Source: Algoriphagus sp. (GTDB lineage Bacteria > Bacteroidota > Bacteroidia > Cytophagales > Cyclobacteriaceae). From it: a stretch of DNA of 64,000 nucleotides. The position numbers and the translations under genes are program-made. The stretch spans positions 1 through 64,000 of the forward strand of contig JAGXQZ010000027.1 in assembly GCA_018336015.1 (NCBI GenBank). Direction: 5' to 3'. Below the pieces are notes generated by a model that searched no databases, had not been told where the DNA came from, and saw nothing but the letters and a program-made list of their open reading frames with translations. Shown here piece after piece: positions 1-64,000 of the stretch (position 1 is its first letter; the number at the start of each line of letters is the position of its first letter).

Positions 1-469
1 TATTCACCGCTTAGGCGCAACGAACGCGGAGAGGGAATTACAAATTCCAACCGATAGTAGGGACTCAGACAGAGGTGGACTGAAATTGTTTTTGGTCTCT
101 TAATACTCTCGACACTGTAGAGAAAATTTGGTTGGTTGAAAATCTGAGGATGTGTTCGACCCACGATGGGGTCGTAAAAACCATGTACTATCTAACCGTA
201 TTTTCCACGGGTTTGGGTTCGGTATGCTCACCCATAACCCATGGTTATTGAAAAGTTTGACCTGCCTTTGCCGGTAGGCAGGCCTCTGTCGGGGTCATCT
301 AGGGAGTAAGAGTTACTATACTTTTTTGGATCCTGTAAGGATCAAACCAGTCAATAGCCCCCACCAGTGCAACTGGGGGAAAAGGATGAATGATTGATAA
401 AGATCAGGCAACCCTGTAGGGGTTGAACATATAGTTATATTTTTTGAGTCTGTATCCAATCCCTTTCGT
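1..469. other. Gene-free, hairpin-rich stretch at window start
   Basis: No convincing gene lies here. The stretch instead holds at least six short inverted repeats with different sequences: GGAATT/AATTCC at 34-48, CGACCC/GGGTCG at 157-174, CCTGCC/GGCAGG at 261-282, GATCC/GGATC at 329-343, CCAGT/ACTGG inside a C5/G5 pair at 358-379, and CAACCC/GGGTTG at 409-425. A short open frame covers bases 2-102 without resembling a known protein. The density suggests a remnant of a repeat or mobile element whose main part may lie left of the window. That reading is inference. Confidence 0.5.
261..282. repeat. REP-like palindrome
   Basis: CCTGCC, a short loop containing CCGG, then GGCAGG form a GC-rich hairpin in an AT-rich intergenic region. 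GC-rich palindromes of this look are scattered between genes in many Bacteroidota genomes. No second copy is visible in this window. Confidence 0.4.
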
Positions 470-1183
470 TTATCCCAATTCCACCAACTCCACATAGATC
501 CCCAAGAGGATATGCCAAAAGAGATAGTGTCCTAATCTTACTGAGAGGGAAGCCAAGAAACCTGAATTTTTGAAATAGATCGCCTGAAGCAAGTTCATCA
601 AGAATCCTGTTCCCAAAGAATAGAAAATCAAAAGAAAGCTCCCATCGGGAAGTTGCTCTAAGGGCTCTCGGAGGGAAGTGAGGACTGCACCGATCCAGAA
701 TAGGGTGTTGAGGTATTTTCCTTTTTGATACCAGGTCCCAATCGCAAGAAAGACAGTCAGCGGAATCAACCGATAGAATACCTCGATCTCTAAGGCACCG
801 GAGAAAAACAAAAACAAGGAATAGGGAAAGGGCTGCAAAAAGGGTGGTAACTCGGTGTAAGGTTGGGGATGAAGCAACACTTTGATCACCAGAATATCCA
901 ATATTCCAAACATCATCCCAATCAAAGCCGGAATCAGGAACCGGTTTTTATTGGAGATTCCGGTTTCAAAAAAGTTAGGAAGGCTAACCTTGCCTTGCAG
1001 CAGTAAGAAAGGGAGACCCAGCAAGAGGATGAAAATATTTTCTACCTGCCAAACTCGCAAAAAGGCATGATCTCCCGAGATGGCGTTGCCATACAGGCTT
1101 CCGATCCACGCGATAAGTAAAAAGGAAAGGTAAATAAGTAGGTTTTGGGCGACGTGCCTGTCTGTTCGTAATCCTAGATTCAT
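470..1183 (-). CDS. Polytopic membrane protein, possibly a degenerate CPBP-type protein
   Basis: This 237-residue protein has about six or seven hydrophobic segments. Around residues 132-138 the sequence EIEVFYR resembles the EExxxR motif of CPBP intramembrane proteases, but the first glutamate of the pair is replaced by Ile. Near the C-terminus two histidines (about 219 and 224) sit in the last membrane segment, where CPBP proteins carry metal-binding histidines. It could therefore be an inactive CPBP relative or an unrelated membrane protein. I chose the ATG at 1183, which follows an A-rich stretch; an in-frame ATG ten codons earlier (1213) is the alternative. It stands alone, with no operon partner. 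Confidence 0.6.
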   Translation of the reverse strand: MNLGLRTDRHVAQNLLIYLSFLLIAWIGSLYGNAISGDHAFLRVWQVENIFILLLGLPFLLLQGKVSLPNFFETGISNKNRFLIPALIGMMFGILDILVIKVLLHPQPYTELPPFLQPFPYSLFLFFSGALEIEVFYRLIPLTVFLAIGTWYQKGKYLNTLFWIGAVLTSLREPLEQLPDGSFLLIFYSLGTGFLMNLLQAIYFKNSGFLASLSVRLGHYLFWHILLGIYVELVELG

Positions 1184-1365
1184 AGAAGTTTTTTTACATT
1201 CTATGAGATGCAAAGGTCAGGGGATGGGTTGCAAGGGGAGGGAAGAAAGATGAAGGGAGAAGTCTTGAAAATGGAGAAGTGAAAATAGGCGCTTCGTTTT
1301 TTCCGAACAGCCTTGGATCATTTCACAAAATGCAAAATCTTGAAAAATTGAAGATTGGTCATCAA

Positions 1366-1830
1366 TTATCTGATCAATTCGAATTTGGTGGGAGGTTCAG
1401 TTACTGGAATTTCCATAAAAAGACGATTGTCCTTGAGTAGATAAGTGATTGAAAAATCAGGGGAATCTTGTTGCAGTCCAGATTCATATATCCAGATTCT
1501 GCTTGATTTTGGATCTATTTTGTAAAAAGAGTTTAATGGTTGAATTTGATTTTTTTGAAGAAACTGGCCGTCACTACTAAATGTAAATGTCATATCGATA
1601 TAGATCATTTTTGCCATCTTCTTTAATTGTTCAACCCTACTTGAATCGTTGTATTTTGATTTTATTTCTTCCGATAAGGAAATAGAGTCCCGTTCACTAT
1701 TAAAATAAAACTCCCCATTATCTACCGCTATCACCTTCCAATCTCCAATTAGAGGATTTTCTTGCGCGATTGAATTAATAATCGGAAATACTGCCAAAAT
1801 GCAAACTAGAATATTCAGATATAATTTCAT
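1366..1830 (-). CDS. Secreted lipocalin-like small protein
   Basis: This 154-residue protein starts with a signal peptide (MKLYLNILVCILAVFPIINS, then AQE). The mature part opens with LIGDWKVI, the GxW-type start typical of small Bacteroidota lipocalin-like proteins. Alternating beta-type segments and a late FMEIPV strand fit a small beta barrel. The start ATG is the only one that includes the signal peptide. The gene is AT-rich and monocistronic. Function is not known: such proteins may bind small ligands in the periplasm. No enzymatic motif is visible. Confidence 0.6.
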   Translation of the reverse strand: MKLYLNILVCILAVFPIINSIAQENPLIGDWKVIAVDNGEFYFNSERDSISLSEEIKSKYNDSSRVEQLKKMAKMIYIDMTFTFSSDGQFLQKNQIQPLNSFYKIDPKSSRIWIYESGLQQDSPDFSITYLLKDNRLFMEIPVTEPPTKFELIR

Positions 1831-1978
1831 TTGGGATTGATAAACTTGGTTGATTAAGTTGAAAATTTAGGTGTTAAAGATTGAGCTCAATTTAGCAAGT
1901 TGAAATATTTTTTAGTTTTTAGGAAAGCTATAGTTTTTTTAAGTGTTAAATTTTAACCTCCTACTGATTTGATCATTA

Positions 1979-3310
1979 TCACTTCCCTACCACCTTCACC
2001 ACTCCCGACTCCCACTGACTCAAAGAAGGATCCCCTGATGGGATGCCCGTATTCCAGAGGTAGAGGGATTTGAGATTTTTCAGGGAGGCAAGTTGGGAGA
2101 GTCCTTGGGCGGTGATTTGGGTGCCGTTGAGGTTGAGGACTTCTAGTTTGGTGAGGGATTGCAGGGAAGCGAGTCCTTGATTGGTGATGGGATTATTCTC
2201 GATCCGCAGGCGGCGCAGGTGGGTAAACTCAGCCACTCGAGTTAAGTCGGAGTCTTGTAGACCTGTTTGGGCAAGACTCAGCCAGTGGATTTGGTCTTTG
2301 ACCGTTGCCAAGGCTTTCAAAAATTCACTCGATTTTCCTTGGGCCACTTCCTCGGGAAGCACTACATCCAGGGCTCCAGTTTCTTGGGAAAGCACCCTCA
2401 CCCGGAAGCCCATTCTTTTCAAATTTCCAATTTGTGCGGTATCTATTGAAGTGGTAGTCGAAGCGCTTGCTTGGCGGATGGACAGTCGGGGTTCGGCCCA
2501 GGCGATCAGTTCGGGAGCACTTTGGGTAAGCAGGAGATTGGGGTCGGCTTTGCCTTGTTCGATCCACCAGGAGATCCATTCCACTTCCTCGGGGCTGAGG
2601 GGTTCTTTGCCTTCGGCGGGCATAAACTCTTTGTGGCTTTCCGGCAGGGTGACCCGGCGGATGAGTTCGCTTTTCGCTGCATCCCCGGCCAGGATGACAG
2701 GACCGTTTTCTCCTCCTTTTGTCAGTGATTCATAGCTATCGAGTAGAAGCTCACCTTTGGCTTTTCCCGGACGGTGGCAGCTGTTACACTTGTTTTTGAG
2801 AATTGGCTGCACCACATCCGTGTAGAGGATGGCTTCCTCGATGGAGTTCAGGATTCGGGCTTCGGATTCCTTTTTTTCTCCAAAAGGCGCATAAGCCGTC
2901 AGGTAATCGGCACCATGGGTGAGACTGCCTCCATAATGGCCTGTCACAAAAAGTGCAACGAGTAAGAATCCATAGACGGGGTACTGAACTGCCGTCGAAA
3001 ACGCTCGGTTGGCCCTGCTCATTCCCAAAGCCAGTCCGGCTAGCAGTACCGTCACCCAACCCCCGATTTGGTGAATATCCAGCAGGTTGCCTTCGTAGCC
3101 TCCCGATTGGGAGAGCAAATAGCCCAAGGTGGCGGCTATCGCTGCGCTTCCGGTTCCCAAAAGCAGGGAAAAGGAAACGGCCTCCCGAAAGGAATCGCTT
3201 TTCCGCCAATCCCCATAGATCTTCAGCAGTACGGCAAGCACCAAAAAACCAATCGGAAGGTGCACCCACAGGGGATGAAAGCGCCCGATAAATGTGATCC
3301 AATCTGCCAT
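1979..3310 (-). CDS. DUF2231-type membrane protein with c-type cytochrome and leucine-rich repeats
   Basis: This 443-residue protein combines three parts. Residues 1-130 form about four transmembrane helices of the DUF2231-like type (WVHLPIGFLVLAVL at the start). A Planctomycete-type cytochrome c segment follows, with haem motif CNSCH at 175-179. From about 340 to the end there are leucine-rich repeats (LTRVAEFTHLRRLRIENN, LQSLTKLEVLNLNGT). It is the last gene of a tight operon, starting 4 bases after the DUF1501 gene. The likely role is a membrane-anchored redox partner for the two upstream proteins, with the LRR for protein contact. The partnership is inferred from gene order. Confidence 0.8.
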   Translation of the reverse strand: MADWITFIGRFHPLWVHLPIGFLVLAVLLKIYGDWRKSDSFREAVSFSLLLGTGSAAIAATLGYLLSQSGGYEGNLLDIHQIGGWVTVLLAGLALGMSRANRAFSTAVQYPVYGFLLVALFVTGHYGGSLTHGADYLTAYAPFGEKKESEARILNSIEEAILYTDVVQPILKNKCNSCHRPGKAKGELLLDSYESLTKGGENGPVILAGDAAKSELIRRVTLPESHKEFMPAEGKEPLSPEEVEWISWWIEQGKADPNLLLTQSAPELIAWAEPRLSIRQASASTTTSIDTAQIGNLKRMGFRVRVLSQETGALDVVLPEEVAQGKSSEFLKALATVKDQIHWLSLAQTGLQDSDLTRVAEFTHLRRLRIENNPITNQGLASLQSLTKLEVLNLNGTQITAQGLSQLASLKNLKSLYLWNTGIPSGDPSLSQWESGVVKVVGK

Positions 3311-3314
3311 CGCC

Positions 3315-4823
3315 TCAGGTCAAAATCTTGTTTACCACATGGCCTTCCACATCAGTCAGCCTAAACCTGCGTCCCTGATGCTTGAAGGTCAGCCGCTCGT
3401 GATCGATGCCAAACAAATGCAAGATGGTAGCCTGCAAGTCGTGGACAGACACCGGGTCTTTGACCACATTGTAGCCAAAATCGTCCGTCTCCCCATAGAC
3501 CATTCCGGGCTTGACTCCGGCCCCGCACATCCACTTGGTGAAGGATCGGGGATGATGGTCGCGCCCGTAATTATCCGCTGTGAGGGTGCCCTGACTGTAC
3601 ACTGTCCGACCAAATTCTCCTCCCCAGACCACAAGTGTATCTTCCAATAAGCCGCGCTGCTTGAGGTCTTTGATCAAGGCCGCGGTGGCCTGATCGGTTT
3701 TTTGGCACTGGTTGCGGATACCGCTGGGCAAGTTGCCGTGCTGATCCCAGCCCTGATGGTAGAGCTGCACAAACTTGACGTCTTTCTCGATGAGTTTTCG
3801 GGCGAGGAGGCAGTTGGCGGCATAGGTGCCCGGGTCACGGCTTTCCTCCCCGTAGAGTTCGTAGACCCAGTCGGGTTCGGAGCTCATGTCGGTCACCTCG
3901 GGCACGGAAGTTTGCATACGGAAAGCCATCTCGTACTGTGCGATGCGGGCGGTGATTTCCGGATCTCCGTAGGTGTCGTGTTGCACTTCATTGAGTGACT
4001 TGAGGTAATCGAGCATTTCCCGACGGTCTTTTCCGTCATAGTTTTCGGGATTTCCGAGGTAGAGGACAGGGTCTTTGCCGGATCGGAATTGGATGCCTTG
4101 GTATTGGGAAGGGAGAAAGCCATTTCCCCAAAGTCGTGCGTAAAGTGGCTGATCTTGCACGGCATTTTTGGAAACCAAGACAATGAAAGCCGGGAGGTTT
4201 TGATTGTCCGAACCCAGTCCGTAGCTCAGCCAGGCACCCATGGAGGGCCGACCGGGGAGTTGGTGCCCTGTTTGGAAAAAAGTAATCGCAGGATCATGGT
4301 TGATCTGAGCGGTTTGCATGCTTTTGATGAAGCAGAGTTCATCCACGATTTCGGCGGTTTTGGGCATGAGTTCGGAGACCCAAGCGCGGCTTTGTCCGTA
4401 CTGCTGGAATTTGAAAGCGGAGGCGGCCATGGGAAAGGAACTCTGATCGGCACTCATGCCGGTAAGTCGCTGTCCATCCCGAACCGAGTCAGGGAGCTCT
4501 TGCCCGTGAAGATCGACGAGCTTGGGCTTGTAGTCATAGAGATCCAATTGGGAAGGGCCGCCGCTTTGGAAGAGGTAGATGATCCGCTTGGCTTTGGGCA
4601 TGAAATGAGGTAATCCCAAATTGGCAGGAAGGGATTCCAAAGCAGGTGGTGAGGCAGGGGTGCTTCCGGCGAAGATCTTTTCCATGCCCATGAGTGAACC
4701 CAATGCCAACGAACCGATGCCCAAGGAAGTTCGGGTCAGGAATCTCCTTCGGTCCATTTTTTTCTCGATCTCCTGCAGGTCTGCATTGGTCGAGCGAAGT
4801 GGGGCGTCGTGGTGATGGCTCAT
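3315..4823 (-). CDS. DUF1501 family protein (Tat-exported, sulfatase-like fold)
   Basis: This 502-residue protein carries a twin-arginine signal from about residue 23 ([15 protein letters not shown]), so it is probably exported folded. The DUF1501 domain follows, with [25 protein letters not shown] and [20 protein letters not shown]1501 is related to alkaline phosphatase/sulfatase-fold enzymes, but no reaction is established. It lies between the PSD1 lipoprotein (1 base upstream) and the DUF2231-cytochrome gene (4 bases downstream). This trio recurs in Bacteroidota and Planctomycetes, where it is presumed to act on extracellular carbohydrate or a related polymer. Confidence 0.88.
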
Positions 4824-4824
4824 G

Positions 4825-7800
4825 TTAGCGTTTGGTTAGAAATGCGTCCGAATTGAGAATGGCACTGGCCGTGACGGCGTTGGCAGCTATCAAACTGGGA
4901 TCGAGGGTGGAGGAAATCCGGTATTCCCCGGTCGTCAGCCAACCTTTGAGTTTGGCAGGATCGGTTTTGAATTTTTGATGCTCCTTTTCTCTCAAGTCCA
5001 GCAGGATTTGGAGTTCTTTTTCGAGGGGTTTTCTCCCGGTGAGTTTTCGGAAGGCCGTGACCACCCCCTGACGAGGATCGGAAGAACGAGACATCTGCTC
5101 TCCGAGTACTTTGGAGGCTTCCACAAAGGTGGGATCATTGAGCAAAGCCAAAGCTTGTAAGGGCGTGTTGGTTTCCTGTCGCTTGCTCACCGATACGCTG
5201 TGGTCCGGCGCATCAAAGATTGCCATCGTGGGGTGGTGCACCGATCGCTTCCATACGGTGTAGAGGCTTCGGCGGTAGAGATTTTTGCCTGTGTCTTGGG
5301 GGTAGTGGGCTCCGTTGACTTTCCAAAGTCCCTCCGGCTGGTAAGGGAAGACACTTTTTCCTCCTACCTCCCGATTCAGCAAACCGGAAGCGGCCAGCGC
5401 TTGATCCCGGATCAATTCGGCGGGTAATCTGACTGAGGGACCACGGGCCAGGAGGATGTTATCCGAGTCTTTTTCCTCGAGTTCGGGGCGTTTTTTGGAA
5501 GCTTGCCGATAGGTAGCTGAGGTGACGATCAGGCGTTGCATGGCTTTGACATCCCATCCCAAGTCCTGAAATTCTACCGCTAGCCAGTCCAGCAGTTCGG
5601 GATGAGAGGGCAGCTGACCCTGATTGCCAAAATCCTCCGAGGTAACCACCAGTCCTTTTCCAAAGTAGCTTTGCCAGAATCGGTTGACCGTGACGCGAGC
5701 GGTCAGTGGGTGCTTTTTGTCAATCAGCCATTCGGCCAATCCGAGGCGGTTTTTGGGCAGGTTGTCCGGCATGGGAAGTACGCTTTCCGGAGTATTGGGA
5801 AATACTTCCTCCCCATGCTGACTGTATTCACCCCTGGTGAGAATATAGGTAGGTCTGGGTTGCGCCCGATCCTTCATGATCATTAGTTCAGGGATCACTT
5901 CCACAGAGTCTGAGTAGGCTTTTCGCTTGGCAATCACTGCGTTCATCGTCTCTCGATAGGCCTTGGAATGAGTATTCAGGTAAAGTTTTTTTAGCGAAGC
6001 CTTTTGCTCTGAGGTCAGTTGATCGGGACTTTGGGAAAGTATGACTTTGTATTCGTTAGGGTTGAAAATCTGTAAAATCTCCAAAGGAGAAAGTTCCTGA
6101 TTGTAGACGCTGACCTCATCCACCACGGCTTCTTTGAGGCCTTTTCCCCGCCACACGGCACCTACTTGAAGTCCGGGTTGCCCGCCTTTGAAGAGGATGT
6201 CTTTGTAGAGATTGTCGTGGGTGGTGACAGTGGATAGTTCTTTTCCATTGAGGAAAATTTTCAGTCCCTTGGCCTTGGACGAACCGTCATACGTCAAGGT
6301 CAAGTTGATCCACTGATCTCGGGGGATGTCCTGTTCGGTGAGTTTAGTGATGGCATTGTAGGGCGCGGTATGGGCCATTAAGAGCTCGAGGCGGTTATTT
6401 TTCAAGCTGAGGTGATAGCCCCGCCAATTGTAAAGCACTGCACCGGAACCTTTATGAAAAATGACACCATCCGTGAGGTTTTTAGGGATAGTAATCCATG
6501 TGCTGACTGAGAAGGGTTCACTTCTGGAGAATATCCCCACCTCGCCCAGATTGAGCCAGGCGTCTCCGTTGAGTCGGATGCCTTTTCCTCTTCTCCCATC
6601 CACATAGCTTGGCGTCTGATTTCTGACCTCGCTGCTTTCCATGCTGCCTTTTTGAGCGGGTTTGAGGGCGTTTTGGATGGAGCTTTGGTCAAAATGGAAA
6701 AAGGCCACCCGGCTTGCAGGAAATTCTAGATTCGCGTCTTTTTGATACCCTTTTCCTGTCATCCAAGCCTGAAAAGCTGCCTCTTCGGCCTTGGCTGTTT
6801 GTGCAAGCTGGGCTTCCTGTTTTTCTTTTTCCCCTAACAGGAAAGAAAGGAGTTGGTCCTTTTTCTCATCCGTGAGTAGCATGGTTGGGGCAGGCGTGGC
6901 ATCGTCCCAAGAGATCTGCCCGGCCTCGTCTACTTGATTGAAAAAGCTGCTGAGTTCAAAGAAGTTTTTCTGAGAAATCGGGTCGTATTTGTGGTCATGG
7001 CAACGCGCACAGCCCAATGTGAGGGCCATAAAGGCCTGTCCCATCGTGCTCGTGCGATCCACCACATACTCCACCCGAAACTCCTCCTCGACGATGCCTC
7101 CCTCCATATTTTGAGGATGGATGCGGTTGAAAGCCGTGGCGATCAGTTGGTCCTTTGTAGGATTGGGCAGCAAGTCTCCGGCGAGCTGATCTCTGATAAA
7201 TTGGTCGTAGGGAAGGTTCTTGTTGAATGCCCGAATCACCCAATCCCGGTAAGGAGAAGCGTCTCGGAAGCGATCCACCGTATAGCCATGCGTATCGGCA
7301 TAGCGGGCCACGTCCATCCAGTGGAGGGCCATTTTTTCTCCATAGTGCACGGAGTTGAGCAATCTGTCCACCTGTTTTTCATAGGCATTTGGGGACTTAT
7401 CGGCCAGAAAATCATCCATTTCTGCTTCACTAGGAGGTAATCCGATGAGGTCAAGGCTTAGTCTTCGGAGCAGCGTTTCTTTGTCAGCTTCGGGTGAGGG
7501 AGAGATGCCTTCCGATTCCAATTTGCTCAGCACAAACTGGTCGATGGGGTTTTTGGGCCAGGTTTTTTCTTTGACTTTTGGTAGCTCGGGTTTTTCGGGC
7601 GTGATAAAGGCCCAGTGCTTTTTGTACTCGGCGCCGTCTTCGATCCATTTGATCAAAATGGCTTTTTCTCTTGGGCTGAGGGTAAGGTTAGATTCTTTGG
7701 AAGGCATTTGGTATTCCGGATCCTCAGAAATAATCCGGTGAAAAAGCTCGCTGTTTCGTAAGCTTCCGGGTTTGATGGCCACTTTTCCGGGGGAATCTTT

Positions 7801-8034
7801 AAGCGAGGCAAAGGCAAACTCAGCCGTGTGAAGGCTCAATCCTGCCTTTTGCGCAGCAAGATCAGGGCCGTGACAAGCGAAGCATTTGTCCGAGAGGATA
7901 GGCTTGACATGGATGTTAAAATCCAATGCTTCCGGCAATTCCTCATAAGCTATCTGAACATCTTCCGGAAGTTCGGGACTGCAGGAGGCGAGTATAAAAA
8001 CAAGAAAAAGGAGGGGAAGAAATCTCAAAATCAT
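4825..8034 (-). CDS. PSD1 and Planctomycete cytochrome C domain lipoprotein (DUF1549/LamG/DUF1553)
   Basis: This 1069-residue protein is a predicted lipoprotein (lipobox ILASC, Cys18). Domains in order are: PSCyt1 with haem motif CFACH at 51-55; PSCyt2/DUF1549 at about 155-360, with a second CARCH motif near 345; a LamG/concanavalin-type domain at about 450-660 ([29 protein letters not shown]); and PSD1/DUF1553 at about 740-1010 ([29 protein letters not shown]). It is the first gene of the three-gene operon. The family is linked to carbohydrate-rich environments, but its chemistry is not settled. Two haem sites imply electron transfer at the cell surface or in the periplasm. Confidence 0.9.
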
Positions 8035-8069
8035 TGGTAAGTCAATCTCCCTAAAAACTAAGGAAAAAT

Positions 8070-8083
8070 CAGGTATTTACCTG
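8070..8083. promoter_or_regulatory. Perfect inverted repeat upstream of the PSD1 operon
   Basis: CAGGTA-TT-TACCTG is a perfect 6+2+6 palindrome, 36 bases upstream of the start codon of the PSD1 lipoprotein gene. Its position would fit an operator near the promoter. No regulator gene is adjacent, so a target protein cannot be named. Confidence 0.3.
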
Positions 8084-8171
8084 CATGGGGTGTGGGGCTT
8101 GGTTAGGAAAATGTTTCTAAAAGGATCCATTTTTATGGGATTCATACCACTATTGGTGTTCGTACCTCAGC

Positions 8172-8206
8172 AAAAAAAAGACGGTCAGATTTTTTCTGAC
8201 CGTCTT
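8172..8206 (-). terminator. Rho-independent terminator of the amidohydrolase gene
   Basis: A perfect 12-bp stem (AAGACGGTCAGA paired with TCTGACCGTCTT) with a 5-base loop is followed on the minus strand by a run of eight T. It begins 11 bases after the amidohydrolase stop codon. Confidence 0.9.
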
Positions 8207-8216
8207 AGAAAATAGG

Positions 8217-9800
8217 CTACTGTTGGTTTTGCTTTTGGGCTTTTACCATGTTTTTGACATCCTGTCGGAGTTTTTCCGCATCGTAAATTATCCCGTCTTT
8301 GATGGTGTATTTGACTCCGCCGACGCGCTCGAGTTGATTGGTTTCATCATTCAATTTAAGGAATCCAGTTCCATAGAGGACTTTTAGGTTTTCGATTGGG
8401 TTTTCATCCACAATTACTAGATCTGCCAGCATTCCTGGACGGATTACGCCGTATTCAATGGGTTTTCCTTTTGGTCCAAAGATCGCTTCCGCAGCATGCA
8501 TGGTGGCCCCGCGTATTACTTCCAAGGGATGGAAACCAGCTTCTTGGAGTAATTCCATCTCCTCGATGTAGCCAAATCCCCAGAGGTTGTAGATGAAGGA
8601 AGCATCATCGCTAACAGTGACTCGTCCGCCTGCATTTTTGTAATCGTTGAGAAAAGACATCCAGACTTTGTAGAAGTTTTTCCAAGCGGTCTCATCCCAA
8701 GTGGTCCAATTGTAGAAATAAGAACCGTGATTTTCCCGATTCGGTGTGTAAAATTCCCAAAGGGTGGGCAGGGTATATTCTTGATGCCATTCGGCATTGC
8801 GCTCTCTCATGAGGTCTCTTCCTGCCAGATAGGCGGTCATCGTGGGGTCCAGAATCAGTTTATGCTTCAAAAATTCATCGATCAGGTCTTGCCATGGCTT
8901 ACTTCCACGAGGGTGAATTTTATTCCATTGGTATGCCACCTGACTGAAGCGATGCTGCTCGTCATTGTAGTTGAATTCTGCAGGCCAATGCTGAATATCT
9001 TCATCTTTGTAGAGTGATTCAAAAAGTCCGTAGTAATGGGTCAATACATCCAACCCCATTCTTGCAGCGTCTCGGGCATTGGTTTGGGCGACCATAGGCT
9101 GAGCAATGTGGGCTACTGTTCCCATCTTGTTGGCATGGGCAGCATCGATGGCAGCTTGAAGTACGTCCGGCGGATGATTGAAAAATTTGATTCCTTCCAC
9201 TCCTTGGGCAGCTGCCCACTGCACCCATTCCCTTGCTTTTTCAGGGGTGTGAACAGGCCCCCCTTTCCAGTTTTCCCCGGAACCCATGGTGTGAAAGGCG
9301 ATGATTCGAGGCGCAACGATCTGATTGGCAGCACTTCGTTTTTTCTCACTTTGAGTCCAAGCGACATTTTCTGCCGGTACTCCTCGGATAGTTGTGATAC
9401 CATGTGACAGCCATAGCTTGTAAGGATATTCTGCGTTGGGAGACTTTTTAGCTTCCCCCACATGTGCATGAAGATTGATCAATCCGGGCATGACATAGGC
9501 CCCGTGCGCATCGATTTCTTTGGTGGCACCTTGAGGGCGATCTGAATCTTTGATAGCCACTTTGGGAACTCCAACTTGACGGATTTCCACAATTTTATTC
9601 CCTTCGATGACGATGTCTGCGGGCCCAGCAGGCGGCGCACCTGTTCCGTCGATCACGATGGCGCCCCGGATGATGAGGCGTTCAAAAGGTCCTTCGCCCT
9701 CGTCTGCACGGCGATCGGGAGCCGGATTCAGTTTGACTTGAGAAAAGGAGGGAGGGATGGCCAACAGCAAGGCCAGGCAAAGGGTAAGGCTGTACTTCAT
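8217..9800 (-). CDS. Secreted amidohydrolase family protein (imidazolonepropionase-like)
   Basis: This 527-residue protein has a signal peptide (MKYSLTLCLALLLAIPPSFS). A small beta-sandwich with VIDGTGAPP and VIEGNKI precedes the metal-binding HxH (INLHAHVGE, His111 and His113). Later TVAHIAQPM and VTVSDDASF supply further expected metal and catalytic residues, and the C-terminal IRPGMLADLVIVDENP completes the fold. This is the subtype 1 amidohydrolase fold seen in secreted prolidase- and imidazolonepropionase-like enzymes. The substrate is unknown. It lies 97 bases downstream of the nitrilase gene on the same strand and ends in a strong terminator. Confidence 0.85.
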   Translation of the reverse strand: MKYSLTLCLALLLAIPPSFSQVKLNPAPDRRADEGEGPFERLIIRGAIVIDGTGAPPAGPADIVIEGNKIVEIRQVGVPKVAIKDSDRPQGATKEIDAHGAYVMPGLINLHAHVGEAKKSPNAEYPYKLWLSHGITTIRGVPAENVAWTQSEKKRSAANQIVAPRIIAFHTMGSGENWKGGPVHTPEKAREWVQWAAAQGVEGIKFFNHPPDVLQAAIDAAHANKMGTVAHIAQPMVAQTNARDAARMGLDVLTHYYGLFESLYKDEDIQHWPAEFNYNDEQHRFSQVAYQWNKIHPRGSKPWQDLIDEFLKHKLILDPTMTAYLAGRDLMRERNAEWHQEYTLPTLWEFYTPNRENHGSYFYNWTTWDETAWKNFYKVWMSFLNDYKNAGGRVTVSDDASFIYNLWGFGYIEEMELLQEAGFHPLEVIRGATMHAAEAIFGPKGKPIEYGVIRPGMLADLVIVDENPIENLKVLYGTGFLKLNDETNQLERVGGVKYTIKDGIIYDAEKLRQDVKNMVKAQKQNQQ

Positions 9801-9897
9801 AAGGTTGGGGCTAAGTGTCTTATAATAAAGCGAAAAATTCCTTCCTTATCAAATCATTGAAAGACAGATGGAAAGGTGAATTGCCCCACAAGAAGTT

Positions 9898-10851
9898 TTA
9901 ATCCTCCAAGGATACAGAACTTTGCCTCTCCCGATTCACTTTCAGCTGGAGGACATCCGGGCGGGAATAGTGACCAACCGAGTCAAAGTTTTGTCGCTCT
10001 TCCAGTACACTGTTGAAGTCCAGCGTTTGGATCAGCAGTCCTTCCGAATGAGCTACAGGTTCTAAGATCCATTTTCCGTCGGGTCCAGCGATGCAGCTGC
10101 CGCCATCGGCGAGGACTTCGGGGCAGTTTTCCAAAATCACATCCAAGTGTGGGGTATGGGGAGGAAAGTCACTTTTCCGCATCAGACTCGAGACCGAAAT
10201 CACATAGGACCGGGATTCCTGAGCAATCATACGGGTGATGTTTTCGGTATTTCGTACAGCTCCCGGCCACACAGCAATGTGGAGATTTTCGCCTTGTCCA
10301 TAAAGGGATGTTCGGGCAAGTGGCATCCAATTTTCCCAGCAGTTGAGGCCTCCTACCGTGAAAGCCTTAAGCGCATGTACTTGGAGTCCATGCCCGTCTC
10401 CGGGAGACCAAGTAAGTCGTTCGTCGTAGGTGGGTTGGAGCTTGCGGTGAACGGATCGGATTTCTCCTTGGGTATCAATGTAAACTAATGTGCAGTAGAG
10501 GCTATGTCCTCCTCGATCGAGTGGTCGTTCGATGATTCCAAGGTAGATGGCAATCTGGTTTTCCTTGGCTAGATCTTGGATAGATTTAAGTTCTCCTTTT
10601 TCGATTTGCACCGCATTGCGGGCGTAGTGAGCGTGGATTTCTTTTTGTATTCGATCGTCCCAAGCTGAAGCATGCGTGATGGACAGCCACCAAGGATAGC
10701 CGGGCAGTAATCCCTCTCCAAAGACGATCAATTCGCACTTGGATTGAGCAGCTTCGAGGATGGAACTTTTGACTTTCTCCAGAGTGGCGGCTTTATCGAG
10801 CCAAACTGGAGCGATTTGGGCAAGGGCTACTTTTAAGGAAGAGTAGGACAT
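9898..10851 (-). CDS. Nitrilase (carbon-nitrogen hydrolase superfamily)
   Basis: This 317-residue protein has the full Glu-Lys-Cys triad: Glu46 in VFGEGLLPGYP, Lys137 in HRKLQPTYDERLTW and Cys171 in GGLNCWENWMPLAR. The HRKL-PTY-ER-W and NCWE-MPLAR surroundings are those of true nitrilases, which convert R-CN to the carboxylic acid and ammonia, rather than of amidases or N-carbamoylases. Length is normal for the family. It has no signal peptide, so it is cytosolic. No aldoxime dehydratase or other nitrile-pathway gene is next to it. The actual nitrile substrate cannot be read from sequence. Confidence 0.87.
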   Translation of the reverse strand: MSYSSLKVALAQIAPVWLDKAATLEKVKSSILEAAQSKCELIVFGEGLLPGYPWWLSITHASAWDDRIQKEIHAHYARNAVQIEKGELKSIQDLAKENQIAIYLGIIERPLDRGGHSLYCTLVYIDTQGEIRSVHRKLQPTYDERLTWSPGDGHGLQVHALKAFTVGGLNCWENWMPLARTSLYGQGENLHIAVWPGAVRNTENITRMIAQESRSYVISVSSLMRKSDFPPHTPHLDVILENCPEVLADGGSCIAGPDGKWILEPVAHSEGLLIQTLDFNSVLEERQNFDSVGHYSRPDVLQLKVNRERQSSVSLED

Positions 10852-10917
10852 CGAAGAAAGATTTTTGTATGGAAAGTAAGGTAATTCTTGAGGAAAGGAG
10901 GTAATTGACTATGGGGT

Positions 10918-10925
10918 CAAAATTA
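10918..10925 (-). promoter_or_regulatory. Candidate Bacteroidota -7 element for the nitrilase gene
   Basis: On the minus strand this reads TAATTTTG, a full match to TAnnTTTG. It lies 67 bases before the nitrilase start codon. I see no clear -33 TTG partner, so the call is weak. Confidence 0.3.
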
Positions 10926-11024
10926 GAGAGTTTTTATCTGATAGTGAGCCTCATCGTTTAATGAAATGTTTTTAAGCATGAATTTTTTTTATAATCTATA
11001 CTTGGTTTTTTTGTGGGTCATAAT

Positions 11025-12197
11025 ATGAAGGTATTATTCTTTGTAAGGGATATCAAGGCACCAAGTGTTACCTTTATCCGAACCCAAATCAAGCTTGTAA
11101 ACGAACTTCATGAGGTGTTGGTGGTCACCATTTCTCATCATGATAGCTATTTGTATGATTCCATTCCTTGCGTAGGAATTCCTTTTCAAGATAGTTATTG
11201 GACCAATAGACCTATGCGGAGGTTAGCCAATTTGGACTGGTATTTTGGGTTTTTCAATCCGATTTTTGGTAAAAAACTTCGGAATAAAGTCAATGAATTC
11301 AAGCCTGATATCATTCATTGCCAGTTTGGTACTGATGCAACTCTTTTTTTAGATCACTTTTCAAATCAAGCCAAAATTCCGGTTTTCATTCAGTTTAGGG
11401 GCTATGATGCTTCTTATATGTATGGTAAAAAATCGTATTTATCTAGGCTGAGAGGTTTTTTTACTAAGACCTGGATTCACCCGATCTATGTGTCTAAAAA
11501 TCAATTTGATCGGACCATTGCTTTGGGTCTAAACCCCGATAAAATGAGAATCCTTTACTCTTGTACTGATACTGAATTCTTCGAATTTCTACCTAAAGTC
11601 AGATCGATAGAACAGAGGGATTTTAAGTTTATTCAGGTGGGAAGAATGGTTGAAGTAAAAGGGCATGAATTTACCCTATTGGCCTTCAAGCAGGCACTCA
11701 ATTTATTAGCTGAAAAGGGTTTAAATGCCACTCTTACATTTGTAGGAGAGGGGCCATTGTGGGACTTTCTTCACCAAAAAGCCTGTGAATTAGGGCTGAA
11801 AGAGTATGTGGTATTTTTGCCCAATATGGATCATAAAAAGGTGAAGGAAATGTTGTTGGAAGCTGATTTTTTTCTCCATCCCAGTGTTACAACTGAAGAT
11901 GGGCGAATAGAAGGACTCCCAAATGCGGTCATGGAATCCTTGGCAGTCGGAGTGCCTGTCATTGCTACTCAGCATTCAGGCTTGGGGGAATTACAATGCC
12001 CGGAAGGGGCCCTCTTTTTAGTGGAAGAATGGAATGTCAGTGACCTAGCTTCTATGATGATCAAATTAGTTCTGGGTGAACTTGTTTATGATTTAAAAAA
12101 AAGCAGGCAGTGGATTGAAAGTCGATTTAGTACTCATCAGCATATCAAAAACTTGGATACATTTTACAAAGATGAAGTGAGGCCAAGTTATCAATAA
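11025..12197 (+). CDS. Glycosyltransferase family 4 protein
   Basis: This 390-residue GT-B fold enzyme opens with the N-terminal strand MKVLFFVRDIKAPSVTFIRT. The C-terminal nucleotide-sugar binding half has FIQVGRMVEVKGHEF, TFVGEGPLWDF and the acidic signature DGRIEGLPNAVMESLAVG. The family transfers sugars from nucleotide donors during exopolysaccharide or lipopolysaccharide synthesis, and the closest feel is colanic-acid WcaL-type enzymes. I chose the ATG at 11025; a GTG four codons earlier is possible. The gene is alone, visibly richer in A/T than its neighbours, and not part of a polysaccharide cluster, which suggests acquisition or displacement. Confidence 0.85.
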   Translation: MKVLFFVRDIKAPSVTFIRTQIKLVNELHEVLVVTISHHDSYLYDSIPCVGIPFQDSYWTNRPMRRLANLDWYFGFFNPIFGKKLRNKVNEFKPDIIHCQFGTDATLFLDHFSNQAKIPVFIQFRGYDASYMYGKKSYLSRLRGFFTKTWIHPIYVSKNQFDRTIALGLNPDKMRILYSCTDTEFFEFLPKVRSIEQRDFKFIQVGRMVEVKGHEFTLLAFKQALNLLAEKGLNATLTFVGEGPLWDFLHQKACELGLKEYVVFLPNMDHKKVKEMLLEADFFLHPSVTTEDGRIEGLPNAVMESLAVGVPVIATQHSGLGELQCPEGALFLVEEWNVSDLASMMIKLVLGELVYDLKKSRQWIESRFSTHQHIKNLDTFYKDEVRPSYQ

Positions 12198-12207
12198 GCA
12201 CAAAAAA

Positions 12208-12234
12208 AGCGGTCTCTGTGAAACCGCTCTTTTT
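12208..12234. terminator. Convergent terminator between glycosyltransferase and ROK genes
   Basis: AGCGGT and ACCGCT form a stem, with an A run on the left and a T run on the right. It can therefore stop the plus-strand glycosyltransferase transcript and also the minus-strand ROK transcript that converges on it. Confidence 0.75.
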
Positions 12235-12264
12235 CAAACTAACTAAACCAACTTTAATATTTTT

Positions 12265-13125
12265 TTATACACTGACGACGTCTTCTTCCACATCAACCAA
12301 TGCTACTGCTCCATGAATGGCTGTTTCGTCAAGTTCGGAGATTAATATCTTCAACTGACTCAACACCGTGGGATAAGCGAACGTATTCAGGGTTTGATAC
12401 ATCGATTTTTTAAACAAAGGGAACGTTTTTCGGATCGATCCGCCAAGTACAATGGCTTCAGGTGCCAATGAATATAAGATAACTTTCAGTAATTCTCCTA
12501 AATGGTGTCCAAATTCTTCAAAGGCCCTAATCGCAACCGGATCTCCCTGCATGGCCTGCTTGGCAAGTGCTTTAGGGCGGCTGTTGTAGAAGTTTTCAAA
12601 AAACTTCCCACTACAGTAGTACTCAAAATTTTGGTCTAAATATGGGGCGCTGCACCATTCTCCTGCAGCGGAATTCACTCCTGAATACAATTGGCCATTG
12701 ATTACAATTCCTCCGCCAGTACCGGTTCCAAGTGTAATCCCTACCAGATTTTTAAATGGTCGACCTACTCCATACTTGTGTACACCTATAGCAAAGCAAT
12801 TGGCGTCATTATTGACAAATACAGGCTTTCCGAATCGAGTGGAAAGGAATTTCTTAAGCTCGACATGTTGAAAAGACGGGATGTTAGCAAGTCCTAATAC
12901 CACACCCTCACGGGTATCTACCAAGCCGGGGATGCCAATGCCAATACCCACATAATCATAATGTGAATAGCTTTCGATAAAAGTGGCGATGGTCTCAAGG
13001 ATATACTCCTGACTTTCCAATGCAGGTGTAGGGATACTCCGAATGTCTTCAAGATGTCCTTTGATCAGAACTCCTCCTTTGATGCCGGTACCTCCGATAT
13101 CCAATCCCAAAATGGCTCTTTCCAT
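12265..13125 (-). CDS. ROK family sugar kinase
   Basis: This 286-residue protein has the ATP-binding phosphate-1 motif LGLDIGGTGIKGG at the N-terminus, the catalytic aspartate in VFVNNDANCFAIG, and the glycine-rich GITLGTGTGGGIV. The ROK zinc site is atypical: where most members have a GHxxx...CxCGxxGC pattern, this one reads EWCSAPY...EYYCSGKFFE and keeps only two cysteines. The N-terminal motif resembles bacterial glucokinases and polyphosphate glucokinases. The gene lies 99 bases downstream of a glucosamine-6-phosphate deaminase gene on the same strand, so phosphorylation of an amino sugar or glucose is the likely job. Exact substrate is inference. Confidence 0.82.
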   Translation of the reverse strand: MERAILGLDIGGTGIKGGVLIKGHLEDIRSIPTPALESQEYILETIATFIESYSHYDYVGIGIGIPGLVDTREGVVLGLANIPSFQHVELKKFLSTRFGKPVFVNNDANCFAIGVHKYGVGRPFKNLVGITLGTGTGGGIVINGQLYSGVNSAAGEWCSAPYLDQNFEYYCSGKFFENFYNSRPKALAKQAMQGDPVAIRAFEEFGHHLGELLKVILYSLAPEAIVLGGSIRKTFPLFKKSMYQTLNTFAYPTVLSQLKILISELDETAIHGAVALVDVEEDVVSV

Positions 13126-13168
13126 TCGCTCAGGTTTATTGTTAGGTTGATCAATTTTTTAAACTAAA

Positions 13169-13199
13169 GAAAGCAGTCAGGTAATCCTAACCGCTTTCT
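13169..13199 (-). terminator. Hairpin between nagB-type and ROK genes, possible weak terminator
   Basis: GAAAGC and GCTTTC pair across an 18-base interior. On the minus strand the hairpin is followed by a T-rich tract (TTTAGTTT). It lies 26 bases after the stop of the fusion gene and 44 bases before the ROK start. It may attenuate rather than fully stop readthrough into the kinase gene. Confidence 0.4.
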
Positions 13200-13224
13200 G
13201 GGTGATTGCGCAGCTTCCTCGAAA

Positions 13225-15552
13225 TTAAAGCATGCCTTCAATTGATTTTTCAAGTTCTCTGGCTGTTGCCAAAAACTCCTCCACATTCATATCCCTGAAA
13301 AAGATCAAGCCGTGGCTTGCTCTGACTTTTGCCCGCTCGTGCAGGTAGAAGTAGTTTTTACCCAGTAATAGCTGAATGTCGTTAAGTTGTCCTACCCAAG
13401 TCCGCTTGGCTACGGTGCTGAATTTTCCGTTGTGTGCATAGCTTGGGAAAGAGGCATTTACCTGACTGAGATAGCAGTTTGCAAATGAATCTTCCATCAC
13501 AGACATGTCTCCAAGGGATACAGGTACAATGACATTGGCCTCATGAGGTTCAAATTTAAACCACACATTGCGATAGCCGATGATTCTCAATTTACTGGTA
13601 TCGTATTCTTCTCCCCATTTTTTAACCGCTGCCGCTGTGGCTTGCAGCACTTTGTAATGGGTATCAGGTCCGGAACCTTCCGGGTCTAGGGTTAAGCTGA
13701 TTTTTGTGGGTTTAACTTTTCTAAACATTTCCACGATTGGTTCCACATCACGGGTCTTGTCAGGTTGCTCCGTAAAAATGTCACCGGTATAGAATCCAAG
13801 CCTTAAATGGTGCACATTTTTTACTTGTACGCCAAAATGAGCCCATACCAGTTCTTCTTCAAACTCACGGATCATTCCTTTCAGTTTCTGGATTTTTGAA
13901 GGATTTTTTTCTCCGTCGTAAGAATTTCTCAAGATACTGATCACATCATTGATGGTTTCCCGGAGCTGGGTTTTGTTCTTGATTTCCCAAATAATCACCA
14001 AGGCTCTGATGACCCTATGGGAAAGTCCACGCTTGCGTGCATCGGCATTTTCGGATGCTACATTGGTGAGGTAGTGGTAAACGTCTTTGTCCGTTTTCAG
14101 GCTATACCCTACTTGGAAAAAGTCATCGTAATTCACCATTTGAATCTTTCCTTCATCGAGCAGCTTCTTTGTATGGAGCAAAGTGTCGATCACAAAGGTA
14201 TTGGTGACCGCAGTGAACCCTGAGGTCAATACTGAGAAATGTGCTTCGTTGCTTGGGTCATGAAGCTGATTGGTAATGTGTGGTAAAATACCCAAGGAAA
14301 TATCATCATGGTGAGGGCCGGTGTGCAGTAGAACTTCATTTTTCTCCTGTTCCAATCCTTTCGACAATTTGGCTTCAATACTCTTCATGACCTGATTGAC
14401 CGTGTCTTCAGAGAGACCAGGGATCAGTTTACAGTATTTGTCTGCTTTAAGGTCTTCGATTTTTAATCTATGACCGTACTTGTTAAGCTTTTTGCAAAGT
14501 TCAATAACCGAGCGCTCCGTCTTTTCAAATGTCCATTCTCCTTGCTGATAGTAGGCATCCATGGAGTCTGTCAGTTTCACTGCAGCACCCTTGGTCAAAT
14601 AGAATCGACCGTTTTTCAGTTTTTGGAGTACAGTGGCAGGATAGACATTGTTCATAGGTGTTTCCAATGAATCCTTCACAATGCCTGCTTTAGCTTCTCC
14701 TGCTGCGATAATAATTCCTACGGCTTCCGGATTGTAGACGATGGTGTCCAACCCGATAGTTATTACCAGTCGGTTGGCAGATACCTCTATACCTCCCAAG
14801 TCACCGGCTGCAACAGCCTGTGTTTCAAAATTGGTTTCGGTAAGTCGTGTGACTGAGAATAAATGTGACCCTCTGGTATTGAAGGCAATGTGTCCATCAG
14901 GACCAATTCCTCCCAGGAAAAATCCGATACCTCCTTTGTCTCTGATGCGCTGCTCATAGTCTCCGCACCATTGATCAATCATGTAAATAGATTGCTGTTG
15001 AAGGCGCTCAAGCTCATTGATAGGATCCCTGAACCTCAGGGAAAGGTCTACCTTGAGGTCGGGAAAAATCTCACTGAAATGCTTGCCTTCAGCCAAAGGG
15101 ATTTCGTCAGAGTTAATCAGAATGGCGTTTTCTTTGGAAAGACCGAATCCGTTGATATAGAACTTGTTGACGTAATCATAGAAGCTGTTGTGTTGCTTAG
15201 CCGAAATCGGATAAAACTCATCGATTTGCACAAAAGTCAAATCCTTCAGCACAGGTTTTTTGGTATTTCCCAACCCGTATTTCTCACGGATTTCTTTTCC
15301 TTTTTTGCTGTCCCAGTTTTCGAGTAAGTACTGAGTCCACTTGATGAAAAATTCAGGAGTTTTCCCTGTTGGCAAGCTGATCACTCCCTGAGGATTGGCT
15401 GCTGCCCACTCCAAAAACCGACAAGCAGTAAGCAGTCCCAATTTGGGAAAGTTGTCTACGGTGAGGTAAGGAATCAGGGTCGTGATTTTTTCTACTCCAG
15501 ACTCGACCAAAAAGGCCTTTTCAACTTCGGAGAGCGGATACTTACTGAGCAT
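13225..15552 (-). CDS. nagB: Glucosamine-6-phosphate deaminase fused to a LmbE/PIG-L deacetylase-like domain
   Basis: This 775-residue protein is about three times the usual NagB length. The first half (about 20-330) is a glucosamine-6-phosphate isomerase/deaminase domain: VISLPTGKTPEFF, LTFVQIDEFYPI, FFLGGIGPDGHIAFNTRG. The second half begins near residue 410 with LLHTGPHHDDISLGIL, the metal-binding PHxDD-type motif of PIG-L/LmbE N-acetylglucosaminyl deacetylases, and runs to the C-terminus. The first domain should convert glucosamine-6-phosphate to fructose-6-phosphate plus ammonia. The second could remove an acetyl group first. The fusion is known in Bacteroidota. The ROK kinase downstream completes a plausible amino-sugar salvage pair. 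Confidence 0.87.
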   Translation of the reverse strand: MLSKYPLSEVEKAFLVESGVEKITTLIPYLTVDNFPKLGLLTACRFLEWAAANPQGVISLPTGKTPEFFIKWTQYLLENWDSKKGKEIREKYGLGNTKKPVLKDLTFVQIDEFYPISAKQHNSFYDYVNKFYINGFGLSKENAILINSDEIPLAEGKHFSEIFPDLKVDLSLRFRDPINELERLQQQSIYMIDQWCGDYEQRIRDKGGIGFFLGGIGPDGHIAFNTRGSHLFSVTRLTETNFETQAVAAGDLGGIEVSANRLVITIGLDTIVYNPEAVGIIIAAGEAKAGIVKDSLETPMNNVYPATVLQKLKNGRFYLTKGAAVKLTDSMDAYYQQGEWTFEKTERSVIELCKKLNKYGHRLKIEDLKADKYCKLIPGLSEDTVNQVMKSIEAKLSKGLEQEKNEVLLHTGPHHDDISLGILPHITNQLHDPSNEAHFSVLTSGFTAVTNTFVIDTLLHTKKLLDEGKIQMVNYDDFFQVGYSLKTDKDVYHYLTNVASENADARKRGLSHRVIRALVIIWEIKNKTQLRETINDVISILRNSYDGEKNPSKIQKLKGMIREFEEELVWAHFGVQVKNVHHLRLGFYTGDIFTEQPDKTRDVEPIVEMFRKVKPTKISLTLDPEGSGPDTHYKVLQATAAAVKKWGEEYDTSKLRIIGYRNVWFKFEPHEANVIVPVSLGDMSVMEDSFANCYLSQVNASFPSYAHNGKFSTVAKRTWVGQLNDIQLLLGKNYFYLHERAKVRASHGLIFFRDMNVEEFLATARELEKSIEGML

Positions 15553-15717
15553 ACTGTGAGACAGTTTAGGTGTGGTAAGGGTTAAGTTTGTTTCTTGTTG
15601 AGTTTCCGTGTTTTTGAATTACAGGTCGCTTATCTAAAAAATAAACAACTGTAATTTCATAACAGGCAGTACTAAATTTCGAATAAGTGTCCTTTTTCTC
15701 GAATTTAATATCTTGAA

Positions 15718-15750
15718 CAAAATTAAAAAACTTTATTTAATAAAAAACAA
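15718..15750 (-). promoter_or_regulatory. Candidate promoter for the nagB-LmbE gene
   Basis: On the minus strand a TTG (complement of 15748-15750) lies 22 bases before TAATTTTG (15718-15725), a match to the Bacteroidota TTG/TAnnTTTG pattern. The predicted leader is long, about 160 bases. Spacing is one or two bases wider than usual. Confidence 0.3.
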
Positions 15751-15792
15751 CTTATATAAAAAATTTATAAAAGTATTTCTGAAAGACGGAAA

Positions 15793-17247
15793 TTATAAGC
15801 TCCTGGTGAAGGAAATGCGGATTCGCGCTTGGAATTCTTCAATAACTTTGAAAATCTCCACAAGAGTCACCTGTTGCACTTTGGTTAGGTTTTTTATTTG
15901 GAGGAAATTTTTGGGTTTTTTCTTCTCTTTCAGCATCAAATTAGCTTGATTTTCCAGCCTCAGACTCATCAGGTACTCAAATGCGTGGGTAAGTTCTTTT
16001 ACCTCCTTTTCGGTAAAAACTCCTCGGTCCTTTAATAATTTAAGGCGTTGGATGGTATTGGGTTCGGTCAGTTGGTGCTTCAGCGCATATACCCGTGCCA
16101 GATCCACAATCGGCCGCATGGTTTTCTTTAAGTTCAATTGTTGTTCTCCATCGATTTCTTCGGTTTTGATTTTTCGAAAGAAGGTAAGAGGAGGCTCATA
16201 GTGCAGCGCGTTATGACCCAGGTTGACAAAGAACCTTTCAGAAGCATTTTCCAGCAGGGTTCTCATATGGTCTCTCAGCTGTTCAAGCAATGGGTGTTCC
16301 CCGTAAATGGCTCTACAGTCAAAAAAAGTTGAATAACTCATCGTGGTCTCCTGCGAGGCATCGGAAGTCCATTGGTCATAGTTTCTCTTCCAATGCGAAA
16401 GTGAATGGGTCCACTTGGGATTCATCGCCATCAAATCTCCATCACAAAAGTCGATACCAATCTGATCCAATGCCGTGGAGACCCGAGTGGCAAATTCGAG
16501 AAAATAGGTTCTTACTTCTTCTCTGTGCTCGTTGGCTTTGTCTTCATAAATGATGGCATTATCCTGATCGGTTTTGAGAGTGAGTTCTCCTCTTCCTTCG
16601 CTTCCAAATACAATAAATACAAACTTAGCCGGAGCAGGACCTATTTCGACCAGTACTCTTTCTATCACCCGTTGTACAATTGTATCAGCCACTGTGGTGA
16701 TCAGTTGGTTGATCAGGTGTGATTTCATCCCTGTATGGAGAAGGAGATGGATCAGTTGGGGCATCTGTTTCCATTTTTCCTGCAGTTCGCTGAAGTGGCG
16801 AGCTTCTTTCACAGATTGGATGAAAAGAAAAGGTCCCTGACTTTGCTCGGTAAGGATCTTGGTCCGGCTGATCCATCCTTGGAAGCCTTTTTCGCCCTTG
16901 ACTAAGAGATACCTGGCTTTGGATTGAAACATCAGGATTAGTGCTTCGACCAGGGTGGCTTCGGGAGAAATACTGACCAAATCCCGGGAGAAAATCTTGG
17001 AAACAGGATCCATTGGGGAGCGGCTAATTGCTAATACGCTATCCCTGAGAATTAAGTCTGTTATGTATCCTTCGATGTGGTCGGTTGATTCACCAATAAA
17101 CAAACAGCTGACTTGTTCGGTGGCCATTTTTTGAGCGCACGCGACAATAGGAGTATCAGGTGAGGCTAATCTAATCCGCCTAACCAAAAGATCTTGGATT
17201 CTTTTGGAGTAAAACTGATCGGTAGTAAGGCTGTCTGAAATTTGCAT
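15793..17247 (-). CDS. CBS-domain protein with DUF294 putative nucleotidyltransferase
   Basis: This 484-residue protein begins with a CBS pair (about 15-135; IVACAQKMATEQVSCLFIGE and LVSISPEATLVEALILMF). The DUF294 GlnD-like nucleotidyltransferase core follows with FGSEGRGELTLKTDQDNA, which holds the GSxGRxE and TDxDxA motifs. A DUF294 C-terminal helical domain ends it. Many relatives are about 600 residues and start with a cyclic-nucleotide-binding domain; that part is absent here. The substrate of the nucleotidyltransferase is unknown. CBS pairs usually sense adenine nucleotides. The gene follows sucD, but a terminator separates them. Confidence 0.85.
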   Translation of the reverse strand: MQISDSLTTDQFYSKRIQDLLVRRIRLASPDTPIVACAQKMATEQVSCLFIGESTDHIEGYITDLILRDSVLAISRSPMDPVSKIFSRDLVSISPEATLVEALILMFQSKARYLLVKGEKGFQGWISRTKILTEQSQGPFLFIQSVKEARHFSELQEKWKQMPQLIHLLLHTGMKSHLINQLITTVADTIVQRVIERVLVEIGPAPAKFVFIVFGSEGRGELTLKTDQDNAIIYEDKANEHREEVRTYFLEFATRVSTALDQIGIDFCDGDLMAMNPKWTHSLSHWKRNYDQWTSDASQETTMSYSTFFDCRAIYGEHPLLEQLRDHMRTLLENASERFFVNLGHNALHYEPPLTFFRKIKTEEIDGEQQLNLKKTMRPIVDLARVYALKHQLTEPNTIQRLKLLKDRGVFTEKEVKELTHAFEYLMSLRLENQANLMLKEKKKPKNFLQIKNLTKVQQVTLVEIFKVIEEFQARIRISFTRSL

Positions 17248-17282
17248 TGATGGAAGTTATAAAAGTCCTCTGGCAAAATCAG

Positions 17283-17324
17283 GGAAAAATAAAAACCGCT
17301 CCAAATTTTTGATCTGAAGCGGTT
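17283..17324 (-). terminator. Terminator of sucD
   Basis: AACCGCT and AGCGGTT form a 7-bp stem with an inner AAATTT pairing. On the minus strand the stem is followed by TTTTTATTTTT. It lies about 65 bases after the sucD stop. Confidence 0.8.
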
Positions 17325-17387
17325 CTCTTTGTGGGAAAGGATTTTGATAATTTAATCTCAAAATCTCTCTATGACTTACTCTCTTTT

Positions 17388-18269
17388 TTAAGCCGTTACA
17401 CCCAAGGCTTTCGCCATGGTAGCACCGATTTCGGCTGGAGATTCAACGACATGGATGCCGTTTTCTCTCATGATTCTCATTTTTGCAGCTGCTGTATCGT
17501 CCGCACCACCGATGATCGCTCCTGCGTGACCCATTCTACGGCCTGGAGGTGCAGTCTGACCAGCGATGAATCCAACCACAGGCTTTTTGTTGCCATTTTC
17601 ACGGATCCACTTGGCAGCTTCTGCTTCGTAGTTTCCTCCGATTTCACCGATCATCACGATCGCATCAGTCTCAGGATCATTCATCAGCATTTCCACAGCC
17701 TGCTTGGTAGAGGTTCCGATGATCGGATCTCCACCGATACCGATTGCTGTAGATACACCAAGACCTGCTTTTGCTACTTGGTCAGCGGCTTCATAAGTCA
17801 AAGTTCCAGACTTGGAAACAATTCCAATTCTGCCTGATTTGAAGACAAAGCCTGGCATGATGCCTACCTTGGCTTCTCCTGGAGTGATTACGCCTGGACA
17901 GTTTGGACCGATCAATACACAACCTCTCTCCTTGATGTAAGGCTTAGCTTTCATCATATCCGCTACCGGAATGCCTTCTGTAATCGCGATGATTACTTTG
18001 ATACCTGCATCAGCTGCTTCCATGATCGCGTCAGCTGCAAAAGCCGGTGGCACGAAAATGATGGATGTATCCGCACCAGTCTTCTGAACGGCCTCCTCCA
18101 CTGAATTAAACACGGGTCTTTCCAAATGAGAGCTTCCTCCTTTTCCCGGAGTCACACCGCCTACGACGTTGGTGCCATACTCGATCATCTGCTGTGCGTG
18201 AAACGAACCTTCAGATCCGGTAAATCCTTGGACGATTACCTTAGAATTTTTATTGACTAGTACACTCAT
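17388..18269 (-). CDS. sucD: Succinate-CoA ligase [ADP-forming] subunit alpha
   Basis: This 293-residue protein is the CoA-binding and phosphohistidine subunit of succinyl-CoA synthetase (TCA cycle: succinyl-CoA + ADP + Pi to succinate + ATP + CoA). The N-terminal [18 protein letters not shown] is the CoA-binding Rossmann segment. [20 protein letters not shown] and the active-site His248 in [12 protein letters not shown] are canonical. I start at the ATG at 18269; 14 upstream codons are open but include the promoter region. The beta-subunit gene (sucC) is not in this window, as is usual when the genes are split in Bacteroidota. Confidence 0.97.
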
Positions 18270-18292
18270 GATGCGCTTGTTAAAGTTTGGCA

Positions 18293-18322
18293 CAAAAATA
18301 AAAGAAACCATCCGCTGTCAAA
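18293..18322 (-). promoter_or_regulatory. Promoter of sucD (TTTG-N18-TATTTTTG)
   Basis: On the minus strand TTTG (complement of 18319-18322) is followed after 18 bases by TATTTTTG (complement of 18293-18300), a full match to the Bacteroidota primary sigma factor pattern. The predicted leader is about 17 bases, which supports the sucD start at 18269. Confidence 0.6.
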
Positions 18323-18382
18323 AGAAAAGGACAACAATCTCAAGGGAATTTGGTGAGCGGAATCTTTTCCTATTTTTATCCC

Positions 18383-21300
18383 ATGCTTAAGAAAATCAAC
18401 CCGGTAATCCTTCTTTGTTTCGGCTTTATTTTTTCTTTTGCTCCCGTTTTTGCCCAAACTTTCAAATTCAATACCCAGCCGAAGGGAGTTCGCCTTCCTG
18501 TCCAAAATATCCTCCAAATCGAACAGGATACCCTAGGGCAGATCTGGTTTTCCACCACTAGAGGTGTGGTCTACTCTGATGGTATTCAGACATTTGAATT
18601 GCCGGATTCTTTGGTAAGGAAGTTTGTTTATCAAATCTCAATGCACAAAGATGAAGATGGGATCATGTGGCTTTACAATGCCAGTGGAGTGCCGTCTGTT
18701 TTTCAGGGAGTCAATTCCGGATGGAAAGAGGAATATTTCGAGGAAGATCTAAAAGCTAATTTTTCTAGCAGGATTACCTTTCATTCCGTTGGTAAGAAAA
18801 AAAACAAACTCTTTTTTCTAGACTCGGGAGGAAATTTGATTTTTTGGAGAGAAGGGGAAGAAGTCAAGCATCGGATAGAGCGTGATTTTGCTCAAACGGG
18901 AATACTGTTTTCCGTATTGAATCTTGATGGCAAAAGCTTGCTTATCTTTCAAAAGGGAGCATTTTTACTGGAAGGGTTTGAATTGAAACCCTATCAGTTT
19001 AGAGGCGTGCCTCTCCCGTCTTCTCCTTATTTGGTAAAAAAATCTCCCTCTGGTTCATACTATTTTTTAGGAAAGAATTACCTGGCAAAAGGACCTGCGG
19101 CTGAATTCCCCACCGAAATAATCGATCAGGATTTTTCTACTTCCGATATCGTGATTACTCCTTATTTCTCCCTGGCCTTTTATGGGGAGCATGTATTCTA
19201 TCATTACAATTCCCATTTTAGGAGATACCATCCCGAAGCTACAGCACCTCTGGATGGCAATCTTTCTTTTCTTTTCCGTACCAATTATATCCAGACTCTT
19301 TTTATAGACAGAGAAGGGATTCTGTGGTTAGGATCTGCTAGAGGATTAGCTAATACCAATAATCAGCTTTTTCAGAACTTCGGAAGTGAGTCTTCTAAAT
19401 TTTTGGCAGAGGAGTTTTCTGCCATCATGGAGCTAAGTCCTGGGAACCTTATTCTTGGGTTTAACAATGGACTTCAGCTGATGCAGGGTTCGAACATTCG
19501 CACGTTGTACAAAGACAATAACCCTCCAGGTTCTCCTAACAGGAGGATTGTTAATTTTTCAAGAGATCAATCAGGAAATATTTGGTTTGCGGCTAATTGG
19601 GCCGGAGTGGGAAGATTTAATTTTAAGACAGGTCAAATCAATTTTTTTGCAGGGCCTCCAGATTTCAATGTTTCTTCGGTGGAAGTGGACGGCGACAGCC
19701 TTCTGATAACTGGTCCGGATCGGGTTTTTCACGCTTCACAAAAAACTATTCAGTCCGGAAACTACGGTAAAGAACTCACTGAAGAAATTATTTCTTTGTT
19801 GGATATCCCAGAACTGTATTTCAGAAAGGCCTCAAGGTTGAAAAACGGGAAGATCATCGTTATTCGGGCGAGCAGGCTTGAAAATCAATACCCCATTGTA
19901 GCTACTGAGAAATATTTTTTGGCGGAAGGATATTCATTTTTAGAAAGAGAGGGCGGTGGAGTCCTATTGGGTACAGAATATGGGCTGAAAATCTATCGGG
20001 AGGGTTATGTCGGCTATCACATCCATGCCGGGAAGTCAGTCACCAATCCGGTATATGGACTGCTCGAGGACAAGGAAGGGAGGATTTGGGCAGGTACTGA
20101 TAATGGAGTCTTTGTTTTGGCAAAAGATCAGCTACTTCATTACAATGAGGCCAATGGATTGGTTGGAGACGAGGTCAATCGCGGTGCACTAGTCAAAAGT
20201 CAAGATGGTAAAATCTTCATTGGCACTCAGAAAGGGCTATCGATCTATTCTCCAGAGGAAGAGGTGGCAGCTTTTGGGGCGCCCAAGGCAGTCATTCGAT
20301 CCATCAAACTGGGAGGAGAGGCGATGTTGGGAGATGAATCTATTTCTGTTTCCTATTCCCAAAATGCCCTTCAAATTGACTTTTTAGCTCCAGGCTTTGA
20401 CCAGTCCCGTGAATTATGGATTCATTACAGACTGGTCAACACCGGAGACGAACCCTGGCAAATCGTGAAGGACCCCAGAAATAGTCAACTGTTTTTTAGC
20501 AATCTTCCTTTTGGTAAATATCATTTTGAACTGAAGGCTTCCTACAATGGAGAGGAATTTTCGGAAGTGGTGCATAGTCCTGAGTTTGAGATTATGCCTC
20601 CTTTTTATTTGAGGCCGATATTTTTGATTCTCGCGGTTTTGGCACTGATAGGCATTGGATTTTTGGTAGGGCAGTGGATGCGTCAGATTCAGAAGCTGGG
20701 TTCCCTGCAATCTGCCGTTGCCAAAGAAAACAAAAGCAAAATCTTGGCAGAGAAGCAGTTCAAAAATGTATGGAGCGCCTCACAAGATGGCATGATCATG
20801 AGTTTGGGAGGTAAAGTCATACTCACCGTCAATCCGGCGTTTGCCAGGCTGATTGGATCCTCGGTTTTGGAACTTGAAAATCAACCCGTGGCCAGCCTTT
20901 TTGCAGATCCTGAAAACAGCATGCCCTACATCACTGAGTTGGTGAAAAATCTGAAAAATCTGCCGGGAAGGAGGGTTACCCTAGAAACACCAGTAGCCTG
21001 GAAAAGCAGCACGCTGGACATGGAAATGTACACGGTGCTTTTGGAAGAGGATTTCAATGGAGAATCCTTGATCCTATCTGTTTTTAAAGATCTTACTGCC
21101 CAAAAAGGGGTGGAAAACAGATTAAAAGAAGCCAAGGAAAAAGCAGAAGAAGCAAACCGGTTCAAATCCAGTTTACTGTCAAACCTTAGTCATGAGATTC
21201 GTACCCCACTCAATGGAATCATCGGTGGTACGGAGCATGTCATGATGACTAGAAGTACCGATCAGGAGCTGATGGATCAATTGGATATTATCCTTCAGAG

Positions 21301-21838
21301 CGGCGAAAGGCTCCTGGAGACCATTAATTCCTTGCTGGATCTAGCCAAAATAGAGGCTAATAAAATGCCGATCAATTACACAGAAACTTGGATTCATGCA
21401 TTTTTGATTTTGGTGTTGAGACCTTTGGAAACGCTCGCCCAGCGCAAAGGACTGACTTTGGTACGTAGATTCCACGGAGAAGACTTCCTCGCAAAAGTGG
21501 ACCGTAGATTTTTGGAAATGATTCTCAATAACCTGGTCAGCAACGCGGTTAAATATTCAGACGAAGGGGAAGTTTTGGTGGAACAGCATCTCGAAGAAGG
21601 GAAGTTGGTATTCCAGGTCATTGATTCAGGGGTAGGGATGTCAGAGGAATTTCAGGAAAAAATGTTTGACCCTTTTGAGCAGGAAAGTCAAGGTAATGAA
21701 CGTCTTTTTGAAGGAACGGGACTTGGGCTAAATATTACCAAAAACTTGGTTCACATGCTTGGGGGAAAAATTGAGGTTTGGAGCGCTAAAAATCAGGGTA
21801 CCCGAGTCCGGGTAGAAATTCCTTTGCACCAACTCTAA
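18383..21838 (+). CDS. Two-component sensor histidine kinase with extracytoplasmic beta-propeller
   Basis: This protein of about 1151 residues has a signal peptide (MLKKINPVILLCFGFIFSFA), then a large periplasmic two-component-regulator propeller region (repeats such as LGQIWFSTTRGVVYSDG, EGILWLGSARGLA, EGRIWAGTDNGVFVL). A Y_Y_Y domain follows, then one transmembrane helix at about 740-765. A PAS domain sits at about 775-890, a coiled linker next, a HisKA box SNLSHEIRTPLNGIIGG near 932, and a HATPase domain with NNLVSNAVKYS and GTGLGLNITK. It resembles the sensors of hybrid HTCS proteins but has no receiver or AraC-type output. The next gene supplies a receiver. The ligand is unknown. Start chosen at the ATG before the signal peptide rather than the upstream TTG. 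Confidence 0.9.
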   Translation: MLKKINPVILLCFGFIFSFAPVFAQTFKFNTQPKGVRLPVQNILQIEQDTLGQIWFSTTRGVVYSDGIQTFELPDSLVRKFVYQISMHKDEDGIMWLYNASGVPSVFQGVNSGWKEEYFEEDLKANFSSRITFHSVGKKKNKLFFLDSGGNLIFWREGEEVKHRIERDFAQTGILFSVLNLDGKSLLIFQKGAFLLEGFELKPYQFRGVPLPSSPYLVKKSPSGSYYFLGKNYLAKGPAAEFPTEIIDQDFSTSDIVITPYFSLAFYGEHVFYHYNSHFRRYHPEATAPLDGNLSFLFRTNYIQTLFIDREGILWLGSARGLANTNNQLFQNFGSESSKFLAEEFSAIMELSPGNLILGFNNGLQLMQGSNIRTLYKDNNPPGSPNRRIVNFSRDQSGNIWFAANWAGVGRFNFKTGQINFFAGPPDFNVSSVEVDGDSLLITGPDRVFHASQKTIQSGNYGKELTEEIISLLDIPELYFRKASRLKNGKIIVIRASRLENQYPIVATEKYFLAEGYSFLEREGGGVLLGTEYGLKIYREGYVGYHIHAGKSVTNPVYGLLEDKEGRIWAGTDNGVFVLAKDQLLHYNEANGLVGDEVNRGALVKSQDGKIFIGTQKGLSIYSPEEEVAAFGAPKAVIRSIKLGGEAMLGDESISVSYSQNALQIDFLAPGFDQSRELWIHYRLVNTGDEPWQIVKDPRNSQLFFSNLPFGKYHFELKASYNGEEFSEVVHSPEFEIMPPFYLRPIFLILAVLALIGIGFLVGQWMRQIQKLGSLQSAVAKENKSKILAEKQFKNVWSASQDGMIMSLGGKVILTVNPAFARLIGSSVLELENQPVASLFADPENSMPYITELVKNLKNLPGRRVTLETPVAWKSSTLDMEMYTVLLEEDFNGESLILSVFKDLTAQKGVENRLKEAKEKAEEANRFKSSLLSNLSHEIRTPLNGIIGGTEHVMMTRSTDQELMDQLDIILQSGERLLETINSLLDLAKIEANKMPINYTETWIHAFLILVLRPLETLAQRKGLTLVRRFHGEDFLAKVDRRFLEMILNNLVSNAVKYSDEGEVLVEQHLEEGKLVFQVIDSGVGMSEEFQEKMFDPFEQESQGNERLFEGTGLGLNITKNLVHMLGGKIEVWSAKNQGTRVRVEIPLHQL

Positions 21839-21885
21839 TTTTCGTATTTTCAAGACGAAATATCACCAATCCCCCATTTTACCCC

Positions 21886-23061
21886 ATGTTTACATTGAGA
21901 ATCCTCATCGTAGAAGATGATTCTGTTTCGGCGCTGCTCCTTCAGCGTGCGCTAGAAAAAAATGCCCATCAAATCATCGGTATTGCCGATACAGGAGAAA
22001 AAGCCCTTGAAATGCTGGATGAGCATGGGGCAGATATTGTCATGATGGACATCAATCTCGCAGGGGAACTAGATGGAATCAAGACCACCGAAATCATCAA
22101 TGAGAAATTTGATATTCCCGTGGTCTACCTGAGCGCTTCCTCAGATGCAGAAACGCTCAATAAAGTCGTAGGTACCAACCCAAGTGCCTATGTGATCAAG
22201 CCATTCAATATCCGTGAACTCAACATGGTGATCGAACTGGCGATTTTCAAAGACAGGAAGGAAAAAGAACTCCAAAAGCTCAATAACGAACTCGAGGAAA
22301 AAGTAAAGCAGCGTACTGCGGAGCTTTTTGAAGCCAACAAAGAGCTGACCAAAGCCCTCGAAAAAGAACGGGAAATCAATGAACTGAAGTCCAGGATTGT
22401 ACTCAATGTGTCGCATGGATTCAAAACCCCACTCACTTCGATTCTGAGTTCAGCCCAGCTACTTCAGATCTATGCCGAAAAAGAGCATCCTTTAAAGCAA
22501 AAAATCGGAAAACACGCCTCCAAAATAGAGCACTCGGTCAGAGCTTTGAATAACCTGCTTACCAGTGTGCTTTTCTTTGGTAAGGCGGATGAAAACAAAA
22601 TGGAGTACAAGCCAAAGAAAGTATTCCTGACCACCTTTGTGAAAGAACTCCTTGATACAGTTAAGGCAGGAATTGAAAATGAAGTCACCATCAAATCGGA
22701 AGTGGTGAACTTGCCAAAGACAGTTACCACAGACCCAGATCTTCTGTATCAAATCCTTGAAAACCTCCTTTCCAATGCTGTAAAGTACTCGAAAGACGGT
22801 AAGGAGGTAGATTTTAAGCTTTCCATGGAGAATAACAGACTTGTCGCTACGGTGAGTGATAAGGGAATCGGCATTCCAAAAGCAGAACAAGGAAAACTAT
22901 TTGACCGGTTTTTTCGTGGGGGGAATGTCGGAATCGTGGAAGGTACAGGCTTAGGTCTTTCGATTGTCAAAAAATGCATTGAAGTGCTAGAGGGTGAGAT
23001 TTCTTTCGAAAGCGAAGCAGGTAAAGGTACCACCTTTCAGGTGTCTGTTCCGGTAAGTTAA
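21886..23061 (+). CDS. Receiver-histidine kinase hybrid with altered H-box
   Basis: This 391-residue soluble protein has a receiver domain (about 4-120; acidic pair in VEDDS, phospho-acceptor Asp55 in MMDINL, Lys105 in VIKPF), then a coiled coil at about 122-168. A HisKA domain with phospho-His177 and a HATPase domain (ENLLSNAVKYS, DKGIGIP, GTGLGLSIVKK) follow. The residue after the histidine is Gly178 (SHGFKTPLTSI) where the family almost always has Glu or Asp, which assists autophosphorylation. It starts 47 bases after the large sensor gene and is 2 bases from the ABC transporter gene, so it is likely co-transcribed with both. It may relay phosphate from the sensor. Confidence 0.88.
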   Translation: MFTLRILIVEDDSVSALLLQRALEKNAHQIIGIADTGEKALEMLDEHGADIVMMDINLAGELDGIKTTEIINEKFDIPVVYLSASSDAETLNKVVGTNPSAYVIKPFNIRELNMVIELAIFKDRKEKELQKLNNELEEKVKQRTAELFEANKELTKALEKEREINELKSRIVLNVSHGFKTPLTSILSSAQLLQIYAEKEHPLKQKIGKHASKIEHSVRALNNLLTSVLFFGKADENKMEYKPKKVFLTTFVKELLDTVKAGIENEVTIKSEVVNLPKTVTTDPDLLYQILENLLSNAVKYSKDGKEVDFKLSMENNRLVATVSDKGIGIPKAEQGKLFDRFFRGGNVGIVEGTGLGLSIVKKCIEVLEGEISFESEAGKGTTFQVSVPVS

Positions 23062-23063
23062 TT

Positions 23064-23696
23064 ATGCGTTTTCAAACACAATCCTTACGATTTGCCCATC
23101 CCGGGCAGCCCATGCTGGAGTTTCCTGATATCAACCTGAGCTCAGGGGACTCTTTGCTTATCCTCGGAAAATCAGGCAGTGGAAAAACCACCTTGCTCAA
23201 TCTGCTTTCCGGCTTGCTCAAACCTGCTTCAGGAAAAGTGGTGCTCGATGAGGTTTTGATTTCGGAGCTTGATGGTCAGAAGCTGGACCTGTTTCGGGGT
23301 CAGCATATTGGGATTATATTTCAAAAACCCCATCTAATCGCAGCACTAAATGTGAAGCAAAATCTTGAGCTAGCTCATTTTTTTGGCAAAAAACAAGGAC
23401 AGAATCTGGATCAACTGCTCAAAGACTTGGGCATAGATAAGAAGGCAAAATCTGCAGTGATGACACTCAGTGAAGGAGAGGCCCAGCGGGTTTCCATCGC
23501 TAGAGCACTGGCAAATTCGCCCAAACTGATATTGGCAGATGAACCTACTTCCAGTCTGGATGATGAGAATACCGAAAAAGTCATCGCGTTGCTCAAGGCC
23601 CAAGCCTCTAAAATTGGCGCAGCGCTGATTATTGTAACTCACGACCAGCGTGTGAAAGCCCATATTTCTCAATTTATCGAAGTGAAGGCCTCATGA
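23064..23696 (+). CDS. ABC transporter ATP-binding protein (LolD/MacB-type)
   Basis: This 210-residue ATPase has Walker A GKSGSGKTTL near residue 31, a Q-loop (IIFQKPHL), the signature LSEGEAQRVSIARAL, Walker B LILADEPTSSLDD and the switch histidine VTHD. Sequence style is that of the LolD/FtsE/MacB group, which powers mechanotransmission permeases rather than classic substrate channels. Its last 4 bases overlap the permease gene, so the two form one transporter. It follows the receiver-kinase gene by 2 bases, which ties the transporter to a signalling system. Confidence 0.93.
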   Translation: MRFQTQSLRFAHPGQPMLEFPDINLSSGDSLLILGKSGSGKTTLLNLLSGLLKPASGKVVLDEVLISELDGQKLDLFRGQHIGIIFQKPHLIAALNVKQNLELAHFFGKKQGQNLDQLLKDLGIDKKAKSAVMTLSEGEAQRVSIARALANSPKLILADEPTSSLDDENTEKVIALLKAQASKIGAALIIVTHDQRVKAHISQFIEVKAS

Positions 23697-24985
23697 ATCT
23701 TTTAAAAATAAGTTGGAAATACCTCACGTTTAGACCGCTTTCAACCGGCTTGAATATTTTCCTGTTGGCATTGGGTTTGGCCATTATTACGGTTTTACTT
23801 CTGATTCAGGACCAGTTTGAGAAGAAAATGAACCAAGATGCAGCGGGAATTGACTTGGTCGTAGGAGCCAAAGGCAGTCCACTGCAATTGATCCTGTCTT
23901 CTGTTTACCACATCGATTTCCCTACGGGTAATATCAAGATGGAAGAGGCCAAGCGACTATCTTCCAATCGCCTGGTCAAGAAAGTTATTCCTTTGGCACT
24001 CGGCGACAACGTCCAAGGTTTCCGAATCGTGGGCACCAATCACGATTACCTCTCCCTTTATGAGGTGGAGTTTGAGCAGGGAAAAGCTTGGGAAGAGCCT
24101 TTTCAGGTGGTCATAGGTGCAGAAATTGCCCAAAAGCTTAATCTCAAACTCGGAGATGAATTTATAGGCAGTCATGGCATCAGTGTAGGTAGTCATGATC
24201 ATGATCAGCACAATTTTGTAGTGAGTGGGATTTTGGCCCCAAAGGGGAATGTGGTGGATCGATTGGTACTGACTAGCATAGAATCTGTTTGGTATACCCA
24301 TGATGAAGAGGGATCTGAGGAATCTGAAACTCCGGTAGATTCACTTTCGGTAGATTCAGGAGAAATCGAGCATGAAGCGGATCATCATGCCAAATTTCAT
24401 CAACCTGTGGCCACAACGGGCTTCCCTCTCACCGATGAAGAAAGAGAAGTGACTACCCTTTTGCTCCAGTTCCGTAATCCCATGGCGGCCATTCAGTTGC
24501 CAAGAATGATCAATTCCGGCACTTCGATGCAGGCAGCCTCTCCCTCTTTTGAAATGTCGAGATTGTTCGAATTGCTTGGAATAGGAATCAGCCTTCTTCA
24601 AGGCTTAGCGGTGGTGTTGATTGTGATCGCAGGTTTGGGGATTTTTATCGCACTTTACAATTCACTCAAGGAGCGAAAATATGACTTGGCTATACTTAGA
24701 GCTCTCGGAGCATCACGCATCCAGCTGGTGATCCTTGTTTTCTTGGAGAGTATCCTCCTCACTTTTCTTGGAGCTTTGATTGGAATTATCCTTGGGCACT
24801 CCTTTCTGGCTTTACTAGTCAGTCAAAGCGAACAAACCGTAGTATCAGCTCTCAATCCTTGGATTTTTCTTTCACAAGAACTTTGGGTCGTGGGTTATGC
24901 GTTAGCAGTTGGATTGATTGCGTCATTGATTCCTGCTTGGTCAGCTTATCAAACAAGTATTGCAAAGCAATTGACAAAGGCTTAA
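23693..24985 (+). CDS. FtsX/MacB-type ABC transporter permease with histidine- and acid-rich loop
   Basis: This 430-residue permease has one N-terminal helix, a large extracytoplasmic domain and three C-terminal helices (about 300-420), the FtsX/MacB layout. YDLAILRALGASRIQLVILV is the conserved FtsX segment. The extracytoplasmic domain holds clustered histidines and acids: GSHDHDQHNF near residue 166 and, near 203-240, a run with HDEEGSEESE and HEADHHAKFH. Such loops commonly contact divalent metals such as zinc. With the preceding ATPase and the DUF3299-like gene after it, a metal-related transporter is a reasonable guess. Lipoprotein or peptide transport remains possible. Confidence 0.88.
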   Translation: MNLLKISWKYLTFRPLSTGLNIFLLALGLAIITVLLLIQDQFEKKMNQDAAGIDLVVGAKGSPLQLILSSVYHIDFPTGNIKMEEAKRLSSNRLVKKVIPLALGDNVQGFRIVGTNHDYLSLYEVEFEQGKAWEEPFQVVIGAEIAQKLNLKLGDEFIGSHGISVGSHDHDQHNFVVSGILAPKGNVVDRLVLTSIESVWYTHDEEGSEESETPVDSLSVDSGEIEHEADHHAKFHQPVATTGFPLTDEEREVTTLLLQFRNPMAAIQLPRMINSGTSMQAASPSFEMSRLFELLGIGISLLQGLAVVLIVIAGLGIFIALYNSLKERKYDLAILRALGASRIQLVILVFLESILLTFLGALIGIILGHSFLALLVSQSEQTVVSALNPWIFLSQELWVVGYALAVGLIASLIPAWSAYQTSIAKQLTKA

Positions 24986-25009
24986 TTAGCGTCAAAATTT
25001 AAATAGCAG

Positions 25010-25101
25010 ATGAAATCGAGCATGACTAAAAAGTCACATACTAGAATGATTATAAGATTTGCGAGATTCCATGTGTCCTTAAGAAATCAAATTATAATTA
25101 C
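25010..25101. repeat. 92-bp repeat unit, isolated copy
   Basis: This unit begins ATGAAATCGAGCATGACTAA, contains TGACT-AAAA-AGTCA (a small hairpin), continues with GATTATAAGATTTGCGAGAT and ends CAAATTATAATTAC directly against the ATG of the next gene. It closely matches the tandem copies at 30210-30393. It replaces the whole leader of the DUF3299-like gene. Confidence 0.85.
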
Positions 25102-25539
25102 ATGAAAAAGTGGTTTGTGTTGCCGGTCTTGGTCTTTTTGGGAGTATTGTTTTCTCAGGAAGTAAGGGCACAAGGTGTTTGGAAAAGTCTATCGGAAGTA
25201 TCCTATAAAATCAGCAAGGATAATTTTGGAGAGTTGTATGTGCCGGTTTTTTCAGACAATATCAAAAAATTGGAAGGCAAAGTGGTGGAGGCTGATGGCT
25301 ATATCATTCCGTTTGAAGGAATGTTTAAGCCTACTCATATTATCCTTTCCAGTCTTCCTTTGGCAGAATGTTTCTTTTGCGGCTCTGGGGGTCCTGAGAC
25401 TGTCATGGAAGTGATGCTGACCAGTCCCATTAAGTACACCTCCAAGAGAGTCAAGGTCAAAGGAAAACTCACGCTCAATGCCAATGATCCAGAGAAACTG
25501 ATGTATATCCTCAAAGATGCCCAGCTGATACTCCAATAA
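25102..25539 (+). CDS. Secreted DUF3299-like protein
   Basis: This 145-residue protein has a signal peptide (MKKWFVLPVLVFLGVLFSQE, then VRAQ). The mature part follows the DUF3299 pattern: W-LSEVSYK, then PVFSDNIKKLEGK, VEADGYIIPFEG, a CFFCG cysteine pair after LSSLPLAE, and VKVKGKLTLN. DUF3299 proteins are small periplasmic proteins of unsettled function that, as I recall, occur with an ABC transporter in the Vibrio zinc-uptake (Zrg) locus. Here the gene follows the ATPase-permease pair by 116 bases, which are filled by the 92-bp repeat. The two cysteines could bind metal. Confidence 0.72.
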   Translation: MKKWFVLPVLVFLGVLFSQEVRAQGVWKSLSEVSYKISKDNFGELYVPVFSDNIKKLEGKVVEADGYIIPFEGMFKPTHIILSSLPLAECFFCGSGGPETVMEVMLTSPIKYTSKRVKVKGKLTLNANDPEKLMYILKDAQLILQ

Positions 25540-25542
25540 AAA

Positions 25543-25565
25543 AAGCTCCGAAAGGAGCTTTTTTT
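25543..25565. terminator. Convergent bidirectional terminator
   Basis: AAGCTCC-GAAA-GGAGCTT is a perfect stem with a stable tetraloop, flanked by an A run on the left and a T run on the right. It serves the DUF3299-like gene on the plus strand and the aminotransferase gene on the minus strand. Confidence 0.9.
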
Positions 25566-25569
25566 ATGT

Positions 25570-26391
25570 TCAAGAGATGGTTTTCTTTTCGAGAACTCTG
25601 AATTTTTCGAGTAAATCCAAGGTGATTTTACCTGATTTTCCATTGCCGATTTTTCGGTCATCCAGCTGTGTCACCGGTAGCAGGACTTTGGTGGTACTGG
25701 AGATAAATGCCTCATCGGCTTCCCAGACTTCTTCCAATCTAATTGGTCGGATGATTACTTGGTCAGCTACTTGGATGAGGTGCTTCCGGGTAATACCGTG
25801 AAGGATATGCTGATCAGGCGTATGAATTGTCCCGTCTTTCACCATGAAAAAATTACTTCGGGAGCTCTCACTCACCAGACCATTCCAATGGTAGAGCACA
25901 TCTTCGGCCCCCAATCTTTTCCAGTTGACACTATGCCATACCGGAAGGGTGTAATTGGTAGTTTTGATATCTGCAATGGCCCTGACATGCTCCAGCGTGA
26001 GCAATTTGATGCCGTTTTGATATTTTTCTTCTGAAGGGAACATCAGTGACTCGGCAAACATAAAAAGCTTGCCTGTCGCAGGGGAAAAATGGTTCTCAGA
26101 AACACCTCCACTGAGTACCATTCGGATTCCGCCTTGCTGAAGATCATTTTTCTCGATTACTGCTGCGATAATTTGACGTAATTCTTCTCGGGAATATTCC
26201 AGCGGTAAATAAGTCTTTTCTGCCGAAGCAATGAACCTATCCAGGTAATGTTCTAGAAAGAGAGGCTGGTAATTCACGGTGCGGAAAAAGTCGAAAATCC
26301 CGTATCCTCTGATTAGTCCCAGGTCAGTGGGGTGAATTGTTGCGGTTTCGGTTGGGATAATTTTCCCGTCAGCAAAGCAGAATGGTTTCAT
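25570..26391 (-). CDS. Aminotransferase class IV
   Basis: This 273-residue PLP enzyme belongs to the branched-chain aminotransferase / D-amino-acid transaminase / aminodeoxychorismate lyase family. TIHPTDLGLIRGYGIFDFFR is the N-terminal family signature. ADIKTTNYTLPVWHS carries the PLP lysine, and GLVSESSRSNFFMVKDG with HILHGITRKHLIQVA forms the phosphate-binding C-terminal part. Members cannot be told apart by motif alone. The length fits all three activities, and no pabB or ilv gene is adjacent. It is monocistronic, with a TAnnTTTG element just upstream. Confidence 0.85.
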   Translation of the reverse strand: MKPFCFADGKIIPTETATIHPTDLGLIRGYGIFDFFRTVNYQPLFLEHYLDRFIASAEKTYLPLEYSREELRQIIAAVIEKNDLQQGGIRMVLSGGVSENHFSPATGKLFMFAESLMFPSEEKYQNGIKLLTLEHVRAIADIKTTNYTLPVWHSVNWKRLGAEDVLYHWNGLVSESSRSNFFMVKDGTIHTPDQHILHGITRKHLIQVADQVIIRPIRLEEVWEADEAFISSTTKVLLPVTQLDDRKIGNGKSGKITLDLLEKFRVLEKKTIS

Positions 26392-26410
26392 AAACTCGAG
26401 AGGTAAGCCT

Positions 26411-26418
26411 CAAAATTA
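26411..26418 (-). promoter_or_regulatory. Candidate -7 element for the aminotransferase gene
   Basis: On the minus strand this reads TAATTTTG, matching TAnnTTTG, 20 bases upstream of the start codon, giving a leader of about 13 bases. The -33 TTG is poor. Confidence 0.4.
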
Positions 26419-26515
26419 ACCAATGAAACTCAGAATGTCATCTCATATAAAAATCAGATAATTTTTATCTTAACCGAGAATAAATTGCATCTTAGAAACA
26501 TTAACTAACGAGATT

Positions 26516-26938
26516 ATGAAGTTTATTCCTTTTTACTTGATTTTTACTCTATTGATTTTTGTCCAAGCTTGTGGAAATAAGCAAGTGGAGGAAAATAAAA
26601 CCCAAAGGGAACAGGTCATCGCTGTCCATGATGAGGTAATGCCCAAAATGGGCCAACTCAAATCCTTGGAAAAAGCAGCCCTTCAAAAAGCTGAGGAACT
26701 TCAAAACTCTGAGACTCCGGATCAGGCCAAAATCGACGAACTCAAAAATCTTGCCTCTCAACTCAACTTAGCCTATGAGGGGATGTTTGTGTGGATGAGA
26801 CAATACAATACCGAAGATGGTGAGAAAACTCCCGAAGAAGTAAAAGTTTACCTCGACGAGCAGCTGGTCTTGGTGTCAAAGGTAAACGAAGACATCAAAG
26901 CGGCTTTGGCCAAGGCTGAGGTCCTGCTCAAAGATTGA
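26516..26938 (+). CDS. Hypothetical helical lipoprotein
   Basis: This 140-residue protein has a lipobox (IFVQAC, Cys19). The rest is mostly charged alpha-helix with heptad character (MGQLKSLEKAALQKAEELQN), a probable periplasmic coiled coil. It recalls small Cytophagales proteins that carry the conserved start of the mature helix, AVHDEVMPKMG. Function is unknown. It converges with the cytochrome c gene and the two are only 7 bases apart, with no obvious terminator. Confidence 0.65.
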   Translation: MKFIPFYLIFTLLIFVQACGNKQVEENKTQREQVIAVHDEVMPKMGQLKSLEKAALQKAEELQNSETPDQAKIDELKNLASQLNLAYEGMFVWMRQYNTEDGEKTPEEVKVYLDEQLVLVSKVNEDIKAALAKAEVLLKD

Positions 26939-26945
26939 ATTGGCC

Positions 26946-27398
26946 TTAAAGTCCATCAGGCGCTTTTTTTAAATAATCTTCTACCTCGGAGGCAGAGATC
27001 ACACCTTCATTCAACCCCCAAATATTATACAGGTAGGTAGAAATCTGCGCGATTTCCAAAGGTTTCAACAGAGGATTGGCAGGCATGGCTTGATTGTAGG
27101 TTTCTCCATTCACTACAATTTGGCCTTGTTGCCCATTTCGCATGATCCAGATTGAGCGATGAACACTCGCCTTGAAGTAATCCGAATTTCTCAATGGTGG
27201 GATTAATTTTCCGAGACCTCGCCCGTCTGGCTGATGGCAATTTCCACAGTAGTTTTCGTACAGCCGCTTACCATTGACTGCAAACTTCATCACTTCAGGG
27301 TCTGAGATCTGAGCCAAGGTGTTTTCTTCCGAACTCGCCTTGGGGCTGCATGCACCCAGGAATGTTAAGAGAAAAAGTACGATTCCCAGTCTCATCAC
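26946..27398 (-). CDS. Cytochrome c lipoprotein
   Basis: This 150-residue predicted lipoprotein (LTFLGAC, Cys17) has a single class I haem c site, CGNCH at 51-55, with DGRGLGKLIPPL after it and the methionine ligand likely in NQAMPANPL. It overlaps the SCO gene by 4 bases, so both are made from one message. Likely role: a membrane-attached electron carrier for a terminal oxidase. Confidence 0.88.
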   Translation of the reverse strand: MMRLGIVLFLLTFLGACSPKASSEENTLAQISDPEVMKFAVNGKRLYENYCGNCHQPDGRGLGKLIPPLRNSDYFKASVHRSIWIMRNGQQGQIVVNGETYNQAMPANPLLKPLEIAQISTYLYNIWGLNEGVISASEVEDYLKKAPDGL

Positions 27399-28027
27399 GG
27401 AGTCAGTATTTTTGGAATGTCATTGATCAAACGGTCCACCTGATCTGATTTGGTCCCATCATACACTCCACGGATACGGCCTTGCTGATCGATCAGTAAA
27501 AAGGCACCGCTATGCAAAAATCCTCCTGGCTCCATCTGATCCGCCATAGCCGTGGTCAGGTAGCTGGTTTGACCCATTTCGAAGATTTTCTCCTGATCTC
27601 CTGTCAGGAAATTCCAGGTTGAGGCATCTGTGATTCCCAGTTTTTCTGCATAATCCTTCAATACCTCCTGTGTATCATGAGTAGGATCTATCGAATGGCT
27701 CAGAATCTTAAAATCGGGATTGCCTTTGAATTTTTCATGAACTCGCAGCATCTCCTTTTTCATTACAGGACAGATGGTGGGACAGGTCGTGAAAAAGAAG
27801 TCAGCTACATAGACTTTTCCAGCTACATCAGCCTTGCTGATGGTGTCACCTACTTGATTGACAAATGAAAATTGGGCAATGGTATGATAAACCGTGTCCT
27901 GATTTTCATCCACATATCGTTCCCCTAGGATAGGCAGCTCCAGATTGGAGGCTGCATTTTCTCCGGCTGGCTTGCAGGCCGCTGCCCAGATGAGTAGAAG
28001 TCCAAAGAGTAGTCCGGTAGTTTTCAT
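27395..28027 (-). CDS. SCO family copper chaperone lipoprotein
   Basis: This 210-residue lipoprotein (lipobox WAAAC, Cys18) has a thioredoxin-like fold. The SCO copper ligands are present: Cys82 and Cys86 in FFTTCPTICPVMK and His172 in GGFLHSGAFLLID. SCO proteins deliver copper to the CuA centre of cytochrome c oxidase or maintain its thiols. Co-transcription with a cytochrome c lipoprotein supports respiratory-chain assembly. Oxidase subunit genes are not in the window. Confidence 0.9.
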   Translation of the reverse strand: MKTTGLLFGLLLIWAAACKPAGENAASNLELPILGERYVDENQDTVYHTIAQFSFVNQVGDTISKADVAGKVYVADFFFTTCPTICPVMKKEMLRVHEKFKGNPDFKILSHSIDPTHDTQEVLKDYAEKLGITDASTWNFLTGDQEKIFEMGQTSYLTTAMADQMEPGGFLHSGAFLLIDQQGRIRGVYDGTKSDQVDRLINDIPKILTP

Positions 28028-28102
28028 GTTTTGGTTGATTTTGGATGAAGTGAAATTTCAGGTTGCTAAACGATCGTTTTTTTATTCCCTGCACTCCGAA
28101 TT

Positions 28103-28645
28103 TCACTCACCTTTTTTAAGTCTATAATTCTTATAAAGCTTGATTCCCAGCATCAGCAATACTGCCAATCCAATCAATCCTGCAATTCCCCAAGCCATGC
28201 TTACGGTACTTTTTAAGACGATCAGGAATACTATAGCAAAAAGCAAAATCGTCGACACTTCGTTCCAAAGTCTCAGTTTGGTAGAGTTCCATCTTGCTTT
28301 TCCCTGTTGCAATTCTTTAAAAAGGACATGAGAAAATCCATGATAGAGGTAAAGCAAAAAGACAAAACCCAATTTGGCATGCATAAAACCCAACTGCATG
28401 TATCCCCATCGGTAGTAGAGTACCCATGCTCCAAAAATCAGAGTCAAGATCGCTGAAGGCCAAGTGATGATGTACCAAAGCCGACTGGCCATGAGGTCAA
28501 GTTGTGGCTTCAGAATATTGCGCTCAGCCTCCGGTTTTTCCAAAGCTTCCGTCTGGTAGATGAACAATCTCACGATGTAAAACAGTCCTGCAAACCAAGT
28601 GACTACGAAAATGATATGAAGTGCTTTGACGTACTCGAAACCCAT
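28103..28645 (-). CDS. hemJ: HemJ-type protoporphyrinogen IX oxidase
   Basis: This 180-residue membrane protein has four or five helices. The family's conserved features are present: KALHIIFVVTWFAGLFYIVR near the N-terminus with the haem-ligand histidine, and LGFMHAKLGFVFLLYLYHG with the second histidine-lysine region. HemJ oxidises protoporphyrinogen IX to protoporphyrin IX in haem synthesis. Length is near the usual 140-190. A CopD-like copper protein would look similar, but the HAKLG motif favours HemJ. It is 75 bases upstream of the SCO gene on the same strand. Confidence 0.82.
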   Translation of the reverse strand: MGFEYVKALHIIFVVTWFAGLFYIVRLFIYQTEALEKPEAERNILKPQLDLMASRLWYIITWPSAILTLIFGAWVLYYRWGYMQLGFMHAKLGFVFLLYLYHGFSHVLFKELQQGKARWNSTKLRLWNEVSTILLFAIVFLIVLKSTVSMAWGIAGLIGLAVLLMLGIKLYKNYRLKKGE

Positions 28646-28699
28646 TGTCAGAATTTTGGGCTAAATTAAGGGCTAAACCCCATAAACCCGCTAAAGTTT

Positions 28700-29104
28700 T
28701 TGAAAAGGAATAAGGTCATTCTCTATTTGATAGGAATTGTAGTGGGCATCGTCCTCTATCAGATCATCAGTGCCAGTTTTGCTCAGCCCGGCATGGAGCA
28801 GTGGGAAGGCAAATATGAAGAAATCGGCTACTACCGAAACGAAAACAATACCGGTCCGGTGGTGAGAGTCCTGGCAGTAAAGGTTTTGGATCAGGATGAA
28901 AGATGGATGAAGGCCTTCGCTGATTCACAGCCACACTCCAAATACGGTCGAACTCATGTGTTTTTCTTCTCTGAAGACCTATCCGGTAAAATCGAACTCA
29001 ATCCAAAAGCCCCCTTCTTTCCGGAAGAGTTTCGGCCATTTTTGCTCGCAGAATTTGAAAAAACGCCCATGGGAGAAAGTCGGTTTTTGTATTTGAATCC
29101 ATGA
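28700..29104 (+). CDS. Hypothetical single-span membrane protein upstream of meaB
   Basis: This 134-residue protein has one N-terminal membrane helix (VILYLIGIVVGIVLYQIISA) and a soluble remainder containing EKYEEIGYYRNENN-like and HVFFFSEDLSGKI segments. I do not recognise a domain. The start is probably TTG: no ATG lies before the membrane helix. Its last 4 bases overlap meaB, so translation is coupled. The role may be unrelated to mutase maintenance. Confidence 0.6.
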   Translation: MKRNKVILYLIGIVVGIVLYQIISASFAQPGMEQWEGKYEEIGYYRNENNTGPVVRVLAVKVLDQDERWMKAFADSQPHSKYGRTHVFFFSEDLSGKIELNPKAPFFPEEFRPFLLAEFEKTPMGESRFLYLNP

Positions 29105-30084
29105 AAAAGAGACTAAGCCTTGAAGAATACGCAGCCGGAATTCGGTCAGGCAACCGGGTGGTGCTAAGTCAAGCCATCACCTTGGTTGAAAGTGCCCTGG
29201 AGGCAGATCAGGCTTTAGCTTCTCAATTGGTTCAGGCAGTGTTGCCTCACACAGGTCAGTCCATTCGAATAGGCATCACAGGTGTGCCCGGAGTGGGAAA
29301 GAGTACGTTTATCGAGGCTTTTGGAAAAATGCTTTTGGACCTCGGGAAAAAAGTTGCAGTCCTGGCAGTAGACCCAAGCAGTCAATTGACTAAAGGAAGT
29401 ATTCTGGGTGACAAGACAAGAATGGAGGATTTAGCTTTGGACAAGCGGGCATATATCCGGCCAAGTCCATCTGGTACTACCTTAGGGGGTGTCAGTAGCA
29501 AAACAAGGGAAGCCATGCTTCTTTGTGAAGCAGCTGGGTTTGATGTGATTTTGATCGAGACGGTAGGGGTGGGCCAAAGCGAAACTGCCGTAAAAAATAT
29601 GGTGGATTTTTTCTTGCTGCTCATGCTCTCCGGTGCAGGCGATGAACTGCAGGGGATCAAAAAAGGAATTATGGAAATGGCAGATACGCTCGTTATTCAC
29701 AAAGCTGACGGGGATAATCTTGAGGCTGCTCAAAAAGCAAAATCCAACTACCAAAATGCCCTTCATCTGTTTCAGGAAAACCTTAAAAACTGGTCTCCCA
29801 AGGTGGTATTAGCCTCATCAGTGTCGGGATTGGGATTGAATCAGATTTGGTCTTTGGTACTCGATTATGAAGAAAAGGTAAAGTTCTCGGGATTTTGGGA
29901 GGCCATTCGGTCCGAACAGAGACTTGATTGGCTGGAGGATCAAGTTCAGGAATTGTTAGGAAGGGCATTTCTGAAGAATGCGCAGGTTCAGCAACTTTTG
30001 CGAGAAGAAAAGCCTAAAGTAAAATCAGGGGAACTTCACCCTGGAGTGCTTGCCCATCGATTGATGGATTTATTTTTGAATTGA
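29101..30084 (+). CDS. meaB: Methylmalonyl-CoA mutase-associated GTPase MeaB
   Basis: This 327-residue G3E-type P-loop GTPase has Walker A GVPGVGKSTFIEAFG near residue 62, VAVLAVDPSSQLTKGSIL (switch region), ETVGVGQSE (Walker B side) and VIHKADGDN (the NKxD-like base-specificity site, here HKAD). MeaB loads and protects the adenosylcobalamin cofactor of methylmalonyl-CoA mutase. The mutase subunits are encoded about 3.5 kb away (33567-37069), so pathway grouping is loose rather than operonic. Confidence 0.93.
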   Translation: MKKRLSLEEYAAGIRSGNRVVLSQAITLVESALEADQALASQLVQAVLPHTGQSIRIGITGVPGVGKSTFIEAFGKMLLDLGKKVAVLAVDPSSQLTKGSILGDKTRMEDLALDKRAYIRPSPSGTTLGGVSSKTREAMLLCEAAGFDVILIETVGVGQSETAVKNMVDFFLLLMLSGAGDELQGIKKGIMEMADTLVIHKADGDNLEAAQKAKSNYQNALHLFQENLKNWSPKVVLASSVSGLGLNQIWSLVLDYEEKVKFSGFWEAIRSEQRLDWLEDQVQELLGRAFLKNAQVQQLLREEKPKVKSGELHPGVLAHRLMDLFLN

Positions 30085-30096
30085 TTTGGCTGTATC

Positions 30097-30209
30097 ATGA
30101 AATGCCCATGAGAAAATGCTTCTCACACAACTTGTCCCGAACTGGTTTCGGGAGGGAAATGATTATCCATGGCATTCCATGTGGCCTTTTAAAATCAAAT
30201 TATAATCAC
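30097..30209. repeat. 92-bp repeat unit, diverged and interrupted
   Basis: This copy starts ATGAAATGCCCATGAG and ends with TTTTAAAATCAAATTATAAT plus CAC, like the intact units. Its middle is diverged and about 21 bases longer, and holds a hairpin (TCCCGAA-CTGGT-TTCGGGA at 30135-30153) absent from the other copies. Confidence 0.65.
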
Positions 30210-30301
30210 ATGAAATCGAGCATGACTAAAAAGTCACACCCTGGGATGATTATAAGTTTTGCGAGATTCCATATGGCCTTTTAAAATCAAATTATAATCA
30301 C
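30210..30301. repeat. 92-bp repeat unit, tandem copy A
   Basis: This intact unit begins ATGAAATCGAGCATGACTAA and ends CAAATTATAATCAC. It is directly followed by a second near-identical unit. The 30085-30393 gap between meaB and the next gene consists almost wholly of this repeat. Confidence 0.9.
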
Positions 30302-30393
30302 ATGAAATCGAGCATGACTAAAAAGTCACACACTGGAATGGTTATAAGATTAGCGAGATTCCATGTGGCCTTTTAAAATCAAATTATAATCAC
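30302..30393. repeat. 92-bp repeat unit, tandem copy B
   Basis: Same length and nearly the same sequence as the preceding unit. Its final CAC abuts the ATG AAA start of the RsiV-like gene, which takes the place of the ATG AAA that would open the next unit. Confidence 0.9.
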
Positions 30394-31146
30394 ATGAAAT
30401 GGATGTTAAGCGTGCTGGTCGTTGTTGCCTTTGGCTGTAAGGGAGTTACTCAATCTGAAAATTATGCCGAAGAAAAACTGACTTTTGGTCTTGACTCCTT
30501 GGTCCAGGAAACTTGCGTAGGTGAGGAATGCGCACGTTTAAGACTGATTTGGCCTGTGGCAAAGGGAGATCCCCATGCGGCACAGATCAATGAAGTGATT
30601 CAAGGTCAACTCTTGGGTTTTTTGCAAATAGGGGAGGATCCGGGAACCAATCTCGACTCTGCGGCCAATGATTTTTTCAGATCCTTCAAAGCATTCAAAA
30701 AAGAGTTTCCACAAAGCTTTGGCTCTTGGGAAATTGAAGTCAAAGGCAAACTTTCCTATGAATCTGATCGTGCGATTTCTATTTTTTTCGAACAGTATAA
30801 TTACTTAGGTGGGGCTCATCCTAACAGTACGGTGGCTTTTTTGAATTTTGAAAAAAAATCGGGAAAATCCCTCAGTCCAGATCAATTAGTACTGGATCAG
30901 GCCAAGGTGACTCAACTTGCCGAACAAAAGTTTCGGCTTTTTCATGAGGTGCCGGAAGGAGTAAATTTGGTAGACGATGGTCGGTTTTTTCTGCCCGAAA
31001 CAGGTTTTTTCTTGGCCAATGCCATGGGCTTTAAGGATGGTAAATTTTGGATAATCTACGTTCCCTATGAGATTGGACCTTATGTCCTAGGTTATACCGA
31101 GATTGAATTTACCCAAGAGGAATTGGGTGATGCGGTAGCGTGGTGA
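30394..31146 (+). CDS. RsiV-like (DUF3298/DUF4163) lipoprotein
   Basis: This 250-residue lipoprotein (VVVAFGC, Cys15) has the DUF4163-DUF3298 layout: a beta-rich N-terminal half with IWPVAKGDP, YNYLGGAHPNSTVAFLNF (the conserved GGAH motif), and a C-terminal WIIYVPYEIGPYVLGYTEIE segment. In Bacillus RsiV this fold is an anti-sigma factor ectodomain that binds lysozyme; here there is no membrane helix or sigma-binding part. A role in sensing or inhibiting muramidases is possible but not shown. Its leader is built from the 92-bp repeat. Confidence 0.78.
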   Translation: MKWMLSVLVVVAFGCKGVTQSENYAEEKLTFGLDSLVQETCVGEECARLRLIWPVAKGDPHAAQINEVIQGQLLGFLQIGEDPGTNLDSAANDFFRSFKAFKKEFPQSFGSWEIEVKGKLSYESDRAISIFFEQYNYLGGAHPNSTVAFLNFEKKSGKSLSPDQLVLDQAKVTQLAEQKFRLFHEVPEGVNLVDDGRFFLPETGFFLANAMGFKDGKFWIIYVPYEIGPYVLGYTEIEFTQEELGDAVAW

Positions 31147-31148
31147 GT

Positions 31149-31443
31149 TTATTTTTTAGGTTTGTTTTTCGGATTCCTACTGGTATGGAATACAGAATAG
31201 ACAATGATTCTTTCTTGCAACACTTCAAATATTGTCTGGTAGGGGAATTTTGAAAGTAGTGCTTCTCTAAAAGTAGGCCTCTTTTCTGGGTATTTCAATG
31301 GATTTTCCAAAATGGTTTGGAATCGTTCTTCAAGATTTTCTAAAAAATAGATGCCCAAACCGGATTCTCTGGATTCATAAAAAGTAAATGCTTCCTTTAT
31401 CTCAAATTTCGCTTCTTCTGTTATTTCAAGTTGAAAAAAGCAT
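31149..31443 (-). pseudogene. RelE/ParE-type toxin with frame-disrupted start
   Basis: The reading frame encodes a ParE-like toxin: LEITEEAKFEIKEAFTFYES, GLGIYFLENLEERFQTILEN, YPEKRPTFREALLSKFPYQT, and VYSVFHTSRNP. No ATG precedes it in frame. An ATG at 31443 is followed by C and six T, and is one base out of frame. Removing one T would read MLFQLEITEEAK and give about 97 residues, the normal length. Otherwise translation must begin at an internal TTG (31358), losing the first 27 or so residues. It lies 5 bases after the antitoxin stop. Either an inactivated toxin or a slippage-switched one. Confidence 0.6.
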
Positions 31444-31448
31444 TTGGC

Positions 31449-31682
31449 TTATTTCTTTAGAAGCTCATTTTTAACTTCTTCCCAAGAAAAGAGCTTGGTT
31501 TTATTAGTTAATGCATTTTCCCTTCTCTTCATTAATTCCGAATACAATTCATCAGAAATTGAAGATGCAGAAGGCCTTTGATCTAGCACAGATTTAATTT
31601 CCAATAGAATTTGCTCTTCCGAGACTTGAAGCAATTTTTCAATAAGCTCGAGTTTCAATTCATTTTCCATGATTGGTATCAT
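31449..31682 (-). CDS. Addiction-module antitoxin-like protein
   Basis: This 77-residue protein has an N-terminal helix (MENELKLELIEKLLQVSEEQ), a central ISDELYSELMKRRENAL and a C-terminal FSWEEVKNELLKK. The WEEVK ending is typical of the small antitoxins paired with ParE/RelE toxins in Bacteroidota. It precedes the toxin frame on the same strand, in the usual antitoxin-toxin order. The start may be 4 codons later (ATG at 31670). No DNA-binding motif is obvious. Confidence 0.72.
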   Translation of the reverse strand: MIPIMENELKLELIEKLLQVSEEQILLEIKSVLDQRPSASSISDELYSELMKRRENALTNKTKLFSWEEVKNELLKK

Positions 31683-31794
31683 TTTACTTAAGTTACACGA
31701 ATTGCAATCAAATTAGGAAATCAATGTTTCACTTTTTCAATTTCAAGTGATTAGTGAAAATCTGAGCAATAAAGTTTTTAATCCAAATTTGAAA

Positions 31795-33213
31795 TCAATA
31801 AGACCTCATCTTAAACTTTTTCTTCAGCTCATTGACCGCATTGCGGAAGTTGGCGTCGGTGTCAATCATGTCATTCACGGTCTGCACAGCATGGATTACC
31901 GTGCTGTGATCACGTCCGCCAAAATGGTATCCGATCGATTTGAGAGAATGCTGAGTGAATTCTTTTGAAAAATACATGGCTAACTGACGGGCAATCACAA
32001 TCTCCTTTTTCCGGGTCTTTGCCTTCAATTCATCTGCATGGATGCCGTAATATTCGGACACTGACTTTTGGATAAAATCAATCCCAACCTCAGTTTCGAT
32101 ATCCTTAATAAAGTTTTTGATCACCGTCTTAGCAAGTTCCAGGCTGATTTCCACCCGATTGAGGGATGCATGGGCGATAAGCGAAATCAGGATGCCTTCC
32201 AGCTCACGGACATTGGTATCTACGGAATAGGCCAAGTACTCCACCACGTCGTCTGGAATGAAAATACCCTCCGATTCCATTTTTCTGCGAATGATTGCCA
32301 CACGGGTTTCGAAGTCCGGCATTTGCAAATCCGCAGTCAATCCCCACTTGAATCTCGAAAGCAGTCGCTCTTCCAATCCCTTCAAATCTCTCGGAGGGCA
32401 ATCGGAAGTCATGATGATCTGCTTTTTATTTTGGTGCAGGTGATTGAAAATGTGGAAAAACATCTCTTGAGTCCGGTCTTTACCTGCCAAAAACTGAATG
32501 TCATCGATGATCAGGACATCCACTTGCATGTAAAAATTGGTGAAGCTTTTCACGTTGCCATCCTTGATGGAATCCATGAATTGGTTCACAAACTTTTCTG
32601 AGGACACGTACAAGACAAACTTGTCTTCAGGGCCATTTTTGATTTCGTTACCTATGGCTTGCACCAGGTGAGTCTTACCAAGTCCAACACCTCCATAGAC
32701 CATCAAGGGATTGAATGAGGTGATACCAGGCTTGGTGGCCACTGCGAAACCCGCAGATCGGGCCAGTCGGTTACAATCGCCTTCGATGTAGGTACTGAAC
32801 GTATAAGTCGGATTCAGATTGCTTTGAGTAAGCATATCCGCATCCAAGGATTGCATTTCAAATGGAGTTCTGACTTCGGTAGCGCTTGATGCAGGTTTTT
32901 TCGCGGCATTGTTTCCCTGAGGGTAGGATACTACATAGGGTTGATTGGAAGAGTTTCCTTTGTCGACCACGACCGCATACTCCAATCTTCCATTTGGCCC
33001 CAAGGTACTTTTGATAGCCAGTTTGAGGACCTGAACATAATTATCCTCCAACCACTCATAGAAAAACTGACTTGGAACCTGAATAGTCAAGCTCGAACCT
33101 TCTAGTTTGACTGGATTAATAGGTCTAAACCAGGTGGAAAAGCTCTGCTCATTGACGTGTTGTTCGATTACACGCAAGCATTCATTCCAAACTGCACTGG
33201 CTTCTGAACTCAT
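31795..33213 (-). CDS. dnaA: Chromosomal replication initiator protein DnaA
   Basis: This 472-residue protein has all four DnaA domains: the N-terminal interaction domain (WNECLRVIEQHVNEQSFSTW), a variable linker, the AAA+ core with Walker A GGVGLGKTHLVQAIG near residue 173 and Walker B VLIIDDIQFLAGK, and the C-terminal DNA-binding domain with signature GGRDHSTVIHAVQTV. It initiates chromosome replication by melting the origin. It is monocistronic and divergent from the mutase genes, an arrangement I associate with Cytophagales. Only one DnaA-box-like site is visible upstream. Confidence 0.98.
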   Translation of the reverse strand: MSSEASAVWNECLRVIEQHVNEQSFSTWFRPINPVKLEGSSLTIQVPSQFFYEWLEDNYVQVLKLAIKSTLGPNGRLEYAVVVDKGNSSNQPYVVSYPQGNNAAKKPASSATEVRTPFEMQSLDADMLTQSNLNPTYTFSTYIEGDCNRLARSAGFAVATKPGITSFNPLMVYGGVGLGKTHLVQAIGNEIKNGPEDKFVLYVSSEKFVNQFMDSIKDGNVKSFTNFYMQVDVLIIDDIQFLAGKDRTQEMFFHIFNHLHQNKKQIIMTSDCPPRDLKGLEERLLSRFKWGLTADLQMPDFETRVAIIRRKMESEGIFIPDDVVEYLAYSVDTNVRELEGILISLIAHASLNRVEISLELAKTVIKNFIKDIETEVGIDFIQKSVSEYYGIHADELKAKTRKKEIVIARQLAMYFSKEFTQHSLKSIGYHFGGRDHSTVIHAVQTVNDMIDTDANFRNAVNELKKKFKMRSY

Positions 33214-33265
33214 TAGAAAAGGTTGGCTAACTCCTACTACCCTGGAAGGGCAAGGGCGTCAAATT

Positions 33266-33274
33266 TGTGGAAAA
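33266..33274 (-). promoter_or_regulatory. Single DnaA-box-like site
   Basis: On the minus strand this reads TTTTCCACA, matching the relaxed DnaA box TTWTNCACA. It is 53 bases upstream of the dnaA start codon, a position suited to autoregulation. One site could occur by chance. Confidence 0.35.
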
Positions 33275-33523
33275 TTAACTTAAATAAAAAATCCAAATTC
33301 CTTTGAAAAAGTGAATAATCAAATTTGATGATCAATAATATCTTGGATGTTTTGAAAAAGCCCAATTAGCTGAAATCTTCAATGGGATAAGTTAAAAATA
33401 GAGAGGAATTATTTGGATGAGATTGTAAATCATTGAGTTGAAATATAGCCGTTAATTCCTTTTTAGGGTTCTTCTTTCTTTTTATCAAAGGAATGGAAGG
33501 CTTTCAAACCACCGGGGAATGGT

Positions 33524-33531
33524 TAATTTTG
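33524..33531 (+). promoter_or_regulatory. Candidate -7 element for the methylmalonyl-CoA mutase operon
   Basis: TAATTTTG matches TAnnTTTG and lies 36 bases before the small-subunit ATG, giving a leader of about 30 bases. The -33 region lacks a clear TTG. Confidence 0.4.
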
Positions 33532-33566
33532 GTTTTGATGTTTAGGATTTAATCCACCGCCCAATT

Positions 33567-34955
33567 ATGACTGAAGATTTATTTCCGGAGTTTGACGCAG
33601 CTTCCAAATCTGATTGGATAGCTCAAGCTTCAAAGGAAATCAAAGGAAGAGATGTTAGTGCAACCTTGAGTTCTAAGCTTTGGGATACGCTTGTATTGAA
33701 ACCGTTTTACACGCAGGAAGACTTGAGTAGCCCTATTGTTCAGCAGCGTTTTCACTCACCATCTGAAACGGTAGGCTTTCCTCCCAGGAGATGGCAAAAC
33801 CTGGTCAGCGTGCTACCTGGAGATACCAATGCTCAAATTTTGAATGCGTTGGAAAACGGAGCCGAAGGACTCGTTTTGCACCTCAATGGATTTGAAGATT
33901 TATCAGAACTTTTGGAAGGGGTCTTACCTCAATACATTTCGATTTTTGTATTGCCTAAGGGCAATCCTGTCGTTGCTCTAAAAACATTTTTGGAGTGGGC
34001 AGATGCGACAAGTGCATCTGCTGATTCAATAAGTGGAGGGATGCTTTGGACACCTTCTGATCTGAGTTTTGACCAGAATGAATCGTTTGGGCTAGGGACC
34101 GAAATCCTCGCTGAACTCCTAGAAATGAGTGGTCCTTATCCAAGTTTTGCACCATTTTGTATCAAAACCTCCCGATATACGGAATCTGGAGGCAATCCGA
34201 TCGAGGCACTTGGCTTAGGTTTGGGAGAGTTGATCGAGTTGATTGATTCTATGGATATAGACCCTAACGTGATTTTTTCAAAGATCTTTTTGGAAGCTTC
34301 AGTGGGGGAAAACCACTTTGGAGAAATTGTCCGGCTGAAAGCATTCCGAATGGCAATTTCACAACTTGCAAGCCTGTATGGCGTCGAACTGAAGGAAGAA
34401 GTTGTGTCGCTTTTTTGTAAAACTGCGCAATGGTCCAAGTCTCTTTTGGACCCCAATACCAACCTAATCCGACAAACCTATGAGGCGATGTCAGCTGTAC
34501 TCGGTGGAGCAAATTGGCTTTGGGTACAGCCGCTACAAGAAGAAGTTTGTTCCGAAATGGAGAGAAGAATTGCAAGAAATGTATCCTCTATTCTAAGGGA
34601 AGAAGCTTATCTGGACAAAGTCATGGACCCTGGGGCAGGAGCCTATTTCTTGGAAAATTTGAAAGAAGAAATCCTTCACAATTTAAAGGCGCAGCTCTCC
34701 AAAATAGAAGCTTTGGGCGGATGGTCAAAGGCTTTTCAAAAAGGGGAAATTCATGCTTCGATCAGGCAACAGCGTGAAAAAATTCTGAATGAAGTGATTC
34801 AAAATCAGGTAACAAAGATCGGTGCAAACAAATATCCCCCACCGTCCACATCCTCTACAGCATTCGTGTGGGAGCCTTTTGAAGAAAAACTTCATGAACT
34901 CAATCCTATCCGTGCGACCTATTTGCTCGAACTTCAAATCCTAGCTGAATCATGA
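33567..34955 (+). CDS. mutA: Methylmalonyl-CoA mutase small subunit
   Basis: This 462-residue protein is the non-catalytic (beta) subunit of the heterodimeric adenosylcobalamin-dependent mutase that interconverts succinyl-CoA and (R)-methylmalonyl-CoA. It opens with [20 protein letters not shown], has [20 protein letters not shown], and ends without an intact cobalamin-binding DxHxxG domain. It is shorter than the roughly 620-residue MutA of actinobacteria, as is common in Bacteroidota. It overlaps mutB by 4 bases (ATGA), so the subunits are translationally coupled. Confidence 0.93.
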
Positions 34956-37069
34956 GACCTGATCTGAGTAAATGGACCACAGCAAGCAAGGCTTCTGAGC
35001 CCAATTCCACATCAGTTTGGGAGGCCCCTGAGCAAATTAGCATCCCGGATTTTTTTGATCCCGAAGCGATCAATTCGCTCAAGCAACTCCGTTTTTCTGC
35101 GGGGATCCCGCCGTTTCTCCGTGGGCCTTATGCATCCATGTATGTGCAGCGGCCTTGGACCATCCGTCAGTATGCAGGCTTTTCCACGGCCGAAGAATCG
35201 AATGCATTTTACCGTAGAAACCTGGCTGCAGGGCAAAAAGGGCTTTCGGTAGCTTTTGATTTGGCTACGCATCGTGGGTATGACTCTGATCACCCCCGAG
35301 TCCAAGGCGACGTGGGCAAAGCCGGTGTAGCGATCGATACCGTGGAGGACATGAAAATCCTTTTCGATCAGATACCTCTAGACGACATGTCCGTCTCCAT
35401 GACGATGAATGGAGCTGTCATTCCGGTTTTGGCATTTTACATCGTCGCAGCAGAGGAGCAGGGAGTAAAACCTGAGCAGCTCAGCGGCACGATTCAAAAT
35501 GACATTCTGAAGGAATTTATGGTGCGGAATACCTACATCTATCCGCCCCAGCCTAGCATGCGGATCATTGGGGATATTTTTGAGTTTACTTCGAAGCACA
35601 TGCCCAAATTCAACTCGATTTCCATCTCCGGTTACCACATGCAGGAGGCCGGAGCAACGGCGGATTTGGAATTGGCTTACACCTTAGCGGATGGATTGGA
35701 GTACCTGAGAACTGGGATAAAAGCCGGGCTTGATATCGATGATTTTGCACCGAGGTTGTCCTTTTTCTGGGCGATTGGGATGAACTACTTCATGGAAATC
35801 GCCAAGATGCGGGCCGGCCGATTGCTTTGGTCCAAGATCGTCAAGCAATTCAATCCCAAGGATTCCAAATCACTCGCTTTGCGTACGCACTGTCAGACTT
35901 CCGGTTGGTCCTTGACGGAGCAAGATCCATTCAACAACGTGACCCGAACCGCCGTCGAAGCACTCGGGGCAGCCATGGGCCATACTCAGTCTCTCCACAC
36001 CAATTCCCTTGATGAAGCGATCGCTTTGCCTACAGATTTCTCGGCTCGAATTGCCAGAAATACCCAGCTGGTTTTGCAAGAAGAAACCAGAATCACCCAA
36101 GTGGTGGATCCTTGGGGAGGTTCTTACTATGTCGAGTACTTGACGGATCAGCTAGCGCAAAGAGCTTGGTCACTGATTCAGGAAGTAGAGGAAATGGGCG
36201 GCATGGCCAAAGCCATCGAAGCCGGACTTCCCAAACTTAGAATCGAAGAGGCGGCAGCCAAAAAGCAAGCACGAATCGATAGTGGCAAAGACGTCATCGT
36301 GGGAGTCAACCGCTATCAAGTGGATGAGGCATCCCAAATCGAGGTGAGAGATGTCGATAATCAGGCCGTGAAACTTGCTCAGATCGCCAGACTCAATCAG
36401 GTAAAAGCTTCCCGAAATCAGCAAGAGGTGGATTTTTGCTTAGAAAAAATTGCGCAGGCAGCCCAAGCCGGTACAGGTAATTTACTCGCTCTGGCTGTGG
36501 AGGCAGCTCGAAAAAGAGCTACTTTAGGAGAAATATCCGATGCGATGGAAAAAGCATTTGGCAGACACAAAGCCCAAACCAAGTCCATCTCAGGAGTCTA
36601 TGCTTCAGAAGTGAAAAATCAGGAATCATTCAAAAAAGCCCAGACACTTTCCGACAGATTTGCAGAAATGGAAGGTCGACGTCCGCGCATTTTGGTTGCC
36701 AAAATGGGGCAGGATGGGCACGACCGTGGGGCAAAAGTCATTGCTACCGGTTTTGCAGATTTGGGCTTTGATGTGGACATCGGGCCACTTTTTCAGACTC
36801 CTCAGGAAGTTGCCGAGCAAGCAGTTGAAAATGATGTCCATATTGTAGGCGCATCCTCACTTGCAGCTGGCCACAAAACCTTGATTCCTCAATTGATCCA
36901 AGCGCTTAAAGAACTCGGCCGTCCCGATATTATGGTGGTGGCAGGAGGGGTGATTCCGGCTAAGGATTATGAGTTTTTGGAAAAATCCGGAGTGGCTGCG
37001 GTCTTCGGTCCGGGGACGGTACTGTCAGAGGCTGCGACCAAGATTTTGGAAAAGTTGATGGCCGAATAA
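34952..37069 (+). CDS. mutB: Methylmalonyl-CoA mutase large (catalytic) subunit
   Basis: This 705-residue subunit has an N-terminal TIM barrel with [40 protein letters not shown] and [18 protein letters not shown], and a C-terminal cobalamin-binding domain from about residue 570 ([20 protein letters not shown]). The cobalt-ligand histidine is in DGHDRG. Reaction: (R)-methylmalonyl-CoA to succinyl-CoA by radical rearrangement, linking propionyl-CoA to the TCA cycle. Co-expressed with the small subunit and assisted by MeaB encoded upstream. A strong terminator follows. Confidence 0.97.
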
Positions 37070-37077
37070 AAAATAAC

Positions 37078-37110
37078 AGAGGCTGTCTCGATTAGTGACA
37101 GCCTCTTTTC
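37078..37110 (+). terminator. Terminator of the mutA-mutB operon
   Basis: AGAGGCTGTC and GACAGCCTCT form a perfect 10-bp stem with a 9-base loop, followed by TTTCT. It starts 9 bases after the mutB stop. Confidence 0.88.
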
Positions 37111-37119
37111 TAAGATACT

Positions 37120-37767
37120 TCAATCAATCTTCACTAGCCTAACGGAAAGGCCATTAAAAGGACTGCTGAGTGCTTTTTCGAAAGCGAATTTGTTTTCAGC
37201 CAGGTTTCGATTAATCACGAGCCCTTCTTCTTCTTGAGTGATACTCCACCAATAACCCGAAAATCCCAAGCCATCATAATATCCATCTTCGTCAATCATC
37301 CCAAGAGGATATCCCTCAAAACCGCTTTCATTGGTTCCGTTGTTTTCCACCCAACCCTCGGCGCTCTTGAGTTTGGCGGTAGCAGCGGCGGGTCCGCCTA
37401 GGGCCTCAGCCAAAATATTCCAGTCCTCATCAGTGGGTACTCTCCAGCCATCCGGAGCGATTCCCCGCTCATCTGAGATTGCCAAGTAGTTGTAAAGCTT
37501 TCCGAAAAACTGCCCATTTTCCTCATCGAAGTCAATGTCCATTCTCGCAGGCATGAAAAACACGCCTCCCAAAGCCCATTCCTCTTCATCGTAAGCAGCA
37601 GGAATAGTATCTCCGTTTCGGAAGGTGATCACATTCAGGTTTTCGGCCATCCAAGTTTGATTACCGATTTTAACGGTTTTGTAGGTACGGCCTTCGTGGT
37701 CGGTAACTTGGCTTTGCGCAAGAAAGGGAAGAAGAAATAGGGCAAGAAAAGTAGCTTTTCGCATCAT
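37120..37767 (-). CDS. FISUMP-domain secreted protein
   Basis: This protein of about 215 residues has a signal peptide (MRKATFLALFLLPFLAQSQ) and one Fibrobacter-succinogenes-major-paralogous (FISUMP) domain: VTDHEGRTYKTVKIGNQTWM, AENLNV, GWRVPTDEDWNILAEALGG, FSGYWWS. The fold is FGE-sulfatase/C-type-lectin related, and its role in Bacteroidota surface biology is unknown. An upstream TTG would extend it, but a TAnnTTTG promoter element covers that codon, so I start at the ATG at 37767 (37764 also possible). Confidence 0.85.
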   Translation of the reverse strand: MMRKATFLALFLLPFLAQSQVTDHEGRTYKTVKIGNQTWMAENLNVITFRNGDTIPAAYDEEEWALGGVFFMPARMDIDFDEENGQFFGKLYNYLAISDERGIAPDGWRVPTDEDWNILAEALGGPAAATAKLKSAEGWVENNGTNESGFEGYPLGMIDEDGYYDGLGFSGYWWSITQEEEGLVINRNLAENKFAFEKALSSPFNGLSVRLVKID

Positions 37768-37782
37768 GAGCTGGATTTTTAC

Positions 37783-37790
37783 CAAAAGTA
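37783..37790 (-). promoter_or_regulatory. Candidate -7 element for the FISUMP gene
   Basis: On the minus strand this reads TACTTTTG, matching TAnnTTTG, 15 bases before the chosen ATG. It decides the start against the upstream TTG at 37785, which falls inside the element. Confidence 0.45.
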
Positions 37791-37854
37791 TCTATCCGCC
37801 TTTCGATGCGCTATACGCTTATTTCCGTATTTCTAGTGCTTGGTTTGATGAAAA

Positions 37855-38160
37855 TCAAATCCTCATTTCCAAAAGCGCATAGCTCAGACTTTTTCCATGC
37901 GCGTCCATCGCCAAAGAGGTGGTGACCCCACTAGCCAAGGCGCTTTCGCAGGTGAAAAGCAAAGCCTTCAGCTCAGGGATTTCATGTCGGATGACACTTC
38001 CTTTGAGTTGATGGGCGAGGTGTTGTTTGACTTTATCGGCAGTGACTTTTTCTACCAAAAGTTCATAGTTCTTTTCCTCCAAAGGAAAAAGGGAAAGCAC
38101 CAACGTGTTTCCTTTGTCTCCGGCACGGCTGTGGGCGATATCGGCAAGTTTCTGACTCAT
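37855..38160 (-). CDS. Small AtuA-related protein
   Basis: This 101-residue protein matches the short domain that accompanies AtuA/DUF1446 proteins, sometimes fused to their C-terminus. It starts MSQKLADIAHSRAGDKGNT (the conserved HSRAGDKGN motif) and ends near DAHGKSLSYALLEM. Its first codons overlap the last of the AtuA gene by 4 bases, so the two are probably one functional unit. It is the last gene of the five-gene operon. Confidence 0.85.
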   Translation of the reverse strand: MSQKLADIAHSRAGDKGNTLVLSLFPLEEKNYELLVEKVTADKVKQHLAHQLKGSVIRHEIPELKALLFTCESALASGVTTSLAMDAHGKSLSYALLEMRI

Positions 38161-39479
38161 GATTCAAAGACTTGAATGGTAGGGTGAATTTGGGTTCGAT
38201 CCATCAAGATAGAAACTACACCGATGATTTCATTCAGGAATTTTCTCGCTCCTCCTCCACCGGCAGGCCCGTTGGTGTAGAGGGCTTCCACTTCTTCTCC
38301 CACGAGTTGGGTGAGGGCCTGGTTCTTGGATTTTCCGGCAATTCGAAGTCTAACTTCATATGGAGCAGAACCTTGGGAAAGGCTTTCCCCATGCAGGGAA
38401 CTCAGTCCGATGTAATCCACCCGAAACTCGTCAAATAAATTCCCGATCCGCTTTTGGATGATTTCTCCGGCAAGTTTTGCCCGCTCTACGGCATGAGCTC
38501 CCGCGTAGGAAATCTCCCCTTCTCCGATCCAGCCGGCTTGATAGCCCACGCTCACCTTGAGGGTTTCGGGTTTGGGTTTGCCGGTTCCTCCGGTGACTTT
38601 CAATTTATTTGGTCCGATTTCTTCCAAACGCACACTTCGAAAATCTGCCACCGTATCAGGCGTGAAGTAATTTCCCGGATCGAGGACTTCATACAGTAAT
38701 TGCTCCTTGGCTGTCTGAGTGTTGATCAATCCGCCGGTTCCGTCCACTTTGGAAATAATTCCGCCCCCGTCCCGACTGACTTCTAGGATTGGATGCCCAA
38801 GGATGTGCATGTTCGGAACAGGCTTAGACACTGGGTCTGCGAAATATCCTCCGGTGATCTGTCCTGCGCACTCCATCAAGTGTCCAAGCACAGTTCCTTT
38901 GCCCATCAGGTCTGAATTTTCCTTATCCCAACCCAATTCGTGTACCATGGGTGCCAAAAAAAGCGAAGGATCTGCCACTCTTCCCGTCAGGATAATTTGC
39001 GCATCGGTGGCCAATGCCGGAAGAATGGCCTCCACGCCCAGGTAGGCATTGGCTGAAACTAGTTTGCCGTAGGAGTTCAGGGGTTGATTGCCTTCTAGGC
39101 TGAGCTCTTCTCCGCTGAGTTGCTCGAAGACATCATCCCCCAAAACGACCGCAATCTTTACCTTTAGCCCGAGTTTTTTGGCGATTTCCAGGATTTTTTT
39201 GGCTCCGGCGATGGGATTTGCTGCCCCCATATTGGTGATGAGGCGGGTTTTATGCTTGAGTAATAGTGGAAGCAAACCTTCGATTCTCCGTTCCAAGAGA
39301 ACATCATATCCGGCATTGGGGTCTAGTTGTTTGCGCTTTTGTGCCAAAGCAATAGTTCGCTCGGCGAGGCATTCCAAGACCAGGTAATCCAGATTTCCCT
39401 TTTCCGTCAGGATCAAAGCAGGCTCCAATCGGTCTCCTGAAAAGCCGGCCCCGCAACCGATTCTTATTTTTTCCGCCAT
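38157..39479 (-). CDS. AtuA family (DUF1446) protein
   Basis: This 440-residue protein opens IRIGCGAGFSGDRLEPALIL, with the conserved LVLECLAERTI, TRLITNMGAANP and HILGHPILEVSRDGGG segments of AtuA. In Pseudomonas, atuA is essential for acyclic terpene (citronellol) use, but its reaction is not known; relatives occur with acyl-CoA carboxylases. Here no carboxylase or acyl-CoA dehydrogenase is adjacent. Partners are a CitMHS permease (1 base upstream) and two esterases, which suggests a short-chain acid or terpenoid acid pathway. Confidence 0.9.
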   Translation of the reverse strand: MAEKIRIGCGAGFSGDRLEPALILTEKGNLDYLVLECLAERTIALAQKRKQLDPNAGYDVLLERRIEGLLPLLLKHKTRLITNMGAANPIAGAKKILEIAKKLGLKVKIAVVLGDDVFEQLSGEELSLEGNQPLNSYGKLVSANAYLGVEAILPALATDAQIILTGRVADPSLFLAPMVHELGWDKENSDLMGKGTVLGHLMECAGQITGGYFADPVSKPVPNMHILGHPILEVSRDGGGIISKVDGTGGLINTQTAKEQLLYEVLDPGNYFTPDTVADFRSVRLEEIGPNKLKVTGGTGKPKPETLKVSVGYQAGWIGEGEISYAGAHAVERAKLAGEIIQKRIGNLFDEFRVDYIGLSSLHGESLSQGSAPYEVRLRIAGKSKNQALTQLVGEEVEALYTNGPAGGGGARKFLNEIIGVVSILMDRTQIHPTIQVFES

Positions 39480-39480
39480 A

Positions 39481-40767
39481 CTAAATCGAGATCACTCCAA
39501 GTAAAATAGAAACCAAAAGCATCACCAAAGTGACCAAAAACGCCAAGGGAATGGTCTTTTTTTGATGATCACCCAGCTCGACTCCAGCCAATCCAACCAA
39601 TAAAAAAGTGGAGCCAGTCAGTGGACTTACCGGAAATCCGGTGGTCATTTGTCCCAAAATCGCAGCTTGTCCGACCTCTAAGCCACTTGCACCAAAGGTG
39701 GTGGCGGTAGTAGATAGCAGAGGCAAAATACCGAAATAGAAGGAATCGGGATCAAAAAGCATACTTGCCGGCATAGCCACCAATCCTGTCAAAAGTGGGA
39801 GTTGTCGGCCCAATTGCTCAGGCAATAAGGTTTGAACGGTGGAAGCCATAGACTCCATCATACCGCTTCCTTTGAGAATACCGGTGAAGCATCCTGCTGC
39901 AAAGAGGATACTTGCCATCAGCATAGCTTCTTTGGCGTGAGCATCGATTCGATTTTTTTGCTCTGAGACTTTTGGGAAATTAATCAATAAAGCCAGCGCA
40001 AATGCTACCATAAATACTACGTAAGGTGGCGCCCAAGAAAGAATGATGCTGGTAATAGCTACTAGAATCAAAATAATATTCATCCAAAACAGCCTCGGAC
40101 GATGCAAGGGGTTTTCTGCTGTAGATTGGCTAGATACAGCGGATTGATTGAGGTCACCAAGTCTGTTCTTTTCACTTTTTCCAAGAAAAAAAGCTATCAC
40201 AAAAACACTTACCAAACCGGTCATCAGCGGAAGAACCATGGGGTTGAACAGTTCCGTGACGGGCACATTCAATGCTGTAGCAGCGCGTATAGTCGGCCCT
40301 CCCCAAGGAACCATATTCATAGTCCCTGCCGACAGCGCTACGATGCATGCCAGGGTAATCCGCTTCATACCCATTTGATCATAGATCGGTGCCAATGCAG
40401 GGATGACTACCAAAAATGTCACCGCACCCGACCCATCCAGATGAATCAACATAGCCAAAACCGCCGTGGCTAAGGCGATTTTGATCGGGTCATTTCCAGC
40501 TATTTTTAGCAACCTGGAGATGATGGGTTGGAAGGTGCCAGCATCCAAAAGGATTCCAAAAAAGAGGATGGCGAAGACAAACATGACGCCTGTGGGAGCG
40601 ATGGCTTGCAATCCTTCACCGATCATCGCAGGTAGTTCATTTGTTTTTCCAGCCAATATTCCTGTAAGAATAGGAACAAGCGTCAAAGCAATCACAGGAG
40701 ATGCTTTTTTGGTGATGACCAAAAAGAGCAAGAGTAAAATTGTAAGTAGTCCTAGTAAGGCAAGCAT
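39481..40767 (-). CDS. CitMHS family transporter (citrate-type carboxylate:cation symporter)
   Basis: This 428-residue protein has about 11 membrane helices. The CitMHS features are LLGLLTILLLLFLVITKKAS at the start, MLIHLDGSGAVTFLVVIPAL, SAGTMNMVPWGGPTIRAATA and SMLFDPDSFYFGILPLLST. Known members import citrate complexed with Mg or Ca. The substrate here may be another carboxylic acid released by the neighbouring esterases. It lies 3 bases after the esterase gene and 1 base before the AtuA gene. Confidence 0.88.
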   Translation of the reverse strand: MLALLGLLTILLLLFLVITKKASPVIALTLVPILTGILAGKTNELPAMIGEGLQAIAPTGVMFVFAILFFGILLDAGTFQPIISRLLKIAGNDPIKIALATAVLAMLIHLDGSGAVTFLVVIPALAPIYDQMGMKRITLACIVALSAGTMNMVPWGGPTIRAATALNVPVTELFNPMVLPLMTGLVSVFVIAFFLGKSEKNRLGDLNQSAVSSQSTAENPLHRPRLFWMNIILILVAITSIILSWAPPYVVFMVAFALALLINFPKVSEQKNRIDAHAKEAMLMASILFAAGCFTGILKGSGMMESMASTVQTLLPEQLGRQLPLLTGLVAMPASMLFDPDSFYFGILPLLSTTATTFGASGLEVGQAAILGQMTTGFPVSPLTGSTFLLVGLAGVELGDHQKKTIPLAFLVTLVMLLVSILLGVISI

Positions 40768-40770
40768 GGG

Positions 40771-42312
40771 TTATCGGTTCAGGCTTTCCATAAATTTCAT
40801 TTGCTCCCAGTTGGGCATGGCTCTGGTTTTCAGGTTGTATCCCAGCTCAATGACCAGTGGGTTTTCAGGATCAAAAATCGGCCATTCGGGAAGACCGGGT
40901 CCGTTGGGATTTCCGGTTTTCACAAAGTTGACCCAGTAGCTGGACATGTTTTTTTCCAAGTCATAATCCACCTGCTCAAAGGGTCTGTTCCAATTGCGGA
41001 GGGTATGCAGTGCATAGCTGAATTCGGCCGAATGGAAAGCTCCATAATTGGGTTCTCCTGGAGGTACTCGGGTGAAATAGTACACATAAGCATCATTTTG
41101 ACCCTTTTCAGTCTGCATCTTTGCCCAGGTGTAATTTTGGAACCCAAAAGCTAAAACACCAATAGTGTTCAGCGTTTCTTCCAATTCAACTTCATTGCCT
41201 GCTGGGAAAAGTTGCAAGTATTCCCCGGCTCGTCCTCCGTATTGTTTTTTGGCGTTGGCTTTGAATTCGGCAGGAGTGGTGGCAGGATTTCCGGAGACCC
41301 GATCATGGGCATTCCAACCAGTCAGAAGAGGGACATCCGAAAAGGACCCATCTTCGAATGCTTGTCTTACACTGGGCAAGACTTTGCCATCTACTACGGG
41401 ACCAAATCTCCCCGGGATTTTCAGCAGGCTGTCCGCCGGGAGCTTTCTAAGTTCTGCCAGTGAGATTCCGAGCGTGTCGGTGAGTTGTTTTCCTCGTTCT
41501 TCAGCGCCCTGGAGGCCTGAGACCAAACCCGTACCCCGATTAAACATTCCGCCGCTTTGGGCGATGGCTTTGTGGAAAAGTCCTTTTGCTTTGGGAGAGA
41601 CGACCAGAGCGTTGACGCTGAAAGCACCTGCAGATTGGCCTGCAATGGTAACATTGTCTGGATCGCCACCAAAAGCTGTGATGTTCTTTTTCACCCACTC
41701 CAAACCGGCAATCTGATCCAAGAGGCCATAATTTCCGGAAGTTTGATCGGGATTTTCAGCGCTGAGTTCCGGATGAGCCAAGAAACCCAATATCCCCACT
41801 CGGTAATTGAGTGCGACGACTACGATGCCTTTTTTTGCCAGATCTTCTCCGTCGTAAAGTGGGACAGTGTTTCCACCCGAACTGAATCCTCCTCCATAAA
41901 TCCAGACCATCACAGGAAGTTTTTCATCCGATTTTTCTGCAGCAGTCCAAATGTTGAGGTAAAGACAGTCCTCCGAAATCGGTTCTTTTGGGATCAGAAA
42001 TTCCTCCGACCAGGCAAAAAACGGCACGGGAGGATTTTGCATCGGGGCAGCGGGATTTTCGGTGCAGACTTTGGTGCCCTCCCAAGGCTGTACGGGTTGT
42101 GGGGCTTTCCATCGCAAGTCACCTACCGGAGGAGCGGCAAAAGGTATTCCTTTAAAAATTTTGACCTGTCCGCTGGAGTCGGTTTTTCCTGAAATGAGAC
42201 CGCCTTCCACAGCCACGGACTGAATGGAGAGGTTGGTTTGTTTTTCACTTTTTCCGCAGGAGAAAAAAAGAAAGCCCATCGCAGCGATGAGCAGAAACGG
42301 GCTTTTGAGCAT
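40771..42312 (-). CDS. Carboxylesterase lipoprotein (type B, alpha/beta hydrolase)
   Basis: This 513-residue lipoprotein (FLFFSC, Cys19) has the type-B carboxylesterase signatures: EDCLYLNIWTAAEK, the oxyanion loop VMVWIYGGGFSSGG, and the nucleophile Ser227 in TIAGQSAGAFSVN. The acid and His are expected later (a His lies in AFHSAEFSYAL). It hydrolyses carboxylic esters outside the cytoplasmic membrane; substrate unknown. It follows the Nudix regulator by 3 bases and precedes the carboxylate transporter by 3 bases, so it should free an acid for import. Confidence 0.9.
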   Translation of the reverse strand: MLKSPFLLIAAMGFLFFSCGKSEKQTNLSIQSVAVEGGLISGKTDSSGQVKIFKGIPFAAPPVGDLRWKAPQPVQPWEGTKVCTENPAAPMQNPPVPFFAWSEEFLIPKEPISEDCLYLNIWTAAEKSDEKLPVMVWIYGGGFSSGGNTVPLYDGEDLAKKGIVVVALNYRVGILGFLAHPELSAENPDQTSGNYGLLDQIAGLEWVKKNITAFGGDPDNVTIAGQSAGAFSVNALVVSPKAKGLFHKAIAQSGGMFNRGTGLVSGLQGAEERGKQLTDTLGISLAELRKLPADSLLKIPGRFGPVVDGKVLPSVRQAFEDGSFSDVPLLTGWNAHDRVSGNPATTPAEFKANAKKQYGGRAGEYLQLFPAGNEVELEETLNTIGVLAFGFQNYTWAKMQTEKGQNDAYVYYFTRVPPGEPNYGAFHSAEFSYALHTLRNWNRPFEQVDYDLEKNMSSYWVNFVKTGNPNGPGLPEWPIFDPENPLVIELGYNLKTRAMPNWEQMKFMESLNR

Positions 42313-42315
42313 GGG

Positions 42316-43020
42316 TTAATTGGTTTTGAAGCTGTAGAGGTAGGGAGCTTTGTGGCTTTTGCCGGTGAAAAGCTTTTCATGACGGTCAAGGATGTCGAGG
42401 CTCAGCATTTTTCGCTGGAAACTGGTGCGACGGAGTTTTTGTCCTAAAATCGCTTCATATACAGATTGAAGTTCATTCATGGTAAACCGTTCCGGAAGGA
42501 GATTGCCTCCTATTAGCTTGCGGTCGAGATTTTCACGCAGGGTTTGCAGTGCTTTTTGGACGATTTTTCTGTGGTCAAGTATCAAATCAGGCAAATGCTC
42601 AATGTCATACCAGGTAATGGAATCCGAAAGAGAATCTGGTGTCAATGTGACTTTTTCGTGGTCAATCAATGCATAGTAGGCGATTGAAAAAAAGCGGTCT
42701 AGCATCCAATAATTATCCGGTACAGCATATCCGTTGGCTTCTAGGATGGTTTTCATCACCTCGGGCTGATATCTGCCAATATCCCCAAAGGTGTGGAACT
42801 GCTCCAGGTAGATTTCTTTAAGGCCGGTACGCTCAAAAAGCCCTCTTTTGACAGCATCCTCTAGGTTTTCAGTTCGTTCTACAAACCCCCCTGGTAGTGC
42901 GTGCCACCCCGTATCGTGGTATTCCATCAATAAGATTTTCAGTTTTCCCTTAGAAAAACCGAAGACTACTGAGTCGTATGCGATATGTGGGATGTATTGA
43001 GAGACTTCTGGAAGGGGCAT
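42316..43020 (-). CDS. NrtR/AraR-type Nudix transcription regulator, catalytic box degraded
   Basis: This 234-residue protein has an N-terminal Nudix fold (HIAYDSVVFGFSKGKLKILL) and a C-terminal winged helix with NLLPERFTMNELQSVYEAIL and LRRTSFQRKML, the layout of NrtR and Bacteroidota AraR regulators. In the Nudix box the invariant pattern REUxEExGU reads R59-GLFERTGL: two of the three glutamates are replaced (Gly60, Arg64), so catalysis is unlikely and the domain should act as a ligand sensor. It is first in the operon. I start at the ATG at 43020 because the upstream open frame runs through the inverted repeat; an ATG-type start near 43077 is possible. Confidence 0.85.
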   Translation of the reverse strand: MPLPEVSQYIPHIAYDSVVFGFSKGKLKILLMEYHDTGWHALPGGFVERTENLEDAVKRGLFERTGLKEIYLEQFHTFGDIGRYQPEVMKTILEANGYAVPDNYWMLDRFFSIAYYALIDHEKVTLTPDSLSDSITWYDIEHLPDLILDHRKIVQKALQTLRENLDRKLIGGNLLPERFTMNELQSVYEAILGQKLRRTSFQRKMLSLDILDRHEKLFTGKSHKAPYLYSFKTN

Positions 43021-43075
43021 AATGGAAGGTAATTCTGGTCTAAGTAAATAGGATTTTTCCGTAGAAGCAATTAAC

Positions 43076-43096
43076 ATTGTCTCACACTGAAACAAT
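43076..43096. promoter_or_regulatory. 21-bp inverted repeat, likely operator of the Nudix regulator
   Basis: ATTGTnTCA, 3 bases, then TGAnACAAT: nine-base arms with one mismatch. It sits between the divergent regulator operon (55 bases away) and the secreted esterase (22 bases before its ATG). A TAACATTG sequence at 43072-43079, one base off the -7 pattern, overlaps it. The length fits operators of Nudix-type regulators. Confidence 0.6.
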
Positions 43097-43118
43097 AGAT
43101 CTATACGAATCGGAATTT

Positions 43119-44753
43119 ATGAAAGTGTTTTTAATTGTCCTGTCTTTACTATCCTGCTGTACTTCAATGGTGTATGCCCAAAGCAATAACTTCATGGCTG
43201 TGCAAACTACCGTCAAGAACGGTGTCATAGAGGGGAACTACAATGTGACCAACGGGATTTCTACCTATTTTGGGATACCCTTTGCTAAGCCACCCGTTGG
43301 GGACTTACGTTGGAAAGCTCCGGTGCCTGCTGATAAGTGGTCAGGAATAAAAATTACCAAGAAATTCGGACCAAGACCTGTTCAGGGTCTGGTTTTTGGC
43401 GATATGAACTCCTGGTCAGACGGAGTTTCGGAGGATTGTCTGACTTTGAATGTCTGGACTCCGGCAAAAAGGAATTCCAAAGATTTACCGGTCCTGGTCT
43501 ATTTCTATGGAGGTGGATTTGTGGCAGGAGACGCATCTGAACCGAGGTACAACGGGGAATCCATGGCCAAAGAAGGGGTGGTAGTTGTGACTGTAAATTA
43601 CCGCTTGGGGATTTTCGGATTTTTAGCTCATCCTGAACTCAGCGCTGAGGCCCCCTACAAAGCCTCCGGTAATTACGGTTTACTCGATCAGGCCTTGGCC
43701 TTGCAGTGGGTGAAAGACAATATTGCCGCTTTTGGTGGTAATCCCAATCAGGTAACCATTGCAGGTGAATCTGCAGGGTCGATTTCCGTTTCTTATCAGA
43801 TGGCTTCTCCATTGTCTAAAAACCTGATTCATGGAGCAATCGGGGAAAGTGGTGCAGGGATCAACCCGACTTTAGCGCCAGTATACCTTAAAGAAGCTGA
43901 ACAGACGGGGAAAGAATTTCTGGATAAAGCAGGTGTAAAATCCATCGCTGAAGCTAGAAAAATGTCTGCTAAAGATGTTTTTGAAATCTATCAGGAATCC
44001 GGACGATTTGGTTTTCCTGTGGTGATTGACGGATATCTTCTCCCAAAAACCCTTCCGGAAATTTTCAGGGCTGGCGAACAGGCTCAAGTTCCTTTATTGC
44101 TTGGCTGGAACTCCGCTGAAATCCCCGGAGCGGCATTTATGCAAGGTAAACCGTACACCAAGGAAGCATTCATAGAAAAGGTGATGGAAGCCTATCCGGT
44201 TCAGGCAGCCGAAGTGTTGGCATTGTATGCGCACGAGACCCCCGAGCAAGTAGAATATTCAGCTACCGATTTGGCATCGGACCGATTTATCGTGTATAGC
44301 ACGTGGAAGTGGTTTGACCTTCATCGAAATCACAGTAAACAGCCAGTGTACCGGTATTTGTTCAGCAAACTATCCCCTCCTTTGGTGGATAAAAACCTGA
44401 CAGCGGGTCTTGCAGGTGGGACTGTGAGAAGTGAAAATCCAGGTCCTGCACCGAAGCAGATCGGTGCCCGACATGCCGCTGAGATTGAATATGCTATGGG
44501 CAATCTGCACTTGGTGAAAGAATTTGCTTGGACTCCGGAGGATATGAAAGCATCCAAGACGATGTTTGACTACTTTACCAACTTTGTGAAAACAGGAAAC
44601 CCTAATGGTGGCGAGAATCCAGCGTGGTCAGCAGCCCGGTCAGGTGATCAAAATCCTCCCGTGATGGTGATCGATACAGAGTCGAAGGAGGTGAAAGCTG
44701 CCCATGACGCCCGTCAACTATTTCATGACAAGTTTTATAAAAACGATAGATAA
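43119..44753 (+). CDS. Secreted carboxylesterase (type B)
   Basis: This 544-residue protein has a signal peptide (MKVFLIVLSLLSCCTSMVYA, cut before QSNN). EDCLTLNVWTPAKRNS, VLVYFYGGGFVAGD and nucleophile Ser218 in TIAGESAGSISVS mark type-B carboxylesterase. It is a distant paralogue of the operon esterase across the divergent promoter but is exported without a clear lipobox. The ATG at 43119 is preferred over an upstream TTG that falls inside the operator. Substrate unknown; probably acts with its neighbour on related esters. Confidence 0.9.
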   Translation: MKVFLIVLSLLSCCTSMVYAQSNNFMAVQTTVKNGVIEGNYNVTNGISTYFGIPFAKPPVGDLRWKAPVPADKWSGIKITKKFGPRPVQGLVFGDMNSWSDGVSEDCLTLNVWTPAKRNSKDLPVLVYFYGGGFVAGDASEPRYNGESMAKEGVVVVTVNYRLGIFGFLAHPELSAEAPYKASGNYGLLDQALALQWVKDNIAAFGGNPNQVTIAGESAGSISVSYQMASPLSKNLIHGAIGESGAGINPTLAPVYLKEAEQTGKEFLDKAGVKSIAEARKMSAKDVFEIYQESGRFGFPVVIDGYLLPKTLPEIFRAGEQAQVPLLLGWNSAEIPGAAFMQGKPYTKEAFIEKVMEAYPVQAAEVLALYAHETPEQVEYSATDLASDRFIVYSTWKWFDLHRNHSKQPVYRYLFSKLSPPLVDKNLTAGLAGGTVRSENPGPAPKQIGARHAAEIEYAMGNLHLVKEFAWTPEDMKASKTMFDYFTNFVKTGNPNGGENPAWSAARSGDQNPPVMVIDTESKEVKAAHDARQLFHDKFYKNDR

Positions 44754-44819
44754 CCCAAGTTGTGGTTCACCCCGAAAAGTAAAACAGATTTGAACTTAAC
44801 ACCGATTCTGTTTACCCTG

Positions 44820-44841
44820 AAAGGCCGGATACCCGGCCTTT
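44820..44841 (+). terminator. Terminator at the end of the secreted esterase
   Basis: AAAGGCCGG-ATAC-CCGGCCTTT is a perfect 9-bp GC-rich stem. It touches the stop codon of the converging DUF2490 gene. The T tract after it is short, so it may act as a structural barrier for both directions. Confidence 0.65.
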
Positions 44842-45593
44842 CATCGTTTAGCAGGGGTGAGTTGATGCTTGAGGACTGACCGAAAAATGTGCTGCTCTAG
44901 AAATCCTCCAGTTGATTTGGCTTGGTACCAATTGACATAGCCTAGGTCTAAGCTGATTTTTGGAGAGATATCCATGGATAGATCCGCCGAACTTCGGTTT
45001 TGATCGAAGGTGATCCTTTCCATTCTCCCGCCTGCCATAGCCATTACTTCGTTTGCTAGTTTGAGCCTAAGAATTTTGGTCTCTGCGAATTTTGCAAGAG
45101 AGACAATCGCCTGAAGCCGGTAGCGGAACCTAGCCGCTGAATAATGAAACCCTTCCTGCAATTCAGTCACTGGAAAGTTAGTGTTTTGGAAAAACCGAAA
45201 TTCTCCTCTCCATCTGTTTTCAATAGCTACCGAACCCAAGGATGATCTTAGGTTGACTTCCCCATGAGGACGAAGTTCAGGTTGGGTAAAGGAAAGATGG
45301 GTGTTGGAGCCTGGTTTGTGAAAAAGGAAAAGACTGCCACCAAAGCCCACGTTCATTTTTTGAGTTAGCTTTTTATGGAATCGCGTTCGGATCAGAAACT
45401 GACTTTGCTCGAGTGGATTGACCAGATGCCGTTCCATTATTTCGGTTTCTAGGAACCACCTGGGACCAAGGTCTGCTGAAAACGTATATCCATACCAAAG
45501 CAGCTGCTTGGTTTGGACTTGGCCAAGGGCGGAAATAGCCGAATTCCAACCTAGGAAGGTGATGAGGAGAAGGAGAGGGAACTTGGATTTCAT
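44841..45593 (-). CDS. DUF2490 outer-membrane-type protein, copy 1
   Basis: This 250-residue protein has a signal peptide (MKSKFPLLLLITFLGWNSAI). DUF2490 features are LLWYGYTFSADLGPRWFLET, EIMERHLVNPLEQSQFLIRT and a long series of amphipathic strands ending LGYVNWYQAKSTGGF. It is predicted to be a small outer-membrane beta barrel of unknown function. The next gene upstream encodes a clear paralogue with the same ERHL-P-QSQFL-RTRFH core, so this is a tandem duplication. Start chosen at the ATG before the signal peptide (45593) rather than 5 codons earlier. Confidence 0.82.
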   Translation of the reverse strand: MKSKFPLLLLITFLGWNSAISALGQVQTKQLLWYGYTFSADLGPRWFLETEIMERHLVNPLEQSQFLIRTRFHKKLTQKMNVGFGGSLFLFHKPGSNTHLSFTQPELRPHGEVNLRSSLGSVAIENRWRGEFRFFQNTNFPVTELQEGFHYSAARFRYRLQAIVSLAKFAETKILRLKLANEVMAMAGGRMERITFDQNRSSADLSMDISPKISLDLGYVNWYQAKSTGGFLEQHIFRSVLKHQLTPAKR

Positions 45594-45647
45594 GGATTTG
45601 TGACCCATGATAACTATTCCATCCCATAAAGAATGGTGACAAAAGTC

Positions 45648-46370
45648 TCACTTCCGCTTTTGAAGCTGATGCCTGAGGTTGATTTTTAGGATATCCTGTC
45701 GGAGAAATTCACCGGGTCTCACCTGCTGATGTAAAAAGATGTAACCCAATTCCAATTGAAGATAAGGTGAGATGGAATAGACCAAATCTCCGATCAGTCT
45801 ATTTTGATCATACACCACCTCACCGGTAGTGCCTCCTGACATGGCCATAAATTCATTGGAGAGTTTGGCCTGAAGGGATTTTTTTAAAGGAATGTTTATT
45901 TGAAAACGGTAGCGATACCTGAATCCACGAAAGAAAAATCCTTCTTCCAACTCTTCCTTGGGGGTTAATCGTTGGTAAAATCTTGCCTCTCCCCTGATTC
46001 GATGTTCCAAGCCAATACTGGAGAATTTGGTTTTGAAAGTAGCGTCGACGTGGGGCCTAGCTTCCGGCCAATTGAAATCATCGTTGACTGATGGACGCTC
46101 TCGATGATGAAAAAAGGTACTGAATCCTACAGAGGTATCCCAATTTTCCGACCAGATTCGGTGAAACCGCGTTCGGACTAGAAATTGACTCTGCTGAAAA
46201 GGTCTGATCAGGTGGCGCTCCTGGATTTCGGTTACGTTATACCATTTTTCGGACAGCGGTACGGTCAAAAAATATCCGTACCACATGACTTCTTGCCTTG
46301 AATTTTGTGCAAAAGAGTCGAGCGGTACGGATAGCGTTAAGCAAAGAAAAAGGATAAACAGTGGCCTCAT
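45648..46370 (-). CDS. DUF2490 outer-membrane-type protein, copy 2
   Basis: This 240-residue protein has a signal peptide (MRPLFILFLCLTLSVPLDSF, then AQN). The same DUF2490 core as its downstream neighbour is visible: VMWYGYFLTVPLSEKWYNVT, EIQERHLIRPFQQSQFLVRT, and a late LELGYIFLHQQVRPGEF. Function unknown, probably a beta barrel. It is 54 bases upstream of copy 1 on the same strand and likely co-transcribed with it. Confidence 0.82.
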   Translation of the reverse strand: MRPLFILFLCLTLSVPLDSFAQNSRQEVMWYGYFLTVPLSEKWYNVTEIQERHLIRPFQQSQFLVRTRFHRIWSENWDTSVGFSTFFHHRERPSVNDDFNWPEARPHVDATFKTKFSSIGLEHRIRGEARFYQRLTPKEELEEGFFFRGFRYRYRFQINIPLKKSLQAKLSNEFMAMSGGTTGEVVYDQNRLIGDLVYSISPYLQLELGYIFLHQQVRPGEFLRQDILKINLRHQLQKRK

Positions 46371-46430
46371 GGTCAGAAATGGAAGCCGAAATTATCCAGT
46401 TCCCTATAAAATCTATAGGAAATAAATTTT

Positions 46431-46802
46431 TTAATTTAGAAAAACAGGCTTTCCCCCCTCACAGCTAACTGCACGGGGAGCAACTACCAGCATACAGTCT
46501 GAAACCACGTTGTTTCGTTGGTTAAATGCTTTTTGCTGTACGGTAAACCGATCCACCAAATCCAGAAATTCTCTTTCCACGCTTTGGTGGTAAGCGATGT
46601 ACCGCATCGGTCCTCCACAGGCTTTGCTGCCCATGGGAGTAAATTTCCATTCGGCGGAATTGGTACAGGCTACTGATTCTGAAAGTGCGACGATTTCTTT
46701 TTCAAGTTCAATCAAACCTAGGTCAGTGCTTGGAATTTCAGAATCTTCGCAGCTGAAACTGGCGGTAAGTAGAAAAAGGAATACCCAAAACATGTTTTTC
46801 AT
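46431..46802 (-). CDS. Hypothetical cysteine-containing lipoprotein
   Basis: This 123-residue lipoprotein (lipobox TASFSC) has a mature part with four further cysteines (VACTNSAEW, GSKACGGPM, VSDCMLVV, AVSCEGGKP), which could form two disulfides. I do not recognise a named family. It starts 44 bases after the YtcJ-type amidohydrolase gene on the same strand. The start is the ATG directly before the signal peptide, not the longer upstream frame. Confidence 0.65.
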   Translation of the reverse strand: MKNMFWVFLFLLTASFSCEDSEIPSTDLGLIELEKEIVALSESVACTNSAEWKFTPMGSKACGGPMRYIAYHQSVEREFLDLVDRFTVQQKAFNQRNNVVSDCMLVVAPRAVSCEGGKPVFLN

Positions 46803-46846
46803 AGGAATAGATTTTTGATCTTGATACGGAACTTGCCACAAAAGTG

Positions 46847-48538
46847 CTACTTCCTTTTGAAAATTTTTCTTCCGTCTACTAGGGTGAGATCTACTTTTGT
46901 CTGATGAATTTCCATAGAGGGGATCGCAAAAATATCCTGAGAAAATACGATCAGATCAGCCAAATAGCCGGGTTTAAGCAGGCCTTTGTTACCTTCTTCA
47001 AAAGAAGAAAAAGCCCCTGCTTGGGTGTAGGCCTTCATCGCTTCGTAAATGCTGATTTTCTCCTGCACCACCCAGCCTTCTTGGGGAAAGCCTGAAGGGT
47101 CGCGTCGGTTTACCGCTACATGTATTCCCCGGATAGGGTCTAAACTGATGCAGGCAGGCCAGTCAGAGCTAAACACGAGTTTTGCACCATTTTGCAACAT
47201 CGAGTTCCATGCGAAAGACCAGGGTAGCCGTTCCTCACCAATAGCTTTTGCCCACACGCCAACGGTGGCAGGATCTGCATGGATGGGTTCCATGCTGGCC
47301 AAAATCCCACCTTTGGCAAATCGTGGTAAATCCTCCGGAGCAATGGTCTCAATGTGCTCAATCCGATGTCTTCGATCTCGGGCTGGATTGCTGGATTCGG
47401 CCTTTTCATAAGCCGTCAATACTTCTCGTACACCCCGGTCACCGATGGCGTGGGTGTAGAGGCGAAAGCGCCTTTTATCCAATTCGCTAACCAATTCCTG
47501 AAACCGATCGGTAGACATATTGACCATTCCCAGTGCCAACTCATGCTCGGGAAGAAGGTCTGCATAGTGCTCAAGCATGGCTGCGGTGTGGGATTCGATG
47601 ACGCCATCGATCATAAATTTGATGGCGTCTGCGCGGATCCATGGATTGGCAGTGCCGATGCTGTCTTTCAAAAAGGTAAATCGCTCGAGATCCTCCGGGG
47701 TACTGTTTTCTCCAACTGAAAACGCCGCTGCATAGCGCAAGGTCAATTCATTGGAAGTAAGCAATTGTTGATAAAGCTTCAGCTCCTCTTCGCTTCCGCT
47801 CGCATTTTGGATACTCGTGATTCCCAAAGAAGCAGCGAGTCTCATTCCTTTTCGGAGTGCGTCAAGTTGGTCTGCTTTGCTAGGTGCGGGAACCCATTTT
47901 CCCACCAAATCCATCGCGTCTTCTTTGAGCGCCCCAGTAGGGTTGCCTTGGTCATCTTTTACCACTTCTCCAAAACCTTCAAAAACGGTGGAGGAAGTAA
48001 TGCCTGCAAGTTTCAGTGCTTTGGGATTGGCATAGGCGCTGTGACCGTCGTAGGCTTTGATGAAAATCGGTTTGTCCAGATCAAGCGCCTTCATGGTGGT
48101 GTGGTCAGGCAGACCAGACTCGAAATAGGTGTATTGCCAGCCTCTGCCGGTGATCCATTCTTTATCGGGATTAGTTTGAATGAAATCAGACGTGATCGAA
48201 ATTACTTCCTCCAGTGATTTGGTAGCCAGCAAATCCACTTGAGTCAGTCCCATGGATCCGCTGAGAAAGTGAATGTGGGCGTCATTGAATCCTGCGGTGA
48301 CGAGTTTCCCCTGCAGGTCGATCACTTCGGTGTCCCCCGTGGCCAAAGCCGAAATGGTCTTTGTATCACCGATTGCAGAGACCAGATTTCCGGTAATCGC
48401 TAGTGCCTCGACAAAGGTGTCAGGGCCTTCCCCAGTCCAGATTTTCCCATTTACAAAAATCATAGAAGGGGAATTTTTTGGGCTCGAGCAGGTGAAAAAA
48501 AGGCATGCCCATGCCATCAGGTAAAGTGCTTTTCTCAT
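46847..48538 (-). CDS. Amidohydrolase lipoprotein (YtcJ/Amidohydro_3 type)
   Basis: This 563-residue lipoprotein (lipobox LFFTC) has the YtcJ-like metal-dependent hydrolase signatures: FVNGKIWTGEG, VTAGFNDAHIHFLSG (HxH), RLYTHAIGDRGVREVLTAYE, RIEHIETIAPEDLPRFAKGG, LVFSSDWPACISLDPIRGIH and KGLLKPGYLADLIVFSQDIF. The family is broad (N-acyl amino acid hydrolases, atypical amidohydrolases). Substrate unknown. It follows the NTF2-like gene by 8 bases, so they share a message. Confidence 0.88.
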   Translation of the reverse strand: MRKALYLMAWACLFFTCSSPKNSPSMIFVNGKIWTGEGPDTFVEALAITGNLVSAIGDTKTISALATGDTEVIDLQGKLVTAGFNDAHIHFLSGSMGLTQVDLLATKSLEEVISITSDFIQTNPDKEWITGRGWQYTYFESGLPDHTTMKALDLDKPIFIKAYDGHSAYANPKALKLAGITSSTVFEGFGEVVKDDQGNPTGALKEDAMDLVGKWVPAPSKADQLDALRKGMRLAASLGITSIQNASGSEEELKLYQQLLTSNELTLRYAAAFSVGENSTPEDLERFTFLKDSIGTANPWIRADAIKFMIDGVIESHTAAMLEHYADLLPEHELALGMVNMSTDRFQELVSELDKRRFRLYTHAIGDRGVREVLTAYEKAESSNPARDRRHRIEHIETIAPEDLPRFAKGGILASMEPIHADPATVGVWAKAIGEERLPWSFAWNSMLQNGAKLVFSSDWPACISLDPIRGIHVAVNRRDPSGFPQEGWVVQEKISIYEAMKAYTQAGAFSSFEEGNKGLLKPGYLADLIVFSQDIFAIPSMEIHQTKVDLTLVDGRKIFKRK

Positions 48539-48546
48539 TGCTAGAT

Positions 48547-48990
48547 CTAGTTGGTAGTGGGATTCATATTACGGATAGCGGCGATTTTCCAGGATTTTTT
48601 ATGAAAAACCACCACAAAGCTGCTCCACATGTTTCGCTCGGTGCCGTTTGGATTTTTGATGATATACCGGCAATCAACCAGTGCAATTTCATCTTCCAGA
48701 AATCGGATTTTTTCCACCTCCAGCGTTCGTGTCCCAGGATTGGCAGTCGAACTTCTCAGCATGCCGTCCACAGCTTCCCGGATGCCATTGCGCCATTCTC
48801 CGGAAGACACCAATTGATCTACATCTTCGGTGAGAATGGATTTGAGCAATGCCGTATCTTGTTTTTCCCGAGCTTCTGAATACTGATTGATCACGTGATG
48901 GATTTTTATTCCATCATCTTTTTGTCCGGGTTTGAGCTGGGCAAAAGCGAAGGTTGGGCAAATCAGGAAGATCCATAGAATGCGTTTCAT
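48547..48990 (-). CDS. Secreted NTF2/SnoaL-like (DUF4440-type) protein
   Basis: This 147-residue protein has a signal peptide (MKRILWIFLICPTFAFAQ). The cone-shaped NTF2-like fold is indicated by INQYSEAREKQDTALLKSIL, TEDVDQLVSSGEWRNG and the closing VVFHKKSWKIAAIRNMNP. It resembles SgcJ/EcaC-type small proteins that bind ligands or act as minor hydrolases. First gene of a unit with the YtcJ-type amidohydrolase. Confidence 0.78.
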   Translation of the reverse strand: MKRILWIFLICPTFAFAQLKPGQKDDGIKIHHVINQYSEAREKQDTALLKSILTEDVDQLVSSGEWRNGIREAVDGMLRSSTANPGTRTLEVEKIRFLEDEIALVDCRYIIKNPNGTERNMWSSFVVVFHKKSWKIAAIRNMNPTTN

Positions 48991-49138
48991 CGGTGTGATG
49001 GGTTTGATCTATTTTGAAATTAGGGATAAATCAGGAAATCCCCGTTTTGCACGAGGGTCTGTTTCATTTTTTAGACTAAAAAAAGAAAGTCATCGTTGCT
49101 AAAAAATAGATCTCCTATTTTAATCCTTATCTTGAATT

Positions 49139-49711
49139 ATGAGGCAAGTTGTATTTCTTTTCTTCCTTATTGGGATTTTTCTGGCTGGATGCCAAGAGGA
49201 GGAAAAGCCCGATAGTCCATACGGGGTGTATGTCGTGGAGTCCATTGCTTCTTCCATTCCTTTGGATTTTACGAATTCAGGTCAGCAAACCACTGATCAT
49301 GTCCAAAATTTTTCCTGGTGTGGTACAAGTAATTATTCGATCTCGTGGTTTTTGAATAGGCAAACCCCCGTGATCGATATCTACACTTTTGGATTTTTTG
49401 AGAGATTGGATGAAATCACAAAGGAGAAGAAGATAGTAATGGGATGCGGCCTCTCCAGAAGGATTGTATACCTAATTGAAAATGGCAATCTGGATTTGAC
49501 ATTTTGGGGAGATGAAGGTGGCTTATCCAACGACCCAAATCAATTTCTATCTTGGTTCGAAATTCAAAGCTTAGAATATTTTCAGGTTGATAAGAAAATC
49601 AAAATGGTTACCAATCAGGTGGTCTATGATTTTACTTTAGAAAGATTTGTTGAGGTCGAATTGACCTACTCGTTTACTTACAGCGGCCCCTTAAACTACT
49701 TTTCAAATTAG
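49139..49711 (+). CDS. Hypothetical lipoprotein
   Basis: This 190-residue lipoprotein (lipobox IFLAGC, Cys18) has a mature part rich in aromatic and beta-prone residues, with one cysteine pair (FSWCGTSNY, VMGCGLSRR). No family recognised. AT content is higher than in the flanking genes. It is monocistronic, with a hairpin after the stop. Confidence 0.6.
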   Translation: MRQVVFLFFLIGIFLAGCQEEEKPDSPYGVYVVESIASSIPLDFTNSGQQTTDHVQNFSWCGTSNYSISWFLNRQTPVIDIYTFGFFERLDEITKEKKIVMGCGLSRRIVYLIENGNLDLTFWGDEGGLSNDPNQFLSWFEIQSLEYFQVDKKIKMVTNQVVYDFTLERFVEVELTYSFTYSGPLNYFSN

Positions 49712-49722
49712 GGCAAAGAAAA

Positions 49723-49744
49723 AACCACCCGTCTCCGAGTGGTT
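49723..49744. terminator. Convergent terminator
   Basis: AACCAC...GTGGTT forms a stem with inner CG pairs and a mismatch. A run of A on its left gives a U run for the minus-strand ferredoxin transcript, and a short T-rich stretch follows on the right for the plus-strand lipoprotein transcript. Confidence 0.65.
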
Positions 49745-49776
49745 CTACTTTCAAATCTCAAATTGATAATCTCAAA

Positions 49777-50100
49777 TCAAACAACGTCTTCCCCTCTCAG
49801 CTTTACCACGGCTCCCTCAAGAATATCTCCGATTCGGATTTGGCAAGCTAGTCGGGAAGTAGGATAGTATTCCGGCAGGTTTTCGAGCTGATCGAGCTCC
49901 ACGTCCGTGGCCTCTCCCAATCCGTCTTTTCCCTCCAAAATTTCCACATGACAGGTAGCACAAAGTGCCATTCCGCCACAAGTGGCTAATACCGGATATT
50001 CCGATGCCTTTAGAATTTCCATGAGGCTCAAGCCCATGTCTGCAGGTGCTTCTACTTCTTGACGGTTGCCGTCGTGGTCTTCTACGGTAAATTTGATCAT
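49777..50100 (-). CDS. 2Fe-2S ferredoxin (adrenodoxin type)
   Basis: This 107-residue ferredoxin has the four cluster ligands Cys41, Cys47, Cys50 and Cys86 in CGGMALCATCHVEI and RLACQIRI, the adrenodoxin-like spacing. Likely an electron carrier for oxygenases or Fe-S assembly. It lies 14 bases after the ferredoxin-NADP reductase gene, so the two form an electron-transfer pair. Confidence 0.93.
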   Translation of the reverse strand: MIKFTVEDHDGNRQEVEAPADMGLSLMEILKASEYPVLATCGGMALCATCHVEILEGKDGLGEATDVELDQLENLPEYYPTSRLACQIRIGDILEGAVVKLRGEDVV

Positions 50101-50114
50101 GGCTGGTGAGAGAT

Positions 50115-51131
50115 TTAGAATGCGTTGACGCCGTTGACAGTGGTGTACTTGAAGCTGAGTTTTTGATCAGGATACACGTATTTGAAGGCCGAGTGCATCA
50201 TGATAGCGGCCTCGTGGAATCCACAAAGGATCAATTTCAATTTACCCGGATAGGTATTGATATCTCCGATGGCATAGATCCGCTCGACTCCGGTAGAGTA
50301 GTCACGGGTATCTACTTCGATGGCATTTTTGTCGATGCTGAGTCCCCAATCGGCGATTGGGCCAAGCTTAGGTGACAGACCAAACAAAGGAATCAAGTAG
50401 TCTGCTTCAATGCTCAAGTCTTGCTTGTTTTTATCCTCCAAGATGACGGATTCCAATTTGCCGTTACCGTTCACTTCTTTCAGGTTGGCAGAAAGGATCA
50501 GGTCGATTTTACCGTTGTTGGCTAGGTCAAATACTTTGGAAGCGGAGTCAGGGGCACCACGGAAGGTTTCATTTCGGTGTACCAGCGTGACTCTCTTGGC
50601 TACTTTGGCCAGGAAGATCGTCCAGTCGAGAGCAGAGTCACCGCCACCGGCAATCACTACGTTTTTGTCACGGTAGGTTTCCGGATTTTTGACCATGTAG
50701 TTGATCCCTTTTCCTTCGTATTCTTCGAGGTTGGTCAACACAGGTTTCCTTGGTTCAAAACAACCCAGTCCACCTGCAATGATGATGACCTTGGCGTGAA
50801 CCTTCGTCTTGTCGCTGGTGGTGACGATAAAGCTTCCATCTTCTTGCTTGTCCAAATGATCCACTCGTTCTCCAAGGGTGAAAGTTGGTTGGAACGGCTT
50901 CGCTTGCTCCATCAGATTATCTACCAAATCCTGAGCTTTCACTTCCGGATAGCCAGGGATGTCATAGATGGGCTTCTGAGGGTATATTTCAGACAGCTGA
51001 CCGCCGATTTGGGGCAAGGCATCGATCAGGTGGCAGCGCATTTTGAGCAAACCTGCTTCAAAAACTGCAAAAAGGCCCACCGGTCCTGCTCCGATGATGC
51101 AAAGGTCAGTGTGGATCATGTTTGTATTCAT
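50115..51131 (-). CDS. Ferredoxin-NADP(+) reductase (thioredoxin-reductase-like)
   Basis: This 338-residue flavoprotein has the FAD dinucleotide motif CIIGAGPVGLFAVFEAG near the N-terminus, a second NAD(P) motif VVIAGGGDSALDWTIFLA, and a C-terminal ERIYAIGDINTYPGKLKLI. It lacks the redox CxxC of thioredoxin reductases, which marks the FNR subgroup found in Bacteroidota, Firmicutes and others. It transfers electrons between NADPH and the ferredoxin encoded next. A MarR regulator precedes it by 61 bases. Start could be 4 codons later. Confidence 0.9.
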   Translation of the reverse strand: MNTNMIHTDLCIIGAGPVGLFAVFEAGLLKMRCHLIDALPQIGGQLSEIYPQKPIYDIPGYPEVKAQDLVDNLMEQAKPFQPTFTLGERVDHLDKQEDGSFIVTTSDKTKVHAKVIIIAGGLGCFEPRKPVLTNLEEYEGKGINYMVKNPETYRDKNVVIAGGGDSALDWTIFLAKVAKRVTLVHRNETFRGAPDSASKVFDLANNGKIDLILSANLKEVNGNGKLESVILEDKNKQDLSIEADYLIPLFGLSPKLGPIADWGLSIDKNAIEVDTRDYSTGVERIYAIGDINTYPGKLKLILCGFHEAAIMMHSAFKYVYPDQKLSFKYTTVNGVNAF

Positions 51132-51180
51132 TGCTTTTGAGGTAACCTGTATAGGTTTGAAATATTTGGTGTAATGATAA

Positions 51181-51192
51181 TTAGTGTACTAA
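51181..51192. promoter_or_regulatory. Inverted repeat upstream of the reductase gene, candidate MarR operator
   Basis: TTAGT-GT-ACTAA is a perfect 5+2+5 palindrome between the MarR and reductase genes. Its left half (TTAGTGT) recurs at 51657 just upstream of the MarR start, which suggests one regulator at both places. Confidence 0.4.
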
Positions 51193-51648
51193 CTAGTTTT
51201 CGTCCTCAATGGTTTGACCATCCAAATTTTGATAAATCGTATCTAATATTCGTTTGAATTCTTCGAAATCGCTTTCGGTGAGATTTTCCCAAGCCTTCTC
51301 TCGAATCTCCAGCACTTTGGGCTTGAGTTCAGAGACTTTTTCCACGCCTATGGGGGTCAAGTGAAGCTGGAAGCTTCTCCGGTCTTGAGGATGAGGAACC
51401 CGCTCCACGTATCCTTTTTTGCAAAGCAAATCCAAAATGCGTGTGAGCGTGGGATGGTCTTTAAAAACCAAATTGGCAAGTTCGGTTTGGCTCATGTGGC
51501 CATTTTCCGACAGATTTTTCAGAATTAGCCATTGGTCTACCGTCACATCAAAGTCACCTTGTTTGAACTGCTGCTGCGCATACTGTTTTACTTTCCTCGC
51601 TGTGCGGTCAAGGAGGAAAGAATAGCGGGCAAATAGTTCTTGTGTCAT
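51193..51648 (-). CDS. MarR family transcriptional regulator
   Basis: This 151-residue winged-helix protein has the MarR core: VDQWLILKNLSENGHMSQTE, LANLVFKDHPTLTRILDLLC and YVERVPHPQDRRSFQLHLTP (wing with the DRR signature). It likely represses itself and the downstream reductase-ferredoxin genes, responding to a phenolic or oxidant signal. The effector is unknown. No conserved redox cysteine other than one near the recognition helix is seen. Confidence 0.9.
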   Translation of the reverse strand: MTQELFARYSFLLDRTARKVKQYAQQQFKQGDFDVTVDQWLILKNLSENGHMSQTELANLVFKDHPTLTRILDLLCKKGYVERVPHPQDRRSFQLHLTPIGVEKVSELKPKVLEIREKAWENLTESDFEEFKRILDTIYQNLDGQTIEDEN

Positions 51649-51656
51649 ACCAATTG

Positions 51657-51673
51657 TTAGTGTGACAAATATA
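51657..51673 (-). promoter_or_regulatory. Promoter element and operator-like half-site of the MarR gene
   Basis: On the minus strand TATATTTG (51666-51673) matches TAnnTTTG and gives a leader of about 11 bases. The plus-strand TTAGTGTGAC (51657-51666) abuts it and shares TTAGTGT with the palindrome at 51181. Binding there would block the promoter. Confidence 0.4.
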
Positions 51674-51840
51674 TGAATTTTATTTATGGTAAAACCTAAT
51701 TCCTAGTATTTCTATAGGGTGAAATAAAAAGAGCAAAATACTTCATTACCTGCATTTTGTTTGGTTTTGGCCTGAGTAAATCACTATTTTCGATTTGCTT
51801 AATCCCTGAATTTTTTAACCAACTTAACACCTTACTAAAA

Positions 51841-52107
51841 ATGAACTGGAATACAGTGATCGACAAGGCTCTTGAAGTCTTGCGAAATTCCGACCGTGGC
51901 TATGTGCTCATGGATATGTATAACAATATCCTGACTCCTGAAGAAGCCGCATTCAATAAAGTCCAAGTGACTCCCTACAATGCGCTGAAGTTTATTCAGA
52001 CTCAATTTTCAGCACAAGGCTTGGATATTTCAGACAAAAACGTCCGCATCAAACTCATCGCTTTGTTGGAAGAATTTGACCGACTGCAAAAGGAGCGCAT
52101 CAAGTAA
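51841..52107 (+). CDS. Conserved hypothetical small protein
   Basis: This 88-residue soluble protein starts MNWNTVIDKALEVLRNSDRG. It is mostly helical, contains VLMDMYNNILTPEEAAFNKV and ends in a charged helix. No known family is recognised; it has no signal peptide. The frame is open further upstream, but the A-rich leader and the helix start favour the ATG at 51841. It stands alone between the MarR gene and the Gfo/Idh operon. Confidence 0.6.
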   Translation: MNWNTVIDKALEVLRNSDRGYVLMDMYNNILTPEEAAFNKVQVTPYNALKFIQTQFSAQGLDISDKNVRIKLIALLEEFDRLQKERIK

Positions 52108-52203
52108 ACTCATCCATTTTCTCATCCTCCTACTTCCATCCATTTCACGAGTGGAGGGGATAAATACTACTTGGATTTATCCTAAAATCCCTAATTTCCA
52201 CAT

Positions 52204-53301
52204 GTGAAAAATTGGATAGGAATACTTCTCTTACTTTGGATTTCTCCGGCTTTTGCCCAGGAGGAAGTCCTTCGCATCGGTGTGGCGGGGCTTAATCATG
52301 GACACGTGGGTTGGGTTTTCGAAGCACACAAGCGACCTGATATTGAAATCGTCGGGATTGCTGAGCCCAATCGAGCGTTGGCTGAGCGGTATGTTCGTGC
52401 TCATGGCTTATCCATGGATTTGATTTTCGAGTCTTTGGAGGAGATGCTTGAAAAGACCAAGCCAGAAGCGGTGACAGGATTTGGGACGACTTTCGCCCAC
52501 TTGGAAATCGTCCAACAATGTGCTCCCCGAGGGGTCCATGTGATGGTGGAAAAGCCACTCGCCGTGAGCTTGGCACATGCCCGAGAAATGGCTACTCTAG
52601 CTCAAAAACACCAAATCCACCTGCTGACCAATTACGAAACGTCCTGGTATGCGACCAATGAAAAAGCGTACGAGCTATTTAAAGCAGGGGAAATTGGTGA
52701 AGCCCGCAAAATAATCGTCCGTGATGGTCATCGAGGTCCCAAAAAAATCGGTGTAGGTTCAGAATTTTTGGATTGGCTCACCGACCCTAAACTGAATGGT
52801 GCCGGCGCTTTAATGGACTTTGGCTGCTATGGTGCCAACCTGAGTACTTGGCTTTTGGATGGAAAGCGACCTCTTTCAGTCACAGCCATCACCCAACAGC
52901 TTAACCCCGCAGATAATCCCAAAGTCGATGATGAAGCGACGATCATTTTGACTTATCCAAGTTCTCAAACGATCATTGAAGCTTCCTGGAATTGGCCAAT
53001 TGGCAGGAAAGACATGGAAATCTATGGGCTTACCGGGGCGATTTTCTCAGACAACGCAAAGCAACTACGTGTTCGGATGGCCAAAGGCTATGACGGATTT
53101 GAGGAGGAAAAAATGGACTTAGGTGCCCGTAAAGCACCCTTCGACGATCCCTTTTCTGTATTGAAGGCAGTAGTTCGAGGAAAGACCAAACTCGCTTCAT
53201 TTGATCCCTACAGCTTGGAAAATAACCTGATCGTGATGGAAATTCTGGAAGCGGCCAAAGAAAGTGCCAATACCGGAAGAACCATTTTCCTTGAAAAATA
53301 G
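52204..53301 (+). CDS. Secreted Gfo/Idh/MocA family oxidoreductase
   Basis: This 365-residue protein begins with a signal peptide (MKNWIGILLLLWISPAFA). The Rossmann domain (RIGVAGLNHGHVGWVFEA) and the EKP motif in VHVMVEKPLAVSLAHA mark a sugar-type NAD(P)-dependent dehydrogenase; the C-terminal domain has GAGALMDFGCYGANLSTWLL. Export of such a protein implies a tightly held cofactor, as in glucose-fructose oxidoreductase. The start is a GTG; the overlapping ATG is out of frame. It is 8 bases before the GH43 gene, so a shared sugar substrate is likely. Confidence 0.88.
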   Translation: MKNWIGILLLLWISPAFAQEEVLRIGVAGLNHGHVGWVFEAHKRPDIEIVGIAEPNRALAERYVRAHGLSMDLIFESLEEMLEKTKPEAVTGFGTTFAHLEIVQQCAPRGVHVMVEKPLAVSLAHAREMATLAQKHQIHLLTNYETSWYATNEKAYELFKAGEIGEARKIIVRDGHRGPKKIGVGSEFLDWLTDPKLNGAGALMDFGCYGANLSTWLLDGKRPLSVTAITQQLNPADNPKVDDEATIILTYPSSQTIIEASWNWPIGRKDMEIYGLTGAIFSDNAKQLRVRMAKGYDGFEEEKMDLGARKAPFDDPFSVLKAVVRGKTKLASFDPYSLENNLIVMEILEAAKESANTGRTIFLEK

Positions 53302-53309
53302 AATTTACC

Positions 53310-55046
53310 ATGAACCCAAAATTCCTCCTAGTCTTTTTCTTGGTCAGCTTGCCCATGTTGGGTTTTTCACAACAGCAGACCTATTGCAACCCGATCAATA
53401 TCGATTACGGCTACACTCCGATCCCCAACTTTTCGGAATGGGGAAGACATCGTGCTACCGCTGACCCTGTTGTGGTGAATTACAAGGGTACTTTCATCCT
53501 TTTCTCCACCAACCAATGGGGCTATTGGACCAGCACCGATATGTCCAATTGGCAGTTTCATTCCAGGCTTTTTCTCCGTCCATGGAACAAAGTCTATGAT
53601 GAGCTTTGTGCGCCTGCAGTAGGGATTGTGGGCGATACGGTTTTGGTGATGGGTTCGACTTATGAAAAGGACTTTACCATCTGGATGAGTACCAATCCGA
53701 CCGCCAATGAATGGAAACCCTTGGTAGAGAAATTTGAAATAGGAGGTTGGGATCCCGACTTTTTCACAGATGACGATGGCCGACTCTACATGTACAATGG
53801 CAGCTCCAACCGATACCCGCTCTATGGAATTGAGTTGGATCGAAAGACGCTTGATCCCAACGGGACTCGAAAAGAACTTTACCTCTTAGAGCCTGACAAA
53901 TACGGATGGCAGCGATTTGGCGAGCACATGGACAATACCTTCCTAGATCCTTTTATGGAAGGTGCCCATATGACCAAACATAACGGGAAATACTATTTGC
54001 AATACGGAGCGCCTGGAACGGAATTCAGCGGCTATTCCGATGGCGTAGTCGTCGGGCCAACGCCTTTGGGGCCTTTTACTCCACAATCCGATCCGCTGAG
54101 TATGAAGTTGGGTGGATTTGCCCGTGGTGCGGGGCACGGCAGTACCTTCAAGGATAATCAGGGCTTGTACTGGCACATCAGCACGATCATGATTTCGGTA
54201 AAAAATACTTTTGAACGCAGATTGGGAATCTGGCCGGCTGGTTTTGATAAAGACGATGTCATGTGGAGCAGTACGGCGTTTGGGGACTATCCGCATTACC
54301 TTCCTAATACCGAAAAGGCGGGTAAATTCACCGGTTGGATGCTGCTCAATTACGACAAGCCCATGGCGGTGTCCTCGACTTTGGGTGGCTTTTCAGCAAA
54401 TAAAGCCAATGACGAAGACCTCAAAACCTATTGGAGTGCCTCCTCAGGTAACAAAGGGGAATGGATTCAAACGGATCTAGGGCAGCTCAGCACGGTCAAC
54501 GCCATCCAAATAAACTATGCCGATCAGGATGTGGATCAAGATCGCTTGGGCAAGCGCACCGATCAATTTCATCAGTACATTTTGTACCATTCCTTGGATG
54601 GGAAAAAGTGGGAAGTGCTGGTAGACAAAAGCAAAAACACCACGGACATTCCTCATGAATATGTAGAGTTGAAAAATTCGGTAAAGACCCGATTTCTCAA
54701 GTTGGAAAATATTCATATGCCAACAGGTAAATTCGCAATCAGCGGTTTCCGTGTTTTTGGAAATGGGGGAGGAAACAAGCCAGAGAAAGTGAAGCAGTTT
54801 ATGGTCTTCCGCACTGAAAAGGACAAGCGAAGTGCCTTTATCAAATGGTCACCGATGGCAGATGCTTACGCTTACAACTTGTACTATGGTACTGCTCCTG
54901 ACAAACTCTACACCTCCATCATGGTCATGGGCAACAATGAATATTGGCTCAAAACGCTCGATCGTACCAAAACCTACTATTTCACCATCGAAGCCATCAA
55001 TGAAAATGGTGCGAGTGAGTGGTACGAGGTGCAGAAGGTGGATTGA
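53310..55046 (+). CDS. Secreted glycoside hydrolase family 43 protein with F5/8-type and fibronectin-like domains
   Basis: This 578-residue protein has a signal peptide (MNPKFLLVFFLVSLPMLGFS). A five-blade GH43-like domain occupies about 30-330: RATADPVVVNYKGTFILFST (catalytic-base Asp region), GGWDPDFFTDDDGRLYMYN and EGAHMTKHNGKYYLQYGAPG (acid Glu). A discoidin/F5/8 C carbohydrate-binding domain (about 345-480; KTYWSASSGNKGEWIQTDLG) and a fibronectin III-like end follow. The activity is probably on arabinose-, xylose- or galactose-containing glycans; the exact substrate is open. Same operon as the secreted dehydrogenase. Confidence 0.9.
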   Translation: MNPKFLLVFFLVSLPMLGFSQQQTYCNPINIDYGYTPIPNFSEWGRHRATADPVVVNYKGTFILFSTNQWGYWTSTDMSNWQFHSRLFLRPWNKVYDELCAPAVGIVGDTVLVMGSTYEKDFTIWMSTNPTANEWKPLVEKFEIGGWDPDFFTDDDGRLYMYNGSSNRYPLYGIELDRKTLDPNGTRKELYLLEPDKYGWQRFGEHMDNTFLDPFMEGAHMTKHNGKYYLQYGAPGTEFSGYSDGVVVGPTPLGPFTPQSDPLSMKLGGFARGAGHGSTFKDNQGLYWHISTIMISVKNTFERRLGIWPAGFDKDDVMWSSTAFGDYPHYLPNTEKAGKFTGWMLLNYDKPMAVSSTLGGFSANKANDEDLKTYWSASSGNKGEWIQTDLGQLSTVNAIQINYADQDVDQDRLGKRTDQFHQYILYHSLDGKKWEVLVDKSKNTTDIPHEYVELKNSVKTRFLKLENIHMPTGKFAISGFRVFGNGGGNKPEKVKQFMVFRTEKDKRSAFIKWSPMADAYAYNLYYGTAPDKLYTSIMVMGNNEYWLKTLDRTKTYYFTIEAINENGASEWYEVQKVD

Positions 55047-55119
55047 TCAATGACCAATTATCAATGGCCAATGAACAATTTTCAAGAGTAAATTTCCAAT
55101 AACTCAATAACCAATAACT
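55047..55119. repeat. Degenerate CAAT heptamer array 1
   Basis: Starting directly after the GH43 stop codon, units such as TCAATGA, CCAATTA, TCAATGG, CCAATGA and CCAATAA follow with a period of about seven bases. The same pattern recurs after the gene at 61509. Confidence 0.7.
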
Positions 55120-55130
55120 CGAAAGCGGAC

Positions 55131-56258
55131 ATGAAACACCTACTTACCATACTATTCCTTCTACTCTTCGGATTCCAAGCGCAGGCACAGAATCGGACCA
55201 AAGAGCGATTGACTCAGTTGATGGAAAGCCAATCTGTAATGGGGCTTTCGGTGGCGGTGGTGAAAGATGGGAAGTTGGTGTATACCGATGCCTTGGGCTG
55301 GAAAGAGGAGGGCAAAGTAGCACTTCAGACTTCGGACCTGTTTCGTATAGCCTCGATATCCAAGTCCTTTTCGGCTACTTCCATCATGCAGTTGGTGGAG
55401 GAGAAGAAGCTCAGTTTGGATGATGATGTAAGCGACTTGATCGGGTTTAAGGTTCAAAATCCTAAGTTTCCCGAGACGGTGATCACCCTGCGGATGCTGC
55501 TTTCTCATACGTCGAGTTTGAATGATTCTGAGGGATATTTTACCCTTGATGCAATCAAGCCTACCAAGAATCCCAATTCAGCTAAGGTTTACAACGCCTA
55601 CGAACCCGGTAAGGGCTATCAGTATTGCAACCTGAACTTCAACATGGTCGGGACGATCATCGAGAAGTATTCTGGGGAGCGATTTGACCAGTATGTGAAG
55701 AAACACATCCTCGATCCGCTTGGCCTCTACGGAGGATACCATGTGGATGAATTGGATGAGTCCAGGTTTGCAACGCTGTACAACTATTCCAGGGATTCGG
55801 CCAAATTTATCCCTTCTCCCGCCGCTTATGCTTCGCGAAAGACAGAGTTGGCAACCTACCAAATGGGCTACAGTACACCGATTTTTTCTCCGACAGGAGG
55901 AATGAAAATCTCTGCACCGGATCTGGCCAAATACATGATCATGCACATGAATTATGGTAAAGGTGAGAAAGCCAAGATTATTTCCAAAAAGAGCGCTCTG
56001 GAGATGCAAACGCCACTTTCAGCGGATGAAAACTATGGCTTGGCACTTTGGAAAACCGATCAATTGATTTCTGGTGTAGAACTTACCGGGCATACGGGTT
56101 CGGCGTATGGCTTGTATTCTGCGATGTTTTTTGACCCCGAGAAAAAGTATGGATTTGTGGTCATCACCAATGGTTGCGATCCTATGGAGGAGAATGGGTA
56201 CATCAAGGTAATTCGTCAGGCCGTGAATGTGCTGTATGAGGAATGGGTAAAACCCTGA
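55131..56258 (+). CDS. Serine hydrolase (class C beta-lactamase-like)
   Basis: This 375-residue protein has a signal peptide (MKHLLTILFLLLFGFQAQAQ). The active-site SxxK is Ser75-Ile-Ser-Lys78 in FRIASISKSFSATS, the YxN is Tyr165-Cys-Asn167, and an HTG replaces the KTG near the C-terminus (LTGHTGSAYG), which suggests an esterase or D-aminopeptidase rather than a true beta-lactamase. The substrate is unknown. It ends exactly where the converging CPBP gene ends. Confidence 0.88.
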   Translation: MKHLLTILFLLLFGFQAQAQNRTKERLTQLMESQSVMGLSVAVVKDGKLVYTDALGWKEEGKVALQTSDLFRIASISKSFSATSIMQLVEEKKLSLDDDVSDLIGFKVQNPKFPETVITLRMLLSHTSSLNDSEGYFTLDAIKPTKNPNSAKVYNAYEPGKGYQYCNLNFNMVGTIIEKYSGERFDQYVKKHILDPLGLYGGYHVDELDESRFATLYNYSRDSAKFIPSPAAYASRKTELATYQMGYSTPIFSPTGGMKISAPDLAKYMIMHMNYGKGEKAKIISKKSALEMQTPLSADENYGLALWKTDQLISGVELTGHTGSAYGLYSAMFFDPEKKYGFVVITNGCDPMEENGYIKVIRQAVNVLYEEWVKP

Positions 56259-57038
56259 TCAATGGCTCACTCCAAAAAAAGAACTGAGGGAAGGTAATAG
56301 GTCTACTGCCCAATGGGCTAAAATCAACACAGGCAAGTTCCGATACCTTGCCCAGTGCCATCCAAAGAAGCAACTGATCACAAAAACTGGAACACCGGTT
56401 CCCAAGAGTACCGAAGCCAAATCTCCAGCTTGACCTTCTACACCATTTGCCAGTAAAAATCGACTGGGTAGGTGCCAAGCCGTAAAAAGTAGGCCTGAAA
56501 CAAGGATCGCCAATTGGGTATTCCATCGCTTTTCCAACCGGGTTTGAAGCATTCCTCTGAAAAACAATTCCTCAGGCAGCCCTGCAATCAGCAAGGGAAG
56601 CAGAATTCCAAGAAAGAAACGAAGCTCTGAATCTTCGAAGCTGGACATCGCTTCCGCAATTCTCGGGATGTGTCGGGTATTAAGGAAAAAACCTACAGAT
56701 ATCAGAATTGCTCCTTTTATAAGCATTGTACCTGTTGGTTTGAGGCCAAGAAGCAGATCCTGAGTTTTGTATTTCCAGATACCGAAGAAAAGAATGGAAG
56801 GGATTAGAAGTAGAAATGCGAATTTGAAGACGACTGCATACCAAACGTCCTGGATAAAATCTTTGGCTCTTAGGATTGGCATCGGAAAGTACAGAATCAG
56901 CTTTCCGCAAACGAAGGCTAGAAAGATGTAAAAAATGGAATACAGGATAAGAACCCGACTTTCGCTTTTCAGGTTTTTGAAAGGGATTGCTTCAGCCTTT
57001 ACTCTTTGCCAACCGAAAAAAGTAAACTTGCTCTTCAC
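56259..57038 (-). CDS. CPBP family intramembrane glutamic endopeptidase
   Basis: This 259-residue membrane protein has about seven helices. The CPBP motifs are present: EExxxR in GLPEELFFRGMLQTRLE, FxxxH in LLFTAWHLPSRF, and a late HW in ILAHWAVDLLP. Members process prenylated or other membrane proteins; in bacteria, roles include bacteriocin immunity and signalling. It overlaps the upstream DUF3820 gene by 4 bases. Its stop codon is back-to-back with that of the converging serine hydrolase. Confidence 0.88.
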   Translation of the reverse strand: MKSKFTFFGWQRVKAEAIPFKNLKSESRVLILYSIFYIFLAFVCGKLILYFPMPILRAKDFIQDVWYAVVFKFAFLLLIPSILFFGIWKYKTQDLLLGLKPTGTMLIKGAILISVGFFLNTRHIPRIAEAMSSFEDSELRFFLGILLPLLIAGLPEELFFRGMLQTRLEKRWNTQLAILVSGLLFTAWHLPSRFLLANGVEGQAGDLASVLLGTGVPVFVISCFFGWHWARYRNLPVLILAHWAVDLLPSLSSFFGVSH

Positions 57039-57262
57039 CGCTTTGCAGGATATCGATTTTTTAATTCTCGTAGGATTTCTTCCAACCCGTTGAGTCGGAT
57101 TTCATAAAGTGTGCTTAGCCACATGCCAAGCTTGCCTTCAGGAAATCCTTGGACGTGCATCCAAACCAAGTAATGCTCCGGGATATCACATAGAAGCCAT
57201 CCTTTGTATTTCCCAAAAGGCATGGTCTTCGTGACGAGGTCAATGAGGATTTCGGGGTTCAT
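57035..57262 (-). CDS. DUF3820 family small protein
   Basis: This 75-residue protein matches DUF3820: TMPFGKYKGWLLCDIPEHYL, VWMHVQGFPEGKLGMWLSTL. The GKYKG/PEHYL pattern resembles exonuclease-associated small domains and has been called a putative quorum-regulated factor, but no function is settled. It overlaps the CPBP gene by 4 bases and is the first gene of the pair. Confidence 0.85.
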   Translation of the reverse strand: MNPEILIDLVTKTMPFGKYKGWLLCDIPEHYLVWMHVQGFPEGKLGMWLSTLYEIRLNGLEEILRELKNRYPAKR

Positions 57263-57449
57263 TCAGTTTGCCTTTGGATTAATTCAACCTTTGTGATGTG
57301 GTATTTACTTTTCCTCGACGGCTTAGCAAGTTCAAGAAAAAATGGATGGAGGAGACAGAAAATCAAATAAAATCTGAACTAAGTAACATTTATTTTAATA
57401 TCTTAAAAAATTCTTAGTTCAATCTCTTTGTCTAATCCTAAAAATTTGA

Positions 57450-58598
57450 ATGCAACTTTCTGAATACAAGTACAAAAGCCGCTTCTGGTGGCCCATGATG
57501 ATTTTTGTAGGTGTTTGGTTCTTTCCCCAACTAGCGCAGGCACAACGTCCCGAAAAAAAAGATTACATCATCCTAGGAGATACGGCACTTTCCCAGGGAA
57601 AAATCTTCGGAATGCCGACAAAAGAAAATACCGAGGTTACTTTCGCCAGGTCAAGGAGGACTCCTTCCAGAATCTATTCAGTAGCTGAAGTGTCAGAATT
57701 CCGGATGTCCGAAAGGGTATTTTTTTCCAAAAAAGCTCCTTTGGAAGGTGGAGAGAAGCTCGTCTTTTTGGAGAAGCTTCCCCATGAAGCGGGAGGAGTT
57801 TCACTTTGGAGGCTCAATGCCAAGCCAGCAGTTTTTTTCGTAGAGACCGTAAAAGGACTGGAAGTGCTTGAGGAAGACTATAAGGAGACGTTAGGGACAG
57901 CCTACGGGAATGGCAACCTTTTACCTTTGGTGGCGATCACGAATAAATCCGAGCTTTCGCTTAATTACCTGTCAAAAACGGCCAAAAACCTCCCTTCGCC
58001 CCGGACATTTGCCAAACTGCTCACGCTGACTCCTTGGGTTGCTTATAGCAGTCAGTCGGTGGAGTTTTTAATTCCAGATTCCACGGTGCCCGCCAAAATT
58101 TCGGGATCTTCTCCCAGCTTTGGGGTGGTGGGAGAGCTGTTTTTGACTTTCAAAAGAGATCTATCTGTTGGGCTCGGCGTCACTTGGAGTCAGTTGGATA
58201 ATCAGGGCTTTTTTACCTACGCTACCAATCAGCTGCGGTATGAATCTGATGTTTTTGTGGATTTCAGTTTGATTCAGGTGCCGTTGACTGTACGCTATTA
58301 TTACGACTTGAGCCCCAATCGCTATCGCATTTTTGCAGAGGCAGGGTACAGCTATGGGATGCCATCCTACGAAAAGGCTGGAGTCTTTCAGGCTGAGATC
58401 GGCACAAATTCAATTATTACCTCTTCCAAAACATTTCAACTCACGGATACTTATTCAGGATTTATTTGGGGAGTCGGGGTAGAAAAATACCTATCCAAAC
58501 ATCGTGGAGTGGCTTTGGGATTGAGACATGCTTCACTTGGCGGTATAGATGATGAATCGTTCAATAGCTTGAATTTTTACCTGGGCTTCAAATTTTAA
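57450..58598 (+). CDS. Secreted protein with C-terminal outer-membrane beta-barrel
   Basis: This 382-residue protein has a signal peptide ending QLAQAQ near residue 32. The first part (about 35-160) is a mixed domain with DYIILGDTALSQGKIFGMPT; the rest is a series of amphipathic strands (GVVGELFLTFKRDLSVGLGV, PLTVRYYYDLSPNRYRIFAE, YSGFIWGVGVEKYLSKHRGV) closing with F-LGFKF, an outer-membrane targeting end. Function unknown. It is 6 bases upstream of a large lipoprotein gene, so the two probably form a surface complex. Confidence 0.78.
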   Translation: MQLSEYKYKSRFWWPMMIFVGVWFFPQLAQAQRPEKKDYIILGDTALSQGKIFGMPTKENTEVTFARSRRTPSRIYSVAEVSEFRMSERVFFSKKAPLEGGEKLVFLEKLPHEAGGVSLWRLNAKPAVFFVETVKGLEVLEEDYKETLGTAYGNGNLLPLVAITNKSELSLNYLSKTAKNLPSPRTFAKLLTLTPWVAYSSQSVEFLIPDSTVPAKISGSSPSFGVVGELFLTFKRDLSVGLGVTWSQLDNQGFFTYATNQLRYESDVFVDFSLIQVPLTVRYYYDLSPNRYRIFAEAGYSYGMPSYEKAGVFQAEIGTNSIITSSKTFQLTDTYSGFIWGVGVEKYLSKHRGVALGLRHASLGGIDDESFNSLNFYLGFKF

Positions 58599-58604
58599 AA
58601 AGTA

Positions 58605-60410
58605 ATGAAAATTAATTCTACCTACATTTTAGTTGCCATTGGGCTATTATTTTCATGTGAGCAATTGGAGGAAATCACAGAAAGAGATTATCCTTTTGTA
58701 GAAAGTTTGGGTGTGACTGATCTGAATGAAACCGGTGTTACGGTCAATTTTGAAATCACGAAAAATGGAAGGGGAACGATTACCGAATATGGAATCGAGT
58801 ACATCGAAGAGTTGAAGATTAGAAATGGGAGTCCGAATCCTAAATATACAGTCATCAGTCAATCGGGTGCTCCTGCTGCCAATACGTTGCTCTCCCAGAG
58901 AATCTCTTACGATTTACGTGATAAGGCAATTTATCTGGTTAGACCTTTTGCCAAAACCGGAACCAATGTAGTCTATGGTGATGTGATCTCCTTTGAAAGC
59001 AAAGGAGTAAAAGCCCCTATAGTCACCAAAGTAACTCCGACTGCTATTTTCTTGTCTGCAGAAGTGACTATCGAAGGGGATTTTTTCCACTCCAACCTTG
59101 AGGATAATGAAGTCGAAATACCGGGATTGGAAGACATTTATCGGGTGACAATTAGGGAGGTAAGTAGAACTCAGCTTAAGATCTTTTTGGAAAATCGTAC
59201 CATCAACTTGCAGCCAACCAATAGAAAGTATGATTTAAGGATCACAAGTGGTGGGAAATCGGTGGTTGTACCAGAGGTGTTTAGTTTGTCATTTCCAAAA
59301 ATCGCTGAGGTAAACCCTCTCAGGCTCTATGTGGGCGATAGCATCCGGATCAAAATTGACCAACCTTTTCCGGTCAATACATTTCCATTCTACCTGAATT
59401 ATAATTCGCTAAATCAGATTCAAATACCACTGGCTGATGGTCGGGAGCCCGGTGAATACAAAGGGGTAATGACAGATATTCCAACTGGAAGCTATCCCCT
59501 TTCTTTTCGAGCTACCCAGTTTTTTAATGAATTTAATCAGCCGGTTGAGATATTACCTACCTGGCAAATTTTTCGTCAAAATGTTGCAGTTCCAAACCTT
59601 TTAGATTTTAGAAAGACTCCTTTGGGAGATCATCTTTTACTATGGAAACCGGCAGTTGAATCGGGGAGTCAGTTTTTTGCCTATGATTTGAGTGCTAATA
59701 GGATGAGAGAATTGCCCAAAGTTCCTATTTCTTCTTCTCCAAGATTGGGAGTAGTAAGTGGAGTCGAAGGAGATAAGTATTTCTACTTTGGCTTGGGATT
59801 TTGGTATGATGGGATCCGAGAAAACTATTTTAAAGATTTCTACCGATTCAATATTCAGACAGAAACCTGGGAGAAACTGGCAGATTTTCCTTTTGAGTTT
59901 TCTTTTGCCATCAAGGGATTCAGCTACAAGGGGAAGTTTTATGCCATCATGTCCTCCTACATCAATTTTAGGGAATACGATCCACAAACCAATCAATGGA
60001 CCCTTTCTCCCCATGGAGTACCTACCAATTTGAGAGATGCAGACAGCGAAGTGGTAGTAGGGGATTACATATACTACATCACTTCGAGAAGGCCTCTGAT
60101 CATCGAACGGTACAGGCTTGGCGAATCTCCGGAGGTTTTTTTGCAAACAAATCAAAACTTGTTCTCTGATACCAAATTGGAAATGGTTCATTGGGATGGA
60201 CACTTAGTGGTTATAGGCAGGGGGCAAGACAAGTTTAGAATCAGACTTTCCGATAAAAAACTTTCCCTTTTGCAACAAACTCATCTGAGTGGTCTAGGGA
60301 TTCCTTTTCCGTGGGTGACCTCTTCTGGTCTTTTGGCAGCCTTTTCGATAAATCCGTTTAGCTACGAACAGGAAAATTCGATTCTAAAGCTTATCCAGGA
60401 TTTTGATTAA
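58605..60410 (+). CDS. IPT/TIG and kelch-like lipoprotein
   Basis: This 601-residue lipoprotein (AIGLLFSC, Cys18) shows an N-terminal fibronectin-like region, an IPT/TIG immunoglobulin-like domain (about 140-240; PIVTKVTPTAIFLSAEVTIE, then GDFF), and from about 330 onward kelch-type repeats (GVVSGVEGDKYFYFGLGFWY, FAIKGFSYKGKFYAIMSSYI, EVVVGDYIYYITSRRPLII). Such proteins usually bind glycans or partner proteins at the cell surface. It is co-transcribed with the barrel protein before it. Confidence 0.8.
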   Translation: MKINSTYILVAIGLLFSCEQLEEITERDYPFVESLGVTDLNETGVTVNFEITKNGRGTITEYGIEYIEELKIRNGSPNPKYTVISQSGAPAANTLLSQRISYDLRDKAIYLVRPFAKTGTNVVYGDVISFESKGVKAPIVTKVTPTAIFLSAEVTIEGDFFHSNLEDNEVEIPGLEDIYRVTIREVSRTQLKIFLENRTINLQPTNRKYDLRITSGGKSVVVPEVFSLSFPKIAEVNPLRLYVGDSIRIKIDQPFPVNTFPFYLNYNSLNQIQIPLADGREPGEYKGVMTDIPTGSYPLSFRATQFFNEFNQPVEILPTWQIFRQNVAVPNLLDFRKTPLGDHLLLWKPAVESGSQFFAYDLSANRMRELPKVPISSSPRLGVVSGVEGDKYFYFGLGFWYDGIRENYFKDFYRFNIQTETWEKLADFPFEFSFAIKGFSYKGKFYAIMSSYINFREYDPQTNQWTLSPHGVPTNLRDADSEVVVGDYIYYITSRRPLIIERYRLGESPEVFLQTNQNLFSDTKLEMVHWDGHLVVIGRGQDKFRIRLSDKKLSLLQQTHLSGLGIPFPWVTSSGLLAAFSINPFSYEQENSILKLIQDFD

Positions 60411-60480
60411 AGTAAATCCAGACTGAATCTTTTTGAATTCAGCTTGGTTTTCCCCTCAATCAAAACAGAAAGGAACTACG

Positions 60481-61509
60481 ATGGAAATCGGAATTGACAG
60501 CTTTGCGGCATTCGTAACAGATGGAAATGGAGAACCGGTAGGCACCGCCCAAGATGCCATGCGGGAATTGCTAGAGCGGATCAAGCTGGCGGATGAAAAA
60601 GGCTTGGATGTCTTTGCCATCGGTGAGCACCACCGCAAGGAATTTTTGGATTCGGCGACTTCTGTGATTTTGGCAGCTGCGGCCGGAATGACTAAGCGAA
60701 TCCGACTAAGCAGCGCTGTTACCGTTTTGAGTGCAGCCGATCCTGTTCGGGTTTTTCAGCAGTTTGCAACCTTGGATTTGGTATCTCAAGGCCGTGCTGA
60801 AATGGTTGTCGGCCGTGGATCGTTTACGGAGGCATTTCCGCTTTTTGGACTGAATCTGCAGGATTACGACAAGCTTTTCATCGAAAAGCTCGGTCTTTTG
60901 CTCCAAATCCGAGAAGAAGAAGTGGTCACTTGGTCGGGGAAATTTCGGCCTGCTTTGCAGAATCAGCCCATTTATCCACGCCCAGTTCAGGAGAAGTTGC
61001 CGATTTGGCTGGGAGTGGGAGGGACTCCAGGATCTTTTGCGAGAGCAGGTTCCTTGGGGTTGCCGCTCATGGTGGCGGTAATCGGGGGTGAAACACATCG
61101 GTTTCGACCTTTGGTTGACTTGTATCGAGAAGCCGGAGATAAGGCTGGATTTTCTCAGGATGAATTGAAAGTGGGACTTCACTCACTGGGCTATGTGGGT
61201 AGAACTCACGAAGAAGCAGTTGAAAGTTATTATCCCGGCTATGCAGAGACGTTTACCCGAATCGGAAGAGAGCGAGGCTGGCCACCGGTGACTCGAGGCC
61301 ATTTTGAAGCTCAAAATTCCAAATGGGGCGCCTATCTGGTTGGGGATTCCGATGAGGTGGCAGAGAAAATCCTTCGTCACAGCGAATCGTTGGGAGGGAT
61401 AGATCGCTTTACATTCCAGATGGACAATGCCGGACTGAGTCATCAGCAGCTTTCAGAAAGTATTGCCATGATCGGAGAGGAAGTGATCCCAAAAATAAAT
61501 GCTCAATGA
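60481..61509 (+). CDS. LLM-class flavin-dependent oxidoreductase
   Basis: This 342-residue enzyme is a bacterial luciferase-like monooxygenase: MEIGIDSFAAFVTDGNGEP, GLDVFAIGEHHRKEFLDSAT, LSSAVTVLSAADPVRVFQQF, LDLVSQGRAEMVVGRGSF, PLMVAVIGGETHRFRPLVDL. Members use FMN or F420; Bacteroidota enzymes use FMN. The substrate is unknown. The ATG at 60481 removes a 16-codon extension that has no family match. A heptamer-type repeat starts at its stop codon. Confidence 0.9.
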   Translation: MEIGIDSFAAFVTDGNGEPVGTAQDAMRELLERIKLADEKGLDVFAIGEHHRKEFLDSATSVILAAAAGMTKRIRLSSAVTVLSAADPVRVFQQFATLDLVSQGRAEMVVGRGSFTEAFPLFGLNLQDYDKLFIEKLGLLLQIREEEVVTWSGKFRPALQNQPIYPRPVQEKLPIWLGVGGTPGSFARAGSLGLPLMVAVIGGETHRFRPLVDLYREAGDKAGFSQDELKVGLHSLGYVGRTHEEAVESYYPGYAETFTRIGRERGWPPVTRGHFEAQNSKWGAYLVGDSDEVAEKILRHSESLGGIDRFTFQMDNAGLSHQQLSESIAMIGEEVIPKINAQ

Positions 61510-61643
61510 TCAATGACCAATGCTCAATAACCAATGCTCAATTAGCAATGCTCAGTTTTCAATGCTTAATTTTTAAGGTTATGGATAGGAATTCCTTGTT
61601 CATTGAGTTTGATAATTGATCATTGAATTTGATCATTGAAATT
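61503..61643. repeat. Degenerate CAAT heptamer array 2 with reverse-oriented part
   Basis: From the stop codon of the LLM gene, units TCAATGA, CCAATGC, TCAATAA, CCAATGC and TCAATTA repeat every seven bases to about 61572. From 61600 on the opposite orientation appears (CATTGAGTTTGATAATTGAT, then TTTGATCATTGAA), so the region can fold into a long imperfect stem. Confidence 0.7.
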
Positions 61644-61652
61644 GCTTGCCTC

Positions 61653-62144
61653 ATGAATCTTTCCAAATTATCCCCTTTTATACTCATTACCTTCTTACTC
61701 TTTGCTTTGGTGGCTCCTATTGAAGGAATTAGCCAAAGCAAAACAGGCCTTCTCACAGTCACCAAAGTATCCGACGGAGATACCTTTTGGGTCACTCATC
61801 CATCAGGCAAAGAAGAAAAAGTCCGCTTGATCGGGATCAACGCCCCTGAGTCGCGAAAGACAGGGAACAAGGATGTGGAATTTTTTGGAAAAGAGGCAAG
61901 TGTCTATGCCAAGCAGTTACTGCTCAATAAGCGAGTCAGGTTGGAATTTGACGTGCAAAAATACGATCGGTACAAGCGAACCTTGGCCTATGCCTACCTC
62001 GAATCCGGTCAAATGGTTAATTCACTTTTAGTTAAAGAAGGGTATGCCCGAGTAGCTACCTATCCTCCCAATGTGCGGTATCAAGAGCAGTTTCAAAAAT
62101 TGGAGCGCGAAGCGAGAAGTGCGAGAAGGGGATTGTGGAGGTGA
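61653..62144 (+). CDS. Secreted thermonuclease family protein (SNase-like)
   Basis: This 163-residue protein has a signal peptide (MNLSKLSPFILITFLLFALV). The OB-fold nuclease features are VTKVSDGDTFWVTHPSGKEE, Arg58 in VRLIGINAPESRK (catalytic Arg-Asp-Glu layout) and YDRYKRTLAYAYLESGQM with the second catalytic Arg. It hydrolyses DNA or RNA outside the cell or in the periplasm, calcium-dependently in known homologues. Start at 61653 is preferred because it directly precedes the signal peptide. Confidence 0.9.
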   Translation: MNLSKLSPFILITFLLFALVAPIEGISQSKTGLLTVTKVSDGDTFWVTHPSGKEEKVRLIGINAPESRKTGNKDVEFFGKEASVYAKQLLLNKRVRLEFDVQKYDRYKRTLAYAYLESGQMVNSLLVKEGYARVATYPPNVRYQEQFQKLEREARSARRGLWR

Positions 62145-62233
62145 TTTAAAGGCTTTACAAATTGGAATAAGGTCAGAATTTAGCTTTCGTAAATGAGTAA
62201 AAACTAATGGTGAATTTGTAAGAAGAATGAAAT

Positions 62234-62896
62234 TTACAAATACCCAAATCTCCCATTTCCAAACATCCTCAGCGTCCTGTAAAACGGGATAAATGCTTCT
62301 TGAACATACAGCTTCATGAGCTTGTCTGAATTGGTCTTGATATCAAGTTCTGCTTTCAAAAGGTCTGCCTCTTCCAATAATGGCACCTTGGATACGGTGC
62401 TGAGTTTTGCGTGGGTATTTGCAGAAGTGCTGTAAAGAATGATTCCTGAATTCGCATGAAAGACCTCACTGACAAAATGAAAGTGCTTTCTTTTTCCTGC
62501 CTTGTCGTAGCCTTTCTTTTCCCATAACCGGACTAATTCTTCCTCTATATAGCCCAAGGGTAGTGAAGTGTGCTGCAGATTGTCCAGCTTGCAATAAACA
62601 GAATTGGCTTTTTTGAAACTGATACTAGCTTCATGGCTTTGAATTGGACTGCTGTTCAGCTGATTGGAAAACTCTAGATTGAATGTGTTCTCGGAAATAA
62701 ACTCAAATTCACTTTTGGGACCTTGATCGACTTTGTCCAAAATCCCAGCTTCTGGGATCAGGTTAAAAACATTTAGAACCTTTCTGTGATTGCGATCATC
62801 CATTTCCAACACATCTCCTATTTTCAGTTTGGCCAACGGGAAATTGACAAAGGTATTTTGACCTTTAAGGATTCGATAGGATTTTTTAGTGTTCAT
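62234..62896 (-). CDS. Hypothetical protein next to an AAA ATPase
   Basis: This 220-residue soluble protein begins with a small beta-rich segment (FVNFPLAKLKIGDVLEMDDR) and ends in a helix (KLYVQEAFIPFYRTLRMF). I do not recognise a family. It sits 32 bases downstream of the AAA/DUF4435 gene on the same strand, so probably shares its transcript. The gene is AT-rich. In a defence-type operon it could be an effector or regulator, but nothing in the sequence proves it. Confidence 0.6.
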   Translation of the reverse strand: MNTKKSYRILKGQNTFVNFPLAKLKIGDVLEMDDRNHRKVLNVFNLIPEAGILDKVDQGPKSEFEFISENTFNLEFSNQLNSSPIQSHEASISFKKANSVYCKLDNLQHTSLPLGYIEEELVRLWEKKGYDKAGKRKHFHFVSEVFHANSGIILYSTSANTHAKLSTVSKVPLLEEADLLKAELDIKTNSDKLMKLYVQEAFIPFYRTLRMFGNGRFGYL

Positions 62897-62928
62897 TAGT
62901 TGATGTGTTTGAAAGAGAAAATTGATAA

Positions 62929-64000
62929 TTAGTTAAAAATAACCGACTCCAACTCTTGGTAAACTTGCGTTTCTGGTGTGATAAACTTGGCTAGTTCAAA
63001 GCAAAATATTTCTTTCAATATTTTTCTAGAAGTACAGCATGCTAGAATTTGGGTAAACATCGATTTCACATCATTTTCATTGATGTCTTGGACAATCAAA
63101 TCATAAGATTCCTCATTGAATTCTAATCCTGAAGACAAGCAGTATTTGATCAGGATTTCTTTATCAAAAAGATAGTTTTCAATTTCTTTGCGAAATAGCA
63201 TTCTGTTGGATGAAGATTTTTGTAAAAATCTAGTTCGATCTTCTTGTGTGGTGGGGCCACTAGAATTTATATCCCGATCTTTCAAAATAAAAATCTCTAC
63301 ATCCATAAAGGCCTTGTTTAGAATTTGAAGTGCCAATCCCGAATGCTTTTCCAGTTCTTTATTTCCACCACTGCTTACAAATAGGCAGTCTGGATAGGCG
63401 GCCTCGAATATGGTATTGTAAATTCTAGCATCAAATCCCTTTTCTCTAAACTCAATGCCAGGATTTGGATATCCCTCGCAATAAATCAGCCTTTTTGGAG
63501 CAATCAAACCTGTAAGGTCCTCAAGGGCTGTTTCAAATATTTTAGCCCAGTTTTTCCGGGTTTTCTCTATGGGAACAATAGTCTTAGGGCCATTGAAGTA
63601 ATCACCACTTCCAAAATCCAAAATCTGGCAATCGCTATTGTAATCCAATTGGAGAGATCGTAGAAATCCAATGCTGTGAGTGCAAATCCAAAGCTGACTT
63701 TCTTCTGGAATCATATCAATGATTTCTTTGAGAAGCTTCCTTTGGATTCCTGTATTCAGGTGCAGTTCGGGTTCATCAATGCAGTAAATGGTTTCTTTAT
63801 AGACCTCTTTTCTTAGGAATATATCTATCAAAATGTCTACACATTCTTTTTCTCCTGTACTCAGTTTATTGTAATCAAAAATGTGAGGCTCATTAGTCTT
63901 TTTAAAGTAAAGTGTTCCTTTCCCATCCATGACGTTACCGATGTTGGTAATTTCAATGTCTAAACAGTTCTTGATTGATGTATTTAAGCCTCCAATCACT
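62929..64000 (-). CDS. AAA ATPase with DUF4435/TOPRIM-like C-terminus (N-terminus cut by window)
   Basis: At least 356 residues are visible; the N-terminus with Walker A lies beyond the window edge. The ABC-type ATPase end is clear: LSTGEKECVDILIDIFLRKE (signature), TIYCIDEPELHLNTGIQRKL (Walker B and D-loop), QLWICTHSIGFLRSLQ (switch). A second domain follows with LIYCEGYPNPG, FVSSGGNKELEKHSG, VEIFILKDRDIN and FRKEIENYLFDKE, which fits a DUF4435/TOPRIM-like nuclease fold. This arrangement resembles OLD nucleases and the AAA plus TOPRIM parts of anti-phage systems such as PARIS. The assignment of the second domain is by pattern only. Confidence 0.75.
   Translation of the reverse strand, partial: VIGGLNTSIKNCLDIEITNIGNVMDGKGTLYFKKTNEPHIFDYNKLSTGEKECVDILIDIFLRKEVYKETIYCIDEPELHLNTGIQRKLLKEIIDMIPEESQLWICTHSIGFLRSLQLDYNSDCQILDFGSGDYFNGPKTIVPIEKTRKNWAKIFETALEDLTGLIAPKRLIYCEGYPNPGIEFREKGFDARIYNTIFEAAYPDCLFVSSGGNKELEKHSGLALQILNKAFMDVEIFILKDRDINSSGPTTQEDRTRFLQKSSSNRMLFRKEIENYLFDKEILIKYCLSSGLEFNEESYDLIVQDINENDVKSMFTQILACCTSRKILKEIFCFELAKFITPETQVYQELESVIFN

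What the first reader, a model, noticed from the sequence alone, without database searches (positions are those of the whole stretch)
37855..44753. Candidate new catabolic system: Nudix regulator, two exported esterases, CitMHS importer and AtuA pair
Five genes (regulator, lipoprotein esterase, carboxylate importer, AtuA, small AtuA-like) are packed with gaps of 1-3 bases or a 4-base overlap, and a second secreted esterase is divergent across a shared operator. Together they make a full path: ester cleavage outside, acid import, then AtuA-dependent processing inside. No geranyl-CoA carboxylase or acyl-CoA dehydrogenase is present, so this is not the classic terpene pathway, and the AtuA reaction itself is unknown.
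Basis: partly seen in the sequence, partly recalled or inferred. Interest (0 to 1): 0.7.

Follow-up and report, generated by a model that had tools for sequence, protein, structure and literature searches.

The report
Import-and-cleave cassette for hydroxy-dicarboxylic acids
A small gene set that probably cuts an acid off an ester outside the cell, imports it and splits it into acetate and a keto acid; the import-and-split core is shared by very distant microbes and may be the unannotated route by which bacteria such as bee-gut symbionts eat 3-hydroxy-3-methylglutarate.

Summary
The six genes are real, tightly packed and conserved. The core is a trio: CitMHS symporter, AtuA, small AtuA partner. 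It recurs in 15 of 15 family genomes with the same AtuA type; the AtuA/partner pair is in 80 of 80 sampled loci from Bacteroidota to a haloarchaeon (59 with CitMHS). AtuA and partner are not orphan terpene proteins: their predicted folds match chains A and B of one solved complex, citramalate lyase 9evf (Z 31.7 and 10.4). So the pair is most likely a two-subunit lyase releasing acetate from a branched hydroxy-dicarboxylate. In 8 of 80 loci acetoacetate CoA-transferase genes sit near the trio (0.5-0.75 expected), 7 with a thiolase, pointing to 3-hydroxy-3-methylglutarate (HMG). Snodgrassella communis carries this full set; S. alvi is reported to consume HMG and form acetate by steps 'not annotated'. 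The window enzyme's substrate is inferred, not shown; citramalate and citrate remain open.

The parts
37855..38160 (-). small AtuA partner (AtuA_ferredoxin domain), predicted lyase subunit B
   Evidence: PF23544 E 4.8e-28; present in 80 of 80 loci beside atuA; model's best PDB match 9evf_B, Z 10.4
38157..39479 (-). AtuA, predicted lyase subunit A
   Evidence: PF07287 E 9.9e-144; profile hits PDB 9erq_A E 1.3e-7; model's best PDB match 9evf_A, Z 31.7 over 400 residues
39481..40767 (-). CitMHS-type symporter, predicted importer of the acid
   Evidence: TIGR00784 421 bits, cut-off 260; found in 59 of 80 loci, in the DNA held around atuA
40771..42312 (-). carboxylesterase type B with lipoprotein-like N-terminus
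   Evidence: PF00135 E 4.4e-108; GQSAG nucleophile motif and lipobox-like FFSC read by eye from the translation
42316..43020 (-). Nudix-type transcription regulator with C-terminal winged helix
   Evidence: PF21906 NrtR_WHD E 6.8e-19, PF00293 E 1.2e-9 (scanned with the longer start); nearest solved relative AraR 5bs6 E 1.5e-33
43076..43096 (.). palindromic operator ATTGTCTCACACTGAAACAAT
   Evidence: same palindrome between regulator and esterase in six other loci (L023, L058, L059, L060, L068, L070; in L059 the genes are further apart with one copy near each) and upstream of other esterases in this and related genomes
43119..44753 (+). second carboxylesterase type B with Sec-like signal
   Evidence: PF00135 E 3.8e-113; divergent from the regulator in eleven other loci (L023, L058, L059, L060, L068, L070, L192, L198, L201, L203, L206)

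Best explanation
The window holds an ester-fed acid catabolic unit. Exported carboxylesterases release a branched hydroxy-dicarboxylic acid from esters outside the cell (inferred). The CitMHS symporter takes the acid up (inferred from family and gene pairing). AtuA and its small partner form a two-subunit lyase of the citramalate-lyase type that splits the acid into acetate and a 3-oxo or 2-oxo acid (fold and subunit composition shown by comparison; activity inferred). The most likely substrate is 3-hydroxy-3-methylglutarate, giving acetate and acetoacetate, which the cell's 3-oxoacid CoA-transferase and a thiolase turn into acetyl-CoA (inferred from neighbours in other genomes). Whether the lyase takes the free acid or its CoA ester (acetate plus acetoacetyl-CoA) is open. 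The Nudix regulator binds the palindrome at 43076-43096 and controls this unit together with further esterases elsewhere in the genome (inferred from site conservation).
For: Fold: AtuA model (pLDDT 92.8) best PDB match 9evf_A, E 1.8e-25, Z 31.7, next Z 9.1; small-subunit model (pLDDT 84.5) best match 9evf_B, Z 10.4, next 7.6. Pairing: importer and partner beside AtuA in 15 of 15 other family genomes with this AtuA type; partner in 80 of 80 and CitMHS in 59 of 80 named loci. Product: two-subunit 3-oxoacid CoA-transferase genes in 8 of 80 loci, 7 of them directly downstream of the trio and with a thiolase in the DNA held (in L091 about 3 kb further on, in L118 cut by the contig end); 0.5 to 0.75 expected; at least 6 changes of this label on the AtuA tree. 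Physiology: S. alvi depletes 3-hydroxy-3-methylglutarate, forms acetate from it, and the first two steps 'have not been annotated' (PMC11343714, passages); Snodgrassella communis L084 carries trio plus CoA-transferase plus thiolase, and AtuA is in 11 of 14 genomes of that genus. Own genome has a 3-oxoacid CoA-transferase pair. Esters: 11 of 15 Bacteroidota loci have an esterase near; operator sites with 2 or fewer mismatches precede esterases in 3 of 3 cases here and 17 of 27 in seven relatives.
Against: The only solved relative is named for citramalate and shares 16% identity with the window's AtuA over the alignment, so the substrate cannot be read from it. No Bacteroidota locus has the CoA-transferase near the trio; 72 of 80 loci lack it in the DNA held. 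21 of 80 loci have no CitMHS in the DNA held, some being contig ends; TRAP, ABC or TTT transporter genes stand there in plasmid examples. In four of seven relatives (G026, G039, G043, G028) the trio carries no operator within 3 mismatches although esterases do. 8 of 27 sites lie at genes with no clear link. S. alvi wkB2 itself was not examined, 3 of 14 genus genomes lack the gene, and 3-hydroxy-3-methylglutarate did not support its growth alone. The ADP in 9evf is unexplained here.
Confidence: 0.52

Rival explanations
1. The pair is a citramalate lyase: the acid imported and cleaved is citramalate, giving pyruvate and acetate, both entering central metabolism without further dedicated genes.
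For: The best structural match of both subunits is named citramalate lyase, with pyruvate and ADP bound. A DUF1446 gene lies in the methylaspartate glutamate cluster of E. coli O157:H7 where the fate of citramalate was unclear (PMC4682846, passages), and an AtuA-family pair has the locus numbers next to methylaspartate ammonia-lyase in a Prevotella intermedia table (PMC10434189, passage). Needs no CoA-transferase, as in 72 of 80 loci. One Salipiger plasmid locus has CoA-transferase, MaoC and CoA ester lyase genes near AtuA.
Against: Identity to the solved enzyme is only 16%. No methylaspartate, mesaconase or itaconate gene names appear in the annotated plasmid loci with close AtuA relatives other than the Salipiger one; most neighbours in the 80 genome loci were not annotated. 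Acetoacetate-handling genes do not fit pyruvate as product.
Confidence: 0.2
2. The trio imports and cleaves citrate, a CoA-free citrate lyase giving oxaloacetate and acetate.
For: The transporter scores well above the cut-off of the citrate:proton symporter model; citrate has the same branched hydroxy-acid skeleton; S. alvi grows on citrate.
Against: Aerobic organisms with a TCA cycle need no lyase for citrate (general knowledge); CoA-transferase plus thiolase near the trio do not fit oxaloacetate; CitMHS substrate range is not settled by the family name.
Confidence: 0.1
3. The genes are a loose collection: AtuA and the importer form one unit and the esterases serve unrelated esters, such as acylated plant polysaccharides, under the same Nudix regulator.
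For: 63 of 65 trio or pair loci outside Bacteroidota have no esterase of the families sought; in four of seven relatives the operator marks esterases but not the trio; the operator also sits between a GH3 gene and a sugar-dehydrogenase-like gene in two relatives and before CBM48-esterases; the regulator resembles arabinose AraR.
Against: Esterases of three different Pfam families of the alpha/beta-hydrolase fold stand near the trio in different Bacteroidota (PF00135, PF00756, PF20091), in the window the esterase gene lies inside the tight run, and in Algoriphagus the operator lies before both.
Confidence: 0.15
4. Terpenoid ester catabolism, as the family name AtuA suggests.
For: Pfam name only.
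Against: [quoted passage not shown] the protein in that table is listed with 615, read here as residues, so longer than the split form. No terpene genes were found among the window genes scanned.
Confidence: 0.03

Closest known systems
Citramalate lyase CmlA/CmlB (PDB 9erq, 9evf)
   Same: Two subunits of 456 and 105 residues; both predicted models match the two chains of this complex better than any other PDB chain found.
   Different: 16-19% identity; partner belongs to PF23544 here, while a distant AtuA on a Klebsiella plasmid has a DUF4387 partner; gene neighbours and probably substrate differ. No paper on the enzyme was found in the library. 'CmlB' as name of the small chain is my extension of the depositors' 'cmlA'.
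AtuA of the acyclic terpene (Atu) pathway
   Same: Same Pfam family name; proposed reaction releases acetate from a 3-hydroxy-3-substituted glutaryl-CoA, chemically the same kind of cut as proposed here.
   Different: Longer single chain (615 in the table of PMC4847356, read as residues), CoA ester substrate, carboxylase and dehydrogenase partners.
CitMHS citrate:proton symporters (TIGR00784)
   Same: Full-length match above cut-off.
   Different: Genetically tied to a lyase; substrate not shown to be citrate.
NrtR/AraR Nudix regulators
   Same: Nudix domain plus winged helix.
   Different: Scores below the NrtR equivalog cut-off (97 of 400 bits); target genes appear to be esterases, not NAD or arabinose genes.
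AtuA-like lyases ThnQ/ThnS of anaerobic naphthalene degradation
   Same: Named AtuA-like lyase in a review table (PMC12016498, passage).
   Different: Part of a naphthalene ring-cleavage gene set; not compared by sequence here.
Fumonisin B1 esterase (PDB 8s6d)
   Same: Best solved relative of the lipoprotein esterase (E 6e-78); it cleaves tricarballylic ester bonds (recalled).
   Different: General type B carboxylesterase similarity; does not fix the substrate.

Membership tests
AtuA family (PF07287) | Full-length match over the curated cut-off | tested here: met
   480 bits, cut-off 22.8, positions 1-436 of 437
Citramalate lyase CmlAB | Subunit A fold | tested here: met
   Z 31.7, rmsd 4.1, 400 residues aligned to 9evf_A; profile E 1.3e-7 to 9erq_A
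Citramalate lyase CmlAB | Small subunit B with matching fold beside subunit A | tested here: met
   Z 10.4, rmsd 2.8, 96 residues aligned to 9evf_B, next chain Z 7.6
Citramalate lyase CmlAB | Cleaves citramalate to pyruvate and acetate | not testable with these tools
   needs enzyme assay
Citramalate lyase CmlAB | Methylaspartate/mesaconate gene neighbours | tested here: not met
   none among the window genes scanned (not every window gene was scanned) nor named in annotated plasmid loci with close relatives, Salipiger's CoA-type C5 gene set apart
Acyclic terpene (Atu) cluster | Geranyl-CoA carboxylase and citronellyl-CoA dehydrogenase genes alongside | tested here: not met
   not among the genes scanned between 33567 and 48990; genome-wide absence not tested
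CitMHS citrate symporter | TIGR00784 over cut-off | tested here: met
   421 bits, cut-off 260
NrtR ADPR-responsive repressor | NCBIfam NF050029 equivalog cut-off | tested here: not met
   97 bits, cut-off 400
3-hydroxy-3-methylglutarate catabolic set as proposed for Snodgrassella | Lyase product acetoacetate handled by neighbouring CoA-transferase and thiolase | tested here: inconclusive
   8 of 80 loci have the CoA-transferase, 7 of them also the thiolase, but no Bacteroidota; own genome has a CoA-transferase pair elsewhere

The most novel reading that the evidence does not exclude
CitMHS, AtuA and its small partner form a previously unrecognised uptake-and-cleavage cassette for 3-hydroxy-3-methylglutarate shared by Bacteroidota, Bacillota, Pseudomonadota, Acidobacteriota and a haloarchaeon; it supplies the missing first steps of this acid's use by bee-gut Snodgrassella, and in Cytophagales it has become the core of a Nudix-controlled regulon of exported esterases that harvests the acid from natural esters such as acylated plant glycosides.
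Probability: 0.4. Interest if true: 0.78.

Novelty: new variant of a known kind. Interest (0 to 1): 0.6.

Why it matters
The family is commonly annotated as 'acyclic terpene utilization' or DUF1446. If the reading holds, many genomes gain a correct function, a gap stated in print for a model gut symbiont (first two steps of 3-hydroxy-3-methylglutarate use) becomes directly testable, and a whole esterase regulon in Cytophagales gains a purpose.

Tried and rejected
Terpene pathway: disfavoured as above. Fumonisin/tricarballylate: the esterase's best solved relative suggests it, but tricarballylate has no hydroxyl group for a lyase to use (general knowledge), and the match is general.

DUF1446 relatives across the phylum: 144 of 395 genomes match at E <= 1e-80, but 138 of them are only 35-42% identical; two such loci looked at (L211, L212) have neighbours that look like housekeeping genes by eye, so they were not used for inference. 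The long AtuA forms of the own family lack CitMHS and partner in 4 of 4 loci inspected (L038-L041); a fifth, on a 3-kb contig, was not inspected.

Promoter and terminator scan: hits at or below shuffled level, not used. A Bacteroidota-type promoter word was at chance level.

Operator sites: 8 of 27 in relatives were not at esterases (L187, L193, L194, L199, L200, L207, L208, L210); L187 precedes a gene of unknown kind and a thiolase and was not counted as support.

Esterase counts used query proteins taken mostly from Bacteroidota loci and the window, so hydrolases of other phyla may be under-counted; five loci with amidase hits (L080, L086, L099, L123, L124) were left out of the esterase count.

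Papers: searches; none of the papers listed was seen to tie AtuA or DUF1446 to 3-hydroxy-3-methylglutarate, and no paper on the 9erq/9evf enzyme was found. Searches were swamped by unrelated words. The library holds open-licence papers only.

Full report
Observation. Five run on the minus strand with gaps of 3, 3 and 1 bases and a 4-base overlap; the sixth, an exported carboxylesterase, starts 98 bases away on the other strand. The regulator most likely starts at 43020, because longer starts run through a palindrome at 43076-43096.

Where it comes from. The nearest named relative is Algoriphagus lacus (AtuA 89% identical). Methylmalonyl-CoA mutase genes lie near the unit on the other strand in four other loci (L023, L025, L058, L059) and are not taken as part of it.

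Conservation. In the window's family, 21 of 148 genomes have AtuA at E <= 1e-20. Sixteen (window included) have the 440-residue type at 50% identity or more; all 15 others have CitMHS and the small partner beside it. Of these 15, 7 have a clear esterase near (PF00135 type in L023, L025, L028, L029; PF00756 type in L030, L032, L036). They span Bacteroidota, Bacillota, Pseudomonadota, Acidobacteriota and a haloarchaeon. Plasmid records show the trio in Spirosoma, Azospirillum, Haladaptatus, Mycetohabitans, Roseomonas, Sphingomonas and, in another order, Pseudomonas luteola; elsewhere TRAP, ABC or TTT transporter genes stand beside the pair. CitMHS itself seems to have been exchanged: the window's is 61% identical to one in a Tissierellia locus (AtuA 53%) but 44-46% to those of Emticicia (AtuA 67-68%).

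What the AtuA pair is. A profile of 43 split AtuA proteins (window plus 42 of the 80 loci) finds one convincing solved relative, 9erq_A, named citramalate lyase subunit A (E 1.3e-7; the next, 9qkx_A, E 0.015 without a significant stretch). A single-sequence search had given it only E 0.057. The predicted AtuA model (mean pLDDT 92.8) matches 9evf_A, 'Citramalate lyase - ADP - pyruvate complex', with Z 31.7 over 400 residues, against 9.1 for the next chain. The small partner's model (84.5) independently matches chain B of the same entry, Z 10.4 against 7.6 for the next, although sequence searches with it found nothing. The small protein has one cysteine, so 'ferredoxin' in its domain name refers to fold only. 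I conclude that the pair is a two-subunit lyase of that type. The activity itself is inferred. The role of ADP is unknown to me; it may mark a nucleotide or CoA site.

Which acid. In 8 of 80 loci a two-subunit 3-oxoacid (acetoacetate) CoA-transferase lies near the trio: in 7 directly downstream and with a thiolase in the DNA held (L084, L091, L094, L095, L096, L101, L118; in L091 the thiolase is about 3 kb further on, in L118 it is cut by the contig end); L078 has the transferase upstream, divergent, without thiolase (families checked for L084 and L096). From the density of such genes in those 8 genomes, 0.5 to 0.75 would be expected (P about 1e-6 or less; loci are not fully independent). The label needs at least 6 changes on the AtuA tree (quick tree, SH-aLRT only). 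The Azospirillum thermophilum plasmid shows CoA-transferase genes too. Acetoacetate plus acetate is what a lyase of this type would make from 3-hydroxy-3-methylglutarate. The terpene AtuA is proposed to make the same cut on 3-hydroxy-3-isohexenylglutaryl-CoA (PMC4847356, passage). None of the 15 Bacteroidota loci has the transferase near.

An independent physiological link. [quoted passage not shown] Depletion was by S. alvi and not Gilliamella. Snodgrassella communis L084 carries CitMHS, AtuA, partner, CoA-transferase and thiolase in a row. AtuA is in 11 of 14 genomes of that genus but in 7 of 44 genomes of the family of Zophobihabitans, Orbaceae, which is also Gilliamella's family (which of the 44 are Gilliamella is not known). 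Against: the acid did not support growth alone; it raised the growth rate on citrate 3.5-fold.

The ester end. Of 15 Bacteroidota loci among the 80, 11 have an esterase in the DNA held, against 2 of 65 others (Fisher P 9e-9). The query proteins came mostly from Bacteroidota, so the contrast is biased in their favour. The esterases belong to different families of the alpha/beta-hydrolase fold in different genera: PF00135, PF00756 and PF20091. Outside the phylum a 3-hydroxybutyrate oligomer hydrolase type stands beside the pair or trio in Microvirga, Pseudomonas luteola and Bradyrhizobium.

The regulon. The palindrome between regulator and esterase is conserved in L023, L058, L059, L060, L068 and L070. 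In the own genome only two other places match with 2 or fewer mismatches: one is 31 bases before a third carboxylesterase, the other just before two tandem esterases, the first of them CBM48-PF00756. With the two in the window, three of the four full-length PF00135 genes of the genome are thus in reach of a site. In seven relatives (two of the same genus, A. lacus and four of the family), 27 sites were found against 0 or 1 matches of the reversed pattern per genome. All 27 were inspected: 17 precede an esterase or the regulator/esterase pair, 2 lie between a GH3 gene and a ThuA/sugar-dehydrogenase-like gene, 8 have no clear link; many of the 17 are orthologues, in five groups (regulator/esterase, lipoprotein esterase, third carboxylesterase, CBM48 esterase, long PF00756 esterase). 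The trio's run carries a site in the Algoriphagus loci and lies downstream of the regulator/esterase site in L060, L068 and L070, but it has none in G026, G039, G043 or G028. So regulator and esterases may be an older pair to which the trio was joined in some lineages, or from which it was detached.

Natural esters of 3-hydroxy-3-methylglutarate exist, for example on bergamot flavonoid sugars (PMC9598738, abstract start in the listing). That Algoriphagus meets them is not shown.

Verdict. The unit is real and conserved; AtuA plus partner as a citramalate-lyase-type enzyme is well supported (about 0.85). 3-hydroxy-3-methylglutarate as its substrate in the window is the best single reading (about 0.5), with citramalate next. 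The kind of enzyme is known in outline; the cassette and its regulon appear undescribed in the papers that could be searched.

Noticed in passing
33567-37069 (+): Methylmalonyl-CoA mutase pair: the large subunit is conserved (83-93% in relatives) but the small one is short (462 aa), far below its model's cut-off (124 of 617 bits) and only 39-57% alike between close relatives, as if freed from constraint.
   Followed up: partly
44841-46370 (-): Two tandem DUF2490 proteins beside the second esterase.
   Followed up: no
37120-37785 (-): A FISUMP (Fib_succ_major) domain protein follows the AtuA run and is kept there in two relatives (L023, L058).
   Followed up: no
1979-8034 (-): Planctomycete-type cytochrome/PSD1 domain genes (PSCyt1, PSCyt2, DUF1553) in a stretch with higher G+C (up to 54%) than the rest of the window.
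   Followed up: no
L080, L086, L123, L124: In Rhizobiales loci an amidase-type gene follows the AtuA pair (family checked for L080), hinting at amides as a source of the acid.
   Followed up: no
L084, L119: AtuA of Snodgrassella (Betaproteobacteria) is 77% identical to that of the gammaproteobacterium Zophobihabitans, which suggests transfer, perhaps between insect-gut bacteria.
   Followed up: no
L186, L191: The same operator lies between a GH3 glycosidase gene and a ThuA/sugar-dehydrogenase/cytochrome fusion in two relatives of the same genus.
   Followed up: partly
L050 5530-7249: On Klebsiella plasmid pHNLC3 a distant AtuA with a DUF4387 partner sits with aldehyde dehydrogenases and a fumarate hydratase gene, not far from a fosA3 gene.
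   Followed up: no
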